A DNA stretch of 55,108 bases from Actinomycetota bacterium (GTDB taxonomy: Bacteria > Actinomycetota > Acidimicrobiia > Acidimicrobiales > Aldehydirespiratoraceae): assembly GCA_029979265.1 (NCBI GenBank), contig JAPOHW010000020.1:1-55108 (forward strand), read 5' to 3'. Positions 1-55,108 of the stretch are shown here, piece after piece (within the stretch, counting starts at the first letter, position 1; every line of letters begins with the position of its first letter). Both the position numbers and the translations under genes were made by a program. The notes below the pieces were generated by a model that saw only the letters and a list, made by a program, of their open reading frames with translations, was not told the origin of the DNA and did no database searches.

Positions 1-46
1 ACGACATCAGCGCCCACGCACCCTGCATCGCTCGTCGGTCACACGG

Positions 47-1294
47 TCACGTGAGGCTGGACAGGACGGCTTCACCACAGCGCCGGCCCGAAAACAACGC
101 GCCCTGGATGGATGCCGTATCGCGGTGGTCGCCGCATACGAACAAGCCGTCGCCCAACGCCACACGCTGCTTCGGTGAGAATCCCGGAGGCTGGGCGGGC
201 TGACCGTGAGCGATGACGTCGGTGCGAAGGTGCGTCCACTCGTCGACGCCCGACCCCCAAATGGCACGCAGTTGGGCGCGCACCAACGGCGCCGCATCGC
301 CCATCTCGACACCCGGACACGCCGCCGCGATCAACGCCGTGTCGTCGGAGGTGTACTCGGGGGCAACGTTGCTCATGACGGCGATGTTGCGGGCTGGGCC
401 GTTGCCGCTGCCGTCGAGCACCAGAAAGCGGTGCCGGTGCGGTGGTTCCGGCGCTGCGAACCAGACACATGTCGCAGGGTTCGATTTAACGGGCTCGAGT
501 CCGAGGAGTTGTGCTGCGCCTGGCCCCTCGGTGGCAACCACAACCCGGTCGGCTTCGAAGTGCCCCCCGGCTGCAGTCGTGACTCGTCCCCGGGCGACCT
601 CCACGACCGGCGTTTCGAGCCGGATGCACCCGCCCGGCAGTCCAGCGGAGAGCTGGTCGGGAATCGCCTGCATCCCCGCCGCCGGCACGACGGCATCGCC
701 GCGGTACAGGCTCTGCAGAACCACATCGAACATACGTCGACTCGTGGCCAGCCCGGGATCGAGTTGGATCCCACCGACGAACGGACGGAAGAACCAATCG
801 ATGACTTGCTCGCTGAAGCCGTCAGTGCGCAAGGCGTCGATCGTGGCGCAGTCCGGCTGACGCAGCAGGTCTGGCGTCGCCATTCGCCGCAACCGGAGGC
901 GTTGACGCGCCAGGCGAAGCTTGTCGGCCAACGTCGCAACCGGAGCGCGCCCCGTGGCCAGGGCCGTGCTGGGCCGGCGGAACGGATCGCCGATGGTGTG
1001 CATCTTCGAGCCGTCCCAGACACGCGCGCCGGGATCGAACGTTCGAAGATCGAGAGCATCAACGTCGAACTGGCGGCTGAGTTCAGGGTACGCCGTGAGC
1101 AGCACCTGGAACCCACGGTCAAGGCGATAGCCGTCTACGAGGTCGGTACGCACCCGACCGCCCACACCGTCGCTTGCCTCGCAGATGACCACCTGTCGTC
1201 CGGCTCGGTGGAGAACTCCTGCTGCGGCAAGTCCGGCCAGACCGGCACCGACGATCACGACGTCGGCTCGTGTGGAGTGAGGTTCGAGCACCAT
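47..1294 (-). CDS. FAD-dependent oxidoreductase, amine oxidase/phytoene desaturase-like
   Basis: This 415-residue flavoprotein belongs to the amine oxidase/protoporphyrinogen oxidase-like group. A dinucleotide-binding motif GAGLAGL lies at residues 16-22, followed about 18 residues later by the acidic EASDGVGGRVRT stretch that contacts the FAD adenosine. The C-terminal FVCGDHRDTASIQGA segment matches the second FAD-contacting motif of the family. No signal peptide or membrane segment is visible. The substrate cannot be read from the sequence; related proteins desaturate or oxidise isoprenoid-like compounds or amines. The start codon sits 17 nt after the encoded CCA of the upstream tRNA-Val, with no clear Shine-Dalgarno, so the mRNA may be released by tRNA processing. 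Family call is firm, exact function unknown. Confidence 0.85.
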   Translation of the reverse strand: MVLEPHSTRADVVIVGAGLAGLAAAGVLHRAGRQVVICEASDGVGGRVRTDLVDGYRLDRGFQVLLTAYPELSRQFDVDALDLRTFDPGARVWDGSKMHTIGDPFRRPSTALATGRAPVATLADKLRLARQRLRLRRMATPDLLRQPDCATIDALRTDGFSEQVIDWFFRPFVGGIQLDPGLATSRRMFDVVLQSLYRGDAVVPAAGMQAIPDQLSAGLPGGCIRLETPVVEVARGRVTTAAGGHFEADRVVVATEGPGAAQLLGLEPVKSNPATCVWFAAPEPPHRHRFLVLDGSGNGPARNIAVMSNVAPEYTSDDTALIAAACPGVEMGDAAPLVRAQLRAIWGSGVDEWTHLRTDVIAHGQPAQPPGFSPKQRVALGDGLFVCGDHRDTASIQGALFSGRRCGEAVLSSLT

Positions 1295-1311
1295 CAGTCA
1301 TCCCGGTGAGG

Positions 1312-1388
1312 TGGTGGGCCGTACTGGACTTGAACCAGTGACCTCTGCCGTGTGAAGGCAGCGCTCTAGCCAACTGAGCTAACGGCCC
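1312..1388 (-). tRNA. tRNA-Val (anticodon CAC)
   Basis: Read on the minus strand this folds into a full cloverleaf. The acceptor stem GGGCCGT pairs with ACGGCCC, the D-arm is GCTC/GAGC, and the anticodon stem CTGCC/GGCAG encloses TTCACAC, giving anticodon CAC with the expected U33. The T-arm is ACTGG/CCAGT. Discriminator A73 and a genomically encoded CCA follow. It reads GUG codons and lies between a VOC gene and a flavoprotein gene on the same strand. Confidence 0.97.
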
Positions 1389-1427
1389 GAAGGCCGCAAA
1401 CGATACCGGATCCCGGCTCCGATCCCA

Positions 1428-1832
1428 TCAGGTTGGCGGTGTGCCCCCGTAGTGTTTGAGTTCGACCGTGTTGCCATCGGGGTCGCGCACGTAGAGGCCC
1501 CAGCCGTAACCGCCAGCGCCCCAGATCCACATGGGGCCGGCGACCACGTCGAAGGCGTCGGACTCGGCCAAGACTTGAAGATCGACGTCGTCTGCTACCC
1601 GCATCGACACATGGTCGACATTGATGCCGGTGCGGTCGCCCTCGAGCAGGTCGATCACCGTCGATTCGTCGACGCGAAGCGAGACGAAGGGCACCGTGCC
1701 GGCTCGCCATTCGGCTTCGCGTTCGGGCATCAGGCCGAGACGATCGCGGTACCAGGCCAGCGCTCGATCCGGGTCGCTCGTCACCAACACGACGTGGTCA
1801 TGCCCGGTGACCCGTACCGACGGCTGGGTCAT
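1428..1832 (-). CDS. VOC-family (glyoxalase/bleomycin resistance-like) protein
   Basis: A 134-residue vicinal oxygen chelate protein made of two beta-alpha-beta-beta-beta modules. Module one runs from HDHVVLVTSDPDRALAWYRD and module two from INVDHVSMRVADD to YVRDPDGNTVELKHY. The terminal DPDGNTVEL signature and metal-ligand His/Glu positions are typical. Family members include glyoxalases, dioxygenases and resistance proteins; the substrate here is unknown. It is translationally coupled to the upstream amidase, whose stop overlaps this start, so the two probably form an operon. Confidence 0.85.
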   Translation of the reverse strand: MTQPSVRVTGHDHVVLVTSDPDRALAWYRDRLGLMPEREAEWRAGTVPFVSLRVDESTVIDLLEGDRTGINVDHVSMRVADDVDLQVLAESDAFDVVAGPMWIWGAGGYGWGLYVRDPDGNTVELKHYGGTPPT

Positions 1833-3241
1833 GAGGGGAACGGCGCGACCGGGTCGAGGTCGAGCACCTGCTCAACCCAGGCCGTGAGCTCGACGGTGCG
1901 GATGTCGGCGAGGTGGTGCCCGATGATCTGGAGTGCGAGTGGCATGCCGTCGGGAGCGAACCCGGCGCAGGTGACACCGCCTGGACGTTTGGTGACGTTG
2001 AAGCCGAATGTGTTGCCGACCCACGCTGGTGTCTCCTTGCCGTTGACGAAACCCCCGCCCTGCGACACCGGGGTCTGACCGATGGTGGCTGGCGTGACGA
2101 GTGCGTCGAAGCCCTCCATCGCAGCCGCGAGCTTGACTGAGCACGCCTGTGCGACCTTCCGTGCGTCCTCGATCGAATCAGGGGTCAGCAGCTCGTCGGC
2201 GCGAATGAGCAGCTCTTGGAGGCCTGGGGTCACCGCGGCAAACGCATCGGTGCCCATGAGATGGCGATAGGTCGGGACCATGCCGCCGTAGAAGAGCAAC
2301 AGGAACGGTTTGAACACCTCGGGCATGATCGGTCCGATCTCGACGATCTCCACGCCCTGCGCTCGGAGCTGGTCGAGCGCAGCCGTCGTCACGGCAGCGA
2401 CCGCAGCGTCGATCTCGGACCCATCGATGCTCTCGCAGTAGAGCAGCCGGGTCGGGGGCTGCGGATCGTCGCAGACCGATCGGAACGACGCTCCCGGATG
2501 AGGCAGCGACCGCAAGTCGTTCGGGTCAGGGCCGACGACGACATCGAGCGCAAGTGCGACATCACTGATCCGGCGGGCCATGGGCCCGACGGTCGACAGG
2601 TCGGCCGCACCGAGCGGCGCCGGACCCATCGCAATGAGGCCCTGGGTGGGTTTGAAACCCGACATGCCGACGACCGCCGAGGGGATGCGAATGGAGCCAC
2701 CGCCATCCGAGCCCGTCGCCAACGGCACGAGACCACCGGCGACTGCGGCGGACGTGCCTCCGGAGGACCCACCGGGCGAACGCTCGAGATTCCACGGGTT
2801 CTTGGTGGCACCGAACAGGGGGTTGAACGTGTCGCCGATCCAGCCGGCCTCGGGCGTGTTGGTCTTGCCGATCACGACACAGCCGGCACTCCGGAGTCGG
2901 GCAACCTCGGTCGAGTCGGTCGTTGCCGGTTCGACCGATGCCAGATGCGCTGCGCCGCGAGTGGTGCGAAAACCGAGTGCGTCCTCGAGGTCCTTCACTC
3001 CGATCGGGACTCCCGCCAACGGGCCGACATCGTCGCCTGCTGCAACGCGCTCGTCGATCGCGGCCGCCTGGGCAATCGCCCGGTCGGCATCGAGTGCGAC
3101 GAAGGCGTTCAGCGCACCGTCGTGAGCATCGACCCGCTCCAGGGCAGCCTGCGTCACCGAGACGGCCGAGCGGTCGCCGGACCGAACCGACGCAGCGAGC
3201 GCCTCGACCGTGATCGTTCGGAAGTCGGGAACCTCATCCAT
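1829..3241 (-). CDS. Amidase signature family enzyme
   Basis: A 470-residue amidase signature hydrolase that should cleave C-N amide bonds with a Ser-cisSer-Lys triad. Lys83 lies in GVPIGVKDLE, the cis-Ser in GGSSGG at 157-162 and the nucleophile is Ser183 in GSDGGGSIRIP. The C-terminal GFAPDGMPLALQIIG motif is also typical. I chose the ATG at 3241 because upstream codons of the open frame run into the oppositely oriented zinc-ribbon gene and look non-coding. There are no gatB/gatC neighbours and the sequence is not clearly GatA, so a stand-alone amidase is more likely. It overlaps the VOC start by 4 nt. Confidence 0.9.
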   Translation of the reverse strand: MDEVPDFRTITVEALAASVRSGDRSAVSVTQAALERVDAHDGALNAFVALDADRAIAQAAAIDERVAAGDDVGPLAGVPIGVKDLEDALGFRTTRGAAHLASVEPATTDSTEVARLRSAGCVVIGKTNTPEAGWIGDTFNPLFGATKNPWNLERSPGGSSGGTSAAVAGGLVPLATGSDGGGSIRIPSAVVGMSGFKPTQGLIAMGPAPLGAADLSTVGPMARRISDVALALDVVVGPDPNDLRSLPHPGASFRSVCDDPQPPTRLLYCESIDGSEIDAAVAAVTTAALDQLRAQGVEIVEIGPIMPEVFKPFLLLFYGGMVPTYRHLMGTDAFAAVTPGLQELLIRADELLTPDSIEDARKVAQACSVKLAAAMEGFDALVTPATIGQTPVSQGGGFVNGKETPAWVGNTFGFNVTKRPGGVTCAGFAPDGMPLALQIIGHHLADIRTVELTAWVEQVLDLDPVAPFPS

Positions 3242-3304
3242 GGTGCAGGACCCTAGGGGAATCGACGAGCGAGGACCTTGCGTCGTCGCCGCTACGGTGA
3301 CGCC

Positions 3305-3625
3305 ATGGCGCTCATCGTCTGCCCCAACTGCGACGAGGACGAGGAGCTCGACGGCAAGGACATCGACGGCACGATCCACATCACGTGTGCGTCGTGCGGC
3401 GCAACCTGGGAGCGCGACCTCACCCCGCGCTGCGAGACATGCGGCCGGACCGACCTTCGCGATGCACTCGAGGCAATTCTCGACAAGAGTCGGGGAACCC
3501 AGTTGTCGATTCAGGCGATGAAAGTGGTCTGGCTCTGCCCCGACTGCGATGCGGAGAAACTGCGACGCTGGCTCGACTCGAACGTGCCGCTGCCACCCGA
3601 CACGATGCCGGTCGATCCTCGCTAG
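3305..3625 (+). CDS. Small double zinc-ribbon protein, function unknown
   Basis: A 106-residue soluble acidic protein with eight cysteines as four CxxC-type knuckles: CPNC near the N-terminus, CASC, CETC and CPDC near the C-terminus. This suggests two structural zinc ribbons. The ATG at 3305 directly precedes the first knuckle. I do not recognise an enzymatic domain. It is divergent from the amidase, with 63 nt between starts. Its TAG stop shares a CTAG tetranucleotide with the stop of convergent murF. Confidence 0.75.
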   Translation: MALIVCPNCDEDEELDGKDIDGTIHITCASCGATWERDLTPRCETCGRTDLRDALEAILDKSRGTQLSIQAMKVVWLCPDCDAEKLRRWLDSNVPLPPDTMPVDPR

Positions 3626-4944
3626 GTCAGCCCGGCGACCAGTCGTTCGAGGGCAGCGACCCGTGAGCCCTTCACCAGCACCGCATCGCCCTCCCCGAGG
3701 TGGCCCAGACGGTCCACTGCGGCTTCATGATCGTTCACATGCGTCGCCGTCGAGCCATAGTCGGGCGCAGCGACCGCAATCACCTCGATACCGAGTGAAC
3801 CGGCCAGGCTCGCCATCCGTTCGTGTTCGGCGGCGGACTCGTCGCCGAGCTCGGCCATCACCCCGAGGACGGCGATGCGCCGATCGGCCGGCATCGCTGC
3901 CAGCGAACGAAGCGCCCCCGCAACCGACATCGGATTGGCGTTGTAGGTGTCGTCGAGGATCCGGGCGCCGGTGGCGGTCCGTTTGAGGTCCATGCGCATC
4001 GGCGACAGCACGGGTGTCGCCAATCCACGCGCAACGGCCTCGGCGGAGACACCGGTTGCCAGTGCTGCTGCGGCAACGGCCAGCGCATTGTCGACAAGAT
4101 GCAGACCGCGAGCTCCGAGCTCGATCTCGAAGCGGCCCCATTCCGAGACGAGACGAAACCGGGGGCGCAACTCGTCGGAGAGTGTGACCTCTTCGGCTCG
4201 AACGTCACCCCGCTCACCGAAGGTCACAACCGGCGCCGATGCGCGAGACGCCATTGCGGCAACGAGCGGGACATCAGCGTTGAGCACAGCGAGCCCGCGT
4301 GTCGGGAGCGACTCGACGAGTTCGCCTTTCCCGGCCGCGACCGCCTCCACACTCCCGAACTCGCTGGTGTGGGCCGAACCGACGGTGGTGACGATCCCGA
4401 TCGTCGGCTGACCGATCTCGCACAGCATGCTGATATGGCCGAGGCCCCGCGCCCCCATCTCGAGGATCACGACATCGGTACCGCGCTCGCTGGTATTGAT
4501 CAGCGTGAGGGGAAGGCCGATCTCGTTGTTGAACGACCGAACACTCGCCTGCACGCTCGCCTCTTGGGAGAACACTGCGAGCGCAAGATCCTTGGTGGTG
4601 GTCTTGCCCACGGAGCCGGTGATCCCGACCACCTGCGCGCCGGGGAGACGACGACGAGCCGCAGCCCCGAGACGAATCAGCGCCTCGCCGGTGTCGTCGA
4701 CGCGAACGACGGTTGCAGCGCCTGCGTCGACCGGTTGTGCCGCCAAGACGATCCTCGCGCCAGCGCCCACGGCGTCTGTCACGAAGGCGTGACCGTCACG
4801 TTCGGCGACGAGCGGAACGAAGAGCCAATCCCCACCTGACCCGATGTCACGTGAGTCCTGCGTGGCCCGGTCGATCGTTGCGTCACGAGCGCCCTCGACC
4901 GTGCCGTCCACCACCGCTGCGATGTCTGAAGCGACCCAACGCAT
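3622..4944 (-). CDS. murF: UDP-N-acetylmuramoyl-tripeptide--D-alanyl-D-alanine ligase
   Basis: A 440-residue Mur ligase that adds the D-Ala-D-Ala dipeptide to the UDP-MurNAc-tripeptide, the last cytoplasmic step of stem-peptide assembly. The ATP-binding loop GITGSVGKTTTKD sits near residue 110. A FNNEIGLPLTL segment and the Mur ligase C-terminal domain with ILDDTYNANP follow, the latter characteristic of MurF. Length is normal. The start is 32 nt from the divergent start of ddl, which makes the dipeptide MurF uses, so the two may share a control region. The usual mur/fts neighbours are absent. Confidence 0.95.
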   Translation of the reverse strand: MRWVASDIAAVVDGTVEGARDATIDRATQDSRDIGSGGDWLFVPLVAERDGHAFVTDAVGAGARIVLAAQPVDAGAATVVRVDDTGEALIRLGAAARRRLPGAQVVGITGSVGKTTTKDLALAVFSQEASVQASVRSFNNEIGLPLTLINTSERGTDVVILEMGARGLGHISMLCEIGQPTIGIVTTVGSAHTSEFGSVEAVAAGKGELVESLPTRGLAVLNADVPLVAAMASRASAPVVTFGERGDVRAEEVTLSDELRPRFRLVSEWGRFEIELGARGLHLVDNALAVAAAALATGVSAEAVARGLATPVLSPMRMDLKRTATGARILDDTYNANPMSVAGALRSLAAMPADRRIAVLGVMAELGDESAAEHERMASLAGSLGIEVIAVAAPDYGSTATHVNDHEAAVDRLGHLGEGDAVLVKGSRVAALERLVAGLT

Positions 4945-4976
4945 GTGGGGAGCATGACACGGCTACGGTCATCGAC

Positions 4977-6116
4977 GTGACCGCCCCCGCCGCCAGCGCC
5001 AACGACCGAGTCCGTCTCGTCGTTCTCTTCGGTGGCCAGTCGGCCGAACACGACGTGTCGTGTGTCTCCGCCCGCCACGTCCTCGCCGCCGCCGATCCGG
5101 CGATGTACGACATCGACGCGATCGGTATCACCCGCGACGGCGTCTGGGTGCGGGCCGAGGGAGCGCTGGCCGCGCTCACGGCCGGGACGGAGGCCCTGCC
5201 CGACCGTCTCGTCGCGACGGGTCCGGGTATCGATCCCTTGCCGACCCTCGCTGCGGGCGATACCTCCACGACCGTCGTCCTCCCGATCCTGCATGGGCCG
5301 ATGGGAGAGGACGGCACGATGCAGGGACTCCTCGAACTTGCCGATGTCCCCTATGTCGGTGCCGGGGTGCTTGCCTCTGCGCTGTGCATGGACAAGGTGG
5401 CGTGCAAACACCACCTCGCAGCTCACGGCATCCCCCAGGGCGCGTACCGGTGGATCACGGTCGATCAGGGCACGGTGCGTCGACCCGACGGCTCGATCGT
5501 GCCCATCGATGTCGAAGTCGATGCGTGTGTCGACGAACTCGGGCTCCCCCTGTTCGTGAAACCGGCCAACATGGGTTCATCCGTCGGGGTGTCACGAGCA
5601 GCGACCGCCGACGCAGCCCGACACGCAATCGACGTCGCCACCTCCTACGACCGTCAGGTGATCATCGAGGAAGCGATTGTCGGCCGCGAGATCGAGATCT
5701 CGGTGCTCGGCAACGAAGACCCCAGGGCGAGCGTGGCGGGCGAGATCACTCCGGGCGCGGACTTCTACGACTACGCCGACAAGTACGAGGCCGGAGCCGA
5801 ACTCACGATCCCCGCCGACCTCTCCGCCTCCGAACTCGCCGAGGTGCAAGCACTCGCCATCGCGGCCTACCGCTCCTGCAAGGTCGAAGGCCTGGCTCGG
5901 GTCGACTTCTTCTACGAGGACGGGAGTCGTGGCGCCGGTACCCGAGGGTGGCTGGTCAACGAGATCAACACGATGCCGGGCTTCACTCCGATCTCGATGT
6001 ATCCGAAGATGTGGCAGGCAGCCGGCCTCGACTATCCGTCATTGCTCGACGAACTCGTGCAGCTGGCCCTGGCCCGACACGACCGAGACAGGCGTCACTC
6101 CCGCACCGATCACTGA
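4977..6116 (+). CDS. ddl: D-alanine--D-alanine ligase
   Basis: A 379-residue ATP-grasp ligase joining two D-alanines for peptidoglycan. The N-terminal LFGGQSAEHDVSCVSA signature is followed by the GPMGEDGTMQGLLEL segment, KPANMGSSVGVSRA in the ATP-grasp domain, and the Mg-binding, substrate-closing end NEINTMPGFTPISMYPKMW. I chose the GTG at 4977 because it leaves a short, plausible N-terminus and lies just outside divergent murF; longer in-frame extensions overlap murF. Pairing with murF supports the assignment. Confidence 0.95.
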   Translation: MTAPAASANDRVRLVVLFGGQSAEHDVSCVSARHVLAAADPAMYDIDAIGITRDGVWVRAEGALAALTAGTEALPDRLVATGPGIDPLPTLAAGDTSTTVVLPILHGPMGEDGTMQGLLELADVPYVGAGVLASALCMDKVACKHHLAAHGIPQGAYRWITVDQGTVRRPDGSIVPIDVEVDACVDELGLPLFVKPANMGSSVGVSRAATADAARHAIDVATSYDRQVIIEEAIVGREIEISVLGNEDPRASVAGEITPGADFYDYADKYEAGAELTIPADLSASELAEVQALAIAAYRSCKVEGLARVDFFYEDGSRGAGTRGWLVNEINTMPGFTPISMYPKMWQAAGLDYPSLLDELVQLALARHDRDRRHSRTDH

Positions 6117-6144
6117 CGACGGCATCCCGGGGTGCCAGACACGA

Positions 6145-6738
6145 TCAGTCAGCCGGCTCGAGTGCGGCACGAAGAAAGCGCGTGAGTTCCTGGCGACGGG
6201 CGACGGTGCCGCGCAGGGTCGGTGGCAGCCCCATGGCTCGCTGGACCTCCAGCTCGGTGGCCACCCCGACGACGGTCGAATACAGCGACAACAACAGCAT
6301 CTCCGGGTCGGAGCGCCGGAGGTGACCGGCGTCCATCTCGCGTTGCAGAAAATCACGGGCCCGGTCGAGGACCGGCGCAATTTGCGTGGCAAGCCGGTCC
6401 GCCGACAGTGAGCCCGGCCTGGTGACCTCACGGATCAGTCCGAGGAGTTCCGGTTGTGCAACCGCAAGTCGGAAGACCCTTCGCACGATCGCCTCGACCT
6501 GGTCGAGGCCAACCAATCCGCGAGACGCCTCCTCGTCGAAGGCCTTGACGAGATCAACCGCTGCTGCATCGATGACGGCCTCGAACACCGCCTGTTTCGA
6601 TGGGAAGTAGTAGAGAATCGTCTGCTTGCGAATACCGAGCTGGTCGGCGAGCGCATCGAGCGATGTGACTGCAAAGCCCTCTGTGCCGTAGGCACGAAGC
6701 GCAGCATCGAGGATGCGGTCCCGGGTCGTTTCGGCCAT
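6145..6738 (-). CDS. TetR/AcrR-family transcriptional regulator
   Basis: A 197-residue TetR-type repressor. The N-terminal helix-turn-helix covers about residues 8-55, with VTSLDALADQLGIRKQTIL and the YYFPSK motif that ends the DNA-binding domain. The rest is an all-helical ligand-binding and dimerisation domain. It is divergent from the acyl reductase-HAD gene, and the 60 nt between the two starts hold a perfect 22-bp palindrome. The likely role is autoregulation plus control of the lipid cassette, with a fatty acyl-CoA or related lipid as inducer. The ligand is inference. Confidence 0.93.
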   Translation of the reverse strand: MAETTRDRILDAALRAYGTEGFAVTSLDALADQLGIRKQTILYYFPSKQAVFEAVIDAAAVDLVKAFDEEASRGLVGLDQVEAIVRRVFRLAVAQPELLGLIREVTRPGSLSADRLATQIAPVLDRARDFLQREMDAGHLRRSDPEMLLLSLYSTVVGVATELEVQRAMGLPPTLRGTVARRQELTRFLRAALEPAD

Positions 6739-6758
6739 GGGGCAAGAGATATCACAGA

Positions 6759-6780
6759 CTCTCTACCAATTGGTAGAGAG
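6759..6780. promoter_or_regulatory. Perfect 22-bp palindrome, probable TetR operator
   Basis: The half-site CTCTCTACCAA is followed directly by its exact reverse complement. It lies between the divergent TetR start (6738) and the GTG start of the acyl reductase-HAD gene (6799). Length, symmetry and position are those of a TetR-family operator able to block both promoters. I cannot place confident -10/-35 boxes beside it. Confidence 0.8.
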
Positions 6781-6798
6781 GTCTGTTAGAACTGACCT

Positions 6799-9231
6799 GT
6801 GATTCGGGAAAACCTTTCCGGCAAGCGCATCGCCATCACCGGCTCGACCGGATTCCTCGGCACCGCGCTCGTCGAACGGTTCCTTCGCTCCGTCCCCGAT
6901 TGTGACCTCGTCCTCATCGTGCGACCCGGTCGCCGGGGCGCTCAGAACCGGGTGAAACGAGACATCCTGAAAAACGACGCCTTCGATCGGCTTCGCGCCG
7001 CCTACGCCGACAATCCCGTCGCCGTCGGCGGCTTCGACGGCGAAACCTTCGACGAGATGTGCGATCGCCGCGTCGTTGCGGTCGAGGGTGACGTCGGCCA
7101 GGACGGACTGGGACTCGACGATGACGGTCGTGCCCTGATGGCCACGGTCGACATCGCCGTGCACTCCGCAGCAACGGTGAGCTTCGACTCGGCGCTCGAC
7201 GACGCCGTACAGGTCAACCTTCTCGGGCCGGGCCGAGTCGCTGCTGCGCTGCGCACCGCCGCAGCGGCCCGCACCGAGACCACACCTGGCGGGCTCGCCC
7301 CCGGTGAACCCGCCTATCTCGTCGCGGTCTCGACCTGTTACGTAGCTGGCTCGAGGCGCGGCAACGCTCCCGAGCAGATGGTGCAGGATTCCCCGTTCTT
7401 CGTCGACGTCGACTGGCGTGCCGAAGTCGACAACGCCTTCCGGGCCCGCACGGACGCAGAGCAGGCCAGCCGGACCCCCGAGCGCCTGCGCAAACTCGAG
7501 ACGGAGGCGATCCATATTCTCGGCGCCGCCGGTACGCCGGCGATCGCAGAGCGAGTCGAGAATCTTCGACAGAAGTGGGTCGGCGATCAGATGACTGCAT
7601 CCGGGCGGGTTCGCGCCAGCAGCCTCGGCTTCCCCGACGCCTACGCCTTCACCAAGGCACTGGGCGAACGGAGCCTCTGTGAGACACGCGGCGACGTCCC
7701 CGTCGCAATCGTTCGCCCATCGATCATCGAATCGGCACTCTCCGAGCCGGTTCCCGGCTGGATCCGCGGATTCCGAATGGCCGAGCCCGTGATCGCCGCC
7801 TACGCCCGCGGGCTGCTCAAGGAGTTCCCCGGCGTTCCAGAAGGCGTAATCGATGTCATCCCCGTCGACCTCGTCGTCGCGACCATCCTTGCCACCGCCG
7901 CCCGTGGTCCGCATATCGACCCCGACACCGGAGACCACCGACCCGACGTCATCCAGATCGCATCGGGGGCTGCCAACCCGTTCAAGTACGGACAGCTCGT
8001 CGACCTCGTGCGCGCGTACTTCACCGAACACCCGGTGTACGACGAAAAGAACCAACCCATCTCGGTACCCGAGTGGTCGTTTCCCGGCCGCGGCCGCGTG
8101 AACCGACAACTGAGCCGGGCCCAATTCGCACTCAATGCCGGCGAGCGAATCCTCGATGCCCTGCCGCTGCGGGGAAAGCAGGCCGAGGTCGGAGCCGAAC
8201 TCGAACAACGCAAGGAGTTGCTCGAGCGGGCCAGCGGCTATGTGGAGCTCTACGGCGCATACACCGAGTGCGAGGCGATCTACCAGCTCGAGCGCCTGTA
8301 CGACCTGTGGAACGGTCTCGACGACGCCGATCGACGCGACTTCAACATGGATCCCCGCTCGATCGACTGGAAGGTCTACGCCCACGACATCCAGCTGCCC
8401 TCCACGGTGAAGCAGGCCCGCCTGAAGATGACGCCGAGCCGAGGACCGTCGGTCGATCGCAACGAGCGCCTTCGAAAGAACGTCCTGTCGCCCGACCGCC
8501 ACCTCGCCGTGTTCGACCTGGAGAACACGCTCATCGCCTCGAACGTCGTTGCATCCTATTCGTGGCTCGCAACCCGCCGGCTCGACACCCCCGACCGGGT
8601 ACGCTTCACCCTCAAAACACTCCGAGAGGCCCCAACCCTGTGGTCCCTCGACCGCGCCGACCGCAGCGACTTCCTGCGGTACTTCTACCGCCGGTTCGAA
8701 GATGCTCCGATCGACCAACTGCAGGCCGACTCGACCGAGATGTTGAGTGATCTCTTGATGACGAAGTCCTTCCCGGCCGCCATCCGGCGCGTCCGACAAC
8801 ATCGAGCACTTGGCCATCGCACCCTGCTCATCACCGGCGCACTCGACCTCGTGGTCGAGCCGCTGCGCCCGCTCTTCGACGACATCGTGGCCGCCGAGAT
8901 GAGCACATCGAACGGCACCTACGACGGCCAACTCACCGCCGTTCCGCCGACCGGTGAAGCCCGCTACTCGACCCTCGTCGACTACGCCGCTGCGCACGGC
9001 CTCGATCTTGGCGAGTCGGTCGCCTACGCCGACTCGTCGTCGGATCTCCCGATGCTGGAGGCGGTGGGCTTTCCCGTTGCAGTCAACGCCGAGACCAAAC
9101 TTGCGACCATTGCACGTCGGCGCGGCTGGCTGATCGAGCACTGGTCGAAGTCCGCCGGTGCACCCAACCGCGTCATCCCCATCGGTCCTCGCACCTTGCG
9201 AGGTCCCCTGCGAAAGCAGCGAGTCGGCTGA
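6799..9231 (+). CDS. Fatty acyl-CoA reductase (SDR) fused to HAD-IB phosphatase domain
   Basis: An 810-residue two-domain protein. Residues ~8-400 are an extended SDR fold of the fatty acyl-CoA reductase (male-sterility/NAD_binding_4) type, with TGSTGFLG near residue 14 and the catalytic YxxxK at Tyr282/Lys286. It should reduce an acyl thioester to aldehyde or alcohol with NAD(P)H. Residues ~570-800 are a HAD-IB hydrolase of the phosphoserine phosphatase type, with FDLENT at 572-577, ITGALD, and YADSSSDLPML as the terminal metal-binding motif. The usual DxDxT nucleophile motif reads D573-x-E575. GTG start at 6799, 18 nt beyond the palindrome. First gene of a three-gene unit with a LarA-like gene and plsC. 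The lipid product is unknown. Confidence 0.88.
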   Translation: MIRENLSGKRIAITGSTGFLGTALVERFLRSVPDCDLVLIVRPGRRGAQNRVKRDILKNDAFDRLRAAYADNPVAVGGFDGETFDEMCDRRVVAVEGDVGQDGLGLDDDGRALMATVDIAVHSAATVSFDSALDDAVQVNLLGPGRVAAALRTAAAARTETTPGGLAPGEPAYLVAVSTCYVAGSRRGNAPEQMVQDSPFFVDVDWRAEVDNAFRARTDAEQASRTPERLRKLETEAIHILGAAGTPAIAERVENLRQKWVGDQMTASGRVRASSLGFPDAYAFTKALGERSLCETRGDVPVAIVRPSIIESALSEPVPGWIRGFRMAEPVIAAYARGLLKEFPGVPEGVIDVIPVDLVVATILATAARGPHIDPDTGDHRPDVIQIASGAANPFKYGQLVDLVRAYFTEHPVYDEKNQPISVPEWSFPGRGRVNRQLSRAQFALNAGERILDALPLRGKQAEVGAELEQRKELLERASGYVELYGAYTECEAIYQLERLYDLWNGLDDADRRDFNMDPRSIDWKVYAHDIQLPSTVKQARLKMTPSRGPSVDRNERLRKNVLSPDRHLAVFDLENTLIASNVVASYSWLATRRLDTPDRVRFTLKTLREAPTLWSLDRADRSDFLRYFYRRFEDAPIDQLQADSTEMLSDLLMTKSFPAAIRRVRQHRALGHRTLLITGALDLVVEPLRPLFDDIVAAEMSTSNGTYDGQLTAVPPTGEARYSTLVDYAAAHGLDLGESVAYADSSSDLPMLEAVGFPVAVNAETKLATIARRRGWLIEHWSKSAGAPNRVIPIGPRTLRGPLRKQRVG

Positions 9232-9255
9232 GCCGGCCCACAGGAGTGTTGTCCC

Positions 9256-10872
9256 ATGGCCACTGATCCCCGCCGCCAAGCGCCCCGTCCCGGCTTCGTT
9301 CTGAACGTCGATCGGCAAACGCCACCGATCCTGTTCCACCACGGCGACAACTTCCGGCTCGAGAAGCTCCCGGCCGACCGAACCCGGGTGATCTACCCGG
9401 CCGAACCGTTGCCCGGACTTCCCGATCCCGAGGGGTCGATCCGAGACGCGCTGCTCAACCCGATCGACGACGATCCCTTGCCGTCGCTGCTGAAGCCCGG
9501 CATGAAGCTCACGATTGCGTTCGACGATCTGTCGCTGCCGCTCCCATCAATGCGCAAGCCCGACATCCGGCAACGCATCATCGAGCAGGTGCTCGACATG
9601 GCTGCAGCAGCCGGCGTCGACGACGTGCACCTGATCGCAGCGCTCGCGCTGCACCGTCGCATGACCGAGGACGAGTTGCGCCACGCACTCGGCGATCGCG
9701 TCTATGACGCGTTTGCGCCCCAGGGGGCCCTCTACAACCACGACGCCGAGGACCCCGATGGCATGGTCGAGTTGGGCCTGACCCGTCACGACGAGCAGGT
9801 CACCATGAACAAGCGGGCTGCCGAGTCAGACCTTGTCGTGTATGTGAACCTCAACATCGTGTCGATGGACGGCGGTTGGAAGAGCACCGCCACCGGTCTC
9901 TCGGGCTACTCGGGTATCCGCCACCACCACAATGTAGCGACGATGCGCGAATCCAAGAGCTTCATGGATCGCCACAGTTCCGAACTCCATCACAGCAACT
10001 GGCGTCAGGGGGAGGTCATCAAGAACCACGGCCCTCGGATCTTCCAGATCGAGACCACCATCAACAACAACACGTTCGGATACGACGGTCCCCTGTCGGT
10101 CCTGCAGAAGCGTGAGTGGGAGTGGACGGCCCGAGACCGGGCCACGTTCATGGGCATGAAAAAAGGCCTCGACGTGATGCCATCGAGCGCTCGACGTCAG
10201 ATCTTCAACAACTGGAAGGCACCGTACGAACTCACGTCCGTGCAGGCGGGCAACGTCGAGTCGGTGCACGAGGTCACCCTCGAGCACTGCTTCAAACAGC
10301 ATCTCGTGCCCGTCGAGGGACAGACCGACGTCCTCACCTTCGGCCTTCCCTACATCTGCCCCTACAACGTCAACTCGGTCATGAACCCGATCCTCGTGAT
10401 GTGCCTCGGACTCGGCTACTTCTTCAACATGTACCGAGGAAAGCCGCTGGTCCGGGAGGGTGGTGTGCTCATCATGAGCCACCCCACTCCATGGGAATTT
10501 CATCCGGTCCATCATCCCAGCTACATCGACTTCTTCGAACAGTTGCTGGCGGAGACGACCGATCCGGTCGAACTCGAGCAGAAGTACGAGAAGCAGTTCG
10601 CAGAAGACGAGTGGTACATCCACCTCTATCGGACGAGCTACGCCTACCACGGAGTACACCCGTTCTACATGTGGTACTGGGGCGCTCACGCACTGCAGTG
10701 GCTCGGTCGCGTCATCATCGTCGGTGGCCATCCCCGATCGGTGCGGCGCCTCGGCTTCCAACCCGCCTCCACGATGCAGGACGCACTCGAGATGGCGAGC
10801 GACGTGGTGGGATCGAGCCCGTCGATCACCCACCTCCACAATCCACCGATCCTCATGGCTGACGTCACGTGA
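9256..10872 (+). CDS. LarA-like (lactate racemase/DUF2088 fold) protein, function unknown
   Basis: A 538-residue protein whose first ~230 residues follow the LarA N-terminal domain. DDLSLPLP at 90-97 corresponds to the DDxTRP motif, His133 sits in ALHRRMTEDE, NHD is at 161-163 and Lys209 is in DGGWKS, where LarA carries the lysine that binds its nickel-pincer cofactor. The EPH segment that supplies another catalytic His in LarA is not conserved; a VNLNIVSMDGG stretch takes its place. The C-terminal ~300 residues are rich in His and aromatic residues. AGGAG precedes the ATG by 9 nt, and the stop overlaps the PlsC start. A racemase or epimerase acting on a 2-hydroxyacyl or head-group substrate is possible but unproven; larBCE are not in the window. 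Confidence 0.7.
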   Translation: MATDPRRQAPRPGFVLNVDRQTPPILFHHGDNFRLEKLPADRTRVIYPAEPLPGLPDPEGSIRDALLNPIDDDPLPSLLKPGMKLTIAFDDLSLPLPSMRKPDIRQRIIEQVLDMAAAAGVDDVHLIAALALHRRMTEDELRHALGDRVYDAFAPQGALYNHDAEDPDGMVELGLTRHDEQVTMNKRAAESDLVVYVNLNIVSMDGGWKSTATGLSGYSGIRHHHNVATMRESKSFMDRHSSELHHSNWRQGEVIKNHGPRIFQIETTINNNTFGYDGPLSVLQKREWEWTARDRATFMGMKKGLDVMPSSARRQIFNNWKAPYELTSVQAGNVESVHEVTLEHCFKQHLVPVEGQTDVLTFGLPYICPYNVNSVMNPILVMCLGLGYFFNMYRGKPLVREGGVLIMSHPTPWEFHPVHHPSYIDFFEQLLAETTDPVELEQKYEKQFAEDEWYIHLYRTSYAYHGVHPFYMWYWGAHALQWLGRVIIVGGHPRSVRRLGFQPASTMQDALEMASDVVGSSPSITHLHNPPILMADVT

Positions 10873-11819
10873 GCAAGCTGGCGAAGCAGTTGGGACTTCC
10901 GAAGATCCCGGCCGCACTGTCGGTGCGCCGCCTCCTCGGCGCCCTGGACTTCCCACTGCGGGCACCCTCGACCCCCAAAGGGGTCGCGCCCAAGCCACGG
11001 GTTCGAACAACCGGCGGTGATTACGACACCTCGTGGGCCCGGAAGCGGCCAGCTCGGATCGCTCGCGCTGCGATCGTCGAAGGCCCGATGCGACTTGCCG
11101 TGGCTGGTCTGGCCGCACCGGAGCGCAACGGTGCCGACCGACTCCTCGACCTGCCCGACGAACCGCTCATCTTCGCCGCCAACCATCACAGCCATCTCGA
11201 CACACCGTTGATGCTGACCTCGATCCCCGAGCCGTGGCGCCACAAGATGATCGTGGGCGCCGCCGCCGACTACTTCTTCGGTACCAAGGTCACCGCTGCA
11301 CTGTCGTCGCTGACCATGGGCGCAATCCCGATCGAACGCACCAAGATCGAACGCCGCAGCGCGAACCTCGCAGCCGACCTCATCGGCGAGGGCTGGAGTC
11401 TGCTGATCTTCCCCGAGGGCGGTCGCTCCCCCGACGGCTGGGGTCAGCCGTTCCGCGGCGGTGCTGCATTCCTGGCGGCGAAGACCGGCGTGCCCGTTGT
11501 CCCTGTGCACCTGGCCGGCACGGGCCGGATCCTTCGGAAGGGCCGATCGGTGCCACGACCGAGCACGACCTCGGTCACCTTCGGCCGTCCGCTCACCCCT
11601 GCCCCGGACGAAAATGCAAACCGATTTGCCGCTCGTATCGAACGAGAGGTTGCGGCCCTCGCCGACGAGGTGACGACCGACTGGTACACCGCCCGCCGGC
11701 GTGCGTACGCAGGCGACAGCCCTGACCTGACCGGCCCGGAGTCGGGTCGATGGCGGCGAGCGTGGGCTCTGGGTGATCGACGAGCCACGAAGCGTCGCCG
11801 CACCTGGCCCGACATCTGA
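10869..11819 (+). CDS. 1-acyl-glycerol-3-phosphate acyltransferase (PlsC-like)
   Basis: A 316-residue PlsC-family acyltransferase, likely acylating a lysophospholipid or related alcohol at the inner membrane face. Motif I is NHHSHLD (HX4D), motif III FPEGGRSPDG and motif IV VPVVPVHLAGTG. An N-terminal extension of ~80 residues precedes the catalytic core. The GTG start lies in a GTGA overlap with the upstream LarA-like stop, so translation is coupled. Its position after a reductase-phosphatase fusion suggests a dedicated lipid pathway rather than housekeeping phosphatidate synthesis. Confidence 0.9.
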   Translation: MSKLAKQLGLPKIPAALSVRRLLGALDFPLRAPSTPKGVAPKPRVRTTGGDYDTSWARKRPARIARAAIVEGPMRLAVAGLAAPERNGADRLLDLPDEPLIFAANHHSHLDTPLMLTSIPEPWRHKMIVGAAADYFFGTKVTAALSSLTMGAIPIERTKIERRSANLAADLIGEGWSLLIFPEGGRSPDGWGQPFRGGAAFLAAKTGVPVVPVHLAGTGRILRKGRSVPRPSTTSVTFGRPLTPAPDENANRFAARIEREVAALADEVTTDWYTARRRAYAGDSPDLTGPESGRWRRAWALGDRRATKRRRTWPDI

Positions 11820-11910
11820 ATCGACTCCGGCCGGCCGCGTTCTCGACGCGTCCACAAGCCGACGAAGGTGAGCCCGGCGCAGCTGCGTCGAAATGCAGTA
11901 GAACGATCGG

Positions 11911-12786
11911 ATGCGTTTCTCCTACGCCGAGTCGATGATCGAGCCCACCCTGTACGCACCACTTGCGAAGGAGGCCGAAGCACTCGGTTTCGACTCCATG
12001 GTCGTGCCCGACTCGATCATGTATCCGGAGCAGAGCGACTCGACCTACCCGTACAACGTCGACGGCACGCGCGAGTTTCTCGATGGCAAGCCGTTCATCG
12101 AGCCCTTCACCCTGATCCCGTCGCTCGCAGCCGTGACCGAGCGGCTCCGTTTCACCACCTTCGTGGTCAAGCTGCCCGTGCGGCACCCGGTGATCGTCGC
12201 CAAACAGGTCACGTCGGTCGGCGTCCTCACTGGCGGACGTTTCGGATTCGGGGTCGGAACGAGCCCGTGGTACGAGGACTACGTCGTCACCGACTCGGCC
12301 TGGAATCGCCGAGGTGCCCGTATGGACGAGATGATCGAAATCATCAATGCATTGTCCAGTGGCGAGTACTACGCACACGAAGGTGAGTTCTACGAGTTCC
12401 CTGCCATCAAGATGTGTCCTGTCCCCGACGAACGAGTCCCGATCCTCGTCGGCGGGCACTCGAAACTGGCGCTCGAACGAGCCGCACGCCTTGGCGATGG
12501 CTGGATGCACGGTGGTGGCGATGCCGAGGAGCTGGCTCGGATGATGGCTGCGATCAACGATGCCCGCACCCGTCATGGCCGAGCTGACCTTCCCTTCGAG
12601 GTTCATGCGATCAGCCTCGACGCCTACTCGCTCGAGGGCCTCGAACGACTCAAAGCGGCAGGGGTCACCGATGTGATCGTCGGTTTCCGCGACGCCTACC
12701 AGACCGGCCTCGACACACAATCACTCGACGAGAAAGTGTCGATGATGCAGTGGTACGCCAACGAGATCATCTCGAACGTTCGCTGA
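11911..12786 (+). CDS. LLM-class (luciferase-like) F420-dependent oxidoreductase
   Basis: A 291-residue (beta/alpha)8 protein of the bacterial luciferase-like superfamily. Recognisable segments are the N-terminal EAEALGFDSMVVPDS, the central GRFGFGVGTSPWYEDY and the VPILVGGHSKLALERAARLGDGW motif. In actinobacteria most members use coenzyme F420, though FMN cannot be excluded. The substrate is unknown. It stands alone after a 91-nt gap from plsC that holds a CGCAGCTGCG palindrome and room for a promoter. Confidence 0.88.
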   Translation: MRFSYAESMIEPTLYAPLAKEAEALGFDSMVVPDSIMYPEQSDSTYPYNVDGTREFLDGKPFIEPFTLIPSLAAVTERLRFTTFVVKLPVRHPVIVAKQVTSVGVLTGGRFGFGVGTSPWYEDYVVTDSAWNRRGARMDEMIEIINALSSGEYYAHEGEFYEFPAIKMCPVPDERVPILVGGHSKLALERAARLGDGWMHGGGDAEELARMMAAINDARTRHGRADLPFEVHAISLDAYSLEGLERLKAAGVTDVIVGFRDAYQTGLDTQSLDEKVSMMQWYANEIISNVR

Positions 12787-12824
12787 CCGCTCGGCCGGCG
12801 CGCCACTTCGACGACGGAACGTGA

Positions 12825-14402
12825 TCAGGTGAAGATTCGTTGGCAGCTATCGCCTGCCCACAGGGAGGTGACGACACCGTCGGGATCGAGTCCGAGCGTG
12901 GTGCCGTTCAGAACCGCACCGGTGCCCAGGTTGGTGACGGCGAAGATGCCGACAATGTCGTCTTCGAATGCGGGGACGAGCACAAGCGCATTGCCGTAGG
13001 TGACCTCGAGAAGCCCGACGGTCGCAGATTCCCCAACGCCTTCCGGCGTGACAAGACCAGTGGGCGCTCGGTGGCCGTCGGCATACCACTGGCTGAACCC
13101 GAGCGGCTCGACGTTGGCACCACCGTCCTGGCCGGCGCCCGACTCCTCCTCGCCGATCGGACCGGGGTCACCGGTGAAGACCAACTCCAGATTGCCCCAT
13201 CGGACAAACCGCACAACCGTGCCGTCGCAAAAGTCGCTGCTGGATCGGCCGGAGTCGCTGTCGGCAGGCCCGAGGACCGCTTCAGCGGCAGAGATGACGT
13301 CTCGTTCGGAGTCGCCAAAGCGCACCACCGTGCCGGTGTCGAACTGCAGTCCGGTCTCGACAAGCGTCACCGGGCCCGGGACGGCCACCCGTACCGGGGT
13401 CGTCGTCGTGGTCGTGCTGGAAGACGTGGTCGAACTGCTGCTCGACGTGGGGGCAACGGTGGTGCTGGTACTCGGCGGCGTTGACGTCGAGGAGTTAGTC
13501 GTCGACTCGAGCCCAGACGTTGTCGGCGCCACCGTTGTGACGCTGATGTCGGACGTCGTCGTCGGCGGCGTCACCGTTTCGTCGTCGTCACCCCCCGACA
13601 CGACCACGACAGCCAGGAGCAACATCAGGATGCACGCGACACCGATGCCGATTGCCGGAGCGGCAAAGGTCCGTCGGGGAACAGCCTGAAGCGGCGGTGC
13701 TCCCACCAGGGTGGACGGTGCCGGCGCAGGCGACACCGGTCGAGGTCGGGGGGGCTGGGAGGCCACCGGCGCCGGCGCGCTGCGCACCGGAGGTGGGTCC
13801 GGCTCGTCGAACACCGAGACCGGTCCATCGGCGACAGGAGCAGGGTTCGGAGTCGCAGCGAGAGTCTCGATCGGCCGGCCGAGTTCCTCCGCCGTCACGA
13901 GCGGTGCTGGCGCGTCGAGCGCCCCGATTCGGGCCGCGCCGGAGGCGAGTGCACTGCCGTCGGCACTCCCGCTGCGGGAGAACGCAAGTCCGTACGGAAC
14001 GAGGCTGACGTCGGTGATTCCGGCACTGTTCGCCGCAGCGACGACCCGATCTCGGCCTACCGCACCGAGATCATCGGGGATGACGATTGCGAGCCGGTCG
14101 GGTGATCGCCCGGCAGTGGTTCCAACCCTCGACCGATCGACCAGGTCGGTGATGACGGCAGCGAGGGCACCCGTGCGTCCGCTCACTGCACGTTCGAGCG
14201 GATCGGTGACAATCGGACCCTGGGCCGAGAGCGCAGCGTCACCGACAAGCACCTTGCCATCGGGGTCGGCGGCGACTGCGCTCGCGGTCGCCGCTCGAGA
14301 CGTTCCCAGGGAGAGCACACGCGGAAGCTGCGAAGCATCCGCCGTGGCCACCGCGGCCGAGATGCCATCGGCGTCAAGGTAGATGCCGAGCGTCTCGTTC
14401 AC
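12825..14402 (-). CDS. Single-pass membrane protein with actin/Hsp70-like N-terminal half-domain
   Basis: A 525-residue protein with an unusual architecture. Residues 1-~160 resemble the first half of an Hsp70/actin-like nucleotide-binding fold (LGIYLDADGISAAVATAD, then VLVGDAALSAQ). A Pro/Ala-rich linker covers ~190-240 and a membrane segment ~245-268 (IGIGVACILMLLLAVVVVSG). A Ser/Thr-rich low-complexity stretch at ~275-340 is followed by an outside C-terminal domain of ~180 residues with two cysteines. The second half of the nucleotide-binding domain is missing, so ATPase activity is doubtful. A sensor or anchor role is only a guess. A hairpin with a U-run lies in its leader. Confidence 0.75.
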   Translation of the reverse strand: MNETLGIYLDADGISAAVATADASQLPRVLSLGTSRAATASAVAADPDGKVLVGDAALSAQGPIVTDPLERAVSGRTGALAAVITDLVDRSRVGTTAGRSPDRLAIVIPDDLGAVGRDRVVAAANSAGITDVSLVPYGLAFSRSGSADGSALASGAARIGALDAPAPLVTAEELGRPIETLAATPNPAPVADGPVSVFDEPDPPPVRSAPAPVASQPPRPRPVSPAPAPSTLVGAPPLQAVPRRTFAAPAIGIGVACILMLLLAVVVVSGGDDDETVTPPTTTSDISVTTVAPTTSGLESTTNSSTSTPPSTSTTVAPTSSSSSTTSSSTTTTTTPVRVAVPGPVTLVETGLQFDTGTVVRFGDSERDVISAAEAVLGPADSDSGRSSSDFCDGTVVRFVRWGNLELVFTGDPGPIGEEESGAGQDGGANVEPLGFSQWYADGHRAPTGLVTPEGVGESATVGLLEVTYGNALVLVPAFEDDIVGIFAVTNLGTGAVLNGTTLGLDPDGVVTSLWAGDSCQRIFT

Positions 14403-14428
14403 AGGGAGTGAGCGTAGGACAGCCGACC

Positions 14429-14475
14429 AAAAAAGGAGAAGCGGCTGGCGTTTTTGGGGGACGGCCAGCCGCTTC
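14429..14475 (-). terminator. Intrinsic terminator-like hairpin in the leader of the membrane-protein gene
   Basis: The arms GAAGCGGCTGGC (14438-14449) and its exact complement (14464-14475) form a 12-bp stem with a 14-nt loop. Read on the minus strand, the stem is followed by TCC and six Ts, a classic rho-independent terminator. It sits only ~27 nt upstream of the minus-strand start at 14402, so it would act as an attenuator or end a short upstream transcript. On the plus strand there is no U-run. The 14403-14621 gap holds nothing else I can call. Confidence 0.7.
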
Positions 14476-14621
14476 CTCGCAGCAACTCTGGAGGGGGGAT
14501 CCTGGTTGCTGGGTTCGACTCGGGATGTAAGGGGGACCGAGGAACCTGTTACTCGTCAGTAAAGCAGCAAACGGCCCATCGTTCCAACAGTTTCGCTGGA
14601 TATGTGCCATCATTCACAGCG

Positions 14622-15539
14622 ATGGACCTTCGCCAGCTCCATGCCCTCCTTGCCGTTGCCGAACATCGCTCGTTCTCAGCCGCCGCTCGGGCGCTTCACA
14701 CGGTGCAATCGAACGTGTCGACCCACGTTGCCCGCCTCGAACAGGAGGTCGGCGCCACCCTCATCGATCGCTCGCACGGCGAACTGACACTGGAAGGTGA
14801 GATCGTGGCGGCTCGTGCTCGCCGCATTCTTGCCGAGTTGCGTTCGATCGAGCACGACCTGACGTCGTTGCGCGACAACGTGACCGGCCACGTTCGGCTC
14901 GGCATGATCGGCACCACCGCTCGCTGGCTGGCGCAGCCATTTCTCGAACACCTCGCCGAATTGCATCCCAACATCGACATCGTCCTGATCGAGGCGACCA
15001 CCACCTCGCTCCTCCCTCAGATCATCGCTGAACAACTCGATGCCGCAGTCGTCAACTTGCCGGTCGACGATCCCGATGTCGATGCGCGCCCACTCTTCGA
15101 CGAGGATCGGATCATCGTGGCACCGACCAGTCACCCGCTGGCTGCCAAGAAGCGGGTGAAACTGGCCGAGGCTGCCAAACACGAGCTCCTCCTGCCGCCA
15201 ACAGGCACCGCATTTCGTGACGAGATCGACACCGATGCCCGACGAGCCCGCGTCACCCTTCGACCACTCGCCGAGATCGATGGTCTCCGGCTCCTGGCCT
15301 CCCTTGCGTTCCAGGGTTTCGGCGCAGCGCTCCTCCCTGCGAGCGCTGCGCCCCGCTATCTCCAGGGTGCGTGGGTACGCGTCAGTGTCGACGGACTCTC
15401 GAATCGGGCGGTTGGCGTCGCCGTGCCCCGTCGCTCCCCACCCTCGGCACCGACTCGAGCAGTGATCGACTCGCTTGCGACACTGATCGCCGACATCGGG
15501 CCGGCTCAGGCCGGTATTCATCCCCTCACCACCGCGTGA
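14622..15539 (+). CDS. LysR-family transcriptional regulator
   Basis: A 305-residue LysR-type regulator. The N-terminal winged helix-turn-helix (MDLRQLHALLAVAEHRSFSA through LEQEVGATLIDRS) occupies residues 1-60. A periplasmic-binding-like effector domain with GHVRLGMIGTT at its start follows. I placed the start at the ATG immediately before DLRQL, the canonical N-terminus; the longer frame runs back through the terminator-like hairpin and is not coding-like. The effector is unknown. The carboxyltransferase gene begins 37 nt downstream and may be co-transcribed. Confidence 0.9.
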   Translation: MDLRQLHALLAVAEHRSFSAAARALHTVQSNVSTHVARLEQEVGATLIDRSHGELTLEGEIVAARARRILAELRSIEHDLTSLRDNVTGHVRLGMIGTTARWLAQPFLEHLAELHPNIDIVLIEATTTSLLPQIIAEQLDAAVVNLPVDDPDVDARPLFDEDRIIVAPTSHPLAAKKRVKLAEAAKHELLLPPTGTAFRDEIDTDARRARVTLRPLAEIDGLRLLASLAFQGFGAALLPASAAPRYLQGAWVRVSVDGLSNRAVGVAVPRRSPPSAPTRAVIDSLATLIADIGPAQAGIHPLTTA

Positions 15540-15576
15540 TGAGTGCGGTCCGGGACGTGCGGTAGGTTGCAGCCTG

Positions 15577-16944
15577 ATGACCGTGGCTGAACCGCCTCCG
15601 CTCCAACCGACGGAGTTGCGCGCCCGAACCGGAGGATTCGTCCGGGTCCGGACCACCGAGCTCGCCGGACGGCGGGTCGTCGAGGTCGACGCCCGTGGCA
15701 CCGAGCAGGCGGGTGCGCTCGTCGAAAGCGACGGCCAGTCAATGGCTGCCGGCTTCCGAGCAGCCCGGGATCAACGGCTCCCGATTCTGCTTCGGATTGC
15801 ATCGAGCGGTGCCAACGCGGCCGAGGGTGTCGCTGCCCTTGCGGGTTGGGCAGCTGCGGCCAAGGAACTCACTGCCTGCTCGGGCGTGGTGCCATCGATT
15901 GCCATTGCATCCGGCCCCGCCGTTTCGGGCCCCGCCCTCCTCCTCGGACTCGCCGACCACGTGATCATGACGCCGGAGGCCTACGTCTTCATGTCGGGCC
16001 CGATGATGGTCGAGGAGTTCACCGGTGTACCGATCAGCAAGGCCGAACTCGGAGGCACATCCGTGCACGACCGCACCACTGGCCTGGCCTCGTTCACGGC
16101 GTCCGACGAAGACGAGGCCGAGGTGATCGCAGCGGAGTTGCTGTCGTTGTTTCCCGACCACACCGACGCTCACTGCCCGACGCAGCAATGCCTCGACCCG
16201 GTCGACCGGCCGACACCAGAGGCCTACGACGTCCTTCCACCGTCGACCAACGGTTCCTACGACGTCCGCAAGATCATTGCGGCGATTGTCGACGACGGGT
16301 ATCTGTTGGAGCCACGGGCCTTGTGGGCTGCCAACCTCGTGACGGCGTTTGCCACCATCGGCGGCCGCACGGTCGGCGTCGTCGCGAACCAGCCACAGAC
16401 AGTTGCTGGAACCCTCGACATTGCAGCGAGCCAGAAAGGAGGGCGGTTCGTCGCCTTCTGCGACGCGTTCAACATCCCACTCGTCACCATCGTCGACACC
16501 TCCGGCTTCTATCCCGGCAAGGACACCGAGTGGCGCGGCATGATCCGCTACGGCGCGCAGATGGCCTTCGCCTACGCTCGGGCAACGGTTCCGCGGGTCA
16601 ACCTCACAACACGGAAGTCCTATGGCGGTGCGTACATCGTCATGGATTCGAAGAACATGGGCAACGACCTCGCATTCGCCTGGCCCTCGGCCGAAATCGC
16701 AGTGATGGGGGCCAAGGGCGCTGTGGAGATTCTGCATCGCGGCACCGACGAGGCTGAGCGAGCCGAGCTCGAACTCGCCTACGAGGAACGCCTTCTCAAC
16801 CCGTACATCGCAGCCGAGCGAGGCACGATCGACGCCGTCATCGAGCCGGAGGCAACCCGGACCGAGATCCATGCTGCACTCGAGATGCTGGTTTCGAAAC
16901 GCGAAAAACTGCCACGACGACGCCACGACAACACGCCACTCTGA
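15577..16944 (+). CDS. Acyl-CoA carboxylase carboxyltransferase (beta subunit-like)
   Basis: A 455-residue carboxyltransferase of the AccD/PccB type, which moves CO2 from carboxybiotin to an acyl-CoA. The first crotonase-like half contains GVVPSIAIASGPAVSGPALL and LADHVIM. The second contains FCDAFNIPLVTIVDTSGF, TRKSYGGAYIVM and the ending EERLLNPYIAAERGTIDAVI, which is diagnostic of propionyl/acetyl-CoA carboxylases. It is shorter than the usual ~520 residues because the N-terminus is trimmed. No biotin carboxylase or carrier is nearby, so partner and substrate are unknown. Confidence 0.85.
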   Translation: MTVAEPPPLQPTELRARTGGFVRVRTTELAGRRVVEVDARGTEQAGALVESDGQSMAAGFRAARDQRLPILLRIASSGANAAEGVAALAGWAAAAKELTACSGVVPSIAIASGPAVSGPALLLGLADHVIMTPEAYVFMSGPMMVEEFTGVPISKAELGGTSVHDRTTGLASFTASDEDEAEVIAAELLSLFPDHTDAHCPTQQCLDPVDRPTPEAYDVLPPSTNGSYDVRKIIAAIVDDGYLLEPRALWAANLVTAFATIGGRTVGVVANQPQTVAGTLDIAASQKGGRFVAFCDAFNIPLVTIVDTSGFYPGKDTEWRGMIRYGAQMAFAYARATVPRVNLTTRKSYGGAYIVMDSKNMGNDLAFAWPSAEIAVMGAKGAVEILHRGTDEAERAELELAYEERLLNPYIAAERGTIDAVIEPEATRTEIHAALEMLVSKREKLPRRRHDNTPL

Positions 16945-17061
16945 GGCCGTCGTCCCGTTGCGCTGCAGTCTGGTCGGAGTAGCTCTCCGGCGCCGTTTCC
17001 CACTAGGTTGTCGGCGTCGCGCCACGGACTTCGGGCGCAGGACGAGAGGAGCGCGAGCGAC

Positions 17062-18327
17062 GTGACCGACAGCATCACTATCACCGACAACAGGACCGGT
17101 GAGTCGCTCGAGATCCCCCTCCACAACGGCGGTGTCGATGCCGCCGAGTGGCGCAAGCTGCTTCCCGGCATCTGGTTCCACGATCCGGGGTTGGCGACAA
17201 CGTCGGGTGCCGAGAGTGCCATCACCGAACTCGATGGCGACAACGGCATCCTGCGATATCGCGGCTACCCCATCGAGCAGCTCGCCGAGCACAGTTCCTT
17301 CCTCGAGGTGACGTATCTGCTGCTCAAGGGCGAACTTCCCACGAAGGCCGAGCTCGACGGCTTCGTCCACGACGTCACGTACCACACCTTCGTGCACGAG
17401 AAGTTCCGTCGCCGCATGTACGACGCCTACCACTACGACGCGCATCCGATGGGCCTGCTCATGTCGGGGGTAAGTGGCCTGTCGACCTTCTATCCCGACT
17501 CGAAAGACATCGGAGACGCCGACAAGCGGATGGAGAACGCAATCCGCCTGATCGCAAAGATGCCCACGCTCGCTGCGTCTGCATTCCGCCATCGCAGGGG
17601 CCAGCCGTTCGTCTACCCCGACAACGAGCTCGGCTACGCGCCGAACTTCCTCAAGATGATGTTTGAGATCGGTTCGCCCTACGAAGTGGATCCGGCCTTC
17701 GAGAAGGCAATGGAGATCCTGCTGATCCTCCACGCCGATCACGAGCAGAACTGTTCCACCACGGCCGCCCGTGTGGTCGGTTCGTCCCACACCGACCCGT
17801 ACACCGCCATCGGCGCAGCATGCGGTGCCCTCTACGGCCCCCGCCACGGCGGCGCCAACGAGGCCGTGCTCCAGATGCTGGACGACATCGGGACCTACGA
17901 CAACGTCGAACCGTTCATCGAAGGGGTCAAGGCGGGCAAGGAACGCCTGATGGGCTTCGGTCATCGCGTCTACAAGAACTACGACCCCCGTGCCCGCATC
18001 ATCAAGCAAGCCGCCTACGACGTCTTCGCCGTCACCGGCACCAACCCACTGCTCGACATCGCACTCAAGCTCGAAGAGGTTGCCCTCGAAGACGAGTACT
18101 TCGTCAGCCGTCGCCTCTATCCGAATGTCGACTTCTACAGCGGCCTCATCTACGAGTCGATGGGCTTCCCTCGCGACATGTTCACGGTGCTGTTCGCCAT
18201 CGGTCGTACCCCTGGCTGGCTCGCCCACTGGGACGAGATGCTTGCCCAGAACAGTCGTATCGCGCGCCCTCGTCAGCTCTACATCGGGGCGAGCGAGCGG
18301 CCCTACGTGCCGATCGGCGAACGCTGA
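17062..18327 (+). CDS. gltA: Citrate synthase
   Basis: A 421-residue type II-like citrate synthase condensing acetyl-CoA and oxaloacetate. HADHEQNCSTTAARVVGSS carries the first catalytic His, GFGHRVYKNYDPRA the second, and VDFYSGLIYESMG the catalytic Asp. The N-terminal strand-rich segment (SITITDNRTGESLEIPL) is typical of Gram-negative-type hexameric enzymes. I chose the GTG at 17062 with AGAGGA upstream; an ATG-initiated frame at 17008 would add 18 residues. It provides the TCA context for the aceK found ~2 kb downstream on the other strand. Confidence 0.93.
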   Translation: MTDSITITDNRTGESLEIPLHNGGVDAAEWRKLLPGIWFHDPGLATTSGAESAITELDGDNGILRYRGYPIEQLAEHSSFLEVTYLLLKGELPTKAELDGFVHDVTYHTFVHEKFRRRMYDAYHYDAHPMGLLMSGVSGLSTFYPDSKDIGDADKRMENAIRLIAKMPTLAASAFRHRRGQPFVYPDNELGYAPNFLKMMFEIGSPYEVDPAFEKAMEILLILHADHEQNCSTTAARVVGSSHTDPYTAIGAACGALYGPRHGGANEAVLQMLDDIGTYDNVEPFIEGVKAGKERLMGFGHRVYKNYDPRARIIKQAAYDVFAVTGTNPLLDIALKLEEVALEDEYFVSRRLYPNVDFYSGLIYESMGFPRDMFTVLFAIGRTPGWLAHWDEMLAQNSRIARPRQLYIGASERPYVPIGER

Positions 18328-18962
18328 GCCCGACGCTTCGCAACCGCCTCGGCCGTCTCCGACCGAGCCGTCTCGAGCTCGTCAGTATCCACCTTCCGAA
18401 GACAGCGGGTTGGTCGTTCCGTGCTGCGCTCGAACAGGAGTACGGCGATGACCTCGTCACGATCTACGACGATCTCCTCGTCGATGGCCGGGCGTACCGC
18501 GCCGCCCACGGCCACTTTCGCCCGGCCCAGCTGTGGAGCGCAGCCCGCAACGCACGCCTGGTCATGTGGATGCGAGATCCGGTCGAGCGGATCCGAAGCT
18601 GGTACGACTTCTGGAGCGCAACCCCGGCCACGGACGAATCGCACCATCAGTCGTTCAAAGCGACCGACATGTCCCTGGCCGAGTTCGCCGCATGGGATGT
18701 GGTGGTCGGGCAGTTCGAGCACATCTTCCTCGACGGAACCGACGGTCTCGACGACTTCGACTTCATCGGCTTCACCGAACACTTCGAGGACGATCTGCAG
18801 CGATTGGCTCGACATCTCCGATGGCGGACGACCCCGAGCGTCATCCATGCCAATCGCACGCCGCGTCCGCCGACTCCCATCGACGCCTCCACCCGATCTG
18901 CGATCACCCGCCACCACGGGTTCGAGATCGACTTCTACCAACGTGCGCTCGAACGCAGATGA
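18324..18962 (+). CDS. Sulfotransferase-family protein with probable CTG start
   Basis: About 212 residues of a sulfotransferase-2-like fold. A PAPS-binding P-loop-like segment SIHLPKTAGWSFRAAL lies near the N-terminus. MWMRDPVERIRSWYDFW is the 3'-phosphate-binding motif. FIGFTEHFEDDLQRL and the closing residues match small bacterial sulfotransferases. No ATG, GTG or TTG exists in frame between the gltA stop and the P-loop or within the overlapping gltA end. The only near-cognate candidate is the CTG at 18324, which overlaps the gltA TGA. Translation is probably coupled to gltA, but the start needs proof. Its stop lies 1 nt from the stop of the convergent oxidoreductase. Confidence 0.72.
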   Translation: MSPTLRNRLGRLRPSRLELVSIHLPKTAGWSFRAALEQEYGDDLVTIYDDLLVDGRAYRAAHGHFRPAQLWSAARNARLVMWMRDPVERIRSWYDFWSATPATDESHHQSFKATDMSLAEFAAWDVVVGQFEHIFLDGTDGLDDFDFIGFTEHFEDDLQRLARHLRWRTTPSVIHANRTPRPPTPIDASTRSAITRHHGFEIDFYQRALERR

Positions 18963-18963
18963 G

Positions 18964-19944
18964 TCAGCGTCCGACGTCGAGCACGAGCTTTCCAGCGTTT
19001 GCGTTCTGCTCCATGCGCCGGTGAGCCTCGGCGACGTCGTCGAGTGAGTAGCGCGAATCGATCACCGGCAGCAACGTACCGGTCGCGACGTGGGGCAGCA
19101 GTTGCGCAGCGAACTCCTGGCTGATTGCGATCTTTTCCTCGATCGGCCGGGCCCGCAACGTCGTGCCGGTCACCGACGCTCGCTTCATCAACAGGGTGCC
19201 CACGTCGAACGCAACCGACTTGGCAGCCATCACGCCAACCTGGATGATTCGACCCCCCAGCCCGACCACCGCAACATTGCGGGGCAGATAGTCCCCACCG
19301 ATCACGTCGAGGACCACGTCGACCCCGGCCCCGCCGGTTGCCTGACGGACCACGTCGACAAAGTCCTCGTTTGCGTAGTCGATGACGACGTCGGCCCCCA
19401 AGGCATGACAGATGTCGTGTTTGCCGGCCGATGCGGTGACGGCGACGCGGGCACCGAGCGTCTTGACGATCTGGATGGCGGCGGTACCCACACCCGATGC
19501 GCCCGCATGAACCAAGGCCCACCGACCGCTGGTCAGGCCGCCCTGACGAATCAGCGCGTCCCAAGCGGTGATGAACACCTCGGGGAATGCACCGGCATCG
19601 GCGAGCGAAAGCACATCGGGTACGGGCATTGCCTGCCGCTCGTGAACCGTCAGCATCTCGGCGTAACACCCCCCATTCTGAATACCCATGACGGGATCAC
19701 CGATGCCGTGCCCAGTGACACGCTCACCAACCGCAACAACACGGCCGGCGAATTCGAGACCCGGGATCTCGTGCAGCATCGGAGGCCCCGGGTAGAGCCC
19801 CATCCGCTGCAGCAGATCGGCCCGGTTGACGGCGGTCGACACGACATCGACCAACAACTCCTCGGGACCCGGGACCGGGTCGGGGACGGAGCGAATCTGC
19901 AGGACCTCCGGCCCTCCTTTTTCTTCGAGTACCACAGCGCGCAT
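18964..19944 (-). CDS. NAD(P)H:quinone oxidoreductase, zinc-independent MDR family
   Basis: A 326-residue medium-chain reductase of the PIG3/quinone oxidoreductase type. The N-terminal GroES-like domain includes VSTAVNRADLLQRMGLYP, followed by GLEFAGRVVAVG. The nucleotide-binding motif is HAGASGVGTAAIQIVKTLGA. Zinc-binding cysteines are lacking, so it should reduce quinones or enones with NADPH. It follows aceK on the same strand after a 19-nt gap. Confidence 0.9.
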   Translation of the reverse strand: MRAVVLEEKGGPEVLQIRSVPDPVPGPEELLVDVVSTAVNRADLLQRMGLYPGPPMLHEIPGLEFAGRVVAVGERVTGHGIGDPVMGIQNGGCYAEMLTVHERQAMPVPDVLSLADAGAFPEVFITAWDALIRQGGLTSGRWALVHAGASGVGTAAIQIVKTLGARVAVTASAGKHDICHALGADVVIDYANEDFVDVVRQATGGAGVDVVLDVIGGDYLPRNVAVVGLGGRIIQVGVMAAKSVAFDVGTLLMKRASVTGTTLRARPIEEKIAISQEFAAQLLPHVATGTLLPVIDSRYSLDDVAEAHRRMEQNANAGKLVLDVGR

Positions 19945-19963
19945 GATCGGCGAGCCTCCTGGG

Positions 19964-21724
19964 TCAGTCGTCGGCGAATCGATACTGGTGGGGATACGGG
20001 AAGAAGTCAGGTCGACGACCCCCCTCGTGGCCGTCCTTCATCGCCTGCCAGAACTCCACGGTGGAGATCTCCGGGTGGAACTCGTCGAAAACGTCACCGA
20101 CGATGCGCGGCGATCGGAGATACGTCCTGAACTCCTCGGGGAAGACGTCGTTGGGTTCGACCGGGAACCAGGGCTGATCGAGCATCTCGTCCTCGTAGGA
20201 CTGGCTCACCGGCATCGTGCGGAAATTGACCTCGGAGAGAAGCGCAAGTTCGTCGTAGTCGTAGAACACCACCACGCCATGGCGGCTCACACCGAAGTTC
20301 TTCGGGAACAGATCACCCGGGAAGATGTTGGCCGAGGCAAGATCCTTGATGGCATTGCCGTAGTCGATCGCCGCGGCGCGCGCGAGATCGGGGCCCATCT
20401 CGCGCAGATACAGATCGAGCGGGTAGAGCCGACGCTCGGTGTAGACGTGATGGAGAATGACCTCGTCGTCGGTAACGGTGACCGTGCGCGTGCAGTCCTC
20501 GAGGAGCTCCTCGATGAGTTCTTCGTCGAAGCGGTCACGCCGAAAGGACAGCTCTCGAAACTCCTGCGCATCGACGAGCCGACCGACCTTGTCGTGGTCG
20601 AACACCAGCTTGTAGCGACGTTGTACGTCTTCGGGGGTGGTTCGCTTCGACTGCGGAAAACGGTCCTTGATCAGCTTGAAGACCACGTCGAAGGACGGCA
20701 GCGTGAACACCGCCATCACCATGCCTCGGGCTCCCCTCGCCCGCTCGAATCGGGTGTTGGAGTGTTCCATGTGGCGGTAGAGCGCTCGAAAGAGGTTCGT
20801 CTTTCCGTGCGCGCTGTAGCCGATGGACGTGTAGAGCTCGGCGACCGGTTTCACCGGCAGCAAACTCTTCAGAAACGACACCACGGCAGCCGGGCGTCGG
20901 GCCAGCACGTGGAAGTAGGACCGGGTGTAACCGAACAATCGGCTGGCTGCGAGCTCGGTGAGGAGCACCGCATCGACGCGTACGCCGTCATCGGAGACGG
21001 TGATCGGCAAAATGACCGGGTTGACCCGGTTGAGCCACCGCAACCGGCCCACGAGGTAGGCACCCTTGTTGCGATAGAAGACCGGCCGCAGGATGTCGAG
21101 GGCATCGATGTGTCCGTCCCAGTTCTCCGACAACCAGGTCTCGATGACAGCGGCTACCCGATCGGCATCACGCTCGATGGCATGGAACTGCGATGCGAGA
21201 GGCGAATGCTCGAGAATTTGGAGGATCGAGTCGGCCAACGAGTCGTCGACCGGAAAATGCCGGTACTCGCCGCGACTGCCATCGTCGGCCGGCAGGGCCG
21301 TCGGGCCGAGCCACAGGAACTCGAGGTCGATGTCGAGGCCGATGACCTCGAACAACCGACGGGTGACCGAGTTGTAGAACGTCTCGGCCAACTCGAAATC
21401 CATGCGTTGGCTGACGAGTGACACATAGCGCCGCCGAGCGTCGACCCAGAGCTGGCGGGCTTCGTCAGCATCGGCGGGGACGATGACCTGGGCTGACTCG
21501 ACTGCGCTCCAGACCGCCTTCTTGTGCAGATTGAGTCGCTCGCTGTTGTCGTCTTGGTGGGCGTCCCACTCTCGCTGCAGAAACCGTGTTGCGGCACGGT
21601 GAGTGACCTCGAGGAACGATTCATGGAAGCTCACGAACGTGTCGTGCAACAACCGTGCGATCCGTTCGACTCGCGGATCGGTGGCTCCCGACGAACGTTC
21701 GGCAGCAGGAAGGACGTCGGCCAT
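19964..21724 (-). CDS. aceK: Isocitrate dehydrogenase kinase/phosphatase
   Basis: A 586-residue bifunctional enzyme that phosphorylates and dephosphorylates isocitrate dehydrogenase to steer carbon into the glyoxylate shunt; E. coli AceK is 578 residues. Matches run through both domains. In the kinase domain I see HGKTNLFRALYRHMEHSN, RGMVMAVFTLPSFDVVFK(L)IKDRF, DHDKVGR and the YTERRLYPLDLYL segment. Toward the C-terminus are DYGNAIKDLASANIFPGD, KNFGVSRHGVVVFYDYDE and VFPEEFRTYL. The ATG at 21724 is the natural start. AceK is best known from Proteobacteria, so its presence here is notable. No aceA, aceB or icd lies in the window. Confidence 0.95.
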   Translation of the reverse strand: MADVLPAAERSSGATDPRVERIARLLHDTFVSFHESFLEVTHRAATRFLQREWDAHQDDNSERLNLHKKAVWSAVESAQVIVPADADEARQLWVDARRRYVSLVSQRMDFELAETFYNSVTRRLFEVIGLDIDLEFLWLGPTALPADDGSRGEYRHFPVDDSLADSILQILEHSPLASQFHAIERDADRVAAVIETWLSENWDGHIDALDILRPVFYRNKGAYLVGRLRWLNRVNPVILPITVSDDGVRVDAVLLTELAASRLFGYTRSYFHVLARRPAAVVSFLKSLLPVKPVAELYTSIGYSAHGKTNLFRALYRHMEHSNTRFERARGARGMVMAVFTLPSFDVVFKLIKDRFPQSKRTTPEDVQRRYKLVFDHDKVGRLVDAQEFRELSFRRDRFDEELIEELLEDCTRTVTVTDDEVILHHVYTERRLYPLDLYLREMGPDLARAAAIDYGNAIKDLASANIFPGDLFPKNFGVSRHGVVVFYDYDELALLSEVNFRTMPVSQSYEDEMLDQPWFPVEPNDVFPEEFRTYLRSPRIVGDVFDEFHPEISTVEFWQAMKDGHEGGRRPDFFPYPHQYRFADD

Positions 21725-21776
21725 GACGGCGATCACCCTACTTCGCAACACGTGATGCCGAGCGTTCGGCCAGCCG

Positions 21777-22061
21777 TCAGCTTTCGGCGCCAGCTCGCTC
21801 GTGGTGCCGGATGACCTCGGCGATGACGAACCGCAAGAAACTCTCGCTGAACCCGGGATCGAGGTTTGCCTCTTCGGCCAACCGGCGCAGACGGGCAATC
21901 TGCACATCCTCACGACCCGGATCAGCAGCCGGTAGGCCAGCAGAGGCCTTGTACTCGCCGACCGCTTTCGTGATTTTGAACCGCTCAGCAAGAAGCAGAA
22001 CAAGCGCCGCATCGATGTTGTCGATGCTGGAACGGAAGGTCTCGAGTTGCGGGTCTGCCAT
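21777..22061 (-). CDS. Chorismate mutase, AroQ type
   Basis: A 94-residue all-helical AroQ-class chorismate mutase converting chorismate to prephenate for Phe/Tyr synthesis. The N-terminal helix IDNIDAALVLLLAERFKITK, a Lys in VGEYKA, the ADPGREDVQ loop and helix 3 ending VIAEVIRHHE match the family. The ATG lies 17 nt after the CCA of tRNA-Val(GAC), with no Shine-Dalgarno in between. It may therefore be expressed from a processed tRNA-mRNA transcript. Confidence 0.9.
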   Translation of the reverse strand: MADPQLETFRSSIDNIDAALVLLLAERFKITKAVGEYKASAGLPAADPGREDVQIARLRRLAEEANLDPGFSESFLRFVIAEVIRHHERAGAES

Positions 22062-22078
22062 GGTTCTGGGTGCGGGTC

Positions 22079-22155
22079 TGGTGGGCCGTACAAGAGTCGA
22101 ACTTGTGACCTCCTGCGTGTCGAGCAGGCGCTCTAACCAACTGAGCTAACGGCCC
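22079..22155 (-). tRNA. tRNA-Val (anticodon GAC) with unusual C33
   Basis: A complete cloverleaf on the minus strand: acceptor GGGCCGT/ACGGCCC, D-arm GCTC/GAGC, anticodon stem CCTGC/GCAGG, T-arm ACAAG/CTTGT, A73 and an encoded CCA. The anticodon loop reads TCGACAC, so positions 34-36 are GAC (Val) but position 33 is C instead of the near-universal U. The acceptor stem is identical to that of the tRNA-Val(CAC) at 1312-1388, supporting the valine call. Confidence 0.93.
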
Positions 22156-22219
22156 CAGGCCACGAAATGGTAGCAGCGCACACCAGAAACGACGCAGCCG
22201 ATCGTTGGGGCGAAAGGCT

Positions 22220-22251
22220 GTGACCGGCCCGTCCGAGGACGGGCCGGTCAC
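22220..22251. terminator. Strong GC-rich hairpin between tRNA-Cys and tRNA-Val
   Basis: GTGACCGGCCCGTCC and its exact complement are separated by only GA, giving a 14-15 bp GC-rich stem. It lies in the spacer after tRNA-Cys on the minus strand. There is no long U-run (AGCCTTTCG follows on the minus strand). It could be a weak terminator or a processing signal between the tRNAs. Confidence 0.55.
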
Positions 22252-22257
22252 CTGACG

Positions 22258-22332
22258 AGCGCCGGGCGGGATTTGAACCCGCGACTGTACGGCTTTGCAG
22301 GCCGTTCCCTTGGGCCGCTCGGGCACCGGCGC
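22258..22332 (-). tRNA. tRNA-Cys (anticodon GCA)
   Basis: On the minus strand the acceptor GCGCCGG pairs with CCGGCGC. The anticodon stem ACGGC/GCCGT encloses CTGCAAA (anticodon GCA), and the T-stem is GCGGG/CCCGC. Discriminator U73 is the cysteine identity base. CCA is not encoded, unlike in the other tRNA genes here. Confidence 0.96.
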
Positions 22333-22419
22333 CAGCGGACCGCAATGCTACCCGAGGTCAAGCCCCGTGAGACGAGGGCAGGTTGACCGGCTCAGAACGC
22401 GTCTTGCCCTTCGGGCGGC

Positions 22420-22653
22420 TCACGATTCACGTCGAGGAACACCGGGCCGCACTTCCGTATCGAGCAATGCGTCGAGCCCGGCTTCGATGCGGCGAAGCCG
22501 GGCACTGGCATCACGGAGACGGCCGAGCAGGGCCATCGCTTCCTCTCGTTTGAGCGCATCGGCACCGGCGGGAAGCATCGCCAGTGATCGCCGGAGGTGC
22601 TCGATCTCGTGCTCGCCGTCGAAGTGCATGATGCGACGGATTGTAGCGAACAT
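22420..22653 (-). CDS. Small helical protein, function unknown
   Basis: A 77-residue hypothetical protein, predicted mostly helical with heptad-like charged/hydrophobic spacing (HEIEHLRRSLAMLPAGA, then GRLRDASARLRRIEAGLDAL). No known domain is evident. The frame has host-like composition, while competing frames over the same bases look non-coding. It follows the MBL hydrolase on the same strand with a 47-nt gap. Confidence 0.5.
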   Translation of the reverse strand: MFATIRRIMHFDGEHEIEHLRRSLAMLPAGADALKREEAMALLGRLRDASARLRRIEAGLDALLDTEVRPGVPRRES

Positions 22654-22700
22654 ACGTTCGCTATGCGAAACGATGCGTCACCGTTCGTCAGGCACTTCAT

Positions 22701-23606
22701 TCACACAGCACGGAACCATCCAGGTTCGACCTCGAACGCCTCGCCGCGTTCGGTCATGCGCTTGGTGTGCAGCATGGCAGAGCGACGCTCCACATGGTCG
22801 GCGATGAACACCTCGACCCCGGGTCGGTAGATGAATCGGTGCGCCACCATGTCATCGATGGTGTGGGGTTCCTGCAAGAACTCGAGCATCGCGTCGTGAC
22901 GGCGGGTGATCGCACCCTTGAACCTGTCGAGCATCTCGACGAACGTCTCCCGTCCTTCGACCACACCTTTGTGATGGAAGGTGACGTAGAAGTCGGCTTC
23001 CTCCCCCCTCACCGTCTCGATGCTGTGCTCGAAATCATCGAGATCGCTGAACACGTCGCCGTAGTAGGGACCGAATCCGGTGAGGTCGATGTCGGAGAGA
23101 AAGAAGACTCGATCGGAAATGCGGAGCCCGCAGTGACCGACCGTGTGACCGGGCAGGTGGACGGCTTCGATGCGCACCCCACCCAAATCCCACACGGCAC
23201 CGTCCTGGTAGCCGATGGCGTCTGGGCGAGGTGTGTAGTGGAAGGTGGTGAGGTAGGCGTCGAGGAGTTCGGGATGATCGTGGCGGTTGTGACCGGTGAC
23301 GGCGAGCAGTTCGTCGACGCTCTGCGTCACCGCACGATCGGCTTCGTGGATGTGGATCCGGGCGTCGGGAAACGCGATGTTACCGGCGATGTGATCCTCG
23401 TGCCCGTGGCTGTTGATCACTGCGTCGACGGGCACACCGGCACCGCCCTGCTCCGCCACGGTCACGGACGGATCGATAATCACCGTTTCACCTGCGCCTC
23501 GAACGAGCAGGCTGTTCCCGGAGGGGTACGCGCCGTTCGCGTCGGTGGTCAGCACCGTCACATGGTCGGTCAACTTCCGTGAGCGCTCTCCCCAGACATT
23601 CGTCAT
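22701..23606 (-). CDS. MBL-fold metallo-hydrolase
   Basis: A 301-residue metallo-beta-lactamase-fold hydrolase. The metal motif HGHEDH (HxHxDH) is present, with further ligands in LPGHTVGHCG, FFLSDIDLTGFG and TFHHKG. A C-terminal helical extension of ~70 residues resembles that of the glyoxalase II/beta-lactamase-like group. The substrate is unknown. It is divergent from the VOC gene at 23635, with 28 nt between starts, which hints at a joint role in reactive-metabolite removal. Confidence 0.88.
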   Translation of the reverse strand: MTNVWGERSRKLTDHVTVLTTDANGAYPSGNSLLVRGAGETVIIDPSVTVAEQGGAGVPVDAVINSHGHEDHIAGNIAFPDARIHIHEADRAVTQSVDELLAVTGHNRHDHPELLDAYLTTFHYTPRPDAIGYQDGAVWDLGGVRIEAVHLPGHTVGHCGLRISDRVFFLSDIDLTGFGPYYGDVFSDLDDFEHSIETVRGEEADFYVTFHHKGVVEGRETFVEMLDRFKGAITRRHDAMLEFLQEPHTIDDMVAHRFIYRPGVEVFIADHVERRSAMLHTKRMTERGEAFEVEPGWFRAV

Positions 23607-23634
23607 GGGTCAGCAGGCTAGCTACGGTCGTTGC

Positions 23635-24168
23635 ATGGGGATCAACCACATTGCACTGGCCGTGAAAGACATCGAGGCGACCCACCGCTTCTACACCGAG
23701 GCGATGGGATTCACCCTCGAGAAGGTCGAGATTGCGAACATGCGCAACGGCAAGGCGCGCCACGCCTTCTATTCGACGGGCTCGAGCAACGACCAGATGA
23801 TCGCCTTCTGGGATCTGCGGGACGTTCCCGGCGTCGACGACTACGAGACCGACATCTCGCGTGGTCTGGGACTCGATCCCTTCGTGAACCACTTGGCATT
23901 CCAGGCCGACAGCCTCGACGACCTTGCATCGAAGAGGCAGCGGTGGCTCGACCACGGAATCGACGTCATCGAGATCGACCACAACTGGGTGCAGTCGATC
24001 TATGCCGAGGATCCTGACGGCAATGTCGTCGAGTTCGCAATCGTCACCGAGGCGTTCACCGACGCCGACCGGGTCGAGGCACTCGAACTGCTGCGGGCCG
24101 ACGACCCGCCGTACTCGGCTCCGCCTACCGTCACCCGCCACGACGCCGCCCCCTCGGCACCGGGGTGA
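23635..24168 (+). CDS. VOC-family protein
   Basis: A 177-residue vicinal oxygen chelate protein. MGINHIALAVKDIEATHRFY opens module one, NHLAFQADSLDDL module two, and YAEDPDGNVVEFAIVT supplies the terminal metal-ligand motif. I chose the ATG at 23635 because the family begins with this strand. Glyoxalase I or extradiol dioxygenase activity is possible; the substrate is unknown. Confidence 0.85.
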   Translation: MGINHIALAVKDIEATHRFYTEAMGFTLEKVEIANMRNGKARHAFYSTGSSNDQMIAFWDLRDVPGVDDYETDISRGLGLDPFVNHLAFQADSLDDLASKRQRWLDHGIDVIEIDHNWVQSIYAEDPDGNVVEFAIVTEAFTDADRVEALELLRADDPPYSAPPTVTRHDAAPSAPG

Positions 24169-24186
24169 GCGGAGTCGAAAACGGTT

Positions 24187-24214
24187 GAACCCCAGGCGTT
24201 GACGCCTGGGGTTC
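24187..24214. terminator. Hairpin terminator between VOC gene and tRNA-Gly
   Basis: GAACCCCAGGCG and its exact complement form a 12-bp stem with a TTGA loop between two convergent units. On the minus strand the hairpin starts 2 nt after the tRNA-Gly CCA and is followed by AACCGTTTT, giving a reasonable intrinsic terminator for the tRNA. On the plus strand it may stop the VOC transcript. Confidence 0.75.
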
Positions 24215-24216
24215 GT

Positions 24217-24292
24217 TGGAGCGGACGACCGGGTTCGAACCGGCGACCTCAACCTTGGCAAGGTTGCGCTCTACCAACTGAGCTACGTCCGC
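24217..24292 (-). tRNA. tRNA-Gly (anticodon GCC)
   Basis: On the minus strand the acceptor GCGGACG pairs with CGTCCGC. The anticodon stem CAACC/GGTTG encloses TTGCCAA (anticodon GCC), and the T-arm is GCCGG/CCGGT-like. U73 and an encoded CCA follow. Confidence 0.97.
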
Positions 24293-24373
24293 AGCGGCCC
24301 CTCATCGTAGCGTCTTCTCGTGTGGATGCACCCGGCAGATCGGGCCTCGGAAGAGCACCCTGGGGCGGAGGTT

Positions 24374-24598
24374 TCAGGCCTCGGACGGGCGAAGATCGAT
24401 TCGAAGGGTCAGCACGCCGTCGACCAGTTCCCCGCTGGCATCGCCGATCAGGGCAAAGTCCATGTAGTCGGTCTGCGCCTGCTTCACGAACATCGCTCGC
24501 TCGTCTCCCCCGACCGGGGGCAGATTCCTTCGTTTGACCGCTTCAGCCCGCTCGCGGAATCGCTCCATCATCGCGTCGATGTCGAGATCGTCTGCCAT
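24374..24598 (-). CDS. Small conserved-looking protein, function unknown
   Basis: A 74-residue soluble protein. The N-terminal half is helical and charged (DIDAMMERFRERAEAVKRR). The C-terminal half looks like beta strands (DYMDFALIGDASGELVDG and VLTLRIDLRP). The ATG at 24598 is preferred over an upstream ATG that adds six residues. No domain recognised. Last protein gene of the minus-strand run before tRNA-Gly. Confidence 0.6.
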   Translation of the reverse strand: MADDLDIDAMMERFRERAEAVKRRNLPPVGGDERAMFVKQAQTDYMDFALIGDASGELVDGVLTLRIDLRPSEA

Positions 24599-24622
24599 GG
24601 ATCCCACAGTAGCCACCTCCGC

Positions 24623-24985
24623 TCAACTGTCGAGCGACTGCCCATGCCCGGCCGGGCCAAACCGATCGCCATCAACACCGACGTCACCCGGAAGGGCGAA
24701 GGTATCGTCGAGAGAGTCCATCTGGTTCTGCTCCCGCACTGTCCTGCGCCGAATGGCGACGTCCATTCGCCGGCGCGGATTCGTGTGCCAGATGTAGATC
24801 ACCAGCAGCCCACCGGTGACTGCAGCGACGATGTACAGCGAGTTGCGAATGCGTTCGATGTCGCTCGCCGTTTCGTCGGCGGTGAACCCTTCTTGCCCAT
24901 GCTCCACAAAAGCCTCGACCGGCGCGACCATCACCACCATGAACGCTGCACCAACGAGCAAGAGAGCGGCGAAACCTCGGCGCAT
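24623..24985 (-). CDS. Small two-helix membrane protein, function unknown
   Basis: A 120-residue protein with a hydrophobic N-terminal segment (FAALLLVGAAFMVVMVAPVEA) that may be a signal or anchor. A second membrane segment lies near residues 50-66 (LYIVAAVTGGLLVIYIWH). The basic stretch NPRRRMDVAIRRR then marks the cytoplasmic side, before an acidic tail. The intervening ~25-residue acidic loop would face outside. No family recognised. 24 nt separate it from the next small gene. Confidence 0.65.
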   Translation of the reverse strand: MRRGFAALLLVGAAFMVVMVAPVEAFVEHGQEGFTADETASDIERIRNSLYIVAAVTGGLLVIYIWHTNPRRRMDVAIRRRTVREQNQMDSLDDTFALPGDVGVDGDRFGPAGHGQSLDS

Positions 24986-25101
24986 GGCCCCGACCGTATC
25001 GGCCCTCTGCGGCGATGGGGCGACGATGCAGTGGCGTGAGGCGGCTTACGGAGTACCTCGACGTTCGCTTCGATGTCGTTTCAGCCCGATCGGTGGTCGG
25101 A

Positions 25102-25881
25102 TCAGGTTTGGTGCTGCGGACACCAGTAGGTCGTTCGCCCGCCGACGTCGGCGCGAACGAGTTCGGTCCCGTCATTGGGGCACGTACCGCCTCGGATCCG
25201 GGCGGGCTGAAGGTCACCGGTGTGGCTGCCGCCCCGTTTGCCGAGCACCGTGATCGTCCGGCGCATGGCGCGATGCAGACGCGCAATCTCGTCGTCTCCG
25301 AGGGAGTTCGCAAGGCGATCGGGGGCGAGACCGGCCCGAAAGAGTGTCTCGTCGACGAGGAGGTTCCCGAGTCCGGCGAGCTTGGCCTGATCCATGAGAC
25401 GTGCCTTCAGCGGCGCAGCCGACCCCAAGACAATCTCGCCGAACAGCATGCGCGAGACCGCTCCTGCATCGGGCCCGAGCTTGGACTCGTCAGGGTCGAG
25501 TTCGACACCACCGAGGCGCCGAGGGTCGCGAATCATCAGCGAGCCACCCCCGGAGAACACGATCCCGAACCGGTCCCACGCCGGGTCGTTGCGATCGCTC
25601 GAGTACTCGAGCGCCTCGATTGGCGCGGCGTCGTCGACGAGGATCCGGCCGGTCATCCCGTAGCGCAACCCGAGTACCGGTCCATCGGTGTCGATCAGCA
25701 TCAGTTTTCCGATCCGACGCAGACCGGTGATCGTCACTCCTGGCAACACCGTTCGCAGTTGTTCGGTGGAGGTGTCGCCCTTGGCATACCACTCGTCGGG
25801 CGCATGAACGCCACGCACGGTTCGCCCTACGATGGGCTCGGCGGCCCGACGGTAGGCCTCGATCTCGAGCATCTCTGGCAT
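25102..25881 (-). CDS. Fpg/Nei-family DNA glycosylase with altered zinc finger
   Basis: A 259-residue base-excision repair glycosylase/AP lyase. The N-terminus MPEMLEIE keeps the catalytic Pro2 and Glu3 of the family (usually MPELPEVE). The helix-two-turn-helix segment LMDQAKLAGLGNLLVDETLF is clear. The C-terminal zinc finger starts CPNDG and ends GRTTYWCPQHQ. The second and fourth cysteines are Asp and His, so metal binding is changed or lost, while the lesion-contacting Arg is kept. Nine nt separate it from metX. It should remove oxidised bases; Fpg versus Nei specificity is open. Confidence 0.88.
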   Translation of the reverse strand: MPEMLEIEAYRRAAEPIVGRTVRGVHAPDEWYAKGDTSTEQLRTVLPGVTITGLRRIGKLMLIDTDGPVLGLRYGMTGRILVDDAAPIEALEYSSDRNDPAWDRFGIVFSGGGSLMIRDPRRLGGVELDPDESKLGPDAGAVSRMLFGEIVLGSAAPLKARLMDQAKLAGLGNLLVDETLFRAGLAPDRLANSLGDDEIARLHRAMRRTITVLGKRGGSHTGDLQPARIRGGTCPNDGTELVRADVGGRTTYWCPQHQT

Positions 25882-25890
25882 TGGTGCGGA

Positions 25891-27102
25891 TCAGCCTTCG
25901 ACGGCGGCTTTCTCGAGGGTTCGAGAGATCAACGGGCCAAGGAACGCCGACTCGAGGAGAAATCCATCGTGGCCCTGTGGGCTGTCGACCACGTGATAGT
26001 CGCAGTCGCCACCACCGGCGTTGATCATCTCGGCCATGGCCGCCTGCTGATAGGCGGGGTACAAGATGTCGGAGGTGACCGAAGCGGTCAGCACCGGAAC
26101 CCGCAACGCACCGAGCACCGACGACACACCACCGCGATGGCGACCAACATCGTGCAGGTCCATCGCCTTGCTGAGCACGAGGAACGAGTTGGCGTCGAAA
26201 CGCCGAACGAGCTTCTGACCGTGATGATCCAGATACGACTCGATTTGATAGCGACCCCATTGACTGAGCTCTTCGCTCGGTACGAACGGCTCACGCCCGA
26301 AGCGCTCGTCGAAGACGTGGGTGGTGCGGTAGGTGATCTGCGAGATCTCGCGAGCCAACGCGAGGCCGTGCCATGGTCCATCGCCTTCCGGCGCGTCGTA
26401 GTACCAGCCATCACGCCACTTTGGATCTTGGACGATCGCAAGCCGCTCGACCGCACTCCAGGCGATTTGCATCGGACTTGCCGCAGCGACCGATGCAATC
26501 GGCATCAACGACTTCACAAGGCCGGGGTACATCACACCCCATTCGAGCGCCTGCATACCCCCCATCGACCCACCGACGACCGACAGCCAGGTGTCGATTC
26601 CGAGTTCGGCCATGAGGAGCCGCTGTGTGCGGACGATGTCGCGCATCGTCACCTGCGGGAAGGTCGGACCGTAGGGTTTCCCGGTGTCGGGATCGACACT
26701 GGACGGCCCGGTGGTGCCTTGGCAGCCCCCCAAGACATTCGCGCACACGATGAAGTAACGGTCGGTGTCGAGGGCTTTGCCTGGGCCGATCAGATCGTCC
26801 CACCAACCGTCGCTCTTGTGTCCCGGCTCGAACCCACCGGCGGCATGCGAATCGCCGGTGAGTGCGTGGCACACCAGAATCGCATTGGAGTGGTCAGGTG
26901 CCAGCGTGCCCCACGTCTCGTATGCGATCTCGACCTCGTCGAGGTGCCCACCGCACTCGAGGACGAACGGACGCTCGCGCGACACCTTCGCGAACTGACG
27001 TCTCCCGACCGGGTCGCCGTGACGCCAGGCACCACTGACCGGCAGCGGCGACGGAAATCGCCGACTGGGGTCGTACTGCAGGCTCTCGGGGCGATCGGTC
27101 AC
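25891..27102 (-). CDS. metX: Homoserine O-acetyltransferase
   Basis: A 403-residue alpha/beta-hydrolase-fold acyltransferase starting methionine synthesis by acylating homoserine. The oxyanion and substrate region is CHALTGDSHAAGG and the nucleophile Ser sits in VGGSMGGMQALEW. The catalytic Asp lies in TSDILYP and the His in PQGHDGFLLE. GTG start with AAGGAG 5 nt upstream. I see no SAM riboswitch in the 84-nt leader. Acetyl versus succinyl donor preference cannot be settled by eye. Confidence 0.95.
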   Translation of the reverse strand: MTDRPESLQYDPSRRFPSPLPVSGAWRHGDPVGRRQFAKVSRERPFVLECGGHLDEVEIAYETWGTLAPDHSNAILVCHALTGDSHAAGGFEPGHKSDGWWDDLIGPGKALDTDRYFIVCANVLGGCQGTTGPSSVDPDTGKPYGPTFPQVTMRDIVRTQRLLMAELGIDTWLSVVGGSMGGMQALEWGVMYPGLVKSLMPIASVAAASPMQIAWSAVERLAIVQDPKWRDGWYYDAPEGDGPWHGLALAREISQITYRTTHVFDERFGREPFVPSEELSQWGRYQIESYLDHHGQKLVRRFDANSFLVLSKAMDLHDVGRHRGGVSSVLGALRVPVLTASVTSDILYPAYQQAAMAEMINAGGGDCDYHVVDSPQGHDGFLLESAFLGPLISRTLEKAAVEG

Positions 27103-27186
27103 GGAGACTCCTTCTCCCCAACGCTAGGGCGAACAGAGAAAACACCCTATCCGCGCCGGATCTAATCCGGAGTGAATTGGTCGGAA

Positions 27187-28899
27187 TTAGCTCGGGATGC
27201 GGGAGCGCCAGAACTCGAAGACATCGCACCGGTGGCCAAGACCGTGCGCTCGCAGCATCGCCCATCCGCACTCGTCGATGTCGCCTCGGTGGGCGGCGAT
27301 CGCCGCCTCGTCCCACGCCCTGCGATCACCTGGCAGCGGCAAGCGAGCAAGACGCGGAGCCGACACCCGGATCGCATCGGCACTCATGGCGCTGCCAGCC
27401 GCATCGAGCACGGCAAGCGTCGTCGCCACCGGACTGGTGAGCAGCGCCGCAAGGTGCCACAGCGATGGGGCATCGGGACGCGGCTCCACCGACACCACGG
27501 GGACCGACGGGACTGCGCTGCCCACCTCGTCGACGATCGCTTCGAGGACCTTCGTCTGGCTGGCAACAAGCACCTTGGGGACCAACCGGGCCCGAATCCA
27601 GTCACGAACGGCAGGATCCACCCGACCGAGATCGACACTCGGATGGCGGAAGCGCTGCTTGGCGAAACGGGCCGGTCGTTCGCCCCAGCCGTTGTGCAAC
27701 GGATCGATCAAACCCACGGTGATGAGACGATGATCGCCATCGGCATCGTCGACCACCGCGTCGACCAGTCCGTAGTACTGGTCTCGGAAGCCGGCAGTGA
27801 CGTCGGCGATCTCGGCCAGTGTTGGTGTGCCACTCGGTGTGGCGATGATGGGCACACCTCGTGCCGCTGCCAGCAGGTGACCCCATGAACCCGCTGACGG
27901 CTCGACGGCAGCACCCCGGCCCACCTGCACCGGGCTCGTATCGCCGGGTGCCGCCACAATCGCCACCGTGTCAACCGACGCAGCAAACGACCGGTTCTCG
28001 TCGACCCACAGTCCACGGAGAGGGGCAACCGTCTGAAGCCGAGCGCGTACCGCTGCGGCATCGCTTGCTGCGAGAATCGAATCGGGCTGCACCAGCACCA
28101 TCGCCCCGTCCGAAGCCAGGAGTTCGGCGCCGGCGAGGAGAAACGCAGCGGCGTCGTCGACATAACCCCCGACATCGGGCCACCGACGCCGCAGGGCTGC
28201 TCGGGCGTCTGAACTGCGAGCAGTTGGCCCCTTCAGTTGTGACAGAAACGGTGGATTGCCGACGACGAGGTCGACGCGTTCGGGCAGGCGCGCAGCTGTT
28301 GTGGCGGCGAGAAAATCACCGACGACGAATCGGTCGCTCGGCACCGAGCCACCGGCCCACAGCGACAGCGCGGCATGGGCGGTGCCAAGGGCGACCGGAT
28401 CGAGGTCGACCGCCCAGAACCGCTCGGCAACATCGATTCGATCGCCGCGCATCCGCTCGGCGGCAGCGAGAAGAAAGGCCCCACCGCCGACGGCTGGATC
28501 GAGCACACTCGCACAATCGGCGATTGGACCGGTCGTCTGCTCGAGAAGATCGAGAATGTCACCGACGATCCGCGGCGGTGTGTGATGGACCCCAAGGACC
28601 CGTTGCGCGTCACTCGGCTGCAGGGCTTCGCGCACGAAACCGGGCAACCACGGGCCCCATGGCCCTGCACACACCGAGCCGGCGCCGGCTTCGAGGACCG
28701 AGTCGGCTGCGTCGACGACGACACCATCGACGATCAACTCGACCTCGACGTGCCGCGCCGCTGCAACCCGGTGGACGACAGCGGCGATCGCACCGCCCAC
28801 ATCGCCGTGACTTGCCGCGACACAGGCCGCAACAAACCGGTGGACCTCGGGGTCAGGAGTCCTCGGGGTCCCAGGCAACGAGGTTGGCCAGCCGCGCAT
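27187..28899 (-). CDS. Orphan N6-adenine DNA methyltransferase-like protein
   Basis: A 570-residue class I SAM-dependent methyltransferase of the Eco57I/N6_Mtase group. Motif I is VLDPAVGGGAFLLAAAERM, the acidic motif II FWAVDLDPVALGTAHAAL and motif IV DLVVGNPPFLSQL (NPPF). The N-terminal ~100 residues and C-terminal ~250 residues could hold target-recognition functions. No restriction enzyme, specificity subunit or other defence gene is adjacent. Its start overlaps the 3' end of the DEAD-box gene by 47 nt with no Shine-Dalgarno, so a later start is possible. A regulatory or RNA/protein methylase role cannot be excluded. Confidence 0.8.
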   Translation of the reverse strand: MRGWPTSLPGTPRTPDPEVHRFVAACVAASHGDVGGAIAAVVHRVAAARHVEVELIVDGVVVDAADSVLEAGAGSVCAGPWGPWLPGFVREALQPSDAQRVLGVHHTPPRIVGDILDLLEQTTGPIADCASVLDPAVGGGAFLLAAAERMRGDRIDVAERFWAVDLDPVALGTAHAALSLWAGGSVPSDRFVVGDFLAATTAARLPERVDLVVGNPPFLSQLKGPTARSSDARAALRRRWPDVGGYVDDAAAFLLAGAELLASDGAMVLVQPDSILAASDAAAVRARLQTVAPLRGLWVDENRSFAASVDTVAIVAAPGDTSPVQVGRGAAVEPSAGSWGHLLAAARGVPIIATPSGTPTLAEIADVTAGFRDQYYGLVDAVVDDADGDHRLITVGLIDPLHNGWGERPARFAKQRFRHPSVDLGRVDPAVRDWIRARLVPKVLVASQTKVLEAIVDEVGSAVPSVPVVSVEPRPDAPSLWHLAALLTSPVATTLAVLDAAGSAMSADAIRVSAPRLARLPLPGDRRAWDEAAIAAHRGDIDECGWAMLRAHGLGHRCDVFEFWRSRIPS

Positions 28900-30019
28900 C
28901 GTTCGAAAACATCTCGACGATTGGCATCACGCAGTCGATGCGCTTCTGCAGACGCTTGATGTCGAGCTCTTCATCCCACAGCGACAGTGTGACGACCAAG
29001 CCCGACTCGCCGGCGCGGGCGGTGCGCCCGGCTCGGTGCAGGTAGGTCTTGTGGTCGCCAGGCGGGTCGTACTGGATGACCACGTCCACATCGTCAACAT
29101 GGATCCCGCGCGCAGCAACGTCGGTTGCCACCAAGGTGTTCAGTCTGCCATCGCTGAAGTCCTTGAGGGACTTCTCGCGACTGGACTGGCGGAGGTCACC
29201 GTGGATCGGTGCCGCCTTGATCCCGAGATCCTTCAGATCACCGGCCAGGCGATCCGCCATGGCTTTCGTTCGTGTGAACATGATGGTGCGCCCCGCCGAC
29301 TTTGCGATCGAGGCAGCAACCTTCGCCTTGTCCATCTTGTGGACTGCCACGAATCGGTGGGTCATCTCCTCGACGGTGACTTCCTCCGACACGACCTCGT
29401 GCATCGTGGGATCGGTCTGATACCGCTTGATGAGGGTGTTGACCACCCCATCGAGCGTGGCCGAGAACAGGAGGGTCTGATGGTCGCCCTCGACGTTGCG
29501 AAGGATCCACTCGACCTGGGGCAGAAAGCCCATGTCTGCCATGCGGTCGGCCTCGTCGACGACGACATGCTGCACATCGGCAACCGAGATCGCGCCTCGC
29601 TCGATCAGGTCGATCATGCGACCAGGAGTGGCGACAACGAGATCGATACCCGTCGCGAGTTTCTCGATCTGCTGTTCGATCGGCGCGCCACCGTAGATCG
29701 CAAGCGCAGTGCGACCAACCGCTTCGGCAGCCGGCGCAAGTTCATCGCACACCTGATTTGCGAGTTCGCGGGTCGGTACGAGCACCAGACCGGTCGGACG
29801 GGTCGGGGTCGCCCTCTGCATCCGCTGGAGCACCGGAAGACCGAAGGCAAGGGTCTTGCCGGACCCGGTCTTGGCCTTGCCGCAGACATCGCAACCGGCA
29901 AGTGCATCGGGGATGGTGAGTGCTTGGACAGGGAAGGGGGCGGTGATCCCCCGAGCGGACAGGGTGTCGACAATCTCGTCGACCAGACCCAAGTCCGCGA
30001 AGGTGGTGGTGATGGTCAT
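28853..30019 (-). CDS. DEAD-box RNA helicase
   Basis: A 388-residue ATP-dependent RNA helicase core with little extension. The Q-motif region is TTFADLGLVDEIVDTL, motif I AKTGSGKT, motif Ia PTRELANQ, motif II VVDEADRM and motif III FSATLDG. Motif IV/V is VATDVAARGIHVDDVD and motif VI YLHRAGRTARAG. The ATG at 30019 is the natural start because the upstream open frame overlaps the alkyltransferase-like gene and is low quality. It probably unwinds rRNA or mRNA structure. It sits between the ATL gene and the methyltransferase gene. Confidence 0.95.
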   Translation of the reverse strand: MTITTTFADLGLVDEIVDTLSARGITAPFPVQALTIPDALAGCDVCGKAKTGSGKTLAFGLPVLQRMQRATPTRPTGLVLVPTRELANQVCDELAPAAEAVGRTALAIYGGAPIEQQIEKLATGIDLVVATPGRMIDLIERGAISVADVQHVVVDEADRMADMGFLPQVEWILRNVEGDHQTLLFSATLDGVVNTLIKRYQTDPTMHEVVSEEVTVEEMTHRFVAVHKMDKAKVAASIAKSAGRTIMFTRTKAMADRLAGDLKDLGIKAAPIHGDLRQSSREKSLKDFSDGRLNTLVATDVAARGIHVDDVDVVIQYDPPGDHKTYLHRAGRTARAGESGLVVTLSLWDEELDIKRLQKRIDCVMPIVEMFSNDARLANLVAWDPEDS

Positions 30020-30122
30020 CTGCTTCTCGACCGAGGATCTGAAGAGGAAGGCGTCGCTCGGTGCGTCGGGAGGAATCATCCATCGTCGGAGATGGATCGA
30101 CGTCAGCAGGCTACCGGACTGG

Positions 30123-30419
30123 TCAACCGTTCCTGACCACCCGCCCGTTGCGGGTGGAAACGCCCTCCCCGGCGAGGAGCTGCGCCTGCTCGGCTTCGTG
30201 GGAGGCCAGAAGCTTGCCGCTGGTGGCGATGACCCGCCACCACGGAAGGGTGCCGTCGGACTTGGCGAGCATCGAGCCGACCGCCCGGGCGGCGCCCGGG
30301 TATCCAGCCTCGGCTGCAACCTCTCCATAGGTCACGAGATCGCCCGTCCCGAGGCCGTCGAGGACCGCTCCGACCGCCAACTCGAACTCCGTCCACGAGG
30401 ATCGGTCGTGCGGATCCAT
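30123..30419 (-). CDS. Alkyltransferase-like (ATL/MGMT-family) DNA-binding protein
   Basis: A 98-residue protein matching the C-terminal DNA-binding domain of O6-alkylguanine transferases (LVTYGEVAAEAGYPGAARAVG contains the recognition helix). The reactive PCHR motif is replaced by PWWR in GTLPWWRVI. It cannot accept an alkyl group and should flag O6-alkylguanine for nucleotide excision repair, as ATLs do. Its ATG overlaps the cyclase stop (TGATG), so the two are translationally coupled. Confidence 0.88.
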   Translation of the reverse strand: MDPHDRSSWTEFELAVGAVLDGLGTGDLVTYGEVAAEAGYPGAARAVGSMLAKSDGTLPWWRVIATSGKLLASHEAEQAQLLAGEGVSTRNGRVVRNG

Positions 30420-30976
30420 CAGCGGGCCAGCTCGACGAGATCGACCGGATCGTCGAAACCGGCGATCGCCCGAGTCCCGATCGGACGAGTCACCAGCGAG
30501 GTGTACAGATGCTCGACGGTGTCGGCCGGGGCGAGAATCTGGCGGGGCTCGGCGCAATCGCACAAGCGAGCGCTGAGATTCACCGGCGTGCCGATGTAGT
30601 CGTCACCGTCGATCAGAATGACGCGACCGCTGGTGAAACCTCCTCGCAGTGGCAGGGGCGATCCCGACGAGTCGATCAGCCCCTCGATTTCGACGATTGC
30701 TTCGAGCAGGGGCTCGGCTTCGACCCCGACGAGCATGGCACCGTCACCCAACCACTTTGCAATGCGAACGCCCCGAGCCGACGCAACGCCTCGAACCGTC
30801 GCCCGAAACGCATTGAGAATGTCGACCGCCTCGTCGTCACCCTCGTGGTCGGTGTAGGCGGTGAAACCGCACAGGTCGATGAACGCAAACGAGCGATCGA
30901 TCCGCTTTCCCCGAACACCGAACTCCTCGACCACCACGGTCAATCGTACCCGGGCCACCGGCTGGGCGAGCCGCAC
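30419..30976 (-). CDS. Class III nucleotidyl (adenylate/guanylate) cyclase domain protein
   Basis: A 185-residue protein consisting of one class III cyclase domain. FAFIDLCGFTAYTD carries the first metal Asp, RIAKWLGDGAMLVG the second metal Asp, and DDYIGTPVNLSARLC the region with the transition-state Asn/Arg pair. Both metal-binding Asp residues are kept, so activity as a homodimer is plausible; whether cAMP or cGMP is made is unknown. The GTG at 30976 opens the longest frame; GTGs a few codons later are alternatives. Coupled to the ATL gene. Confidence 0.85.
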   Translation of the reverse strand: MRLAQPVARVRLTVVVEEFGVRGKRIDRSFAFIDLCGFTAYTDHEGDDEAVDILNAFRATVRGVASARGVRIAKWLGDGAMLVGVEAEPLLEAIVEIEGLIDSSGSPLPLRGGFTSGRVILIDGDDYIGTPVNLSARLCDCAEPRQILAPADTVEHLYTSLVTRPIGTRAIAGFDDPVDLVELAR

Positions 30977-30978
30977 AA

Positions 30979-31006
30979 CGCAGTGTCACCTCGCGCAGTG
31001 TCACCT
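30979..31006. repeat. Short tandem direct repeat upstream of serine hydrolase gene
   Basis: The 13-mer CGCAGTGTCACCT occurs twice, 15 bp apart (30979-30991 and 30994-31006), in the 42-nt space between the divergent cyclase and serine hydrolase genes. The position suits a regulator-binding site, but duplication by chance slippage is equally possible. Confidence 0.5.
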
Positions 31007-31018
31007 AGCGTTGATCCC

Positions 31019-31873
31019 ATGACCGACGCAGGCGCCGGCGCTCTTTGCGAGATCGACGATTGGCCGGGGACAGCGGCCGCTGCGGCAGTGCGGTCCGATG
31101 GCACGATGATCCAGCGTGGAGACATCGAGCGCGTGTTCGAGCTTGCCTCGGTCACAAAGCTTGTCACGGCCATGGCGCTCCTCGTGGCCCATGAAGAGGG
31201 AACGGTTGCGCTCGACCAGGTCGAGCCTCACACCGGGGCGACCGTTGCCGACGTCTTGGCCCACGCCGGTGGTGTCGCCTTCGACACCCTCGACCTCCTC
31301 CACCGACCCCAGCACAAGCGGCTCTACTCCTCGACCGGCTACGAGCTGCTCGCCGACCTTCTCGCAGCTCGAGCCGGCATGCCGTTCGCCGAGTACCTCC
31401 ATCTCGCCGTGACCCAGCCACTGGGAATGACGACGTTCTCACTCGAGGGGTCCGCAGGAGCCGGTGGCCGGGGCTCGGTCACCGATCTGCTCCGCCTGAC
31501 CGCTGCCTGGCGGACACCGATCCTCGTTCACGACGCCACCCTCAAGCGAGCCCGCGCCACGCATCTGCCCGAGCTCGATGGCGTCGTGCCCGGATTCGGC
31601 CACCAGTCCCCCAACCCGTGGGGCCTTGGCCCCGAGAAGCGGGGGCACAAGTCACCGCATTGGACTGCGCCGAGCAGCAGTGCCGAAACCTACGGGCATT
31701 TCGGCCGCGCCGGCACGATGCTGTGGATCGACCCCGAGGACACCGTCACTCTGGTCGCGCTCTGCACCGAACCCTTCGGGCCTTGGGCAGCCACTGCCTG
31801 GCCACTGCTCTCCGAGACCGTGCTCGCATGGGCCCGCTCGATCGACACAGAACCTCGATCGACGACGAACTAG
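31019..31873 (+). CDS. Beta-lactamase-family serine hydrolase
   Basis: A 284-residue class C beta-lactamase/penicillin-binding-protein-like hydrolase. The SxxK motif is in ELASVTKLVTAM, the YxN/S motif in LYSSTGYELLADLLAA, and YGHFGRAGTMLWID gives the HxG-type third motif. There is no signal peptide, suggesting a cytoplasmic esterase or peptidase rather than a resistance enzyme. The ATG at 31019 is chosen because the upstream frame overlaps the divergent cyclase. Its stop shares a CTAG with convergent lgt. Confidence 0.88.
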   Translation: MTDAGAGALCEIDDWPGTAAAAAVRSDGTMIQRGDIERVFELASVTKLVTAMALLVAHEEGTVALDQVEPHTGATVADVLAHAGGVAFDTLDLLHRPQHKRLYSSTGYELLADLLAARAGMPFAEYLHLAVTQPLGMTTFSLEGSAGAGGRGSVTDLLRLTAAWRTPILVHDATLKRARATHLPELDGVVPGFGHQSPNPWGLGPEKRGHKSPHWTAPSSSAETYGHFGRAGTMLWIDPEDTVTLVALCTEPFGPWAATAWPLLSETVLAWARSIDTEPRSTTN

Positions 31874-32676
31874 GAACCAACTGCACGATCGTCGGTGCCG
31901 GCGCGACCGCGAACGACGAGCCATCCCCCGGCGACCGAAAGTGCGACGATGCTCATCCAGATGTTCACCCGGAGGCCACCGATCTCGGAGGCAGGATCGA
32001 TGCGCACGGTCTCGAGCCAGATGCGAACGAGGGCATACCCGACGACGTAGACCGCAACGAGACCACCCCGCCGAATCTTGCCACTGCGGTCGACCCATAT
32101 CAGCACACCGAACAACCCGAGGTTCCAGAGCGATTCGTACAGGAACGTCGGATGAAAGGTGTCGGCGTCGGGATAGCCGGCACCAGCGGCATAACGATCA
32201 TCGATCTCGACCGCCCACGGAAGGTCGCTCGGACCCCCGAACAGTTCTTGGTTGAACCAGTTGCCCAACCGCCCGATCGCCTGAGCCAACGGAAGGCTCG
32301 GAACCATTGCGTCGAGCAGGTTGGGACGGTCCCAGCCGTTGCGTCGGATCAACCAGAGGGCGGCGAAGACACCGGCAGCCATCCCGCCGGGAATACCGAG
32401 GCCGCCCTCCCAGATCTTGAACGGTTCCGCCCACCCCTCGTCGAAGCGCCAGTCGGTGAAGACGTGGTAGATCCGCGAGCCGATCAAACCCGCGGGCACG
32501 GCCCACATCGCCACCGCACTGATGTCGTCGGGGTCGCCACCGCGAGCCGCCCATCGTTTCTGGGACACCAGTACTGCCGCGATGACCCCAAGGGCGATCA
32601 TCAACCCGTATGCCCGCAAGCTGATCGGACCGAGCTCGATCACGTTGCTCGGCGGGCTGGGAATCGAGGTGAGCAT
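31870..32676 (-). CDS. lgt: Prolipoprotein diacylglyceryl transferase
   Basis: A 268-residue integral membrane enzyme transferring diacylglyceryl from phosphatidylglycerol to lipoprotein cysteines. The Lgt signature is IGRLGNWFNQELFGGP; ISLRAYGLMIALG at the N-terminus and HPTFLYESLWNLGLF near the C-terminal half are also typical. About seven membrane segments are visible. The ATG at 32676 is preferred over a TTG two codons earlier. Confidence 0.95.
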   Translation of the reverse strand: MLTSIPSPPSNVIELGPISLRAYGLMIALGVIAAVLVSQKRWAARGGDPDDISAVAMWAVPAGLIGSRIYHVFTDWRFDEGWAEPFKIWEGGLGIPGGMAAGVFAALWLIRRNGWDRPNLLDAMVPSLPLAQAIGRLGNWFNQELFGGPSDLPWAVEIDDRYAAGAGYPDADTFHPTFLYESLWNLGLFGVLIWVDRSGKIRRGGLVAVYVVGYALVRIWLETVRIDPASEIGGLRVNIWMSIVALSVAGGWLVVRGRAGTDDRAVGS

Positions 32677-32731
32677 GCGCAAGGAACTTACGGTTCGCTC
32701 GGTGTGATCCGTCGGCCGCCATGTTGCCGCC

Positions 32732-34510
32732 TCACGAGAAGATGCTGCCCCGCGCCGCTGCCAGATCAGCTGCCCCCGACGTCACCGCAGCGAGTCGGGC
32801 GGGAACGGTCGCAAGCCGGTTCGTGGCGAAGAACCGGGCAAGCAGAGCTGCCTCGTCTGCTCCAGGATCGCCAGCCGCACGAGCCGAGAGTGCACCTGCT
32901 GCCAGACCCTCGGCGGCTGTGGTGATCGCCATCATGTCGAGATACGCCATCGCACCAGCAAGCATGTCGGCGGGGTTCGTTGCCGATCGGGCAAGAAGGT
33001 GATCGGTCGCCTCGGTTGTGGCAGCCAGCGCAGCGGCAAGGTGCGCATGGACGGGAGCGAGCTCCTCGACGCCGGCGAGTGCATCGACCGTCTCAGCAAT
33101 GGTCGCCAGGTGGTCTCGAACCACACCACCCTGACGAAGGCCGAGCTTGCGGCCGGCCAGATCGATCGCCTGGATCCCGTTCGTGCCCTCGTAGATGGGC
33201 GCAATGCGAGCGTCGCGGAAATGTTGTGCAGCACCCGTCTCTTCGATGAAGCCCATGCCGCCGTGGACCTGCACACCGATCGAGGTCAGTTCGACCCCCA
33301 TGTCGGTGCACCAGCTCTTCGACAGGGGCGTCAACAGCGCAGCGAGTTCGTCGCCGGCCTGTCGCGCCTCGGGATCAGCCGCCTCGCGACTGTGGTCGAG
33401 AGCCGCTGCGTTGCGGTAGCACAGACCGCGCATCGCAGCGATCGTTGCCTTCATGTCGAGCAGCATGCGCTGAACATCCGGATGATCGATGATCGGCGAT
33501 TCAGTGCCGGGTTCAGCACCAATGGCGCGACCCTGGGTGCGCTCGTGGGCATAGGCCAATGCTTGCTGATAGGCGCGCTCTGCGATGCCAAGCCCTTCCA
33601 CTCCGACCCCGAGCCGGGCGTTGTTCATCATCGTGAACATGCAACGCATGCCTTGGTGCTCCTCGCCGAGGAGATAGCCGACCGCCCCACCTTCGTCGCC
33701 GTACTGCATGACACAGGTGGGACTGCCATGGATCCCAAGCTTGTGCTCGATGCTCACACAGCGCAGGTCGTTGCGCTCCCCGAGCGAACCATCGTCGTTC
33801 ACCAGGTACTTCGGAACGATGAAGAGGCTGATGCCCTTCGTGCCCGGAGGCGATCCGGGCGTACGGGCGAGGACGAGGTGCACGATGTTCTCCGCGACGT
33901 CGTGCTCACCCCACGTGATGTAGATCTTCTGGCCCGAGATGCGCCACGACCCATCGTCGGCAGGAACCGCCTTGGTGGTCAGCGCCCCCACATCAGAACC
34001 GGCGTGCGGCTCGGTGAGGTTCATCGTTCCCGTCCACGCTCCGGAGACAAGTTTCTGGAGATAGATCTCCTTCTGCGTCTCGTCACCATGATGCATCAGT
34101 GCCTCGATCGCTCCCTGCGTCAGCAGCGGACAAAGCGCCAGCGCCATGTTCGATGCAGTGGTCATTTCCTGCACCGCAGTGCCCACGAGTTGCGGGAATC
34201 CACCGCCGCCGTACACCTCCGGAAACCCGATGCCGGCCCAACCGGCTTCGACGAGTTTCCCGTATGCCGTTGCGAAGCCGGGTGCGGTGGTGACGCTGCC
34301 GTCCGGGTTCCAGGTCGTGCCGACGGTGTCGCCATCTCGGTTGGTCGGAGCGAACACCTCGTCAAAAAATCGCCCAGCCTCCGCAAGCAGCCCGTCGACC
34401 ATCTCGGCGTCGGCGTGGGCGAACGCTTCGTACGCCGCAACAGCGTCGGCATCGGCCACATGGCGCATGGCAAAGCGGATGTCGTCGAGCGGTGTCCGGA
34501 AATCCGTCAT
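32732..34510 (-). CDS. Acyl-CoA dehydrogenase, long (~590 aa) type
   Basis: A 592-residue flavoprotein of the longer acyl-CoA dehydrogenase class (FadE5/AcdB-like), carrying extra C-terminal helices compared with the ~390-residue form. NLTEPHAGSDVGALTTKA binds flavin and substrate. VHGGMGFIEETGAAQHFRDARI and IYEGTNGIQAIDLAGRK contain the typical C-terminal FAD-contact motif. It should catalyse the first beta-oxidation step on a fatty acyl-CoA. Fifty-five nt separate it from lgt. Confidence 0.92.
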   Translation of the reverse strand: MTDFRTPLDDIRFAMRHVADADAVAAYEAFAHADAEMVDGLLAEAGRFFDEVFAPTNRDGDTVGTTWNPDGSVTTAPGFATAYGKLVEAGWAGIGFPEVYGGGGFPQLVGTAVQEMTTASNMALALCPLLTQGAIEALMHHGDETQKEIYLQKLVSGAWTGTMNLTEPHAGSDVGALTTKAVPADDGSWRISGQKIYITWGEHDVAENIVHLVLARTPGSPPGTKGISLFIVPKYLVNDDGSLGERNDLRCVSIEHKLGIHGSPTCVMQYGDEGGAVGYLLGEEHQGMRCMFTMMNNARLGVGVEGLGIAERAYQQALAYAHERTQGRAIGAEPGTESPIIDHPDVQRMLLDMKATIAAMRGLCYRNAAALDHSREAADPEARQAGDELAALLTPLSKSWCTDMGVELTSIGVQVHGGMGFIEETGAAQHFRDARIAPIYEGTNGIQAIDLAGRKLGLRQGGVVRDHLATIAETVDALAGVEELAPVHAHLAAALAATTEATDHLLARSATNPADMLAGAMAYLDMMAITTAAEGLAAGALSARAAGDPGADEAALLARFFATNRLATVPARLAAVTSGAADLAAARGSIFS

Positions 34511-34520
34511 GGATTGCAGG

Positions 34521-35444
34521 CTACTTCCGGAAGCGAGCGAGCGACTCCTTGAGGCCAGGCCGCGGTTCCGGCTCGATCGACAGCCCCAGTCGGGATGCGG
34601 TCAGCGAGTTGATCTCGGCACCGAGCAGCAATCCCATTGCCATCAGGTACAACCAGAACAGCAGACTCAGCGCTCCACCAAGCAGGCCGAAGATCGCGTT
34701 GGCACCACTCGTTGCCACATCGAGGTAGGCGTTGAAACCGAGCGACACCGCTGCCCACCAAAGTGATGCCACCAGAGCCCCAGGAATCTCGAGTTTCCAT
34801 GGTGATCGGTGGTTGGGAGCAAGGTGATACACGGTGGTCGCCCATCCGACGAGCACGGTGAACACGAACGGCCAGCGAACCCAGTCCCACAGGACGGTGA
34901 ACCACCCGTCGACACCCAGCTTCTCAGCAAGCTCGCCACCTTCGCCGATCAGGGGACCAACAACGATCAGGATCAGCACGACGGCAGCGACCAGAACGGT
35001 GAGCAAGGTGAGACCGAAGCCGACCAGTCGAGTCGACAGCCAGTTGCGCTGCTGCTGGTGGTCGTAGGCGACGTCGAGCGCACGCACGACCGCCACGAAT
35101 CCTCGCGATGCGGCATACACGGCCAGGAATGCACCGATCGTGAACGCACCACTGTTGGAGCTGTCGAACAGCTCGGTCACGGTGCGGTCCACGTTGTTCG
35201 GCCCGAAGATGTCGATCAGCTGTCCAACCAGCCAGTTCTCGACATCGGCCGCAGTGCTTTCGCCGAGGACGCCATCGACCGAACCGAGGGCCGCCGCCAG
35301 CACGATGACCGTCGGAAAGAAGCCGAGCAGTGCGAAGAATGCAATCTCTGCAGCGAGGCCACCGACACGATCCTTCGACCACTCGTCTGCGATGTCGCAG
35401 ACGACCCCCCACGACCATCGCCCCACACGTCTGACTTGATCCAC
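34521..35444 (-). CDS. YihY/BrkB-family inner membrane protein
   Basis: A roughly 307-residue polytopic membrane protein of the YihY/virulence-factor BrkB family. GGLAAEIAFFALLGFFPTVI, the conserved AYDHQQQRNW segment, VYHLAPNHR and the terminal WLYLMAMGLLLGAEIN are family marks. Six membrane helices are visible. Function is unsettled; it is not RNase BN. The GTG at 35444 is my best start because an upstream ATG frame overlaps the divergent SnoaL-like gene. It ends 10 nt before the acyl-CoA dehydrogenase start. Confidence 0.88.
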   Translation of the reverse strand: MDQVRRVGRWSWGVVCDIADEWSKDRVGGLAAEIAFFALLGFFPTVIVLAAALGSVDGVLGESTAADVENWLVGQLIDIFGPNNVDRTVTELFDSSNSGAFTIGAFLAVYAASRGFVAVVRALDVAYDHQQQRNWLSTRLVGFGLTLLTVLVAAVVLILIVVGPLIGEGGELAEKLGVDGWFTVLWDWVRWPFVFTVLVGWATTVYHLAPNHRSPWKLEIPGALVASLWWAAVSLGFNAYLDVATSGANAIFGLLGGALSLLFWLYLMAMGLLLGAEINSLTASRLGLSIEPEPRPGLKESLARFRK

Positions 35445-35468
35445 ACGAGGAGAGTACGGTCCGCACCG

Positions 35469-35912
35469 ATGCACGAGACAGCACCCGCGACCGCCATCAC
35501 CAACGAACTGCATCGCATCGCCGAGGCAATGGATGCAGCCGACTACGACGCGCTGCGATCGTTGCTCGCCCACGCCTCACTCATCGACGGCATCTCGGGG
35601 TCCGAGCTCGCTCGTGGCGGGGACGCGGCCGTCGAGCATCTCACTGCGGTCGTCCGGACCCATCCGGACGGCACGTGGCGAACGCGACATGTGACCACCA
35701 ACGCAATCATCGACTTCGACGACGAGGGAGCGACCTGCCGATCGGTCTACACCCTGTTTCAGCACACGGAACGGCTTGCGCTGCAACCGATCCTCACCGG
35801 CCGCTACCACGACCGGTTCGCAGAAATCGGCGGAACCTGGCGACTCGTCGAGCGGCGCTACTTCGTTGATCTCGTCGGTGATCTCGACGACCACCTCACG
35901 ATCACGCTGTGA
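35469..35912 (+). CDS. SnoaL-like / nuclear transport factor 2-fold protein
   Basis: A 147-residue NTF2-fold protein: an N-terminal helix pair (NELHRIAEAMDAADYDALRS), then alternating strands ending in TWRLVERRYFVDL. Such proteins are cyclases, dehydratases or simple ligand-binding domains, and nothing here fixes a substrate. The 3' end overlaps the 3' end of the convergent L,D-transpeptidase gene by 11 nt, within a 10-bp hairpin. Confidence 0.75.
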   Translation: MHETAPATAITNELHRIAEAMDAADYDALRSLLAHASLIDGISGSELARGGDAAVEHLTAVVRTHPDGTWRTRHVTTNAIIDFDDEGATCRSVYTLFQHTERLALQPILTGRYHDRFAEIGGTWRLVERRYFVDLVGDLDDHLTITL

Positions 35913-35918
35913 TCGTGA
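35896..35918. terminator. Bidirectional hairpin inside overlapping gene ends
   Basis: TCACGATCAC, a 3-nt GCT loop and the exact complement GTGATCGTGA form a 10-bp hairpin covering the stop codons of both convergent genes. It lacks a U-run in either direction, so it may slow polymerase or protect 3' ends rather than terminate strongly. Confidence 0.5.
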
Positions 35919-36795
35919 CCGGTGTTCCCATCGGCACCACCTCGGCCAGGAAACGGATCATGTCGTTCTCGATCCGGATGCACCCGGCGGAATGGGCACC
36001 GCCGATCAACTCGGGTCGATTGGTTCCGTGGATCGCAATCACGGGCACACCACCCCCGTAGGTCTCCAACGCTTCGGAGAACGCCGAGAGGCTGAGGATG
36101 TACGGCCCGTACGAGCTGCCGTCGAAGCGTTCGACGAGGTCGTTGACGAAGAACGTGCCGAGCGGAGTCGGTGTCACGTCTGCGCCAATGACGGCTGACG
36201 TCTCGGCGATCAGGGTCTCTCCGACCCAGACACGAACCGATCGCTCGGACAGTGTCACCTCGATTCGCACGAAATGAGACGACACCTCGACGTCCGTTGC
36301 GGGGATCCAGCCCTCGGTGCGGTTGGGCCGAATCGGAATCTGCACCTTGACCCATTCACCGTCGGGCGTGCGGTCGGTGACCATCAATGTCAGTGGGTTG
36401 CCGAAGTAGGTCGGGTTTGTCACCGGGTACTCGAGGTCGACGTAGTCGCCTCCCCCCGGTTCGGTCGTCGGCCAGATTGCGTCGACCTCGGGCCGGACCG
36501 TCGCCACGAAGTTTTCGAGCGGGTTGGTCGGGAGCGTCGTCGGCGAAGGTGACGTCGCCGTCATGACAGGCGGTTCGGCTGGAGTCGTCGACACCTGAGG
36601 CAGAGCAGGTGGCGGCTCGACGATCGGTTGGTCGACGACGAGCTCTTCGAGGGTCAGCCACGGCCTCTCTCGGGCATCCACATCGGCAGCACCCAAGACG
36701 AGCGTCCCAACCACCGCAACAACGGCGAGCAAGGCGGAGCCGACAAACACCCCACCAGCCGCAGCCAATGGGTTGAAAGGTGACCGACTCCGCAC
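35902..36795 (-). CDS. L,D-transpeptidase (YkuD) with membrane anchor
   Basis: A roughly 297-residue cell-envelope enzyme forming 3-3 peptidoglycan cross-links or attaching proteins to it. An N-terminal membrane segment (VFVGSALLAVVAVVGTLVLG) is followed by a Pro/Thr-rich linker of ~60 residues, an SH3-like region, and the YkuD domain. The catalytic HGTN...GAHSAGCIRIEND signature has Cys in SAGCIR. The GTG at 36795 avoids overlap with divergent gpgS; the two starts are 38 nt apart. 3-3 cross-links are common in actinobacterial walls. Confidence 0.92.
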   Translation of the reverse strand: MRSRSPFNPLAAAGGVFVGSALLAVVAVVGTLVLGAADVDARERPWLTLEELVVDQPIVEPPPALPQVSTTPAEPPVMTATSPSPTTLPTNPLENFVATVRPEVDAIWPTTEPGGGDYVDLEYPVTNPTYFGNPLTLMVTDRTPDGEWVKVQIPIRPNRTEGWIPATDVEVSSHFVRIEVTLSERSVRVWVGETLIAETSAVIGADVTPTPLGTFFVNDLVERFDGSSYGPYILSLSAFSEALETYGGGVPVIAIHGTNRPELIGGAHSAGCIRIENDMIRFLAEVVPMGTPVTITA

Positions 36796-36833
36796 AGTTT
36801 TCCATCGGCGCTTTTGCTGCCTAGCTTGAGGGG

Positions 36834-37769
36834 GTGGCAGCACAACGGGGCCGGATGCACAGTGCGGCCGACTACTCGCTGGCAGCACTGCTTGCCTCGA
36901 AGCGCGAGATGACGGTTTCGGTCTGTCTCCCTGCCCAGAACGAGGAAGCGACCATCGGAACGATCGTCGACTCAATCGTGACCCACTTCGGTTCGCATGG
37001 CCGTCACGACTCGCCGCTCGTCGACGAAGTGATCGTCATGGACGACGACAGCACCGACGCAACCGGTTCGATTGCGGCTGCGGCGGGTGCGACGGTGCAT
37101 CGCGTGGCCGACATCCTGACCGATGCCGGCCCGGGTCGTGGCAAGGGCAACGTGCTCTGGAAGAGTGTGGCCGCCAGCTCTGGTGACATCATCGTGTGGA
37201 TTGATGCCGACCTGCGGTCGTTCACACCGTCGTATGTCCTCGGTCTGCTCGGCCCACTCCTCACGGACCCGGAGGTCGCGCTCGTCAAGGGGTTCTACGA
37301 ACGGCCCGAACACGGGGGAGTCGGAGGTGGTCGAACGACCGAACTGATGGCCCGGCCCGTGCTCGCCACGCTGTTTCCAGAACTCTCGTCGATCCACCAG
37401 CCACTCGGTGGCGAGTACGCGAGCCGCCGAACCATCCTCGAACAGGTGCCGTTCGCACAGGGATACGGAGTCGAAACCGGACTCCTGATCGATATCGCTC
37501 GCCTCGCCGGTGTGGATCGTATTGCCCAAGTCGACCTCGGCACTCGGTCCCACCGTCACCGGCCGCTGCGGTCCCTGTCGGTGCAGGCGATGGAAGTACT
37601 CCACGCTGCGCTGCGTCGCGTCGACGGCGTGGACGCAGCTGCGCTGTCGACCGTGCTCGCTCGGCCTGAGGGTGCCGTGCTCGATGCGCAGGTTGCGGAG
37701 CGCCCCCCACTTCGAGACACCCCCGGCTACTGCGCCCCAACGAGCACCTGCCAAACTCCTCTCCGATGA
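36834..37769 (+). CDS. gpgS: Glucosyl-3-phosphoglycerate synthase
   Basis: A 311-residue retaining GT-A glycosyltransferase (GT81) moving glucose from an NDP-glucose to 3-phosphoglycerate, the first step toward glucosylglycerate and methylglucose lipopolysaccharides. SVCLPAQNEEATIGTIVDSI near residue 28 binds the nucleotide. The metal DxD motif is DADLRS at 124-129, and HQPLGGEYASRR with GYGVETGLLIDI form the acceptor region. GTG start. No phosphatase gpgP follows; a SnoaL-like gene is coupled by an ATGA overlap instead. Confidence 0.92.
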   Translation: MAAQRGRMHSAADYSLAALLASKREMTVSVCLPAQNEEATIGTIVDSIVTHFGSHGRHDSPLVDEVIVMDDDSTDATGSIAAAAGATVHRVADILTDAGPGRGKGNVLWKSVAASSGDIIVWIDADLRSFTPSYVLGLLGPLLTDPEVALVKGFYERPEHGGVGGGRTTELMARPVLATLFPELSSIHQPLGGEYASRRTILEQVPFAQGYGVETGLLIDIARLAGVDRIAQVDLGTRSHRHRPLRSLSVQAMEVLHAALRRVDGVDAAALSTVLARPEGAVLDAQVAERPPLRDTPGYCAPTSTCQTPLR

Positions 37770-38224
37770 AATGGACCCGCGAAGAGATCGAGGCAGCGTT
37801 CGCTGCGTACCGCGAGTGTGCTGCCCACGCCGCAGCAACCGGGAACTGGCGGGCGTGGGCCGATCAGTTCACCGACGATGCCCGCTATGTCGAACATCAT
37901 TTCGGGGAGCTGCGTGGTCGCGAGGCGATCTACGACTGGATCCAATCGACGATGGACGCATGGCCCAACTCGCTGATGGTCGAGTTTCCGGTCGACTGGT
38001 ACCTGATCGATGAAACCCGGGGCTGGGTCGTCTTCCAGGTGCAGAACCGGATGGCTGATCCTGGCGACGGATCGGTCTGGCAGGACCACAACCTCACCAT
38101 CCTCCACTACGCCGGAGACGGCCGCTGGAGTTATGAAGAAGACGTCTACAACCCGACTCGAATGGGCGAGATGGTCATGGCGTATCTCGACCACGCAAAG
38201 GCGATCCGATCACCGACGAACTGA
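37766..38224 (+). CDS. SnoaL-like / nuclear transport factor 2-fold protein
   Basis: A 152-residue NTF2-fold protein: a helix (EEIEAAFAAYRECAAHAAAT), WADQFTDDARYVEHHFGELRGREAI typical of polyketide-cyclase-like or ring-hydroxylating beta-subunit-like folds, and strands ending WSYEEDVYNP. Its start overlaps the gpgS stop (ATGA), so the two are co-translated. Function unknown. Confidence 0.8.
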   Translation: MKWTREEIEAAFAAYRECAAHAAATGNWRAWADQFTDDARYVEHHFGELRGREAIYDWIQSTMDAWPNSLMVEFPVDWYLIDETRGWVVFQVQNRMADPGDGSVWQDHNLTILHYAGDGRWSYEEDVYNPTRMGEMVMAYLDHAKAIRSPTN

Positions 38225-38299
38225 CGGCGACCCGGGACCCCGCGTCATGCTCGACCCGATGTTTGCAACCGGACGCTGATCGGAGAAAGATCCGGGGCG

Positions 38300-39520
38300 A
38301 TGCTGCGTACTCTCCGATCGGCGATCCGGTTCCGTCGGTTCCGTCTGGGCACGACCACCCGACGTCTCGAACGTGCCGCCAATATCGCCGATCTCCGTCT
38401 GATGGCCAAGCGGCGTCTTCCCGGGGGAGTCTTCGACTACATCGACGGAGCAGCCGAGGACGAGCGGACATTGGCTCGGTCGATGAGTGCGTTCGCCGAC
38501 CATGAGTTCGTGCCGCGAGTTCTGCGAGACGTCAGCAACGTCGATCCGTCGAGCACGCTCCTTGGCACGCCGCTCGCCTTCCCGTTCGTTCTCGCTCCCA
38601 CCGGGTTCACCCGCATCGCGCACAGCGAAGGCGAGTTGGCCGTGGCGCGTGCCGCCGCACGGGCCGAGTTGCCGTATTCACTCTCGACGTTGGGTACCCG
38701 CTCCATCGAGGAGGTCGCAGCAACCACGGCCGGTCGCAAATGGTTCCAGGTGTACGTGTGGCGCGATCGAGGCCTGGTCAAAGAGATGGTCGGGCGAGCG
38801 GCAGAGGCGGGCTACGAGGCGATCATGCCGACCGTCGACCTCGCCACGTTCGGTCGGCGGGAGCGCGACGTACGGCGAGGCTTCGAGCTTCCTCCGCAAC
38901 TGGGACTGGACACGATCGTCGATGGGATCCGCAACCCGGGCTGGACGCTCGACTTCCTCCGAGGTGGGCCGATCCGATTCGCCAACGTTGCCACCGCCGA
39001 GTCGAGTGGCACGCGCGACGGAACCGATGCCATCAACCTCGCCGCCTACGCAAACGAGCAACTCGACCCCTCGCTGTGTTGGGACGACATCGAGTGGTTC
39101 CGGGACTTCTGGGACGGCCCCATTGTCGTGAAGGGCATCCAGAGCGTGGCCGATGCCCGAATCGCTGCCGATCTGGGCGTCGATGCGATCTGCCTCTCGA
39201 ACCATGGCGGGCGTCAGTTGGAGGGGTCACCGGCACCGGTGTCCCTCGTCGCCCCCGTCGCCCAAGAGGTCCAGGGCCGCTGCGAGATCATCTGTGACGG
39301 CGGTATCCGCCGGGGCAGCGACATCCTCAAGGCGGTCGCGCTCGGCGCCACCGCCACCATGGGTGGACGCGCCTATCTTTTCGGTCTCGGAGCGGCTGGC
39401 GAGCGCGGTGTCGACACCGCGCTGGGGTTCCTGCGAGCCGAGCTCGTTCGCGCCATGGCGCTCAACGGCCTCACGTCGTTCGACGATGTCGGCCCCCACA
39501 TTGTGGCGCCGGTGTCGTGA
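38300..39520 (+). CDS. FMN-dependent alpha-hydroxy-acid oxidase/dehydrogenase (LldD-like)
   Basis: A 406-residue (beta/alpha)8 flavoenzyme oxidising (S)-2-hydroxy acids such as lactate, glycolate or mandelate. GVFDYIDGAAEDERTL opens the fold. FQVYVWRDRG and the TVDLATFGRRERDVRRGF segment bind FMN and substrate. The active-site signature is SNHGGRQLEG, and ICDGGIRRGSDILKAVALGA binds the FMN phosphate. The stop overlaps the glcD start (GTGA), putting it in one operon with a second 2-hydroxyacid oxidising system. Confidence 0.92.
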   Translation: MLRTLRSAIRFRRFRLGTTTRRLERAANIADLRLMAKRRLPGGVFDYIDGAAEDERTLARSMSAFADHEFVPRVLRDVSNVDPSSTLLGTPLAFPFVLAPTGFTRIAHSEGELAVARAAARAELPYSLSTLGTRSIEEVAATTAGRKWFQVYVWRDRGLVKEMVGRAAEAGYEAIMPTVDLATFGRRERDVRRGFELPPQLGLDTIVDGIRNPGWTLDFLRGGPIRFANVATAESSGTRDGTDAINLAAYANEQLDPSLCWDDIEWFRDFWDGPIVVKGIQSVADARIAADLGVDAICLSNHGGRQLEGSPAPVSLVAPVAQEVQGRCEIICDGGIRRGSDILKAVALGATATMGGRAYLFGLGAAGERGVDTALGFLRAELVRAMALNGLTSFDDVGPHIVAPVS

Positions 39521-40977
39521 GCTGGTTCCGGCGCCCGTCTCGACCGGCCGACCCACTCCTCGCCGAACTCGCCGATGCCCTTGCACCCGACCGCGTCCGC
39601 AACGACGGGGCCCAGCGTTCGCTCACCTCTCACGACGCGTCGGTGTTCGACGGCGGCGTGTCCGGCCCGGTGTGCTTTCCCACCACGACCGAGGAGGTGC
39701 AGGCGATCATGCGGATCGCCGAGCGCCACGGTCGTGCGGTCGTTCCCCGCGGCGCCGGCACGGGACTTGCAGGAGGGGCCATCCCGCTCGGGGCGCCGGT
39801 CGTGGTGTGCACCGGGAAGATGAACAACGTGATCCAGATCGACCTCGAGAACCGCATTGCGTGGGTCGAACCCGGGGTCATCAATCTTGATCTGAGCAAG
39901 CAACTCCGCCCCAAGGGATTCCACTTCGCACCCGATCCTTCCAGTCAGCAGGTCTGCACCCTGGGTGGCAACGTTGCAAACAACTCGGGCGGCCCGCACT
40001 GTCTTGCGTACGGCGTCACCGATGCCCATGTCCTCGCCCTCGAGGTCGTCTTGCCCGACGGCCAGGTCGCGAGACTCGGTGGTCTCGAGGACGAACCCGA
40101 CGGCCTCGATCTTCGGGGAGCCTTCGTGGGAAGTGAGGGCACCCTCGGGATCGCCACGAAGATCGCAGTCCGCCTCACCCCCAACCCGCCGGCGGTTCGC
40201 ACGATGCTGTTGTCGTTCTCGTCGGTACGAGACGCAGCACAAACCGTGAGCGACGTCATCGCCGCCGGCGTCGTTCCTGCGGCACTCGAGGTGATGGATC
40301 AACGCATGGTCACCGCCATCGAGGCCTACGTCGGTGCCGGGTACCCGACCGATGCAGCCGCCGTCCTGCTCGCAGAGGTCGAGGGACTCGAGGCTGGCGT
40401 CGACATCGACGTCGCACACATCGAGCGGATCGGCCGAGCGAACCACGCCACCGATGTCCGACTCGCCGGATCCGACGCGGAACGGGCGGCACTGTGGAAG
40501 GGGCGCAAAACCGCCTTCGGTGCGGTCGCGCAGATCGCTCCGGACTACTACCTCCACGACACGGTCGTCCCGCGGGCAAAGCTCGCAGATGTCTTGGAGC
40601 AGGTCTACGAGATCGTCGACCGCCACGACGTGCTCGTCCTGAACGTTTTTCACGCCGGTGACGGGAATCTGCACCCGCTTCTCGTCTTCGACGCCCGCGA
40701 GGAAGGCACGCTCGAGCGAGTCCATGCCGCCGGGGCGGAGATCCTTCGCGCATCACTGGAGGCCGGGGGCGTGCTGTCGGGAGAGCACGGCATCGGCGTC
40801 GAGAAACAGCAGTACATGGAGGAGCTGTTCACCGCCGCCGATCTCGATCACCAAAATCGTCTCCGGCAGGCATTCGACCCTGCCTGTCGGGCCAATCCGG
40901 GCAAGGTGCTGCCCATGGGTCACAGCTGTGCCGACATCCAAGCGCTGCGGGCAGTTCCGACCGGGGTGTGGGGATGA
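39517..40977 (+). CDS. glcD: Glycolate/D-lactate oxidase subunit GlcD (FAD)
   Basis: A 486-residue FAD-binding (PCMH-type) oxidoreductase. The FAD-binding stretch VVPRGAGTGLAGGAIPLG and TLGGNVANNSGGPHCLAYG are clear, as is the C-terminal oxidase region with NVFHAGDGNLHPL and GVLSGEHGIGVEK. It is the catalytic subunit of the membrane-associated GlcDEF complex oxidising glycolate or D-lactate and feeding the quinone pool. GTGA overlap upstream and ATGA overlap with glcE downstream. Confidence 0.93.
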   Translation: MSWFRRPSRPADPLLAELADALAPDRVRNDGAQRSLTSHDASVFDGGVSGPVCFPTTTEEVQAIMRIAERHGRAVVPRGAGTGLAGGAIPLGAPVVVCTGKMNNVIQIDLENRIAWVEPGVINLDLSKQLRPKGFHFAPDPSSQQVCTLGGNVANNSGGPHCLAYGVTDAHVLALEVVLPDGQVARLGGLEDEPDGLDLRGAFVGSEGTLGIATKIAVRLTPNPPAVRTMLLSFSSVRDAAQTVSDVIAAGVVPAALEVMDQRMVTAIEAYVGAGYPTDAAAVLLAEVEGLEAGVDIDVAHIERIGRANHATDVRLAGSDAERAALWKGRKTAFGAVAQIAPDYYLHDTVVPRAKLADVLEQVYEIVDRHDVLVLNVFHAGDGNLHPLLVFDAREEGTLERVHAAGAEILRASLEAGGVLSGEHGIGVEKQQYMEELFTAADLDHQNRLRQAFDPACRANPGKVLPMGHSCADIQALRAVPTGVWG

Positions 40978-41897
40978 GCACGCTCGCATCGACCGACGCG
41001 ACGATCGCCGACTTCGCTGCCGCCGTCGGGGAAACGGAACCGGTCGCCGTGCGGGGCGGCGGCACCCGCTGGCGCCTCGGTGGCGCCCTCACCGGTTCTG
41101 CACGCATCGTTGAGGCGCCGAAGGGGATTGTCGACTACCAGCCAGCCGAGATGATCGTCACGGTCCGGGCCGGCACCAGCACCGCCGATCTCCATCGGGC
41201 GCTCGCCGAACACGGCCAGACGTGTGCGCTTCCCGAGCGGGGAGGGACCGTTGGTGGGGCGGTCGTCGTGGGCGAAAATCGACTGGATCGCATGGGACGA
41301 GGGTCGGTCCGCGACGCTGTGCTCCAGGTCCGGTACGTGTCGGCTGACGGAGAGGTGGTGACCGGCGGAGGACCCGTCGTCAAGAACGTCACCGGCTTCA
41401 ACATCCCGAAACTGATGACCGGGTCACTCGGAACCCTCGGCCTTCTCGCCGAGGTCGTGTTGCGGACCAATCCCGCACCACCCGTCCAGCGTTGGCTTCG
41501 AGCCGAGAGCGTCGACCCGCGTGATCTTCGCGACATCGTCCTTCGACCCGGCGCCGTACTGTGGGACGGCACCAGCAGCTGGATTCTGGTCGAGGGTCAT
41601 GCGCCCGATGTCGATGCCGAGATCGAGCGCCTCGCGGCCCGGGCCGACATCACCACGGCCGCCGGGCCTCCCGAACTGCCACCACACCGCTGGCGGCTGA
41701 GCCCCTCCGATGCTTCTCAAGCCGACCGGGTCGTCGAGGGCGAGTTCGTGGCGAGCATCGGGGTCGGCACGGTCTGGGCGACGACTGCCCAGCCGGTCCG
41801 CGAACCAGACCCCGTGGCGGCCCAGATTGCCGATCGGATGAAGCATCTCTTCGATCCGACGGGGCGGCTCAACCCAGGGCGCTCGACATGGACCTGA
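40974..41897 (+). CDS. glcE: Glycolate oxidase subunit GlcE (FAD)
   Basis: A 307-residue short FAD-binding subunit. The N-terminal PCMH fold contains AVRGGGTRWRLGG, VRAGTSTADLHRALAEHGQ and LPERGGTVGGAVVVGENR. The ending KHLFDPTGRLNPGR is shared with GlcE proteins. The ATG at 40974 lies in an ATGA overlap with the glcD stop; a GTG two codons earlier is possible. It overlaps glcF by 10 nt. Confidence 0.9.
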   Translation: MSTLASTDATIADFAAAVGETEPVAVRGGGTRWRLGGALTGSARIVEAPKGIVDYQPAEMIVTVRAGTSTADLHRALAEHGQTCALPERGGTVGGAVVVGENRLDRMGRGSVRDAVLQVRYVSADGEVVTGGGPVVKNVTGFNIPKLMTGSLGTLGLLAEVVLRTNPAPPVQRWLRAESVDPRDLRDIVLRPGAVLWDGTSSWILVEGHAPDVDAEIERLAARADITTAAGPPELPPHRWRLSPSDASQADRVVEGEFVASIGVGTVWATTAQPVREPDPVAAQIADRMKHLFDPTGRLNPGRSTWT

Positions 41898-43051
41898 GGA
41901 TCGATGCCGAGGACCTGAATTCGTGTGTGCAGTGTGGGCTCTGCCTCCCCCACTGCCCGACCTACCGGGTGACCGGCGACGAAGCGCTGTCCCCACGGGG
42001 GCGGATCCGGCTGATGCGTGAGGTCCAGGACCACGGGGCTCCAATCACGAGTGAGATACGCCACGCATTCGACACGTGTGTGCAATGTCGCGGTTGCGAA
42101 CCTGCGTGCCCGAGTGGCGTGCCCTACGGCCGTCTCATCGAGTCGACCCGTGAAACACTCACCGGGGCCGGGGAGCTCTCTGCTCGCCCACAGCGGCTGG
42201 CCTTCAGTGTGCTGGCCTACCCCCGCCTGCTTCGTCTCGGGAGCACCTTGCTCGCTGTGGCAGTCCGTCTGCGACTCGCTCCCAAGCGCCTCGGACTTCC
42301 CCGTGATCTCCCGCTGCGACGAGCGAGACATGTTGCCAGTGGCGATGATGTCTATCTGTTCACCGGCTGCGTCATGGATGCCTGGCAGCGCGACGTCCAT
42401 CATGCCGGTCAGCGGGTGATGGAGGCCGCCGGGTTCGGCGTCACCCCGACGGCCGACCTCGCACCCTGCTGCGGTGCACTGCACACCCATGCCGGGCTCG
42501 GGCCTGATGCCCGCAGCCGGGCTGAGGCCACGATCGCTGCGCTGTCCGTCGACGGCGACCGACGCCCGATCGTGGTCGACTCTGCCGGCTGCGGCGCTGC
42601 GATGAAGGAGTACGGACATCTGCTGGGCACGGCGGAGGCCGAGTCGTTCGCTCAACGAGTCGTCGACATCCAGGAATGGCTCGCCGACCATCTGCATCGT
42701 CTTCCTGCGGTCAGCCCGCTCGATGTCTGTGTGGCGGTTCAGGATCCCTGCCACCTCCGGCACGTCCAGGGCGTCCACGCAGCAACCCGCACCGTGCTGG
42801 CGCCCTTCGTCCATCGGCTGATCGAGCTCGACGACGATGGCTTGTGCTGTGGCGCAGGCGGTGCCTACTCGGTTCTGCATCCCGGGATCGCCGGCGATGT
42901 TCGTGCTCGAAAGGTCGACGCAATCGATCAGGTCTCTCCCGATCTGGTGGCGAGCGCCAACCCCGGGTGTTCGATGCACCTGGCCGGGGCAGGCGTGGAG
43001 ACGGTCCATCCGATGGAGCTGATCGACCGCGCCCTCCACGGCGAAGGTTGA
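41888..43051 (+). CDS. glcF: Glycolate oxidase iron-sulfur subunit GlcF
   Basis: A 387-residue iron-sulfur protein. Two 4Fe-4S ferredoxin motifs occur near the N-terminus (CVQCGLCLPHCP and CVQCRGCEPACP). Two CCG-type domains follow with LFTGCVMDAW, LAPCCGALHTHAG and LCCGAGGAYSVLHP. It passes electrons from the GlcD/GlcE flavins to the membrane. The ATG at 41888 lies inside the glcE end. Confidence 0.93.
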   Translation: MDLRIDAEDLNSCVQCGLCLPHCPTYRVTGDEALSPRGRIRLMREVQDHGAPITSEIRHAFDTCVQCRGCEPACPSGVPYGRLIESTRETLTGAGELSARPQRLAFSVLAYPRLLRLGSTLLAVAVRLRLAPKRLGLPRDLPLRRARHVASGDDVYLFTGCVMDAWQRDVHHAGQRVMEAAGFGVTPTADLAPCCGALHTHAGLGPDARSRAEATIAALSVDGDRRPIVVDSAGCGAAMKEYGHLLGTAEAESFAQRVVDIQEWLADHLHRLPAVSPLDVCVAVQDPCHLRHVQGVHAATRTVLAPFVHRLIELDDDGLCCGAGGAYSVLHPGIAGDVRARKVDAIDQVSPDLVASANPGCSMHLAGAGVETVHPMELIDRALHGEG

Positions 43052-43055
43052 TTGT

Positions 43056-43084
43056 TTGACGCTGCTGACGACGACTCGTACCCT
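43056..43084 (+). promoter_or_regulatory. Candidate sigma70-type promoter of the carnitine operon
   Basis: TTGACG at 43056-43061 and TACCCT at 43079-43084 are separated by 17 nt, within the 86-nt gap between glcF and the carnitine dehydrogenase gene. The spacing is ideal and the gap is the largest in this plus-strand run. The -10 box is a weak match. Confidence 0.35.
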
Positions 43085-43137
43085 CGGATCATCCATTGAA
43101 TGAGACGTCCCGACAGACGGGACACAGGGGTGAACCC

Positions 43138-44631
43138 GTGGCCGAACAACAGACCATCGGCATCGTGGGTACTGGCGTCATCGGTTCCGGATGGGCGGTC
43201 CGAGTGCTCTCGCGCGGCTACGACGTCATTGCGTGGGACCCTGCCCCGGGAGCCGAGGAACGCCTTCGGCGTGCGGTGGAACGCTCGTGGGCGTCCGCAA
43301 CGAGACTCGGCCTGTTTCCCGGTGCAACACCCGATCGACTCAGCTGGGCTGAATCAGCCGAGGCGCTCGCAGCAGCGGCCAACTGGATTCAAGAGAGCGC
43401 GCCGGAAGATGAAGGGGTGAAGATCCCGCTGCTCCAGCGACTCGCTGCCGCATCGGCGCCCGACACGATCATCGCGTCGAGTTCCTCGGGGCTCCTCCCC
43501 TCACGCCTCCAGTCCGGCTGTGCGCATCCCGAGCGGGTGCTGATCGGACATCCGTTCAACCCCGTGTACCTCCTTCCCCTCGTCGAGATCGTCGCAGGCG
43601 AGCAGACCTCGCCGGCAGCCGTGGCTGCGGCGGTGTCCCATTACGACGATCTGGTCATGCACCCACTGGTCGTGCGCAACGAGATCGAGGGGTACCTGTC
43701 CGATCGCATGCAGGAGGCGGTGTGGCGCGAGATCCTCCACCTCGTCAACGATGACGTTGCGACAACCGACGAACTCGACACCGCCCTCGTCTACGGACCT
43801 GGGCTTCGGTGGGCGGGGATGGGCACCAACCTCACCTTCCACCTAGCCGGTGGTGAGGACGGTATGCGTCACATGCTCCGCCAATTCGGTCCTGCCCTGA
43901 AGCTTCCATGGACCAGGTTGGAGGCTCCCGAACTCACCGACACCCTGATCGAGGCGATGGCCGACGGCACCGACGCGCAAGCCGCCGGCCGGTCGATCGC
44001 CGAACTCGAACGGCTCCGCGACGACTACCTCCTGGCCGTCATGCGTTCGCTGCGTCCGCTCGACCTCGGCGCCGGTCGCCTCATCGCCGAGCGAGAGGCC
44101 CGCATCCACCAGGCCGGACAGAACACGCAACCGTGGCGGCCCGGCGACACCGTGGCGGCCCCACTGGCGCTCTACGAGGCTCCGGTCGAACCCGATTGGG
44201 TCGACTACAACGATCACATGACCGAGTCGGCATTCCTGCTCGCATTCGGCTGGGCCAGCGACAAGTTGTTCCGTTACATCGGAATCGACGAGGACTACCG
44301 GGCATCAGGTCATTCGTTCTTCACCGTCGAGACCCACATCAACTATCTGCAGGAAGCAGCGCTCGGCGACCCGCTGCACGTCACCACCCAGGTGCTCGGT
44401 GTCGATGCCAAGCGACTGCACTTCTTCCACGCCATGCACCACGCCGACACCGGTGAGCTGCTGTGCACCACCGAGCAGATGCTGCTCCACGTCGACAACA
44501 ACGAGGGACGCACTGCCCCGATTCTGCCGGGGCCAGCCGCTGCACTGGCCGCCATCGTCCAGGCCCACGCCGATCTCCCGGTCCCGGGTCAGGTCGGGCG
44601 GGTCATGCACATCCCCACCCCCGAGTCGTAA
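43138..44631 (+). CDS. L-carnitine dehydrogenase fused to betainyl-CoA thioesterase-like domain
   Basis: A 497-residue fusion. Residues 1-~320 form a 3-hydroxyacyl-CoA dehydrogenase-like NAD enzyme, with GIVGTGVIGSGW at 8-19, IQESAPEDEGVK, and HPFNPVYLLPLVEIVAG, as in L-carnitine 3-dehydrogenase. Residues ~340-490 form a hot-dog-fold thioesterase (WVDYNDHMTESAF and HINYLQEAALGD). Fused dehydrogenase-thioesterase genes for carnitine breakdown are known in other bacteria. The GTG at 43138 has AGGGG 7 nt upstream; a TTG at 43096 is a weaker choice. The downstream caiD and acyl-CoA dehydrogenase genes support carnitine or gamma-butyrobetaine as substrate. Confidence 0.87.
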   Translation: MAEQQTIGIVGTGVIGSGWAVRVLSRGYDVIAWDPAPGAEERLRRAVERSWASATRLGLFPGATPDRLSWAESAEALAAAANWIQESAPEDEGVKIPLLQRLAAASAPDTIIASSSSGLLPSRLQSGCAHPERVLIGHPFNPVYLLPLVEIVAGEQTSPAAVAAAVSHYDDLVMHPLVVRNEIEGYLSDRMQEAVWREILHLVNDDVATTDELDTALVYGPGLRWAGMGTNLTFHLAGGEDGMRHMLRQFGPALKLPWTRLEAPELTDTLIEAMADGTDAQAAGRSIAELERLRDDYLLAVMRSLRPLDLGAGRLIAEREARIHQAGQNTQPWRPGDTVAAPLALYEAPVEPDWVDYNDHMTESAFLLAFGWASDKLFRYIGIDEDYRASGHSFFTVETHINYLQEAALGDPLHVTTQVLGVDAKRLHFFHAMHHADTGELLCTTEQMLLHVDNNEGRTAPILPGPAAALAAIVQAHADLPVPGQVGRVMHIPTPES

Positions 44632-44654
44632 CCCGAACCAGGAGCCCCACAACC

Positions 44655-45815
44655 ATGGACTTCTCCATCAGTGACGAGCAGCAGATGGTCGTCGACACTG
44701 TCAGGTCCTTCGTCGAGAAGGAACTCATGCCCTACGAGGACCAGGTCGAACGAAGCGGGCAGGTACCAACCGAACTCGTTGAGCAGATCAAGCAACGATC
44801 ACTCGATGCCGGGATCTATGCCGCCAACATGCCCGAGGAACTCGGCGGTGGTGGACTCGACGACCTGACCATGGCGATGGCCGAGCGAGCGTTCGGGTGG
44901 ACCGGCTACGCACTCCAATACATCGTGGCCCGACCGTCGAACATCCTTCGCGCCTGCGAGGGCGACCAGATCGACGAGTACCTCCTGCCCACGATCCGTG
45001 GCGAGAAGGTGGATTGCCTCGCCATGAGCGAGCCCGATGCCGGATCCGATGTTCGCGGCATGACATGCAGAGCGGAACGCGACGGCGACGACTATGTCAT
45101 CAACGGCACGAAACACTTCATCAGCCATGCCGACCTCGCCGACTATGTGATCCTCTTCGCCGCCACCGGCGAGGAGGAGACAGCCCGAGGTCCGAAGAAG
45201 CTGATCTCGTCGTTTCTGGTCGACTTCGACACGCCGGGGGTGGAGCGGGTGGCGGGCTACAACTCCGTGTCCAACCGTGGCTACCACAACCTGATCATCA
45301 ACTTCGACGACGCACGCGTCCCGGCCTCGAAGATGCTCGGCGACGAACACAGAGGATTCGACGTCGCCAACGAGTGGCTGGGAGCCACGCGGCTCCAGGT
45401 TGCAGCGATCTGCCTCGGCCGGGCCGACCGAGCCTTGGACGCTGCGCTCGACTGGGCGGCAGAGCGCGAACAGTTCGGCCAGCAGATCGGCAAGTTCCAA
45501 GGGGTGTCGTTCAAGCTCGCCGACATGAAGCTCAAACTCACCGAAGCCGAACTCATGACCTATCGAGCAGCCTGGCTGTCCGACCGCGGCGAGATGTCGG
45601 ACTCCGACGCCGCCATGGCCAAGATCAGTGCAACCGAGATGCTGCAGTTCGTCAGCGACGAAGCAATCCAGATCCTCGGCGGCATGGGGCTCATGGACGA
45701 GCTCCCACTCGAGCGCATCTGGCGCGACGCCCGCGTCGATCGCATCTGGGATGGCACGAGCGAGATCCAACGGCACATCATTTCCCGGGCGATGCTTCGG
45801 CCGCTCGGCGCGTGA
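44655..45815 (+). CDS. Acyl-CoA dehydrogenase, CaiA-like (crotonobetainyl-/butyrobetainyl-CoA)
   Basis: A 386-residue acyl-CoA dehydrogenase of standard length. AMSEPDAGSDVRGM binds FAD and substrate, and the final IWDGTSEIQRHIISR is the standard FAD-contact motif. The LDAALDWAAEREQFGQQIGKF segment is typical. In an operon with a carnitine dehydrogenase and caiD it probably interconverts gamma-butyrobetainyl-CoA and crotonobetainyl-CoA. Substrate assignment is from context, not residues. Its stop overlaps the next start (GTGA). Confidence 0.9.
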   Translation: MDFSISDEQQMVVDTVRSFVEKELMPYEDQVERSGQVPTELVEQIKQRSLDAGIYAANMPEELGGGGLDDLTMAMAERAFGWTGYALQYIVARPSNILRACEGDQIDEYLLPTIRGEKVDCLAMSEPDAGSDVRGMTCRAERDGDDYVINGTKHFISHADLADYVILFAATGEEETARGPKKLISSFLVDFDTPGVERVAGYNSVSNRGYHNLIINFDDARVPASKMLGDEHRGFDVANEWLGATRLQVAAICLGRADRALDAALDWAAEREQFGQQIGKFQGVSFKLADMKLKLTEAELMTYRAAWLSDRGEMSDSDAAMAKISATEMLQFVSDEAIQILGGMGLMDELPLERIWRDARVDRIWDGTSEIQRHIISRAMLRPLGA

Positions 45816-47842
45816 GGTCCGATCGGCTGGCCCGCCTCCTCGACCCGCAGTCGCTCGCGTTCATCGGCGGGGCAGCCGCCGAACGAGCGATCGAACAGTC
45901 CATCCGAATGGGTTTCGAGGGGCCGATGTGGGCCGTCCATCCCACCCGCCACGAGGTCGGCGGCATCCCGACCGTTGCGACGGTTGACGATCTTCCGGGT
46001 GTGCCCGACGCAGTCTTCGTCGGCGTCAACCGGGGTGCTGCGCTCGAAGCGATACGAGCACTCGGCGCACTGGGGGCAGGCGTGGCGGTGTGCCACGCCT
46101 CGGGCTTTGCCGAATTCGACGACGCCGGAGGTGACCTGCAGCGCGAGCTGGTCCACGGTGCCGGGTCCATGGCCGTCGTCGGCCCCAACTGTTACGGCAC
46201 GATCTCGATGACGACCGGGGCCGTGCTCTGGCCCGATCAGCAAGGTCTCGATCGCTGCGAGCGAGGAGTCGGCTTCGTCACCCAGTCGGGCAACATCGCG
46301 GTGAACCTCACGATGCAACGACGCAGCCTTGCGGTCGCGCAGCTGATCAACGTGGGAAACCAGGCTGACGTGACGATCGAGGATGCCATGACTGCGCTTG
46401 CTGCCGACCCGCGCATCACCGGCATCGGCCTGCACATCGAAGCTCTCACCGACGCACGAGCGTTTGCAGCTGCCGCCAGCCTTGCAAACGAGCGCGGCAT
46501 ACCCGTCGTGGCCCTCAAGACAGGGTCATCGGCCCAGGGCGCCGCAATCGCAGCGTCACACACCTCGTCGATGGTCGGCAGCGACGACGCATACGACGCA
46601 CTCTTCGATCGGTGCTGCGTTCGTCGGGTTCGGTCGGTGCCCGAGTTTCTCGACACTTTGCATGTCGGCGCAATGATCGGACCCCTGTCGGGCAACCGCA
46701 TCGTGTCGCTCAGTTGCTCGGGAGGAGAGGCATCGTTGGTGGCCGATCGTGCCGAGTCGCTCGATCTCGACTTTGCGCCGTTCGCTCCCGAGCACCGAGC
46801 GCGGATCGCTGCGACGCTGAACGACTTCGTGGCGATCAGCAACCCGTTCGACTACCACACCTTCATCTGGGGCGACCGTGACCGGCTCACGGCATGCTTC
46901 ACCGAAACCCTCGCTGGTCCCCACGACGCCGCCATGCTGGTGGTCGACTTCCCCAGGTCCGATCTCGACGCAACGAGTTGGTGGCCGACGCTGGAGGCCT
47001 TTGCCGCAGCATCCTCGACAACCCGTACCCCTGGGGTCGTCACCTCATCGATGGCGGAGGGCCTCCCGATCGAGGTACGCCGCTGGGCCAACGATCACGG
47101 GCTGGCAACGGTTGCCGACATCGACACGACGTTGCGTGCACTCGAAGCGACGAGTCGATCCCCGACCGCTGCACGTCTGCCGCTGCCCGCACCCCCACCT
47201 GCAGCCACCGTCTCGATCGGAGAGGCCGCAGCCAAACGCCTGTTGGCCGGCACCGGCCTCGACGTCCCGAACACACAGGTTGTGGCCGCCCTGCCGTCCG
47301 CGGCCGTGTTGGCAGCAGACGCCGTGGGCTATCCCGTCACCGTCAAGATCGCCGGACTCGATCACAAGTCCGACAGTGCGGGTGTGCACCTCGATCTTCG
47401 AAACGCCGACGAGGTGAGGGCGGCCGTCGAGCAACTCGACGGCCTCGGTCCCGAACTTCTCGTGGAAGAGTTCATCGGCGACAGTCGCCTCGAAGTGCTG
47501 GTCAACCTCCGCGCCGAATACCCGCTGGGATGGTTGCTGACCCTGGGGGCGGGTGGGGTCCACACCGAACTCGACCGAGACACGGTCTCGTTGTTGCTCG
47601 CAGCAACCGACGACGAGATCGATGCTGCTCTGCGATCGTTGCGCATCGGTCCACGTTTCGACGGTTTCCGGGGTGCCCCGCCGATCGCCACGGTGGCGCT
47701 TCGGTCCTTGATCGCCGGGCTGAGCGAACTCGTCTCGACCAACCGACACATCCGAGAGATCGAGCTGAATCCTGTGATCATCACCGACGAGCGAGCTGTC
47801 GCCGTGGATGCGATCATCCTTCGAGAGGAAGACCATGCCTGA
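45812..47842 (+). CDS. ADP-forming acyl-CoA synthetase, fused alpha-beta
   Basis: A 676-residue NDP-forming acyl-CoA synthetase. The N-terminal CoA-binding Rossmann domain starts at LLDPQSLAFIGGAAAE. The succinyl-CoA-synthetase-like ligase domain has GFVTQSGNIAVNL and the phosphohistidine region AAIAASHTSSMVGSDDAY. A C-terminal ATP-grasp domain spans ~residues 460-676 with VTVKIAGLDHKSDSAGVHLDL and EIELNPVII. It should reversibly make an acyl-CoA from acid, CoA and ATP (to ADP and Pi). In this operon it may activate gamma-butyrobetaine or carnitine, replacing AMP-forming CaiC or the CaiB transferase. It overlaps both neighbours. Confidence 0.88.
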   Translation: MRSDRLARLLDPQSLAFIGGAAAERAIEQSIRMGFEGPMWAVHPTRHEVGGIPTVATVDDLPGVPDAVFVGVNRGAALEAIRALGALGAGVAVCHASGFAEFDDAGGDLQRELVHGAGSMAVVGPNCYGTISMTTGAVLWPDQQGLDRCERGVGFVTQSGNIAVNLTMQRRSLAVAQLINVGNQADVTIEDAMTALAADPRITGIGLHIEALTDARAFAAAASLANERGIPVVALKTGSSAQGAAIAASHTSSMVGSDDAYDALFDRCCVRRVRSVPEFLDTLHVGAMIGPLSGNRIVSLSCSGGEASLVADRAESLDLDFAPFAPEHRARIAATLNDFVAISNPFDYHTFIWGDRDRLTACFTETLAGPHDAAMLVVDFPRSDLDATSWWPTLEAFAAASSTTRTPGVVTSSMAEGLPIEVRRWANDHGLATVADIDTTLRALEATSRSPTAARLPLPAPPPAATVSIGEAAAKRLLAGTGLDVPNTQVVAALPSAAVLAADAVGYPVTVKIAGLDHKSDSAGVHLDLRNADEVRAAVEQLDGLGPELLVEEFIGDSRLEVLVNLRAEYPLGWLLTLGAGGVHTELDRDTVSLLLAATDDEIDAALRSLRIGPRFDGFRGAPPIATVALRSLIAGLSELVSTNRHIREIELNPVIITDERAVAVDAIILREEDHA

Positions 47843-48626
47843 TGCAGTTCGCACCACGATCACCGGCGGCGGAACCATCCTCGAGGTCGTTCTTGATCGA
47901 CCCAAGGCAAACGCCATCGACGCAGCCACGAGTCGAGAGATGAGCCGTGTCTTCGCCGACTTCCGAGACGATCCGACGCTGCGTGTCGCGATCTTGACCG
48001 GGGGCGGCGACCGCTTCTTCTCGGCGGGGTGGGATCTCCACGCCGCCGCCGACGGGGAGGCGTTCGAAGCCGACTATGGCGAAGGAGGGTTCGGTGGGTT
48101 CGTCGAACTGCCGAACCGAACCAAGCCGGTCATCTGCGCCGTCAATGGCATGGCGGTCGGTGGAGGTTTCGAAATCGCCATGGCAGCCGAATTCGTGGTG
48201 GCAGCCGAGCATGCTCGCTTCTGGTTGCCCGAAGCAGGGCTCGGCATCATCCCCGACGCCGGCGCGATCCGCCTGCCCCGCCACCTGCCGCCCGTGATCG
48301 CAAACGAGATCCTGTACGCCGGGCGTCGCTTGGACGCCGACGAAGCCCTTCGCTGGGGCCTGGTCAATGCGATGGTTCCCGGCGATCAGCTCATGGCGGC
48401 TGCTCGTGAGCTGGCCGGCCGCATTCTGGCATCGGCACCCCTTGCGGTGGGAGCGATCATGGAGATCGACCGCTCGACCTCGCATCGTTCGCTCGACGAT
48501 GCGTTCACCTCGATGCGTTCCGGCGGCCTGCCGATCTACCAACAGATGTTGGCGTCGGAGGACGCAGCCGACGGTCCCGGCCGGTTCGGCACCGACGACG
48601 GGCCGCCTCGCTGGAAGGGCCGCTAG
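47835..48626 (+). CDS. caiD: Carnitinyl-CoA dehydratase-like enoyl-CoA hydratase
   Basis: A 263-residue crotonase-fold enzyme that strongly resembles E. coli CaiD (261 aa), which hydrates crotonobetainyl-CoA to L-carnitinyl-CoA. Shared stretches include LDRPKANAIDAATS, RDDPTLRVAILTGG, RFFSAGWDL and the terminal PPRWKGR. Catalytic glutamates correspond to Glu113 (GGGFE) and Glu133 (WLPEAGLGIIPDAG). The ATG at 47835 lies 8 nt inside the upstream gene. This is the best single marker that the operon handles trimethylammonium acyl-CoAs. The stop shares a CTAG with the convergent alkylsulfatase gene. Confidence 0.88.
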   Translation: MPDAVRTTITGGGTILEVVLDRPKANAIDAATSREMSRVFADFRDDPTLRVAILTGGGDRFFSAGWDLHAAADGEAFEADYGEGGFGGFVELPNRTKPVICAVNGMAVGGGFEIAMAAEFVVAAEHARFWLPEAGLGIIPDAGAIRLPRHLPPVIANEILYAGRRLDADEALRWGLVNAMVPGDQLMAAARELAGRILASAPLAVGAIMEIDRSTSHRSLDDAFTSMRSGGLPIYQQMLASEDAADGPGRFGTDDGPPRWKGR

Positions 48627-50521
48627 GGCTCGACAATCCCGAAGAAACCGCTGAACGAGTCGAGGTTGCCGAGCAGCGTGCGCACAGACGCCTCACCCTC
48701 GACGGACACACCCGTCAACGACAGGAAGTCATCGACGCCGATCTCACCCTTCAACAGGCGGGCCAAATCCATCTTGGTCGACGTGAGCGAGGCCTCGGCA
48801 CCGTCAAGTCTGATCCCAGCTCGGTGATGGATCGCACAGTTGTCGAGTCCGATTGCATGATGTTCGTCGACATCGGTGAAGTGCCAGTTGATCTCGAAGG
48901 ACTCGCCGTCGAGATGCTCTGACTGCAGTCGCACGCCGATGAGTTCGACGAGCATGCCGACATCGAGCTGATCGGTGATCGAGCGACCGCCTCCCATGCC
49001 GAGACCTTTGCTGCCAGTCCGGAGCTCCATCGCCCCCATCAGATACGAGTCTCGCCACGGCCCCGATTCCGACTGGTACCCCATCTGTTCGAAGGTGTCG
49101 GCCTGCAGCAGCCGACCGGCCTCGAACTCCGGCTCGGCGAACACGAGATGGTTGAGCACCTCGCTGGCCCATCGGTAATCGCCTCCCTCATATGCCCGTC
49201 GTGCCTCGGCGAGCACTGCCTCTCGCCCACCCATGGCCTGTACGTAGCGTGTGGCGCTCTCCTCGGGTGGGTGGGGATTGAGGTGTGCCGGGTTGCCGTC
49301 GTACCAACCGAGATAGCGCTGGTAGATCGCCTTTGCGTTGTGACTGACCGTCCCGTAGTAGCCGCGAGTGTGGCTCTGGGTCAGAAAACAGGCCGGCTGG
49401 ACGAGATCTTCGGCAATCTCGCGCATCGTCATGCCGTGATTCGCCCGCCGCATCGTCTGGTCGTGCAGCCAGCGGTACATGTCCCGCTGGAGTTCGAGAT
49501 AGCGGACAGCGTCATCATGACCGAAGCGCGGCCAGTTGTGGGTCGAGAACATGACGTCCATCGCGCTGCCGAACAGATCGAGCGCTTCCTGGATGTACTT
49601 GCTCCAACTCAACGTGTCACGGGCCTGCGCACCGCGAAACGGCAAGGTGTTGTGCATCGTGTGGGTGCAGTTCTCCGCAATGCACAGCGCACCGAGGTCG
49701 GGAAACATGAAGTTCATCTCGGCTGGAGCCTCGGTTCCTGGCGTGTTCTGAAACACGACACGCACACCGTCGAGCAGCAACTCGGTCCCGGTGAGGCTGA
49801 TCTCTTCGGTCGGGGCAATCAGATCCGGCGCGGCACGAGGGATGCCCTTGCCCAGACCACTGTCGATGTGCCCCTGCGGGCCCATCGGCAGGAGCGTGCC
49901 GAACTGGTAGAAGGCACGACGCGCCATCGCCGGACCTGCGATCAGGTTCTCGGACACCGCTTCTCGCAGAAAACCCTCCGGCGCCAGGATCCGCACGTCA
50001 CCCCTGTCGACTGCAGACTTGTCGACGACGCCCAAGATCCCGCCGTAGTGATCGACGTGACTGTGGGTGTACAGCACCGTGGTGACGGGGCGCTCACCGA
50101 GCGTGGCGTTCGCCAGGTCGAGGCACGCTCGTGCCGTGAAGGCGGTGGTCAACGGATCGATCACGACCCAGCCGTCGTCACCAGCGATGAACGTGATGTT
50201 CGAGATGTCATAGCCCCGCGCCTGCCAGACCCTGTCGGCCACCTCGAACAGACCGTGTATCGCATTGTGGCGGCCGTGCCGCCACAGGCCCGGGTGCACC
50301 GGGGCAGGGGCATCCTCACGCTGGCGGGGGGAGTCGTAGTCCTTGACGTCCCAGGCGAGTCCCAGTGGCCCTTCGATCTCTCCGGTCTCGTGCTGTGCGA
50401 TCAGGCCCCGAGTTGCTCGCTCCCAGTCGTCCTCCAGGTCCAGGGCTGCGCCATGCGCTGCGTTGACGGTGGCGGTGTGGTCGGTGGCCGGCTTGGCAGC
50501 ACGAGGGTCGGGTTCGCTCAT
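48623..50521 (-). CDS. Alkyl/aryl sulfatase, SdsA1/BDS1-like (MBL fold)
   Basis: A 632-residue zinc-dependent alkylsulfatase cleaving long-chain alkyl sulfates. The MBL metal motif THSHVDHYGG, the second metal region IAENCTHTMHN and the FSTHNWPRFG segment are present. A helical dimerisation domain (ESATRYVQAMGGREAVLAEA) and a C-terminal SCP2-like lipid-binding domain follow. There is no clear signal peptide. The ATG at 50521 is preferred over one six codons earlier. An inducer or transporter gene is not adjacent. Confidence 0.92.
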   Translation of the reverse strand: MSEPDPRAAKPATDHTATVNAAHGAALDLEDDWERATRGLIAQHETGEIEGPLGLAWDVKDYDSPRQREDAPAPVHPGLWRHGRHNAIHGLFEVADRVWQARGYDISNITFIAGDDGWVVIDPLTTAFTARACLDLANATLGERPVTTVLYTHSHVDHYGGILGVVDKSAVDRGDVRILAPEGFLREAVSENLIAGPAMARRAFYQFGTLLPMGPQGHIDSGLGKGIPRAAPDLIAPTEEISLTGTELLLDGVRVVFQNTPGTEAPAEMNFMFPDLGALCIAENCTHTMHNTLPFRGAQARDTLSWSKYIQEALDLFGSAMDVMFSTHNWPRFGHDDAVRYLELQRDMYRWLHDQTMRRANHGMTMREIAEDLVQPACFLTQSHTRGYYGTVSHNAKAIYQRYLGWYDGNPAHLNPHPPEESATRYVQAMGGREAVLAEARRAYEGGDYRWASEVLNHLVFAEPEFEAGRLLQADTFEQMGYQSESGPWRDSYLMGAMELRTGSKGLGMGGGRSITDQLDVGMLVELIGVRLQSEHLDGESFEINWHFTDVDEHHAIGLDNCAIHHRAGIRLDGAEASLTSTKMDLARLLKGEIGVDDFLSLTGVSVEGEASVRTLLGNLDSFSGFFGIVEP

Positions 50522-50648
50522 CCGCCGAGTATGTCCCACTCCGTCACGACGGTCGCAACCACCGGCGACTCGTACCTTCGGTCGCCACCCGCTGACGCGT
50601 CGGAAGTGGCTCCACAGCCGACGGCATCGACCCTCGGCGCCGGATGCT

Positions 50649-53405
50649 TCAGCTACAGCCGCTGGTGGTGCCGCAGTCGGTGCAGACGTAGCAGGAGCCG
50701 GCCCGCTGCATCGGTACGCCGCAGGTCATGCAGAACGGTGCATCGGCGCTCGGCGGCGGACCCGAGGGCGGATCGGGAGCCACATCAGATCCCTGCACCG
50801 TCTCGGTGACCTGCTCGACCACACCTGGCAGCGTCGGTTCGGTGCGCTCACCGGTCGAGAGGATGCCCAGGGCAGCACGCTCCTCGAAATCGAGATACAT
50901 GACCGCCAACTTCCGGAACAGGTAGTCCATGAGGCTGGTGGCAATCCGGATCTCGGGATCGTCGGTCATCCCGGCCGGCTCGAATCGCATTCCGACGAAG
51001 GCCTCGACGAACGCCGACAGCGGCACGCCGTACTGCAGGCCATGACTGAGCGAGACTGCAAACGCGTCGACGATGCCGGCCAGCGTCGAACCCTGCTTGG
51101 AGACCCTGACGAAGATCTCGCCAGGCCGACCGTCGTCGTACTCGCCAACGGTGACGAAGCCCTTGCAATCGGCCACTCGGAACTCGAACGTCCGACTGGC
51201 CCGACTGCGCGGCAGCCTCTCCCGCACCGGTTGCCCAACGACGTTGTCGACAACCTGTGCAACCGCTGCAGCCGGACCTGCCGAGTTCACGTCCACGTCG
51301 GATGCTGTGGAGTCGTCGGAACCGGCCGACATGGGCTGCGCGACCTTGCAGTTGTCACGGTAAAGCGCAACTGCCTTGAGGCCGAGTCGCCACGCTTCGA
51401 TGAGCAGGAGTTCGATCTCTTCGACCGATGCGTCCTCGGGCATGTTGACCGTCTTGGAGATGGCCCCCGACAGGAACGGTTGGACTGCGCCCATCATCTT
51501 CACGTGGCCGAGGTAGTGAATCGGATTGTCACCAAGGCTGCAGGCGAACACCGCCACGTGCTCGGGACGAAGGCTCGGCGCGCCGAGCACCGTCTGGTGC
51601 TCGGCGATGTGGTCCACGATGGCGGCAATCGGCTCGGACCCGTAGCCGAGGGTTCGGAGTGCGCGTGGCACGGTTTGGTTGACGAAGCTCATCGTCCCGC
51701 CACCGACCAGTCGTTTGAACTTCACGAGACCGAGATCGGGCTCGATCCCGGTGGTGTCACAATCCATCAGCAACCCGATGGTGCCGGTTGGCGCAAGCAC
51801 CGTGGCTTGGGCGTTGCGCACACCACCAACCTGGGCGCGTTCGCAAACCTCGTCCCACGCCTGGCGGGCGGCGTCGAGCATGCGGGGCGGCGCCAACTCC
51901 TCGTCGATCTCGGCGGCTGCGACCCGATGCTGGTCGAGCACCCTGAGCATCGGTTCTCGATTGACCTCGAAGCCGGCGAACGGCCCCATGCGGGTGGCGA
52001 GCCTGGTCGACGTGCGGTACGCCTCCCCCGTCATGAGGGCGGTGACGCCGGCGGCGACGGCACGGCCCGCATCGCTGTCGTAGGGCAGGCCGAGCGCCAT
52101 CAGCAGGGCGCCGAGGTTGGCGTAGCCGAGGCCGAGTTGCCGGAAGGCCCGAGTGGTCTCGGCGATCTGTTGCGTCGGATAGTCGGCGTTGCCGACGAGG
52201 ATCTCCTGTGCGGTGAAGACGATCCGCACGGCGTGCATGAACCCGTCGACGTCGAAGTCGTCGACGTCGTCGCCGGTGAGGAAGGCCAGGAGGTTGAGCG
52301 ACGCCAGGTTGCATGCCGAATCGTCGAGATGGACGTACTCCGAGCAGGGGTTGCTGGCGTTGATCGGGCCGGTGTTTGGTGCGGTGTGCCAGTGATTGAT
52401 CGTGGTGGCGAACTGCACACCGGGGTCGGCACACTCCCACGAAGCCTGTGCGATCTGACGAAACAGGTCTCGGGCTCTGAGGGTCTCGATCGTCTCACCC
52501 GATGTTCGGGCGACGAGCGCCCAGTCCGAATCGTCGACAACGGCCTGCATGAAGTCGTCGGTGACCCGCACCGAGTTGTTTGCGTTCTGGTACTGAACGG
52601 AATGGATGTCGGCACCGTCGAGGCTCATGTCGAAGCCAGCGGCTGCGAGCGCCCTCGCTTTGCGCTCCTCCAACGCCTTGCACCAGATGAACTCCTCGAC
52701 ATCTGGATGATCGGCGTCGAGCAGGACCATCTTGGCGGCACGACGAGTCTTGCCCCCTGACTTGATGGTCCCGGCAGACGCGTCGGCACCTCGCATGAAG
52801 CTGACCGGGCCACTCGCGGTTCCGCCACCTTCGAGGGGCTCCCTGCTCGAGCGGATGTTCGACAGGTTGACGCCCGCACCGGAGCCGCCCTTGAAGATGC
52901 GGCCCTCCTCGGCGTACCAGTTGAGAATCGAGTCCATGTGATCGTCGACGCTCAAGATGAAGCAGGCTGACGCCTGTTGAGGAACCCCCTCGACGCCGAT
53001 GTTGAACCACACCGGCGAGTTGAATGCCACCTTCTGCGTGGCGAGCAGGTGCGTCAATTCGGCCCGAAAGGTCTCGGCTTCCACCCCGTCGACGAAGTAC
53101 CCATCGTGGCTGCCCCACTCGGTGATCGCGCCGACGATCCGATCGATCACCTGACGGAGGGAGTCTTCGCGCTCGGGCGTTCCGAGCGACCCACGGAAGT
53201 ACTTCTGGGCCAAGATGTTGGTGGCGTTCTGTGACCAGTCGACCGGCACCTCGACTGCGAGCTGTTCGAACGCGATCGAACTGTCGCGATAATCGGTCAG
53301 TCGAGCATCCCGACGCTCCCAGGTCACGTCGTCGTAGGGGTCGCCCGCAACCGAGGTGAAACGCCGGCTCAGTCCGAGGCCGGTGTGCTGCGAGGCGATC
53401 GCCAT
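50649..53405 (-). CDS. nrdJ: Vitamin B12-dependent (class II) ribonucleotide reductase
   Basis: A 918-residue adenosylcobalamin-dependent ribonucleotide reductase making all dNTPs without an oxygen requirement. FNSPVWFNIGVEG, IFKGGSGAGVNLSNIRSS, the active-site NPCSEYVHLDDSACNLASLN and PTGTIGLLMDCDTTGIEPD are diagnostic. The C-terminal tail ends in a CxxC/CxxC zinc ribbon (CMTCGVPM, then CYVCTDCG), probably involved in re-reduction. The ATG at 53405 is the natural start. No nrdR, and no cobalamin riboswitch that I can recognise. A 41-codon gene lies 47 nt upstream on the same strand. Confidence 0.96.
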   Translation of the reverse strand: MAIASQHTGLGLSRRFTSVAGDPYDDVTWERRDARLTDYRDSSIAFEQLAVEVPVDWSQNATNILAQKYFRGSLGTPEREDSLRQVIDRIVGAITEWGSHDGYFVDGVEAETFRAELTHLLATQKVAFNSPVWFNIGVEGVPQQASACFILSVDDHMDSILNWYAEEGRIFKGGSGAGVNLSNIRSSREPLEGGGTASGPVSFMRGADASAGTIKSGGKTRRAAKMVLLDADHPDVEEFIWCKALEERKARALAAAGFDMSLDGADIHSVQYQNANNSVRVTDDFMQAVVDDSDWALVARTSGETIETLRARDLFRQIAQASWECADPGVQFATTINHWHTAPNTGPINASNPCSEYVHLDDSACNLASLNLLAFLTGDDVDDFDVDGFMHAVRIVFTAQEILVGNADYPTQQIAETTRAFRQLGLGYANLGALLMALGLPYDSDAGRAVAAGVTALMTGEAYRTSTRLATRMGPFAGFEVNREPMLRVLDQHRVAAAEIDEELAPPRMLDAARQAWDEVCERAQVGGVRNAQATVLAPTGTIGLLMDCDTTGIEPDLGLVKFKRLVGGGTMSFVNQTVPRALRTLGYGSEPIAAIVDHIAEHQTVLGAPSLRPEHVAVFACSLGDNPIHYLGHVKMMGAVQPFLSGAISKTVNMPEDASVEEIELLLIEAWRLGLKAVALYRDNCKVAQPMSAGSDDSTASDVDVNSAGPAAAVAQVVDNVVGQPVRERLPRSRASRTFEFRVADCKGFVTVGEYDDGRPGEIFVRVSKQGSTLAGIVDAFAVSLSHGLQYGVPLSAFVEAFVGMRFEPAGMTDDPEIRIATSLMDYLFRKLAVMYLDFEERAALGILSTGERTEPTLPGVVEQVTETVQGSDVAPDPPSGPPPSADAPFCMTCGVPMQRAGSCYVCTDCGTTSGCS

Positions 53406-53452
53406 GGCGTCGGGCCTTTCGTCGTGGCTTCGGGACTTCGAGGTGGACAACC

Positions 53453-53578
53453 CTATTGAGCTTTCATCGCCTCGGTGCGGTCGAGGACGGCACGAAGGTC
53501 GGTGGGCTTCCCACCGCAGGAACAGATGGCTGTGGCGGTCGGATCCCTCCGGGTAAAGGGTTCACATGAAAGCGACAT
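53453..53578 (-). CDS. 41-residue leader peptide/small protein upstream of nrdJ
   Basis: A short gene in the nrdJ leader. The minus strand shows a strong Shine-Dalgarno (AAGGGGGG) 7 nt before an ATG at 53578, then 41 codons with host-like codon use and a TAG at 53453-53455. The peptide contains Cys5, a CSCGG turn (Cys19, Cys21) and a charged helical C-terminus (PTDLRAVLDRTEAMKAQ). The three cysteines could bind metal or sense redox state. The 47-nt gap to nrdJ implies co-transcription. I recognise no family; the quality of the ribosome site is the main support. Confidence 0.6.
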   Translation of the reverse strand: MSLSCEPFTRRDPTATAICSCGGKPTDLRAVLDRTEAMKAQ

Positions 53579-53792
53579 CCCCACACCCCCCTTGGCGCAG
53601 GACCCCAAGGCGCCCTTCGACTCATCGAGACGACTCGACCACCACCATCCAGAGGCGATCCGTCCGCCACAGCGACTGCCAATCTACGGATGGTTCCATG
53701 TGAACGAAAAGGGGACTGCATGTGGATTTTCCGGGGATTTCGCCGGGGTTCTCCACAGTCCTCCACAACGGCGGACGCTACGGTCTGTCCTC
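53579..53792. promoter_or_regulatory. nrdJ/ribD-like divergent intergenic control region
   Basis: A 214-nt non-coding gap between divergent units. It holds degenerate DnaA-box-like nonamers, TTCTCCACA (53749-53757), TCCTCCACA (53759-53767) and TGTGGATTT (53721-53729), plus CATGTGAAC (53697-53705). The last is the reverse complement of GTTCACATG at 53560-53568 inside the leader gene. Promoters for both directions must lie here, but I cannot place them confidently. No riboswitch fold was recognised. Confidence 0.4.
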
Positions 53793-54629
53793 GTGCGGCA
53801 GTTGCTCCCCGATCCGATCGACAACATCGACCCACTGACGCTCTACCCGTTCGACGAGCGGCCGGGGACCGCCACTCGGCCATGGATCATGATCAACATG
53901 GTGGCCAGTCTCGACGGCGGTTCATCGATCGATGGCGTGAGTGGCGGCTTGGGTGGTGACGGAGATCGCCAGGCCTTCCGGGCCATCCGCGCCAGCTGCG
54001 ACTGGATCGTGGCCGCAGCAGGGACGGTTCGGACCGAACGTTACCGCCTCCCCCGCACGAGCCCTGAGGTGGCAGCGGTTCGGCGAGCGACCGGCCGTTC
54101 ACCGATGGCACGGCTCGCCGTCGTGACCGCATCGGTCGATCTCGATCCCGATCTGCCACTTTTTGCCGATCAGGAACTCGACGACGAACCGCCACTCGTG
54201 CTCACCGGCCATGCGCCACCCGTCGACCGAGTGGCCGACATCGGCGATCGGGCCGAGTGGGCTCATCTTCCTGGCGATCGTCCGTCCCCCGATGCGGTGG
54301 TTGCGGAACTCGCAGCGCGCGGTGCACGCGTCGTACTGGTAGAGGGTGGTCCGTCGCTGAACGGCCAGTTCTTCGATGCCGGGCTCGTCGACGAACTCTG
54401 TCTGTCGATCTCACCCAATCTGGTGAGCGGCAGCAGTGTGCGCATCGCACACAGCGAAACGTTCGAAATCAACCACGAGATGGGCGGCGGCGGCGGAGAG
54501 CGAGGCGGGCGGCGAGGCGGGGCGGACACTCGACTCAGAGCTCGAGCAGCAGAGCCCACTGGATGCCTCAAGCGCACCGCTCGGACGCACGCCAACGCAC
54601 GCCAAGATGGGCGCGCTTGCTCGCGCTAA
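53793..54629 (+). CDS. RibD C-terminal/pyrimidine reductase-family protein, 3' end disrupted
   Basis: The first ~230 residues are a dihydrofolate-reductase-fold protein of the RibD C-terminal type. WIMINMVASLDGGSSIDGVSGGLGG, IVAAAGTVRTERY (NADPH and substrate region) and VVLVEGGPSLNGQFFDAGLVDELCL are diagnostic; the ending should be a short strand pair after EINHEM. Instead, after ~54480 the frame enters a Gly/Arg-rich, non-homologous tail, coinciding with a change in codon use. The true gene is probably cut at this junction. GTG start at 53793. Possible role in flavin or deazaflavin metabolism as a stand-alone reductase. Confidence 0.75.
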   Translation: MRQLLPDPIDNIDPLTLYPFDERPGTATRPWIMINMVASLDGGSSIDGVSGGLGGDGDRQAFRAIRASCDWIVAAAGTVRTERYRLPRTSPEVAAVRRATGRSPMARLAVVTASVDLDPDLPLFADQELDDEPPLVLTGHAPPVDRVADIGDRAEWAHLPGDRPSPDAVVAELAARGARVVLVEGGPSLNGQFFDAGLVDELCLSISPNLVSGSSVRIAHSETFEINHEMGGGGGERGGRRGGADTRLRARAAEPTGCLKRTARTHANARQDGRACSR

Positions 54630-55108
54630 GGCTGCCAATACTGCGCGGGGGCGGCGGCGCAAGCTCAGTGTACTGAGGCTCACATTGAGCACCTCAGGTG
54701 GAAGCACGGAGGGCAACCGGCACCGCGGCCGCGAGGAGAGCAGCCCGCACCGCGGCCGCCAGGCTCATTATCTCGATTCCGTACTGGTATTGGAGCATCC
54801 CAGAGAGCCTGTGATGTCGCCTGCCGGAGCGCCTGCCAGGGCCACCTCTAGGAGACGCCTTTCTCCTAACGCTATCCTACGCCAACATCGCCGCTCGCGT
54901 GAGCCGTGGTTAGGCGTCGGCTCGGGCGATGCACCAGCACCAGTGCCGGAAGACGCGCCTGCTGCACAGGAGACTCCGGGCGATGCACCAGCACCAGTGC
55001 CGGAAGACGCGCCTGCTGCACAGGAGACGCCTTCCGTCGGCTCGGGCGATCCGCCCGTGCGAGCGAGGCGGAACACGCTGCAGAATGATGCTTACGCGCT
55101 CACGCTCA
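54607..55108 (+). CDS. Partial open frame in foreign-looking segment, unknown
   Basis: From the ATG at 54607 the frame runs 167 codons to the end of the window without a stop, and stays open upstream to 54481. It encodes a basic Arg/Ser-rich stretch, then two copies of an 18-residue unit beginning GDAPAPVPED, then a short tail. In-frame repeat units favour coding, but high GC makes stop-free frames common and a 102-codon frame exists on the opposite strand. No homology recognised. Confidence 0.25.
   Translation, partial: MGALARAKAANTARGRRRKLSVLRLTLSTSGGSTEGNRHRGREESSPHRGRQAHYLDSVLVLEHPREPVMSPAGAPARATSRRRLSPNAILRQHRRSREPWLGVGSGDAPAPVPEDAPAAQETPGDAPAPVPEDAPAAQETPSVGSGDPPVRARRNTLQNDAYALTL
54925..55032. 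repeat. Two tandem 54-bp direct repeats
   Basis: Units at 54925-54978 and 54979-55032 are identical except at their last bases (ACTCCG versus ACGCCT). They are flanked by a 15-bp repeat GTCGGCTCGGGCGAT (54916-54930 and 55036-55050). The period is a multiple of three, so it inserts 18 residues per unit in frame. Confidence 0.9.

Follow-up and report, generated by a model that had tools for sequence, protein, structure and literature searches.

A conserved actinobacterial gene cassette of an acyl-CoA reductase–HAD fusion, a single-histidine LarA homologue and a PlsC-type acyltransferase, with a likely lipid role

A fatty acyl-CoA reductase fused to a HAD-IB hydrolase (FAR-HAD), a LarA homologue and a PlsC-type acyltransferase form one conserved unit in Actinomycetota, and a lipid role of this cassette is likely. 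Under a predicted single TetR operator, the cassette may make a reduced lipid derived from a fatty alcohol, with a LarA homologue that uses the nickel-pincer (NPN) cofactor fixing the configuration of a hydroxy-acid or polyol moiety in it; this full reading stands at about an even chance of being right. In the parts of the cited literature that deal with them (PMC7583248; PMC12611868), the reported LarA reactions act on small 2-hydroxy acids. If the proposed reading is true, the link between a single-histidine LarA and the reduction and transfer of fatty acyl groups would bring the nickel cofactor into lipid synthesis, and the cassette would open the LarAH14/15/16 family to genetic study.

Cassette layout, conservation and predicted operator

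The window is the whole analysed stretch of 55,108 nucleotides (contig JAPOHW010000020.1). A TetR-family regulator (6145-6738, minus strand; PF00440, 49.5 bits, cut-off 24) is divergent from the cassette and is followed by a perfect 22-bp palindrome, CTCTCTACCAATTGGTAGAGAG (6759-6780), with the core CTACC-N4-GGTAG. On the plus strand lie FAR-HAD (6799-9231, 810 aa), the LarA homologue (9256-10872, 538 aa; Lar_N, 129 bits) and PlsC (10869-11819, 316 aa; PF01553, 66.3 bits). Profile searches and coordinates thus bear out all five elements named by the first-pass annotation at the positions it gave. Its description of the gene spacing holds for the GTGA overlap at 10869-10872, where the GTG start of PlsC overlaps the LarA stop, but the gap between FAR-HAD and LarA is 24 nt, not 25.

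In a phylum sample of 296 genomes, the LarA family was counted above its cut-off in 72, and FAR-HAD was found in all 72 of these (70 directly; in G149 and G216 as contig-edge pieces with the HAD half alone) and in 6 of the 224 genomes without the LarA family. Rare adjacency of the three genes would have counted against the first-pass reading; instead, among 80 named loci FAR-HAD lies at most 1.6 kb upstream of LarA in 73 of 74 testable cases, the sole exception being the locus of the cultured carrier Aquihabitans sp. G128 (L211), where the distance is 1.7 kb; PlsC is immediately 3' of LarA in 75/75 testable loci. The unit occurs in at least 16 families across the phylum. Its presence does not depend on PlsC, since no PlsC match was found close to LarA in the 12 loci of one family (f24). 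Unlabelled gene clusters present in at least five families each overlap, by coordinates, a cassette gene in another frame. A further pathway gene may lie elsewhere in the genome, since the neighbouring frames were annotated in part.

Outside the window's family, a fifth gene, coding for a polyol-type zinc dehydrogenase, accompanies the cassette upstream of LarA in 45/46 loci, and the loci with this gene come from 16 families. It is missing from the window's cassette and from all 50 LarA loci within the window's family. The best models for this protein are scyllo-inosose, L-idonate, L-threonine and related dehydrogenases, every score being below its cut-off, and their type hints at a polyol substrate.

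TetR homologues accompany the cassette in 25/50 loci of the window's family and in 21/46 of the others, counts that include loci truncated at the end of a contig. The loose core TACC(N0-4)GGTA is present in 36/36 divergent TetR/FAR-HAD intergenic regions of a first set and in 47/50 of a second, named set, and in 0/18 regions upstream of FAR-HAD without a TetR match. Exact operator copies were found in 24 of 36 genomes, and each of the 26 sites belongs to the cassette, with none elsewhere; the exact core is missing from the other 12 genomes and from 30 of the 50 named divergent regions, 27 of which have looser forms. Where the TetR gene sits at the far end of the cassette (six loci: L045, L046, L070, L128, L134 and L136), the site is still upstream of FAR-HAD. 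The palindrome is therefore likely to be a dedicated operator of the cassette's TetR, and it makes the signal that switches the pathway on easy to assay. FasR and FadR were rejected as identities of this regulator, with 21.2 and 22.9 bits against NCBIfam equivalog cut-offs of 330 and 200, respectively.

Catabolic and detoxifying units are often controlled by a TetR repressor that acts at a single local operator. It is conceivable, though quite improbable, that the cassette is itself such a unit, in which TetR would sense a hydroxylated lipid or an aldehyde and the enzymes would process it so that it can be disposed of or stored. Either direction is feasible for the dehydrogenase and FAR; however, PlsC suggests assembly rather than breakdown, and no breakdown enzyme was found among the gene clusters recurring in at least three families, part of which are annotated.

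Lipid-type enzymes of the cassette

In FAR-HAD, the reductase part covers approximately residues 1-540 (NAD_binding_4, 167 bits, residues 13-363) and carries both motifs expected of the NAD_binding_4 type, GxxGFLG and YxxxK, the latter at residues 282-286 and present in 79/79 aligned sequences. The Sterile domain typical of the FAR C-terminus (PF03015) scores 30.1 bits, below its cut-off of 35.4. The HAD part, at residues 569-779, matches PF12710 (90 bits, residues 570-754) and narrowly passes TIGR01490 for HAD-IB phosphatases (99.0 bits, cut-off 98.3). HAD motif I is DxDx(T/V), and the corresponding segment here is FDLENT (residues 572-577), so that the second Asp is replaced by Glu and the segment does not match the motif. 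This Glu is found in all 42 sequences of the window's family; outside it, 23 of 37 sequences have Glu and 14 have Asp. PlsC keeps its HX4D and EGxR motifs in 77/77 aligned sequences, and TIGR00530 for AGP acyltransferases scores 58.1 bits, under the cut-off of 102.95. Because most catalytic motifs of the reductase, the hydrolase and the acyltransferase are intact within one conserved unit, a dedicated lipid pathway, as first suggested for the window, is still the best reading.

The same enzymes are compatible with ether or wax lipid synthesis as in the elb operon of Myxococcus xanthus; on this view, FAR would give the alcohol, PlsC and HAD would finish the product and LarA would serve a side reaction such as the supply of a C3 hydroxy acid. 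The description of elb places FAR1-like and AGPAT-like domains and a HAD protein in one operon, as here (PMC9131029), and HAD-AGPAT proteins are reported from actinobacterial neutral-lipid clusters (PMC10351704). This possibility is nevertheless held to be rather doubtful. Of the cassette's proteins, LarA has changed least: within the family, median identity to the window's protein is 87% for LarA, 74% for FAR-HAD and 70% for PlsC. This is at odds with a side role. Moreover, neither alkyl-DHAP synthase nor acyl-CoA ligase or ACP was found, by label, coordinates and sequence, among the clusters recurring in at least three families, again annotated in part.

The LarA homologue and its cofactor genes

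The LarA homologue belongs to the LarAH14/15/16 family (NF052592, 893.9 bits over residues 14-537, curated cut-off 740) and is predicted from its residues to use NPN. H133 is the equivalent of the catalytic His108 of LarA, K209 and H225 match its NPN-binding and Ni-binding residues, and all three are invariant in 96/96 sequences. Of the two catalytic histidines of lactate racemase, His108 and His174, H133 alone remains, as the His174 equivalent is gone through a four-residue deletion in a profile alignment with LarA and LarA-Sp. Ordinary racemisation may consequently be impossible, since the second histidine is thought to be required. Among solved structures, the nearest is that of the single-histidine LarA from Streptococcus plurextorum, which is loaded with NPN. 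LarAH groups 14 and 15 are those of Desguin et al. 2020 (PMC7583248) and are reported to be without His174 (PMC12611868); the LarAH14 of Frankia displayed 0/7 assayed activities, and the LarA literature cited here (PMC7583248; PMC12611868), as far as it covers the LarAH14/15/16 family, describes no reaction for it. The step catalysed here is not simply the epimerase-like one of the first-pass annotation, given the deletion of the His174 equivalent, the inactivity of the Frankia protein in the seven assays and the fact that the cofactor genes were mostly not found in the window's family.

All but one of the 51 genomes from the window's family keep the LarA homologue, yet LarB, LarC and LarE were found in just 13 of them; LarC was not found in 38/51. 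Outside the family, LarC is present in 62 of 70 cassette genomes and was not found in the other 8. None of the three genes was found in the window's own genome, where an assembly gap is possible because the stretches flanking the lar operon of genome G338 match two contigs (C23 and C30), each at 0.5 kb from a contig end. In another genome (G335), the same flanks lie approximately 0.5 kb apart on a single contig, so the absence of lar is real there. This persistence of LarA without cofactor genes in the window's family was unexpected. The family amounts to a natural experiment, in which the enzyme is retained and its cofactor genes are mostly not found, and raises the question of whether NPN is shared among cells like a vitamin or LarA is functional without it.

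In the second case, the LarA homologue of the window's family would use another cofactor or be non-redox, and the NPN genes of some genomes would serve another purpose. The real absence of lar in G335 and the 37 genomes (36 excluding the window's own) that keep LarA without LarB, LarC or LarE over the cut-off speak in its favor, as does the divergence of LarA relative to FAR-HAD, which is alike without NPN genes (0.52 and 0.43) and with them (0.50, from only 10 pairs) and gives no sign of relaxed constraint on LarA in the family. An NPN-free enzyme is nonetheless unlikely: K209, H133 and H225 are intact in all 37 proteins, LarC accompanies most cassettes elsewhere, and LarE and LarB adjoin the cassette directly 3' of PlsC in three genomes (G226, G051 and G075). 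Where genomes of the window's family do have NPN genes (13 cases), no LarA-domain protein other than that of the cassette was found, which makes it the only LarA-type client there. A bolder proposal, less likely than not to be right, is that the single-histidine LarA is central to an undescribed actinobacterial lipid pathway, with NPN hidden-redox chemistry on a lipid precursor, and that members of the window's family are largely NPN auxotrophs, taking up NPN or a precursor from neighbors while the enzyme stays fully constrained.

Proposed pathway and comparison with known systems

The enzyme steps of the preferred lipid pathway are inferred from gene order, co-occurrence, the operator-like site and catalytic motifs, all of them observed directly. 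TetR would occupy the 22-bp palindrome until a lipid of the pathway or an acyl-CoA releases it. Reduction of acyl-CoA to an aldehyde or alcohol would fall to the FAR domain, and in families other than the window's the dehydrogenase would act on a secondary hydroxyl by oxidation or reduction. The LarA homologue would work on the same hydroxyl, inverting or isomerizing it by a hidden-hydride mechanism with NPN, which may run one way only because a single catalytic histidine remains. PlsC would acylate a phosphorylated backbone, which the HAD domain would dephosphorylate. For NPN, most genomes of the window's family would depend on scavenging or on an undescribed route of synthesis. The product would most likely be a reduced lipid with a polar hydroxy-acid or polyol part set by LarA.

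Compared with the elb operon (ElbA-ElbE) of ether-lipid synthesis, which shares the enzyme types noted above, the window's cassette differs in that ElbD adds acyl-CoA synthetase and ACP domains (PMC9131029), none of which was found in the cassette proteins by domain search. As described there, elb is also without a LarA homologue or zinc dehydrogenase. The lactate racemase LarA of Lactiplantibacillus plantarum has the second catalytic histidine that the window's protein lacks; the latter is approximately 100 residues longer and has no lactate context. As a member of the LarAH14/15/16 family, the window's protein is likewise without His174, and its cassette context and persistence without NPN genes do not feature in the published descriptions of that family, as far as these extend (PMC7583248; PMC12611868). 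The single-histidine LarA proteins of S. plurextorum and Blautia wexlerae (9q3k and 9q3j) are reported to have Asn at the His174 position (PMC12611868), whereas the window's protein has four residues fewer in this segment and nothing equivalent to that Asn. The same source places those two proteins among glycolytic gene neighbors, whereas the LarA homologue of the window is flanked by lipid-type enzymes.

Cassette layout and conservation

The window corresponds to contig 19 in a 93.7% complete genome of 3.31 Mb, to which named members of the uncultured Acidimicrobiales are closely related. A divergent TetR gene (6145-6738, minus strand) and a perfect 22-bp palindrome (6759-6780) precede three plus-strand genes, encoding FAR-HAD (6799-9231), in which a fatty acyl-CoA reductase half (FAR; NAD_binding_4, 167 bits) is fused to a HAD-IB hydrolase half (PF12710, 90 bits), a LarA homologue (9256-10872) and a PlsC acyltransferase (10869-11819). 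Domain searches bore out each gene name proposed in the first-pass annotation, and the protein described there as LarA-like belongs to a curated family, NCBIfam LarAH14/15/16 (893.9 bits, cut-off 740). The tight spacing also stands, with a GTGA overlap between LarA and PlsC genes, except that the gap between FAR-HAD and LarA counts 24 nt and not 25. The cassette is confirmed, more strongly than was claimed for it.

The cassette is a genuine unit with wide conservation. Among 296 genomes sampled across the phylum, 72 contain the LarA family over its cut-off, 76 contain FAR-HAD (E 1e-60) and 70 contain both. In the two genomes with LarA and no full FAR-HAD (G149 and G216), a HAD half lies at the end of the contig that carries LarA, so FAR-HAD accompanies LarA in 72/72. 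Six genomes have FAR-HAD and no LarA match over cut-off; pieces of LarA were found in three of these (G095, G141, G287). The idea that these genes might rarely be adjacent is refuted by the named set, 80 loci retrieved by LarA profile, where FAR-HAD lies at most 1.6 kb upstream of LarA in 73 of 74 testable loci (1.7 kb in the exception, L211) and PlsC immediately downstream in all 75 testable loci. Within the window's family, FAR-HAD stands beside LarA in 49/50 loci and PlsC in 48/50, the exceptions (L126 for FAR-HAD, L088 and L090 for PlsC) all being cut by contig ends.

When open frames around loci of 16 families were clustered, LarA, a dehydrogenase, PlsC, FAR-HAD and TetR recurred widely, and every other cluster found in at least five families overlapped a cassette gene in another frame. 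Below five families, the clusters included MurF and Ddl, shared by three related families, an ABC-transporter-like frame at four loci, and a handful more. MurF and Ddl genes adjoin TetR in the window (3622-6116), and because they also neighbour the cassette in related families its insertion place is old. In one other family, f24, none of the 12 loci showed a PlsC or TetR match close to LarA. The next gene after the cassette, at 11911, encodes a luciferase-type oxidoreductase, with relatives near the cassette at 18/49 further loci in the window's family and 0/46 outside it.

The window also encodes AceK (isocitrate dehydrogenase kinase/phosphatase; 19964-22012, minus strand, each of its two domains scoring over cut-off), not far from a gene for citrate synthase (17062-18327), and a fusion protein of 3-hydroxyacyl-CoA dehydrogenase and a 4HBT thioesterase-like domain (43138-44631, plus strand). 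An alkyl sulfatase family protein (48623-50539, minus strand; Alkyl_sulf_dimr and C-terminal domains) is possibly another lipid or detergent enzyme.

Predicted dedicated operator and a fifth gene missing from the window

A TACC(N0-4)GGTA core occurs in 36/36 TetR/FAR-HAD intergenic regions of a first set and in 47/50 named-set regions with divergent TetR (missing in L158, L163 and L181), and in 0/18 named-set FAR-HAD upstream regions lacking a TetR match. The stricter CTACC-N4-GGTAG was present in 20 of the same 50 divergent-TetR regions. Searched in 36 whole genomes, the exact pattern CTACCANNTGGTAG was found in 24, at 26 places, each at the cassette by coordinates; the reversed control pattern gave 13 places in these 36 genomes. 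Where the TetR gene lies at the operon's far end (six loci), the site remains upstream of FAR-HAD. The simplest reading of these motifs is one regulator, one operator and one operon, with TetR predicted to bind the site.

Outside the window's family, FAR-HAD and LarA are about 1.2 kb or more apart, and the gap encodes a zinc alcohol dehydrogenase of the medium-chain type, about 400 residues long. This gene is present in 45/46 loci outside the family, the sole exception being L043, whose fetched stretch also had no FAR-HAD match, and in 0/50 loci inside it. It is likewise missing from 56/80 loci of the named set, which are close relatives and may include loci outside the family. A polyol-type substrate is suggested by the best NCBIfam scores of the dehydrogenase, which fall to scyllo-inosose, L-idonate, L-threonine and related dehydrogenase models and are all far below cut-off. 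In three f24 loci (L034, L035, L044), extra genes lie between dehydrogenase and LarA.

A constrained LarA and the genes for its predicted cofactor

Genes for synthesis of the nickel-pincer cofactor of LarA (NPN) commonly accompany the cassette outside the window's family, with LarC in 62/70 cassette genomes, LarE over cut-off in 44/51 tested (not in G294, G181, G213, G160, G106, G084 and G149) and LarB in 23/29 tested. The cofactor genes adjoin the cassette in family f22 (G226, G051, G075), where LarE and LarB directly follow PlsC, and in G289, where LarE adjoins PlsC on the opposite strand.

Unexpectedly, LarA in the window's family is a strongly constrained, single-histidine protein, while most genomes of the family show no NPN genes. 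A LarA-domain protein occurs in 50/51 of these genomes and is each time that of the cassette. LarC, LarE and LarB pass their cut-offs together in the same 13/51 genomes, and since no other LarA-domain protein was found there, the cassette protein would be their only LarA-type NPN user. The remaining 37 genomes with a LarA protein, among them that of the window, yielded none of the three over cut-off, and all 37 proteins keep H133, K209 and H225, which match catalytic, NPN-binding and Ni-binding residues of LarA. Divergence of LarA relative to FAR-HAD is 0.52 and 0.43 in two genome groups without NPN genes (g200 and g2), about the same as the 0.50 in g1 genomes with them (ten pairs).

Gaps in draft assemblies might be proposed as the cause of the missing genes. 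For the window's own genome they may be: the stretches that border the lar operon of G338 are split there over two contigs (C23 and C30), with the matches 0.5 kb from the end of each contig, and G338 itself, a near relative whose LarA is 99% identical, has LarB, LarC and LarE. For the family at large, draft gaps were rejected as the explanation because none of larB, larC and larE was found over cut-off in any of the 16 genomes of g200 or the 6 of g2, nor in G324 or G312 (assembled in one and three contigs), and because in G335 a single contig carries both stretches that flank the G338 lar operon, with about 0.5 kb between them. In seven genomes of the window's genus (G336, on C78 with locus L138, and six more), LarC is a rearranged, split cyclometallase: its two separate pieces are encoded in the reverse order, and larE and larB lie between the pieces. 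Genomes with larB, larC and larE and without larA are known (PMC11796402); the reverse case was not met in the parts consulted of that paper or of PMC11770544, nor did a search of titles on auxotrophy and uptake find larA without NPN synthesis genes.

Putative lipid pathway and known systems

Most catalytic motifs are retained in alignments that left out shorter sequences. YxxxK is kept in 79/79 FAR sequences, and HX4D and EGxR in 77/77 of PlsC, whose score falls short of the cut-off for AGP acyltransferases. In the HAD half, the nucleophile and the two motif IV aspartates are retained; motif I in the window is FDLENT (residues 572-577 of the 6799-9231 product), with Glu for the usual second Asp. 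Glu holds this position in 42/42 sequences of the window's family, and among the others it is Glu in 23/37 and Asp in 14/37.

The lipid reading of the cassette made in the first-pass annotation is likely. FAR would reduce acyl-CoA, the dehydrogenase and the LarA homologue, as an NPN enzyme, would work on a secondary hydroxyl group within a small polar moiety, and PlsC would acylate a phosphorylated backbone, from which HAD would then remove the phosphate. No paper on this combination was found in the literature searched. Actinobacterial neutral-lipid clusters contain HAD-AGPAT proteins (PMC10351704). Of known systems, the ether-lipid operon elb of Myxococcus comes closest: it has FAR, AGPAT and HAD in common with the cassette but differs in having acyl-CoA synthetase and ACP domains and, in the description consulted, no LarA (PMC9131029).
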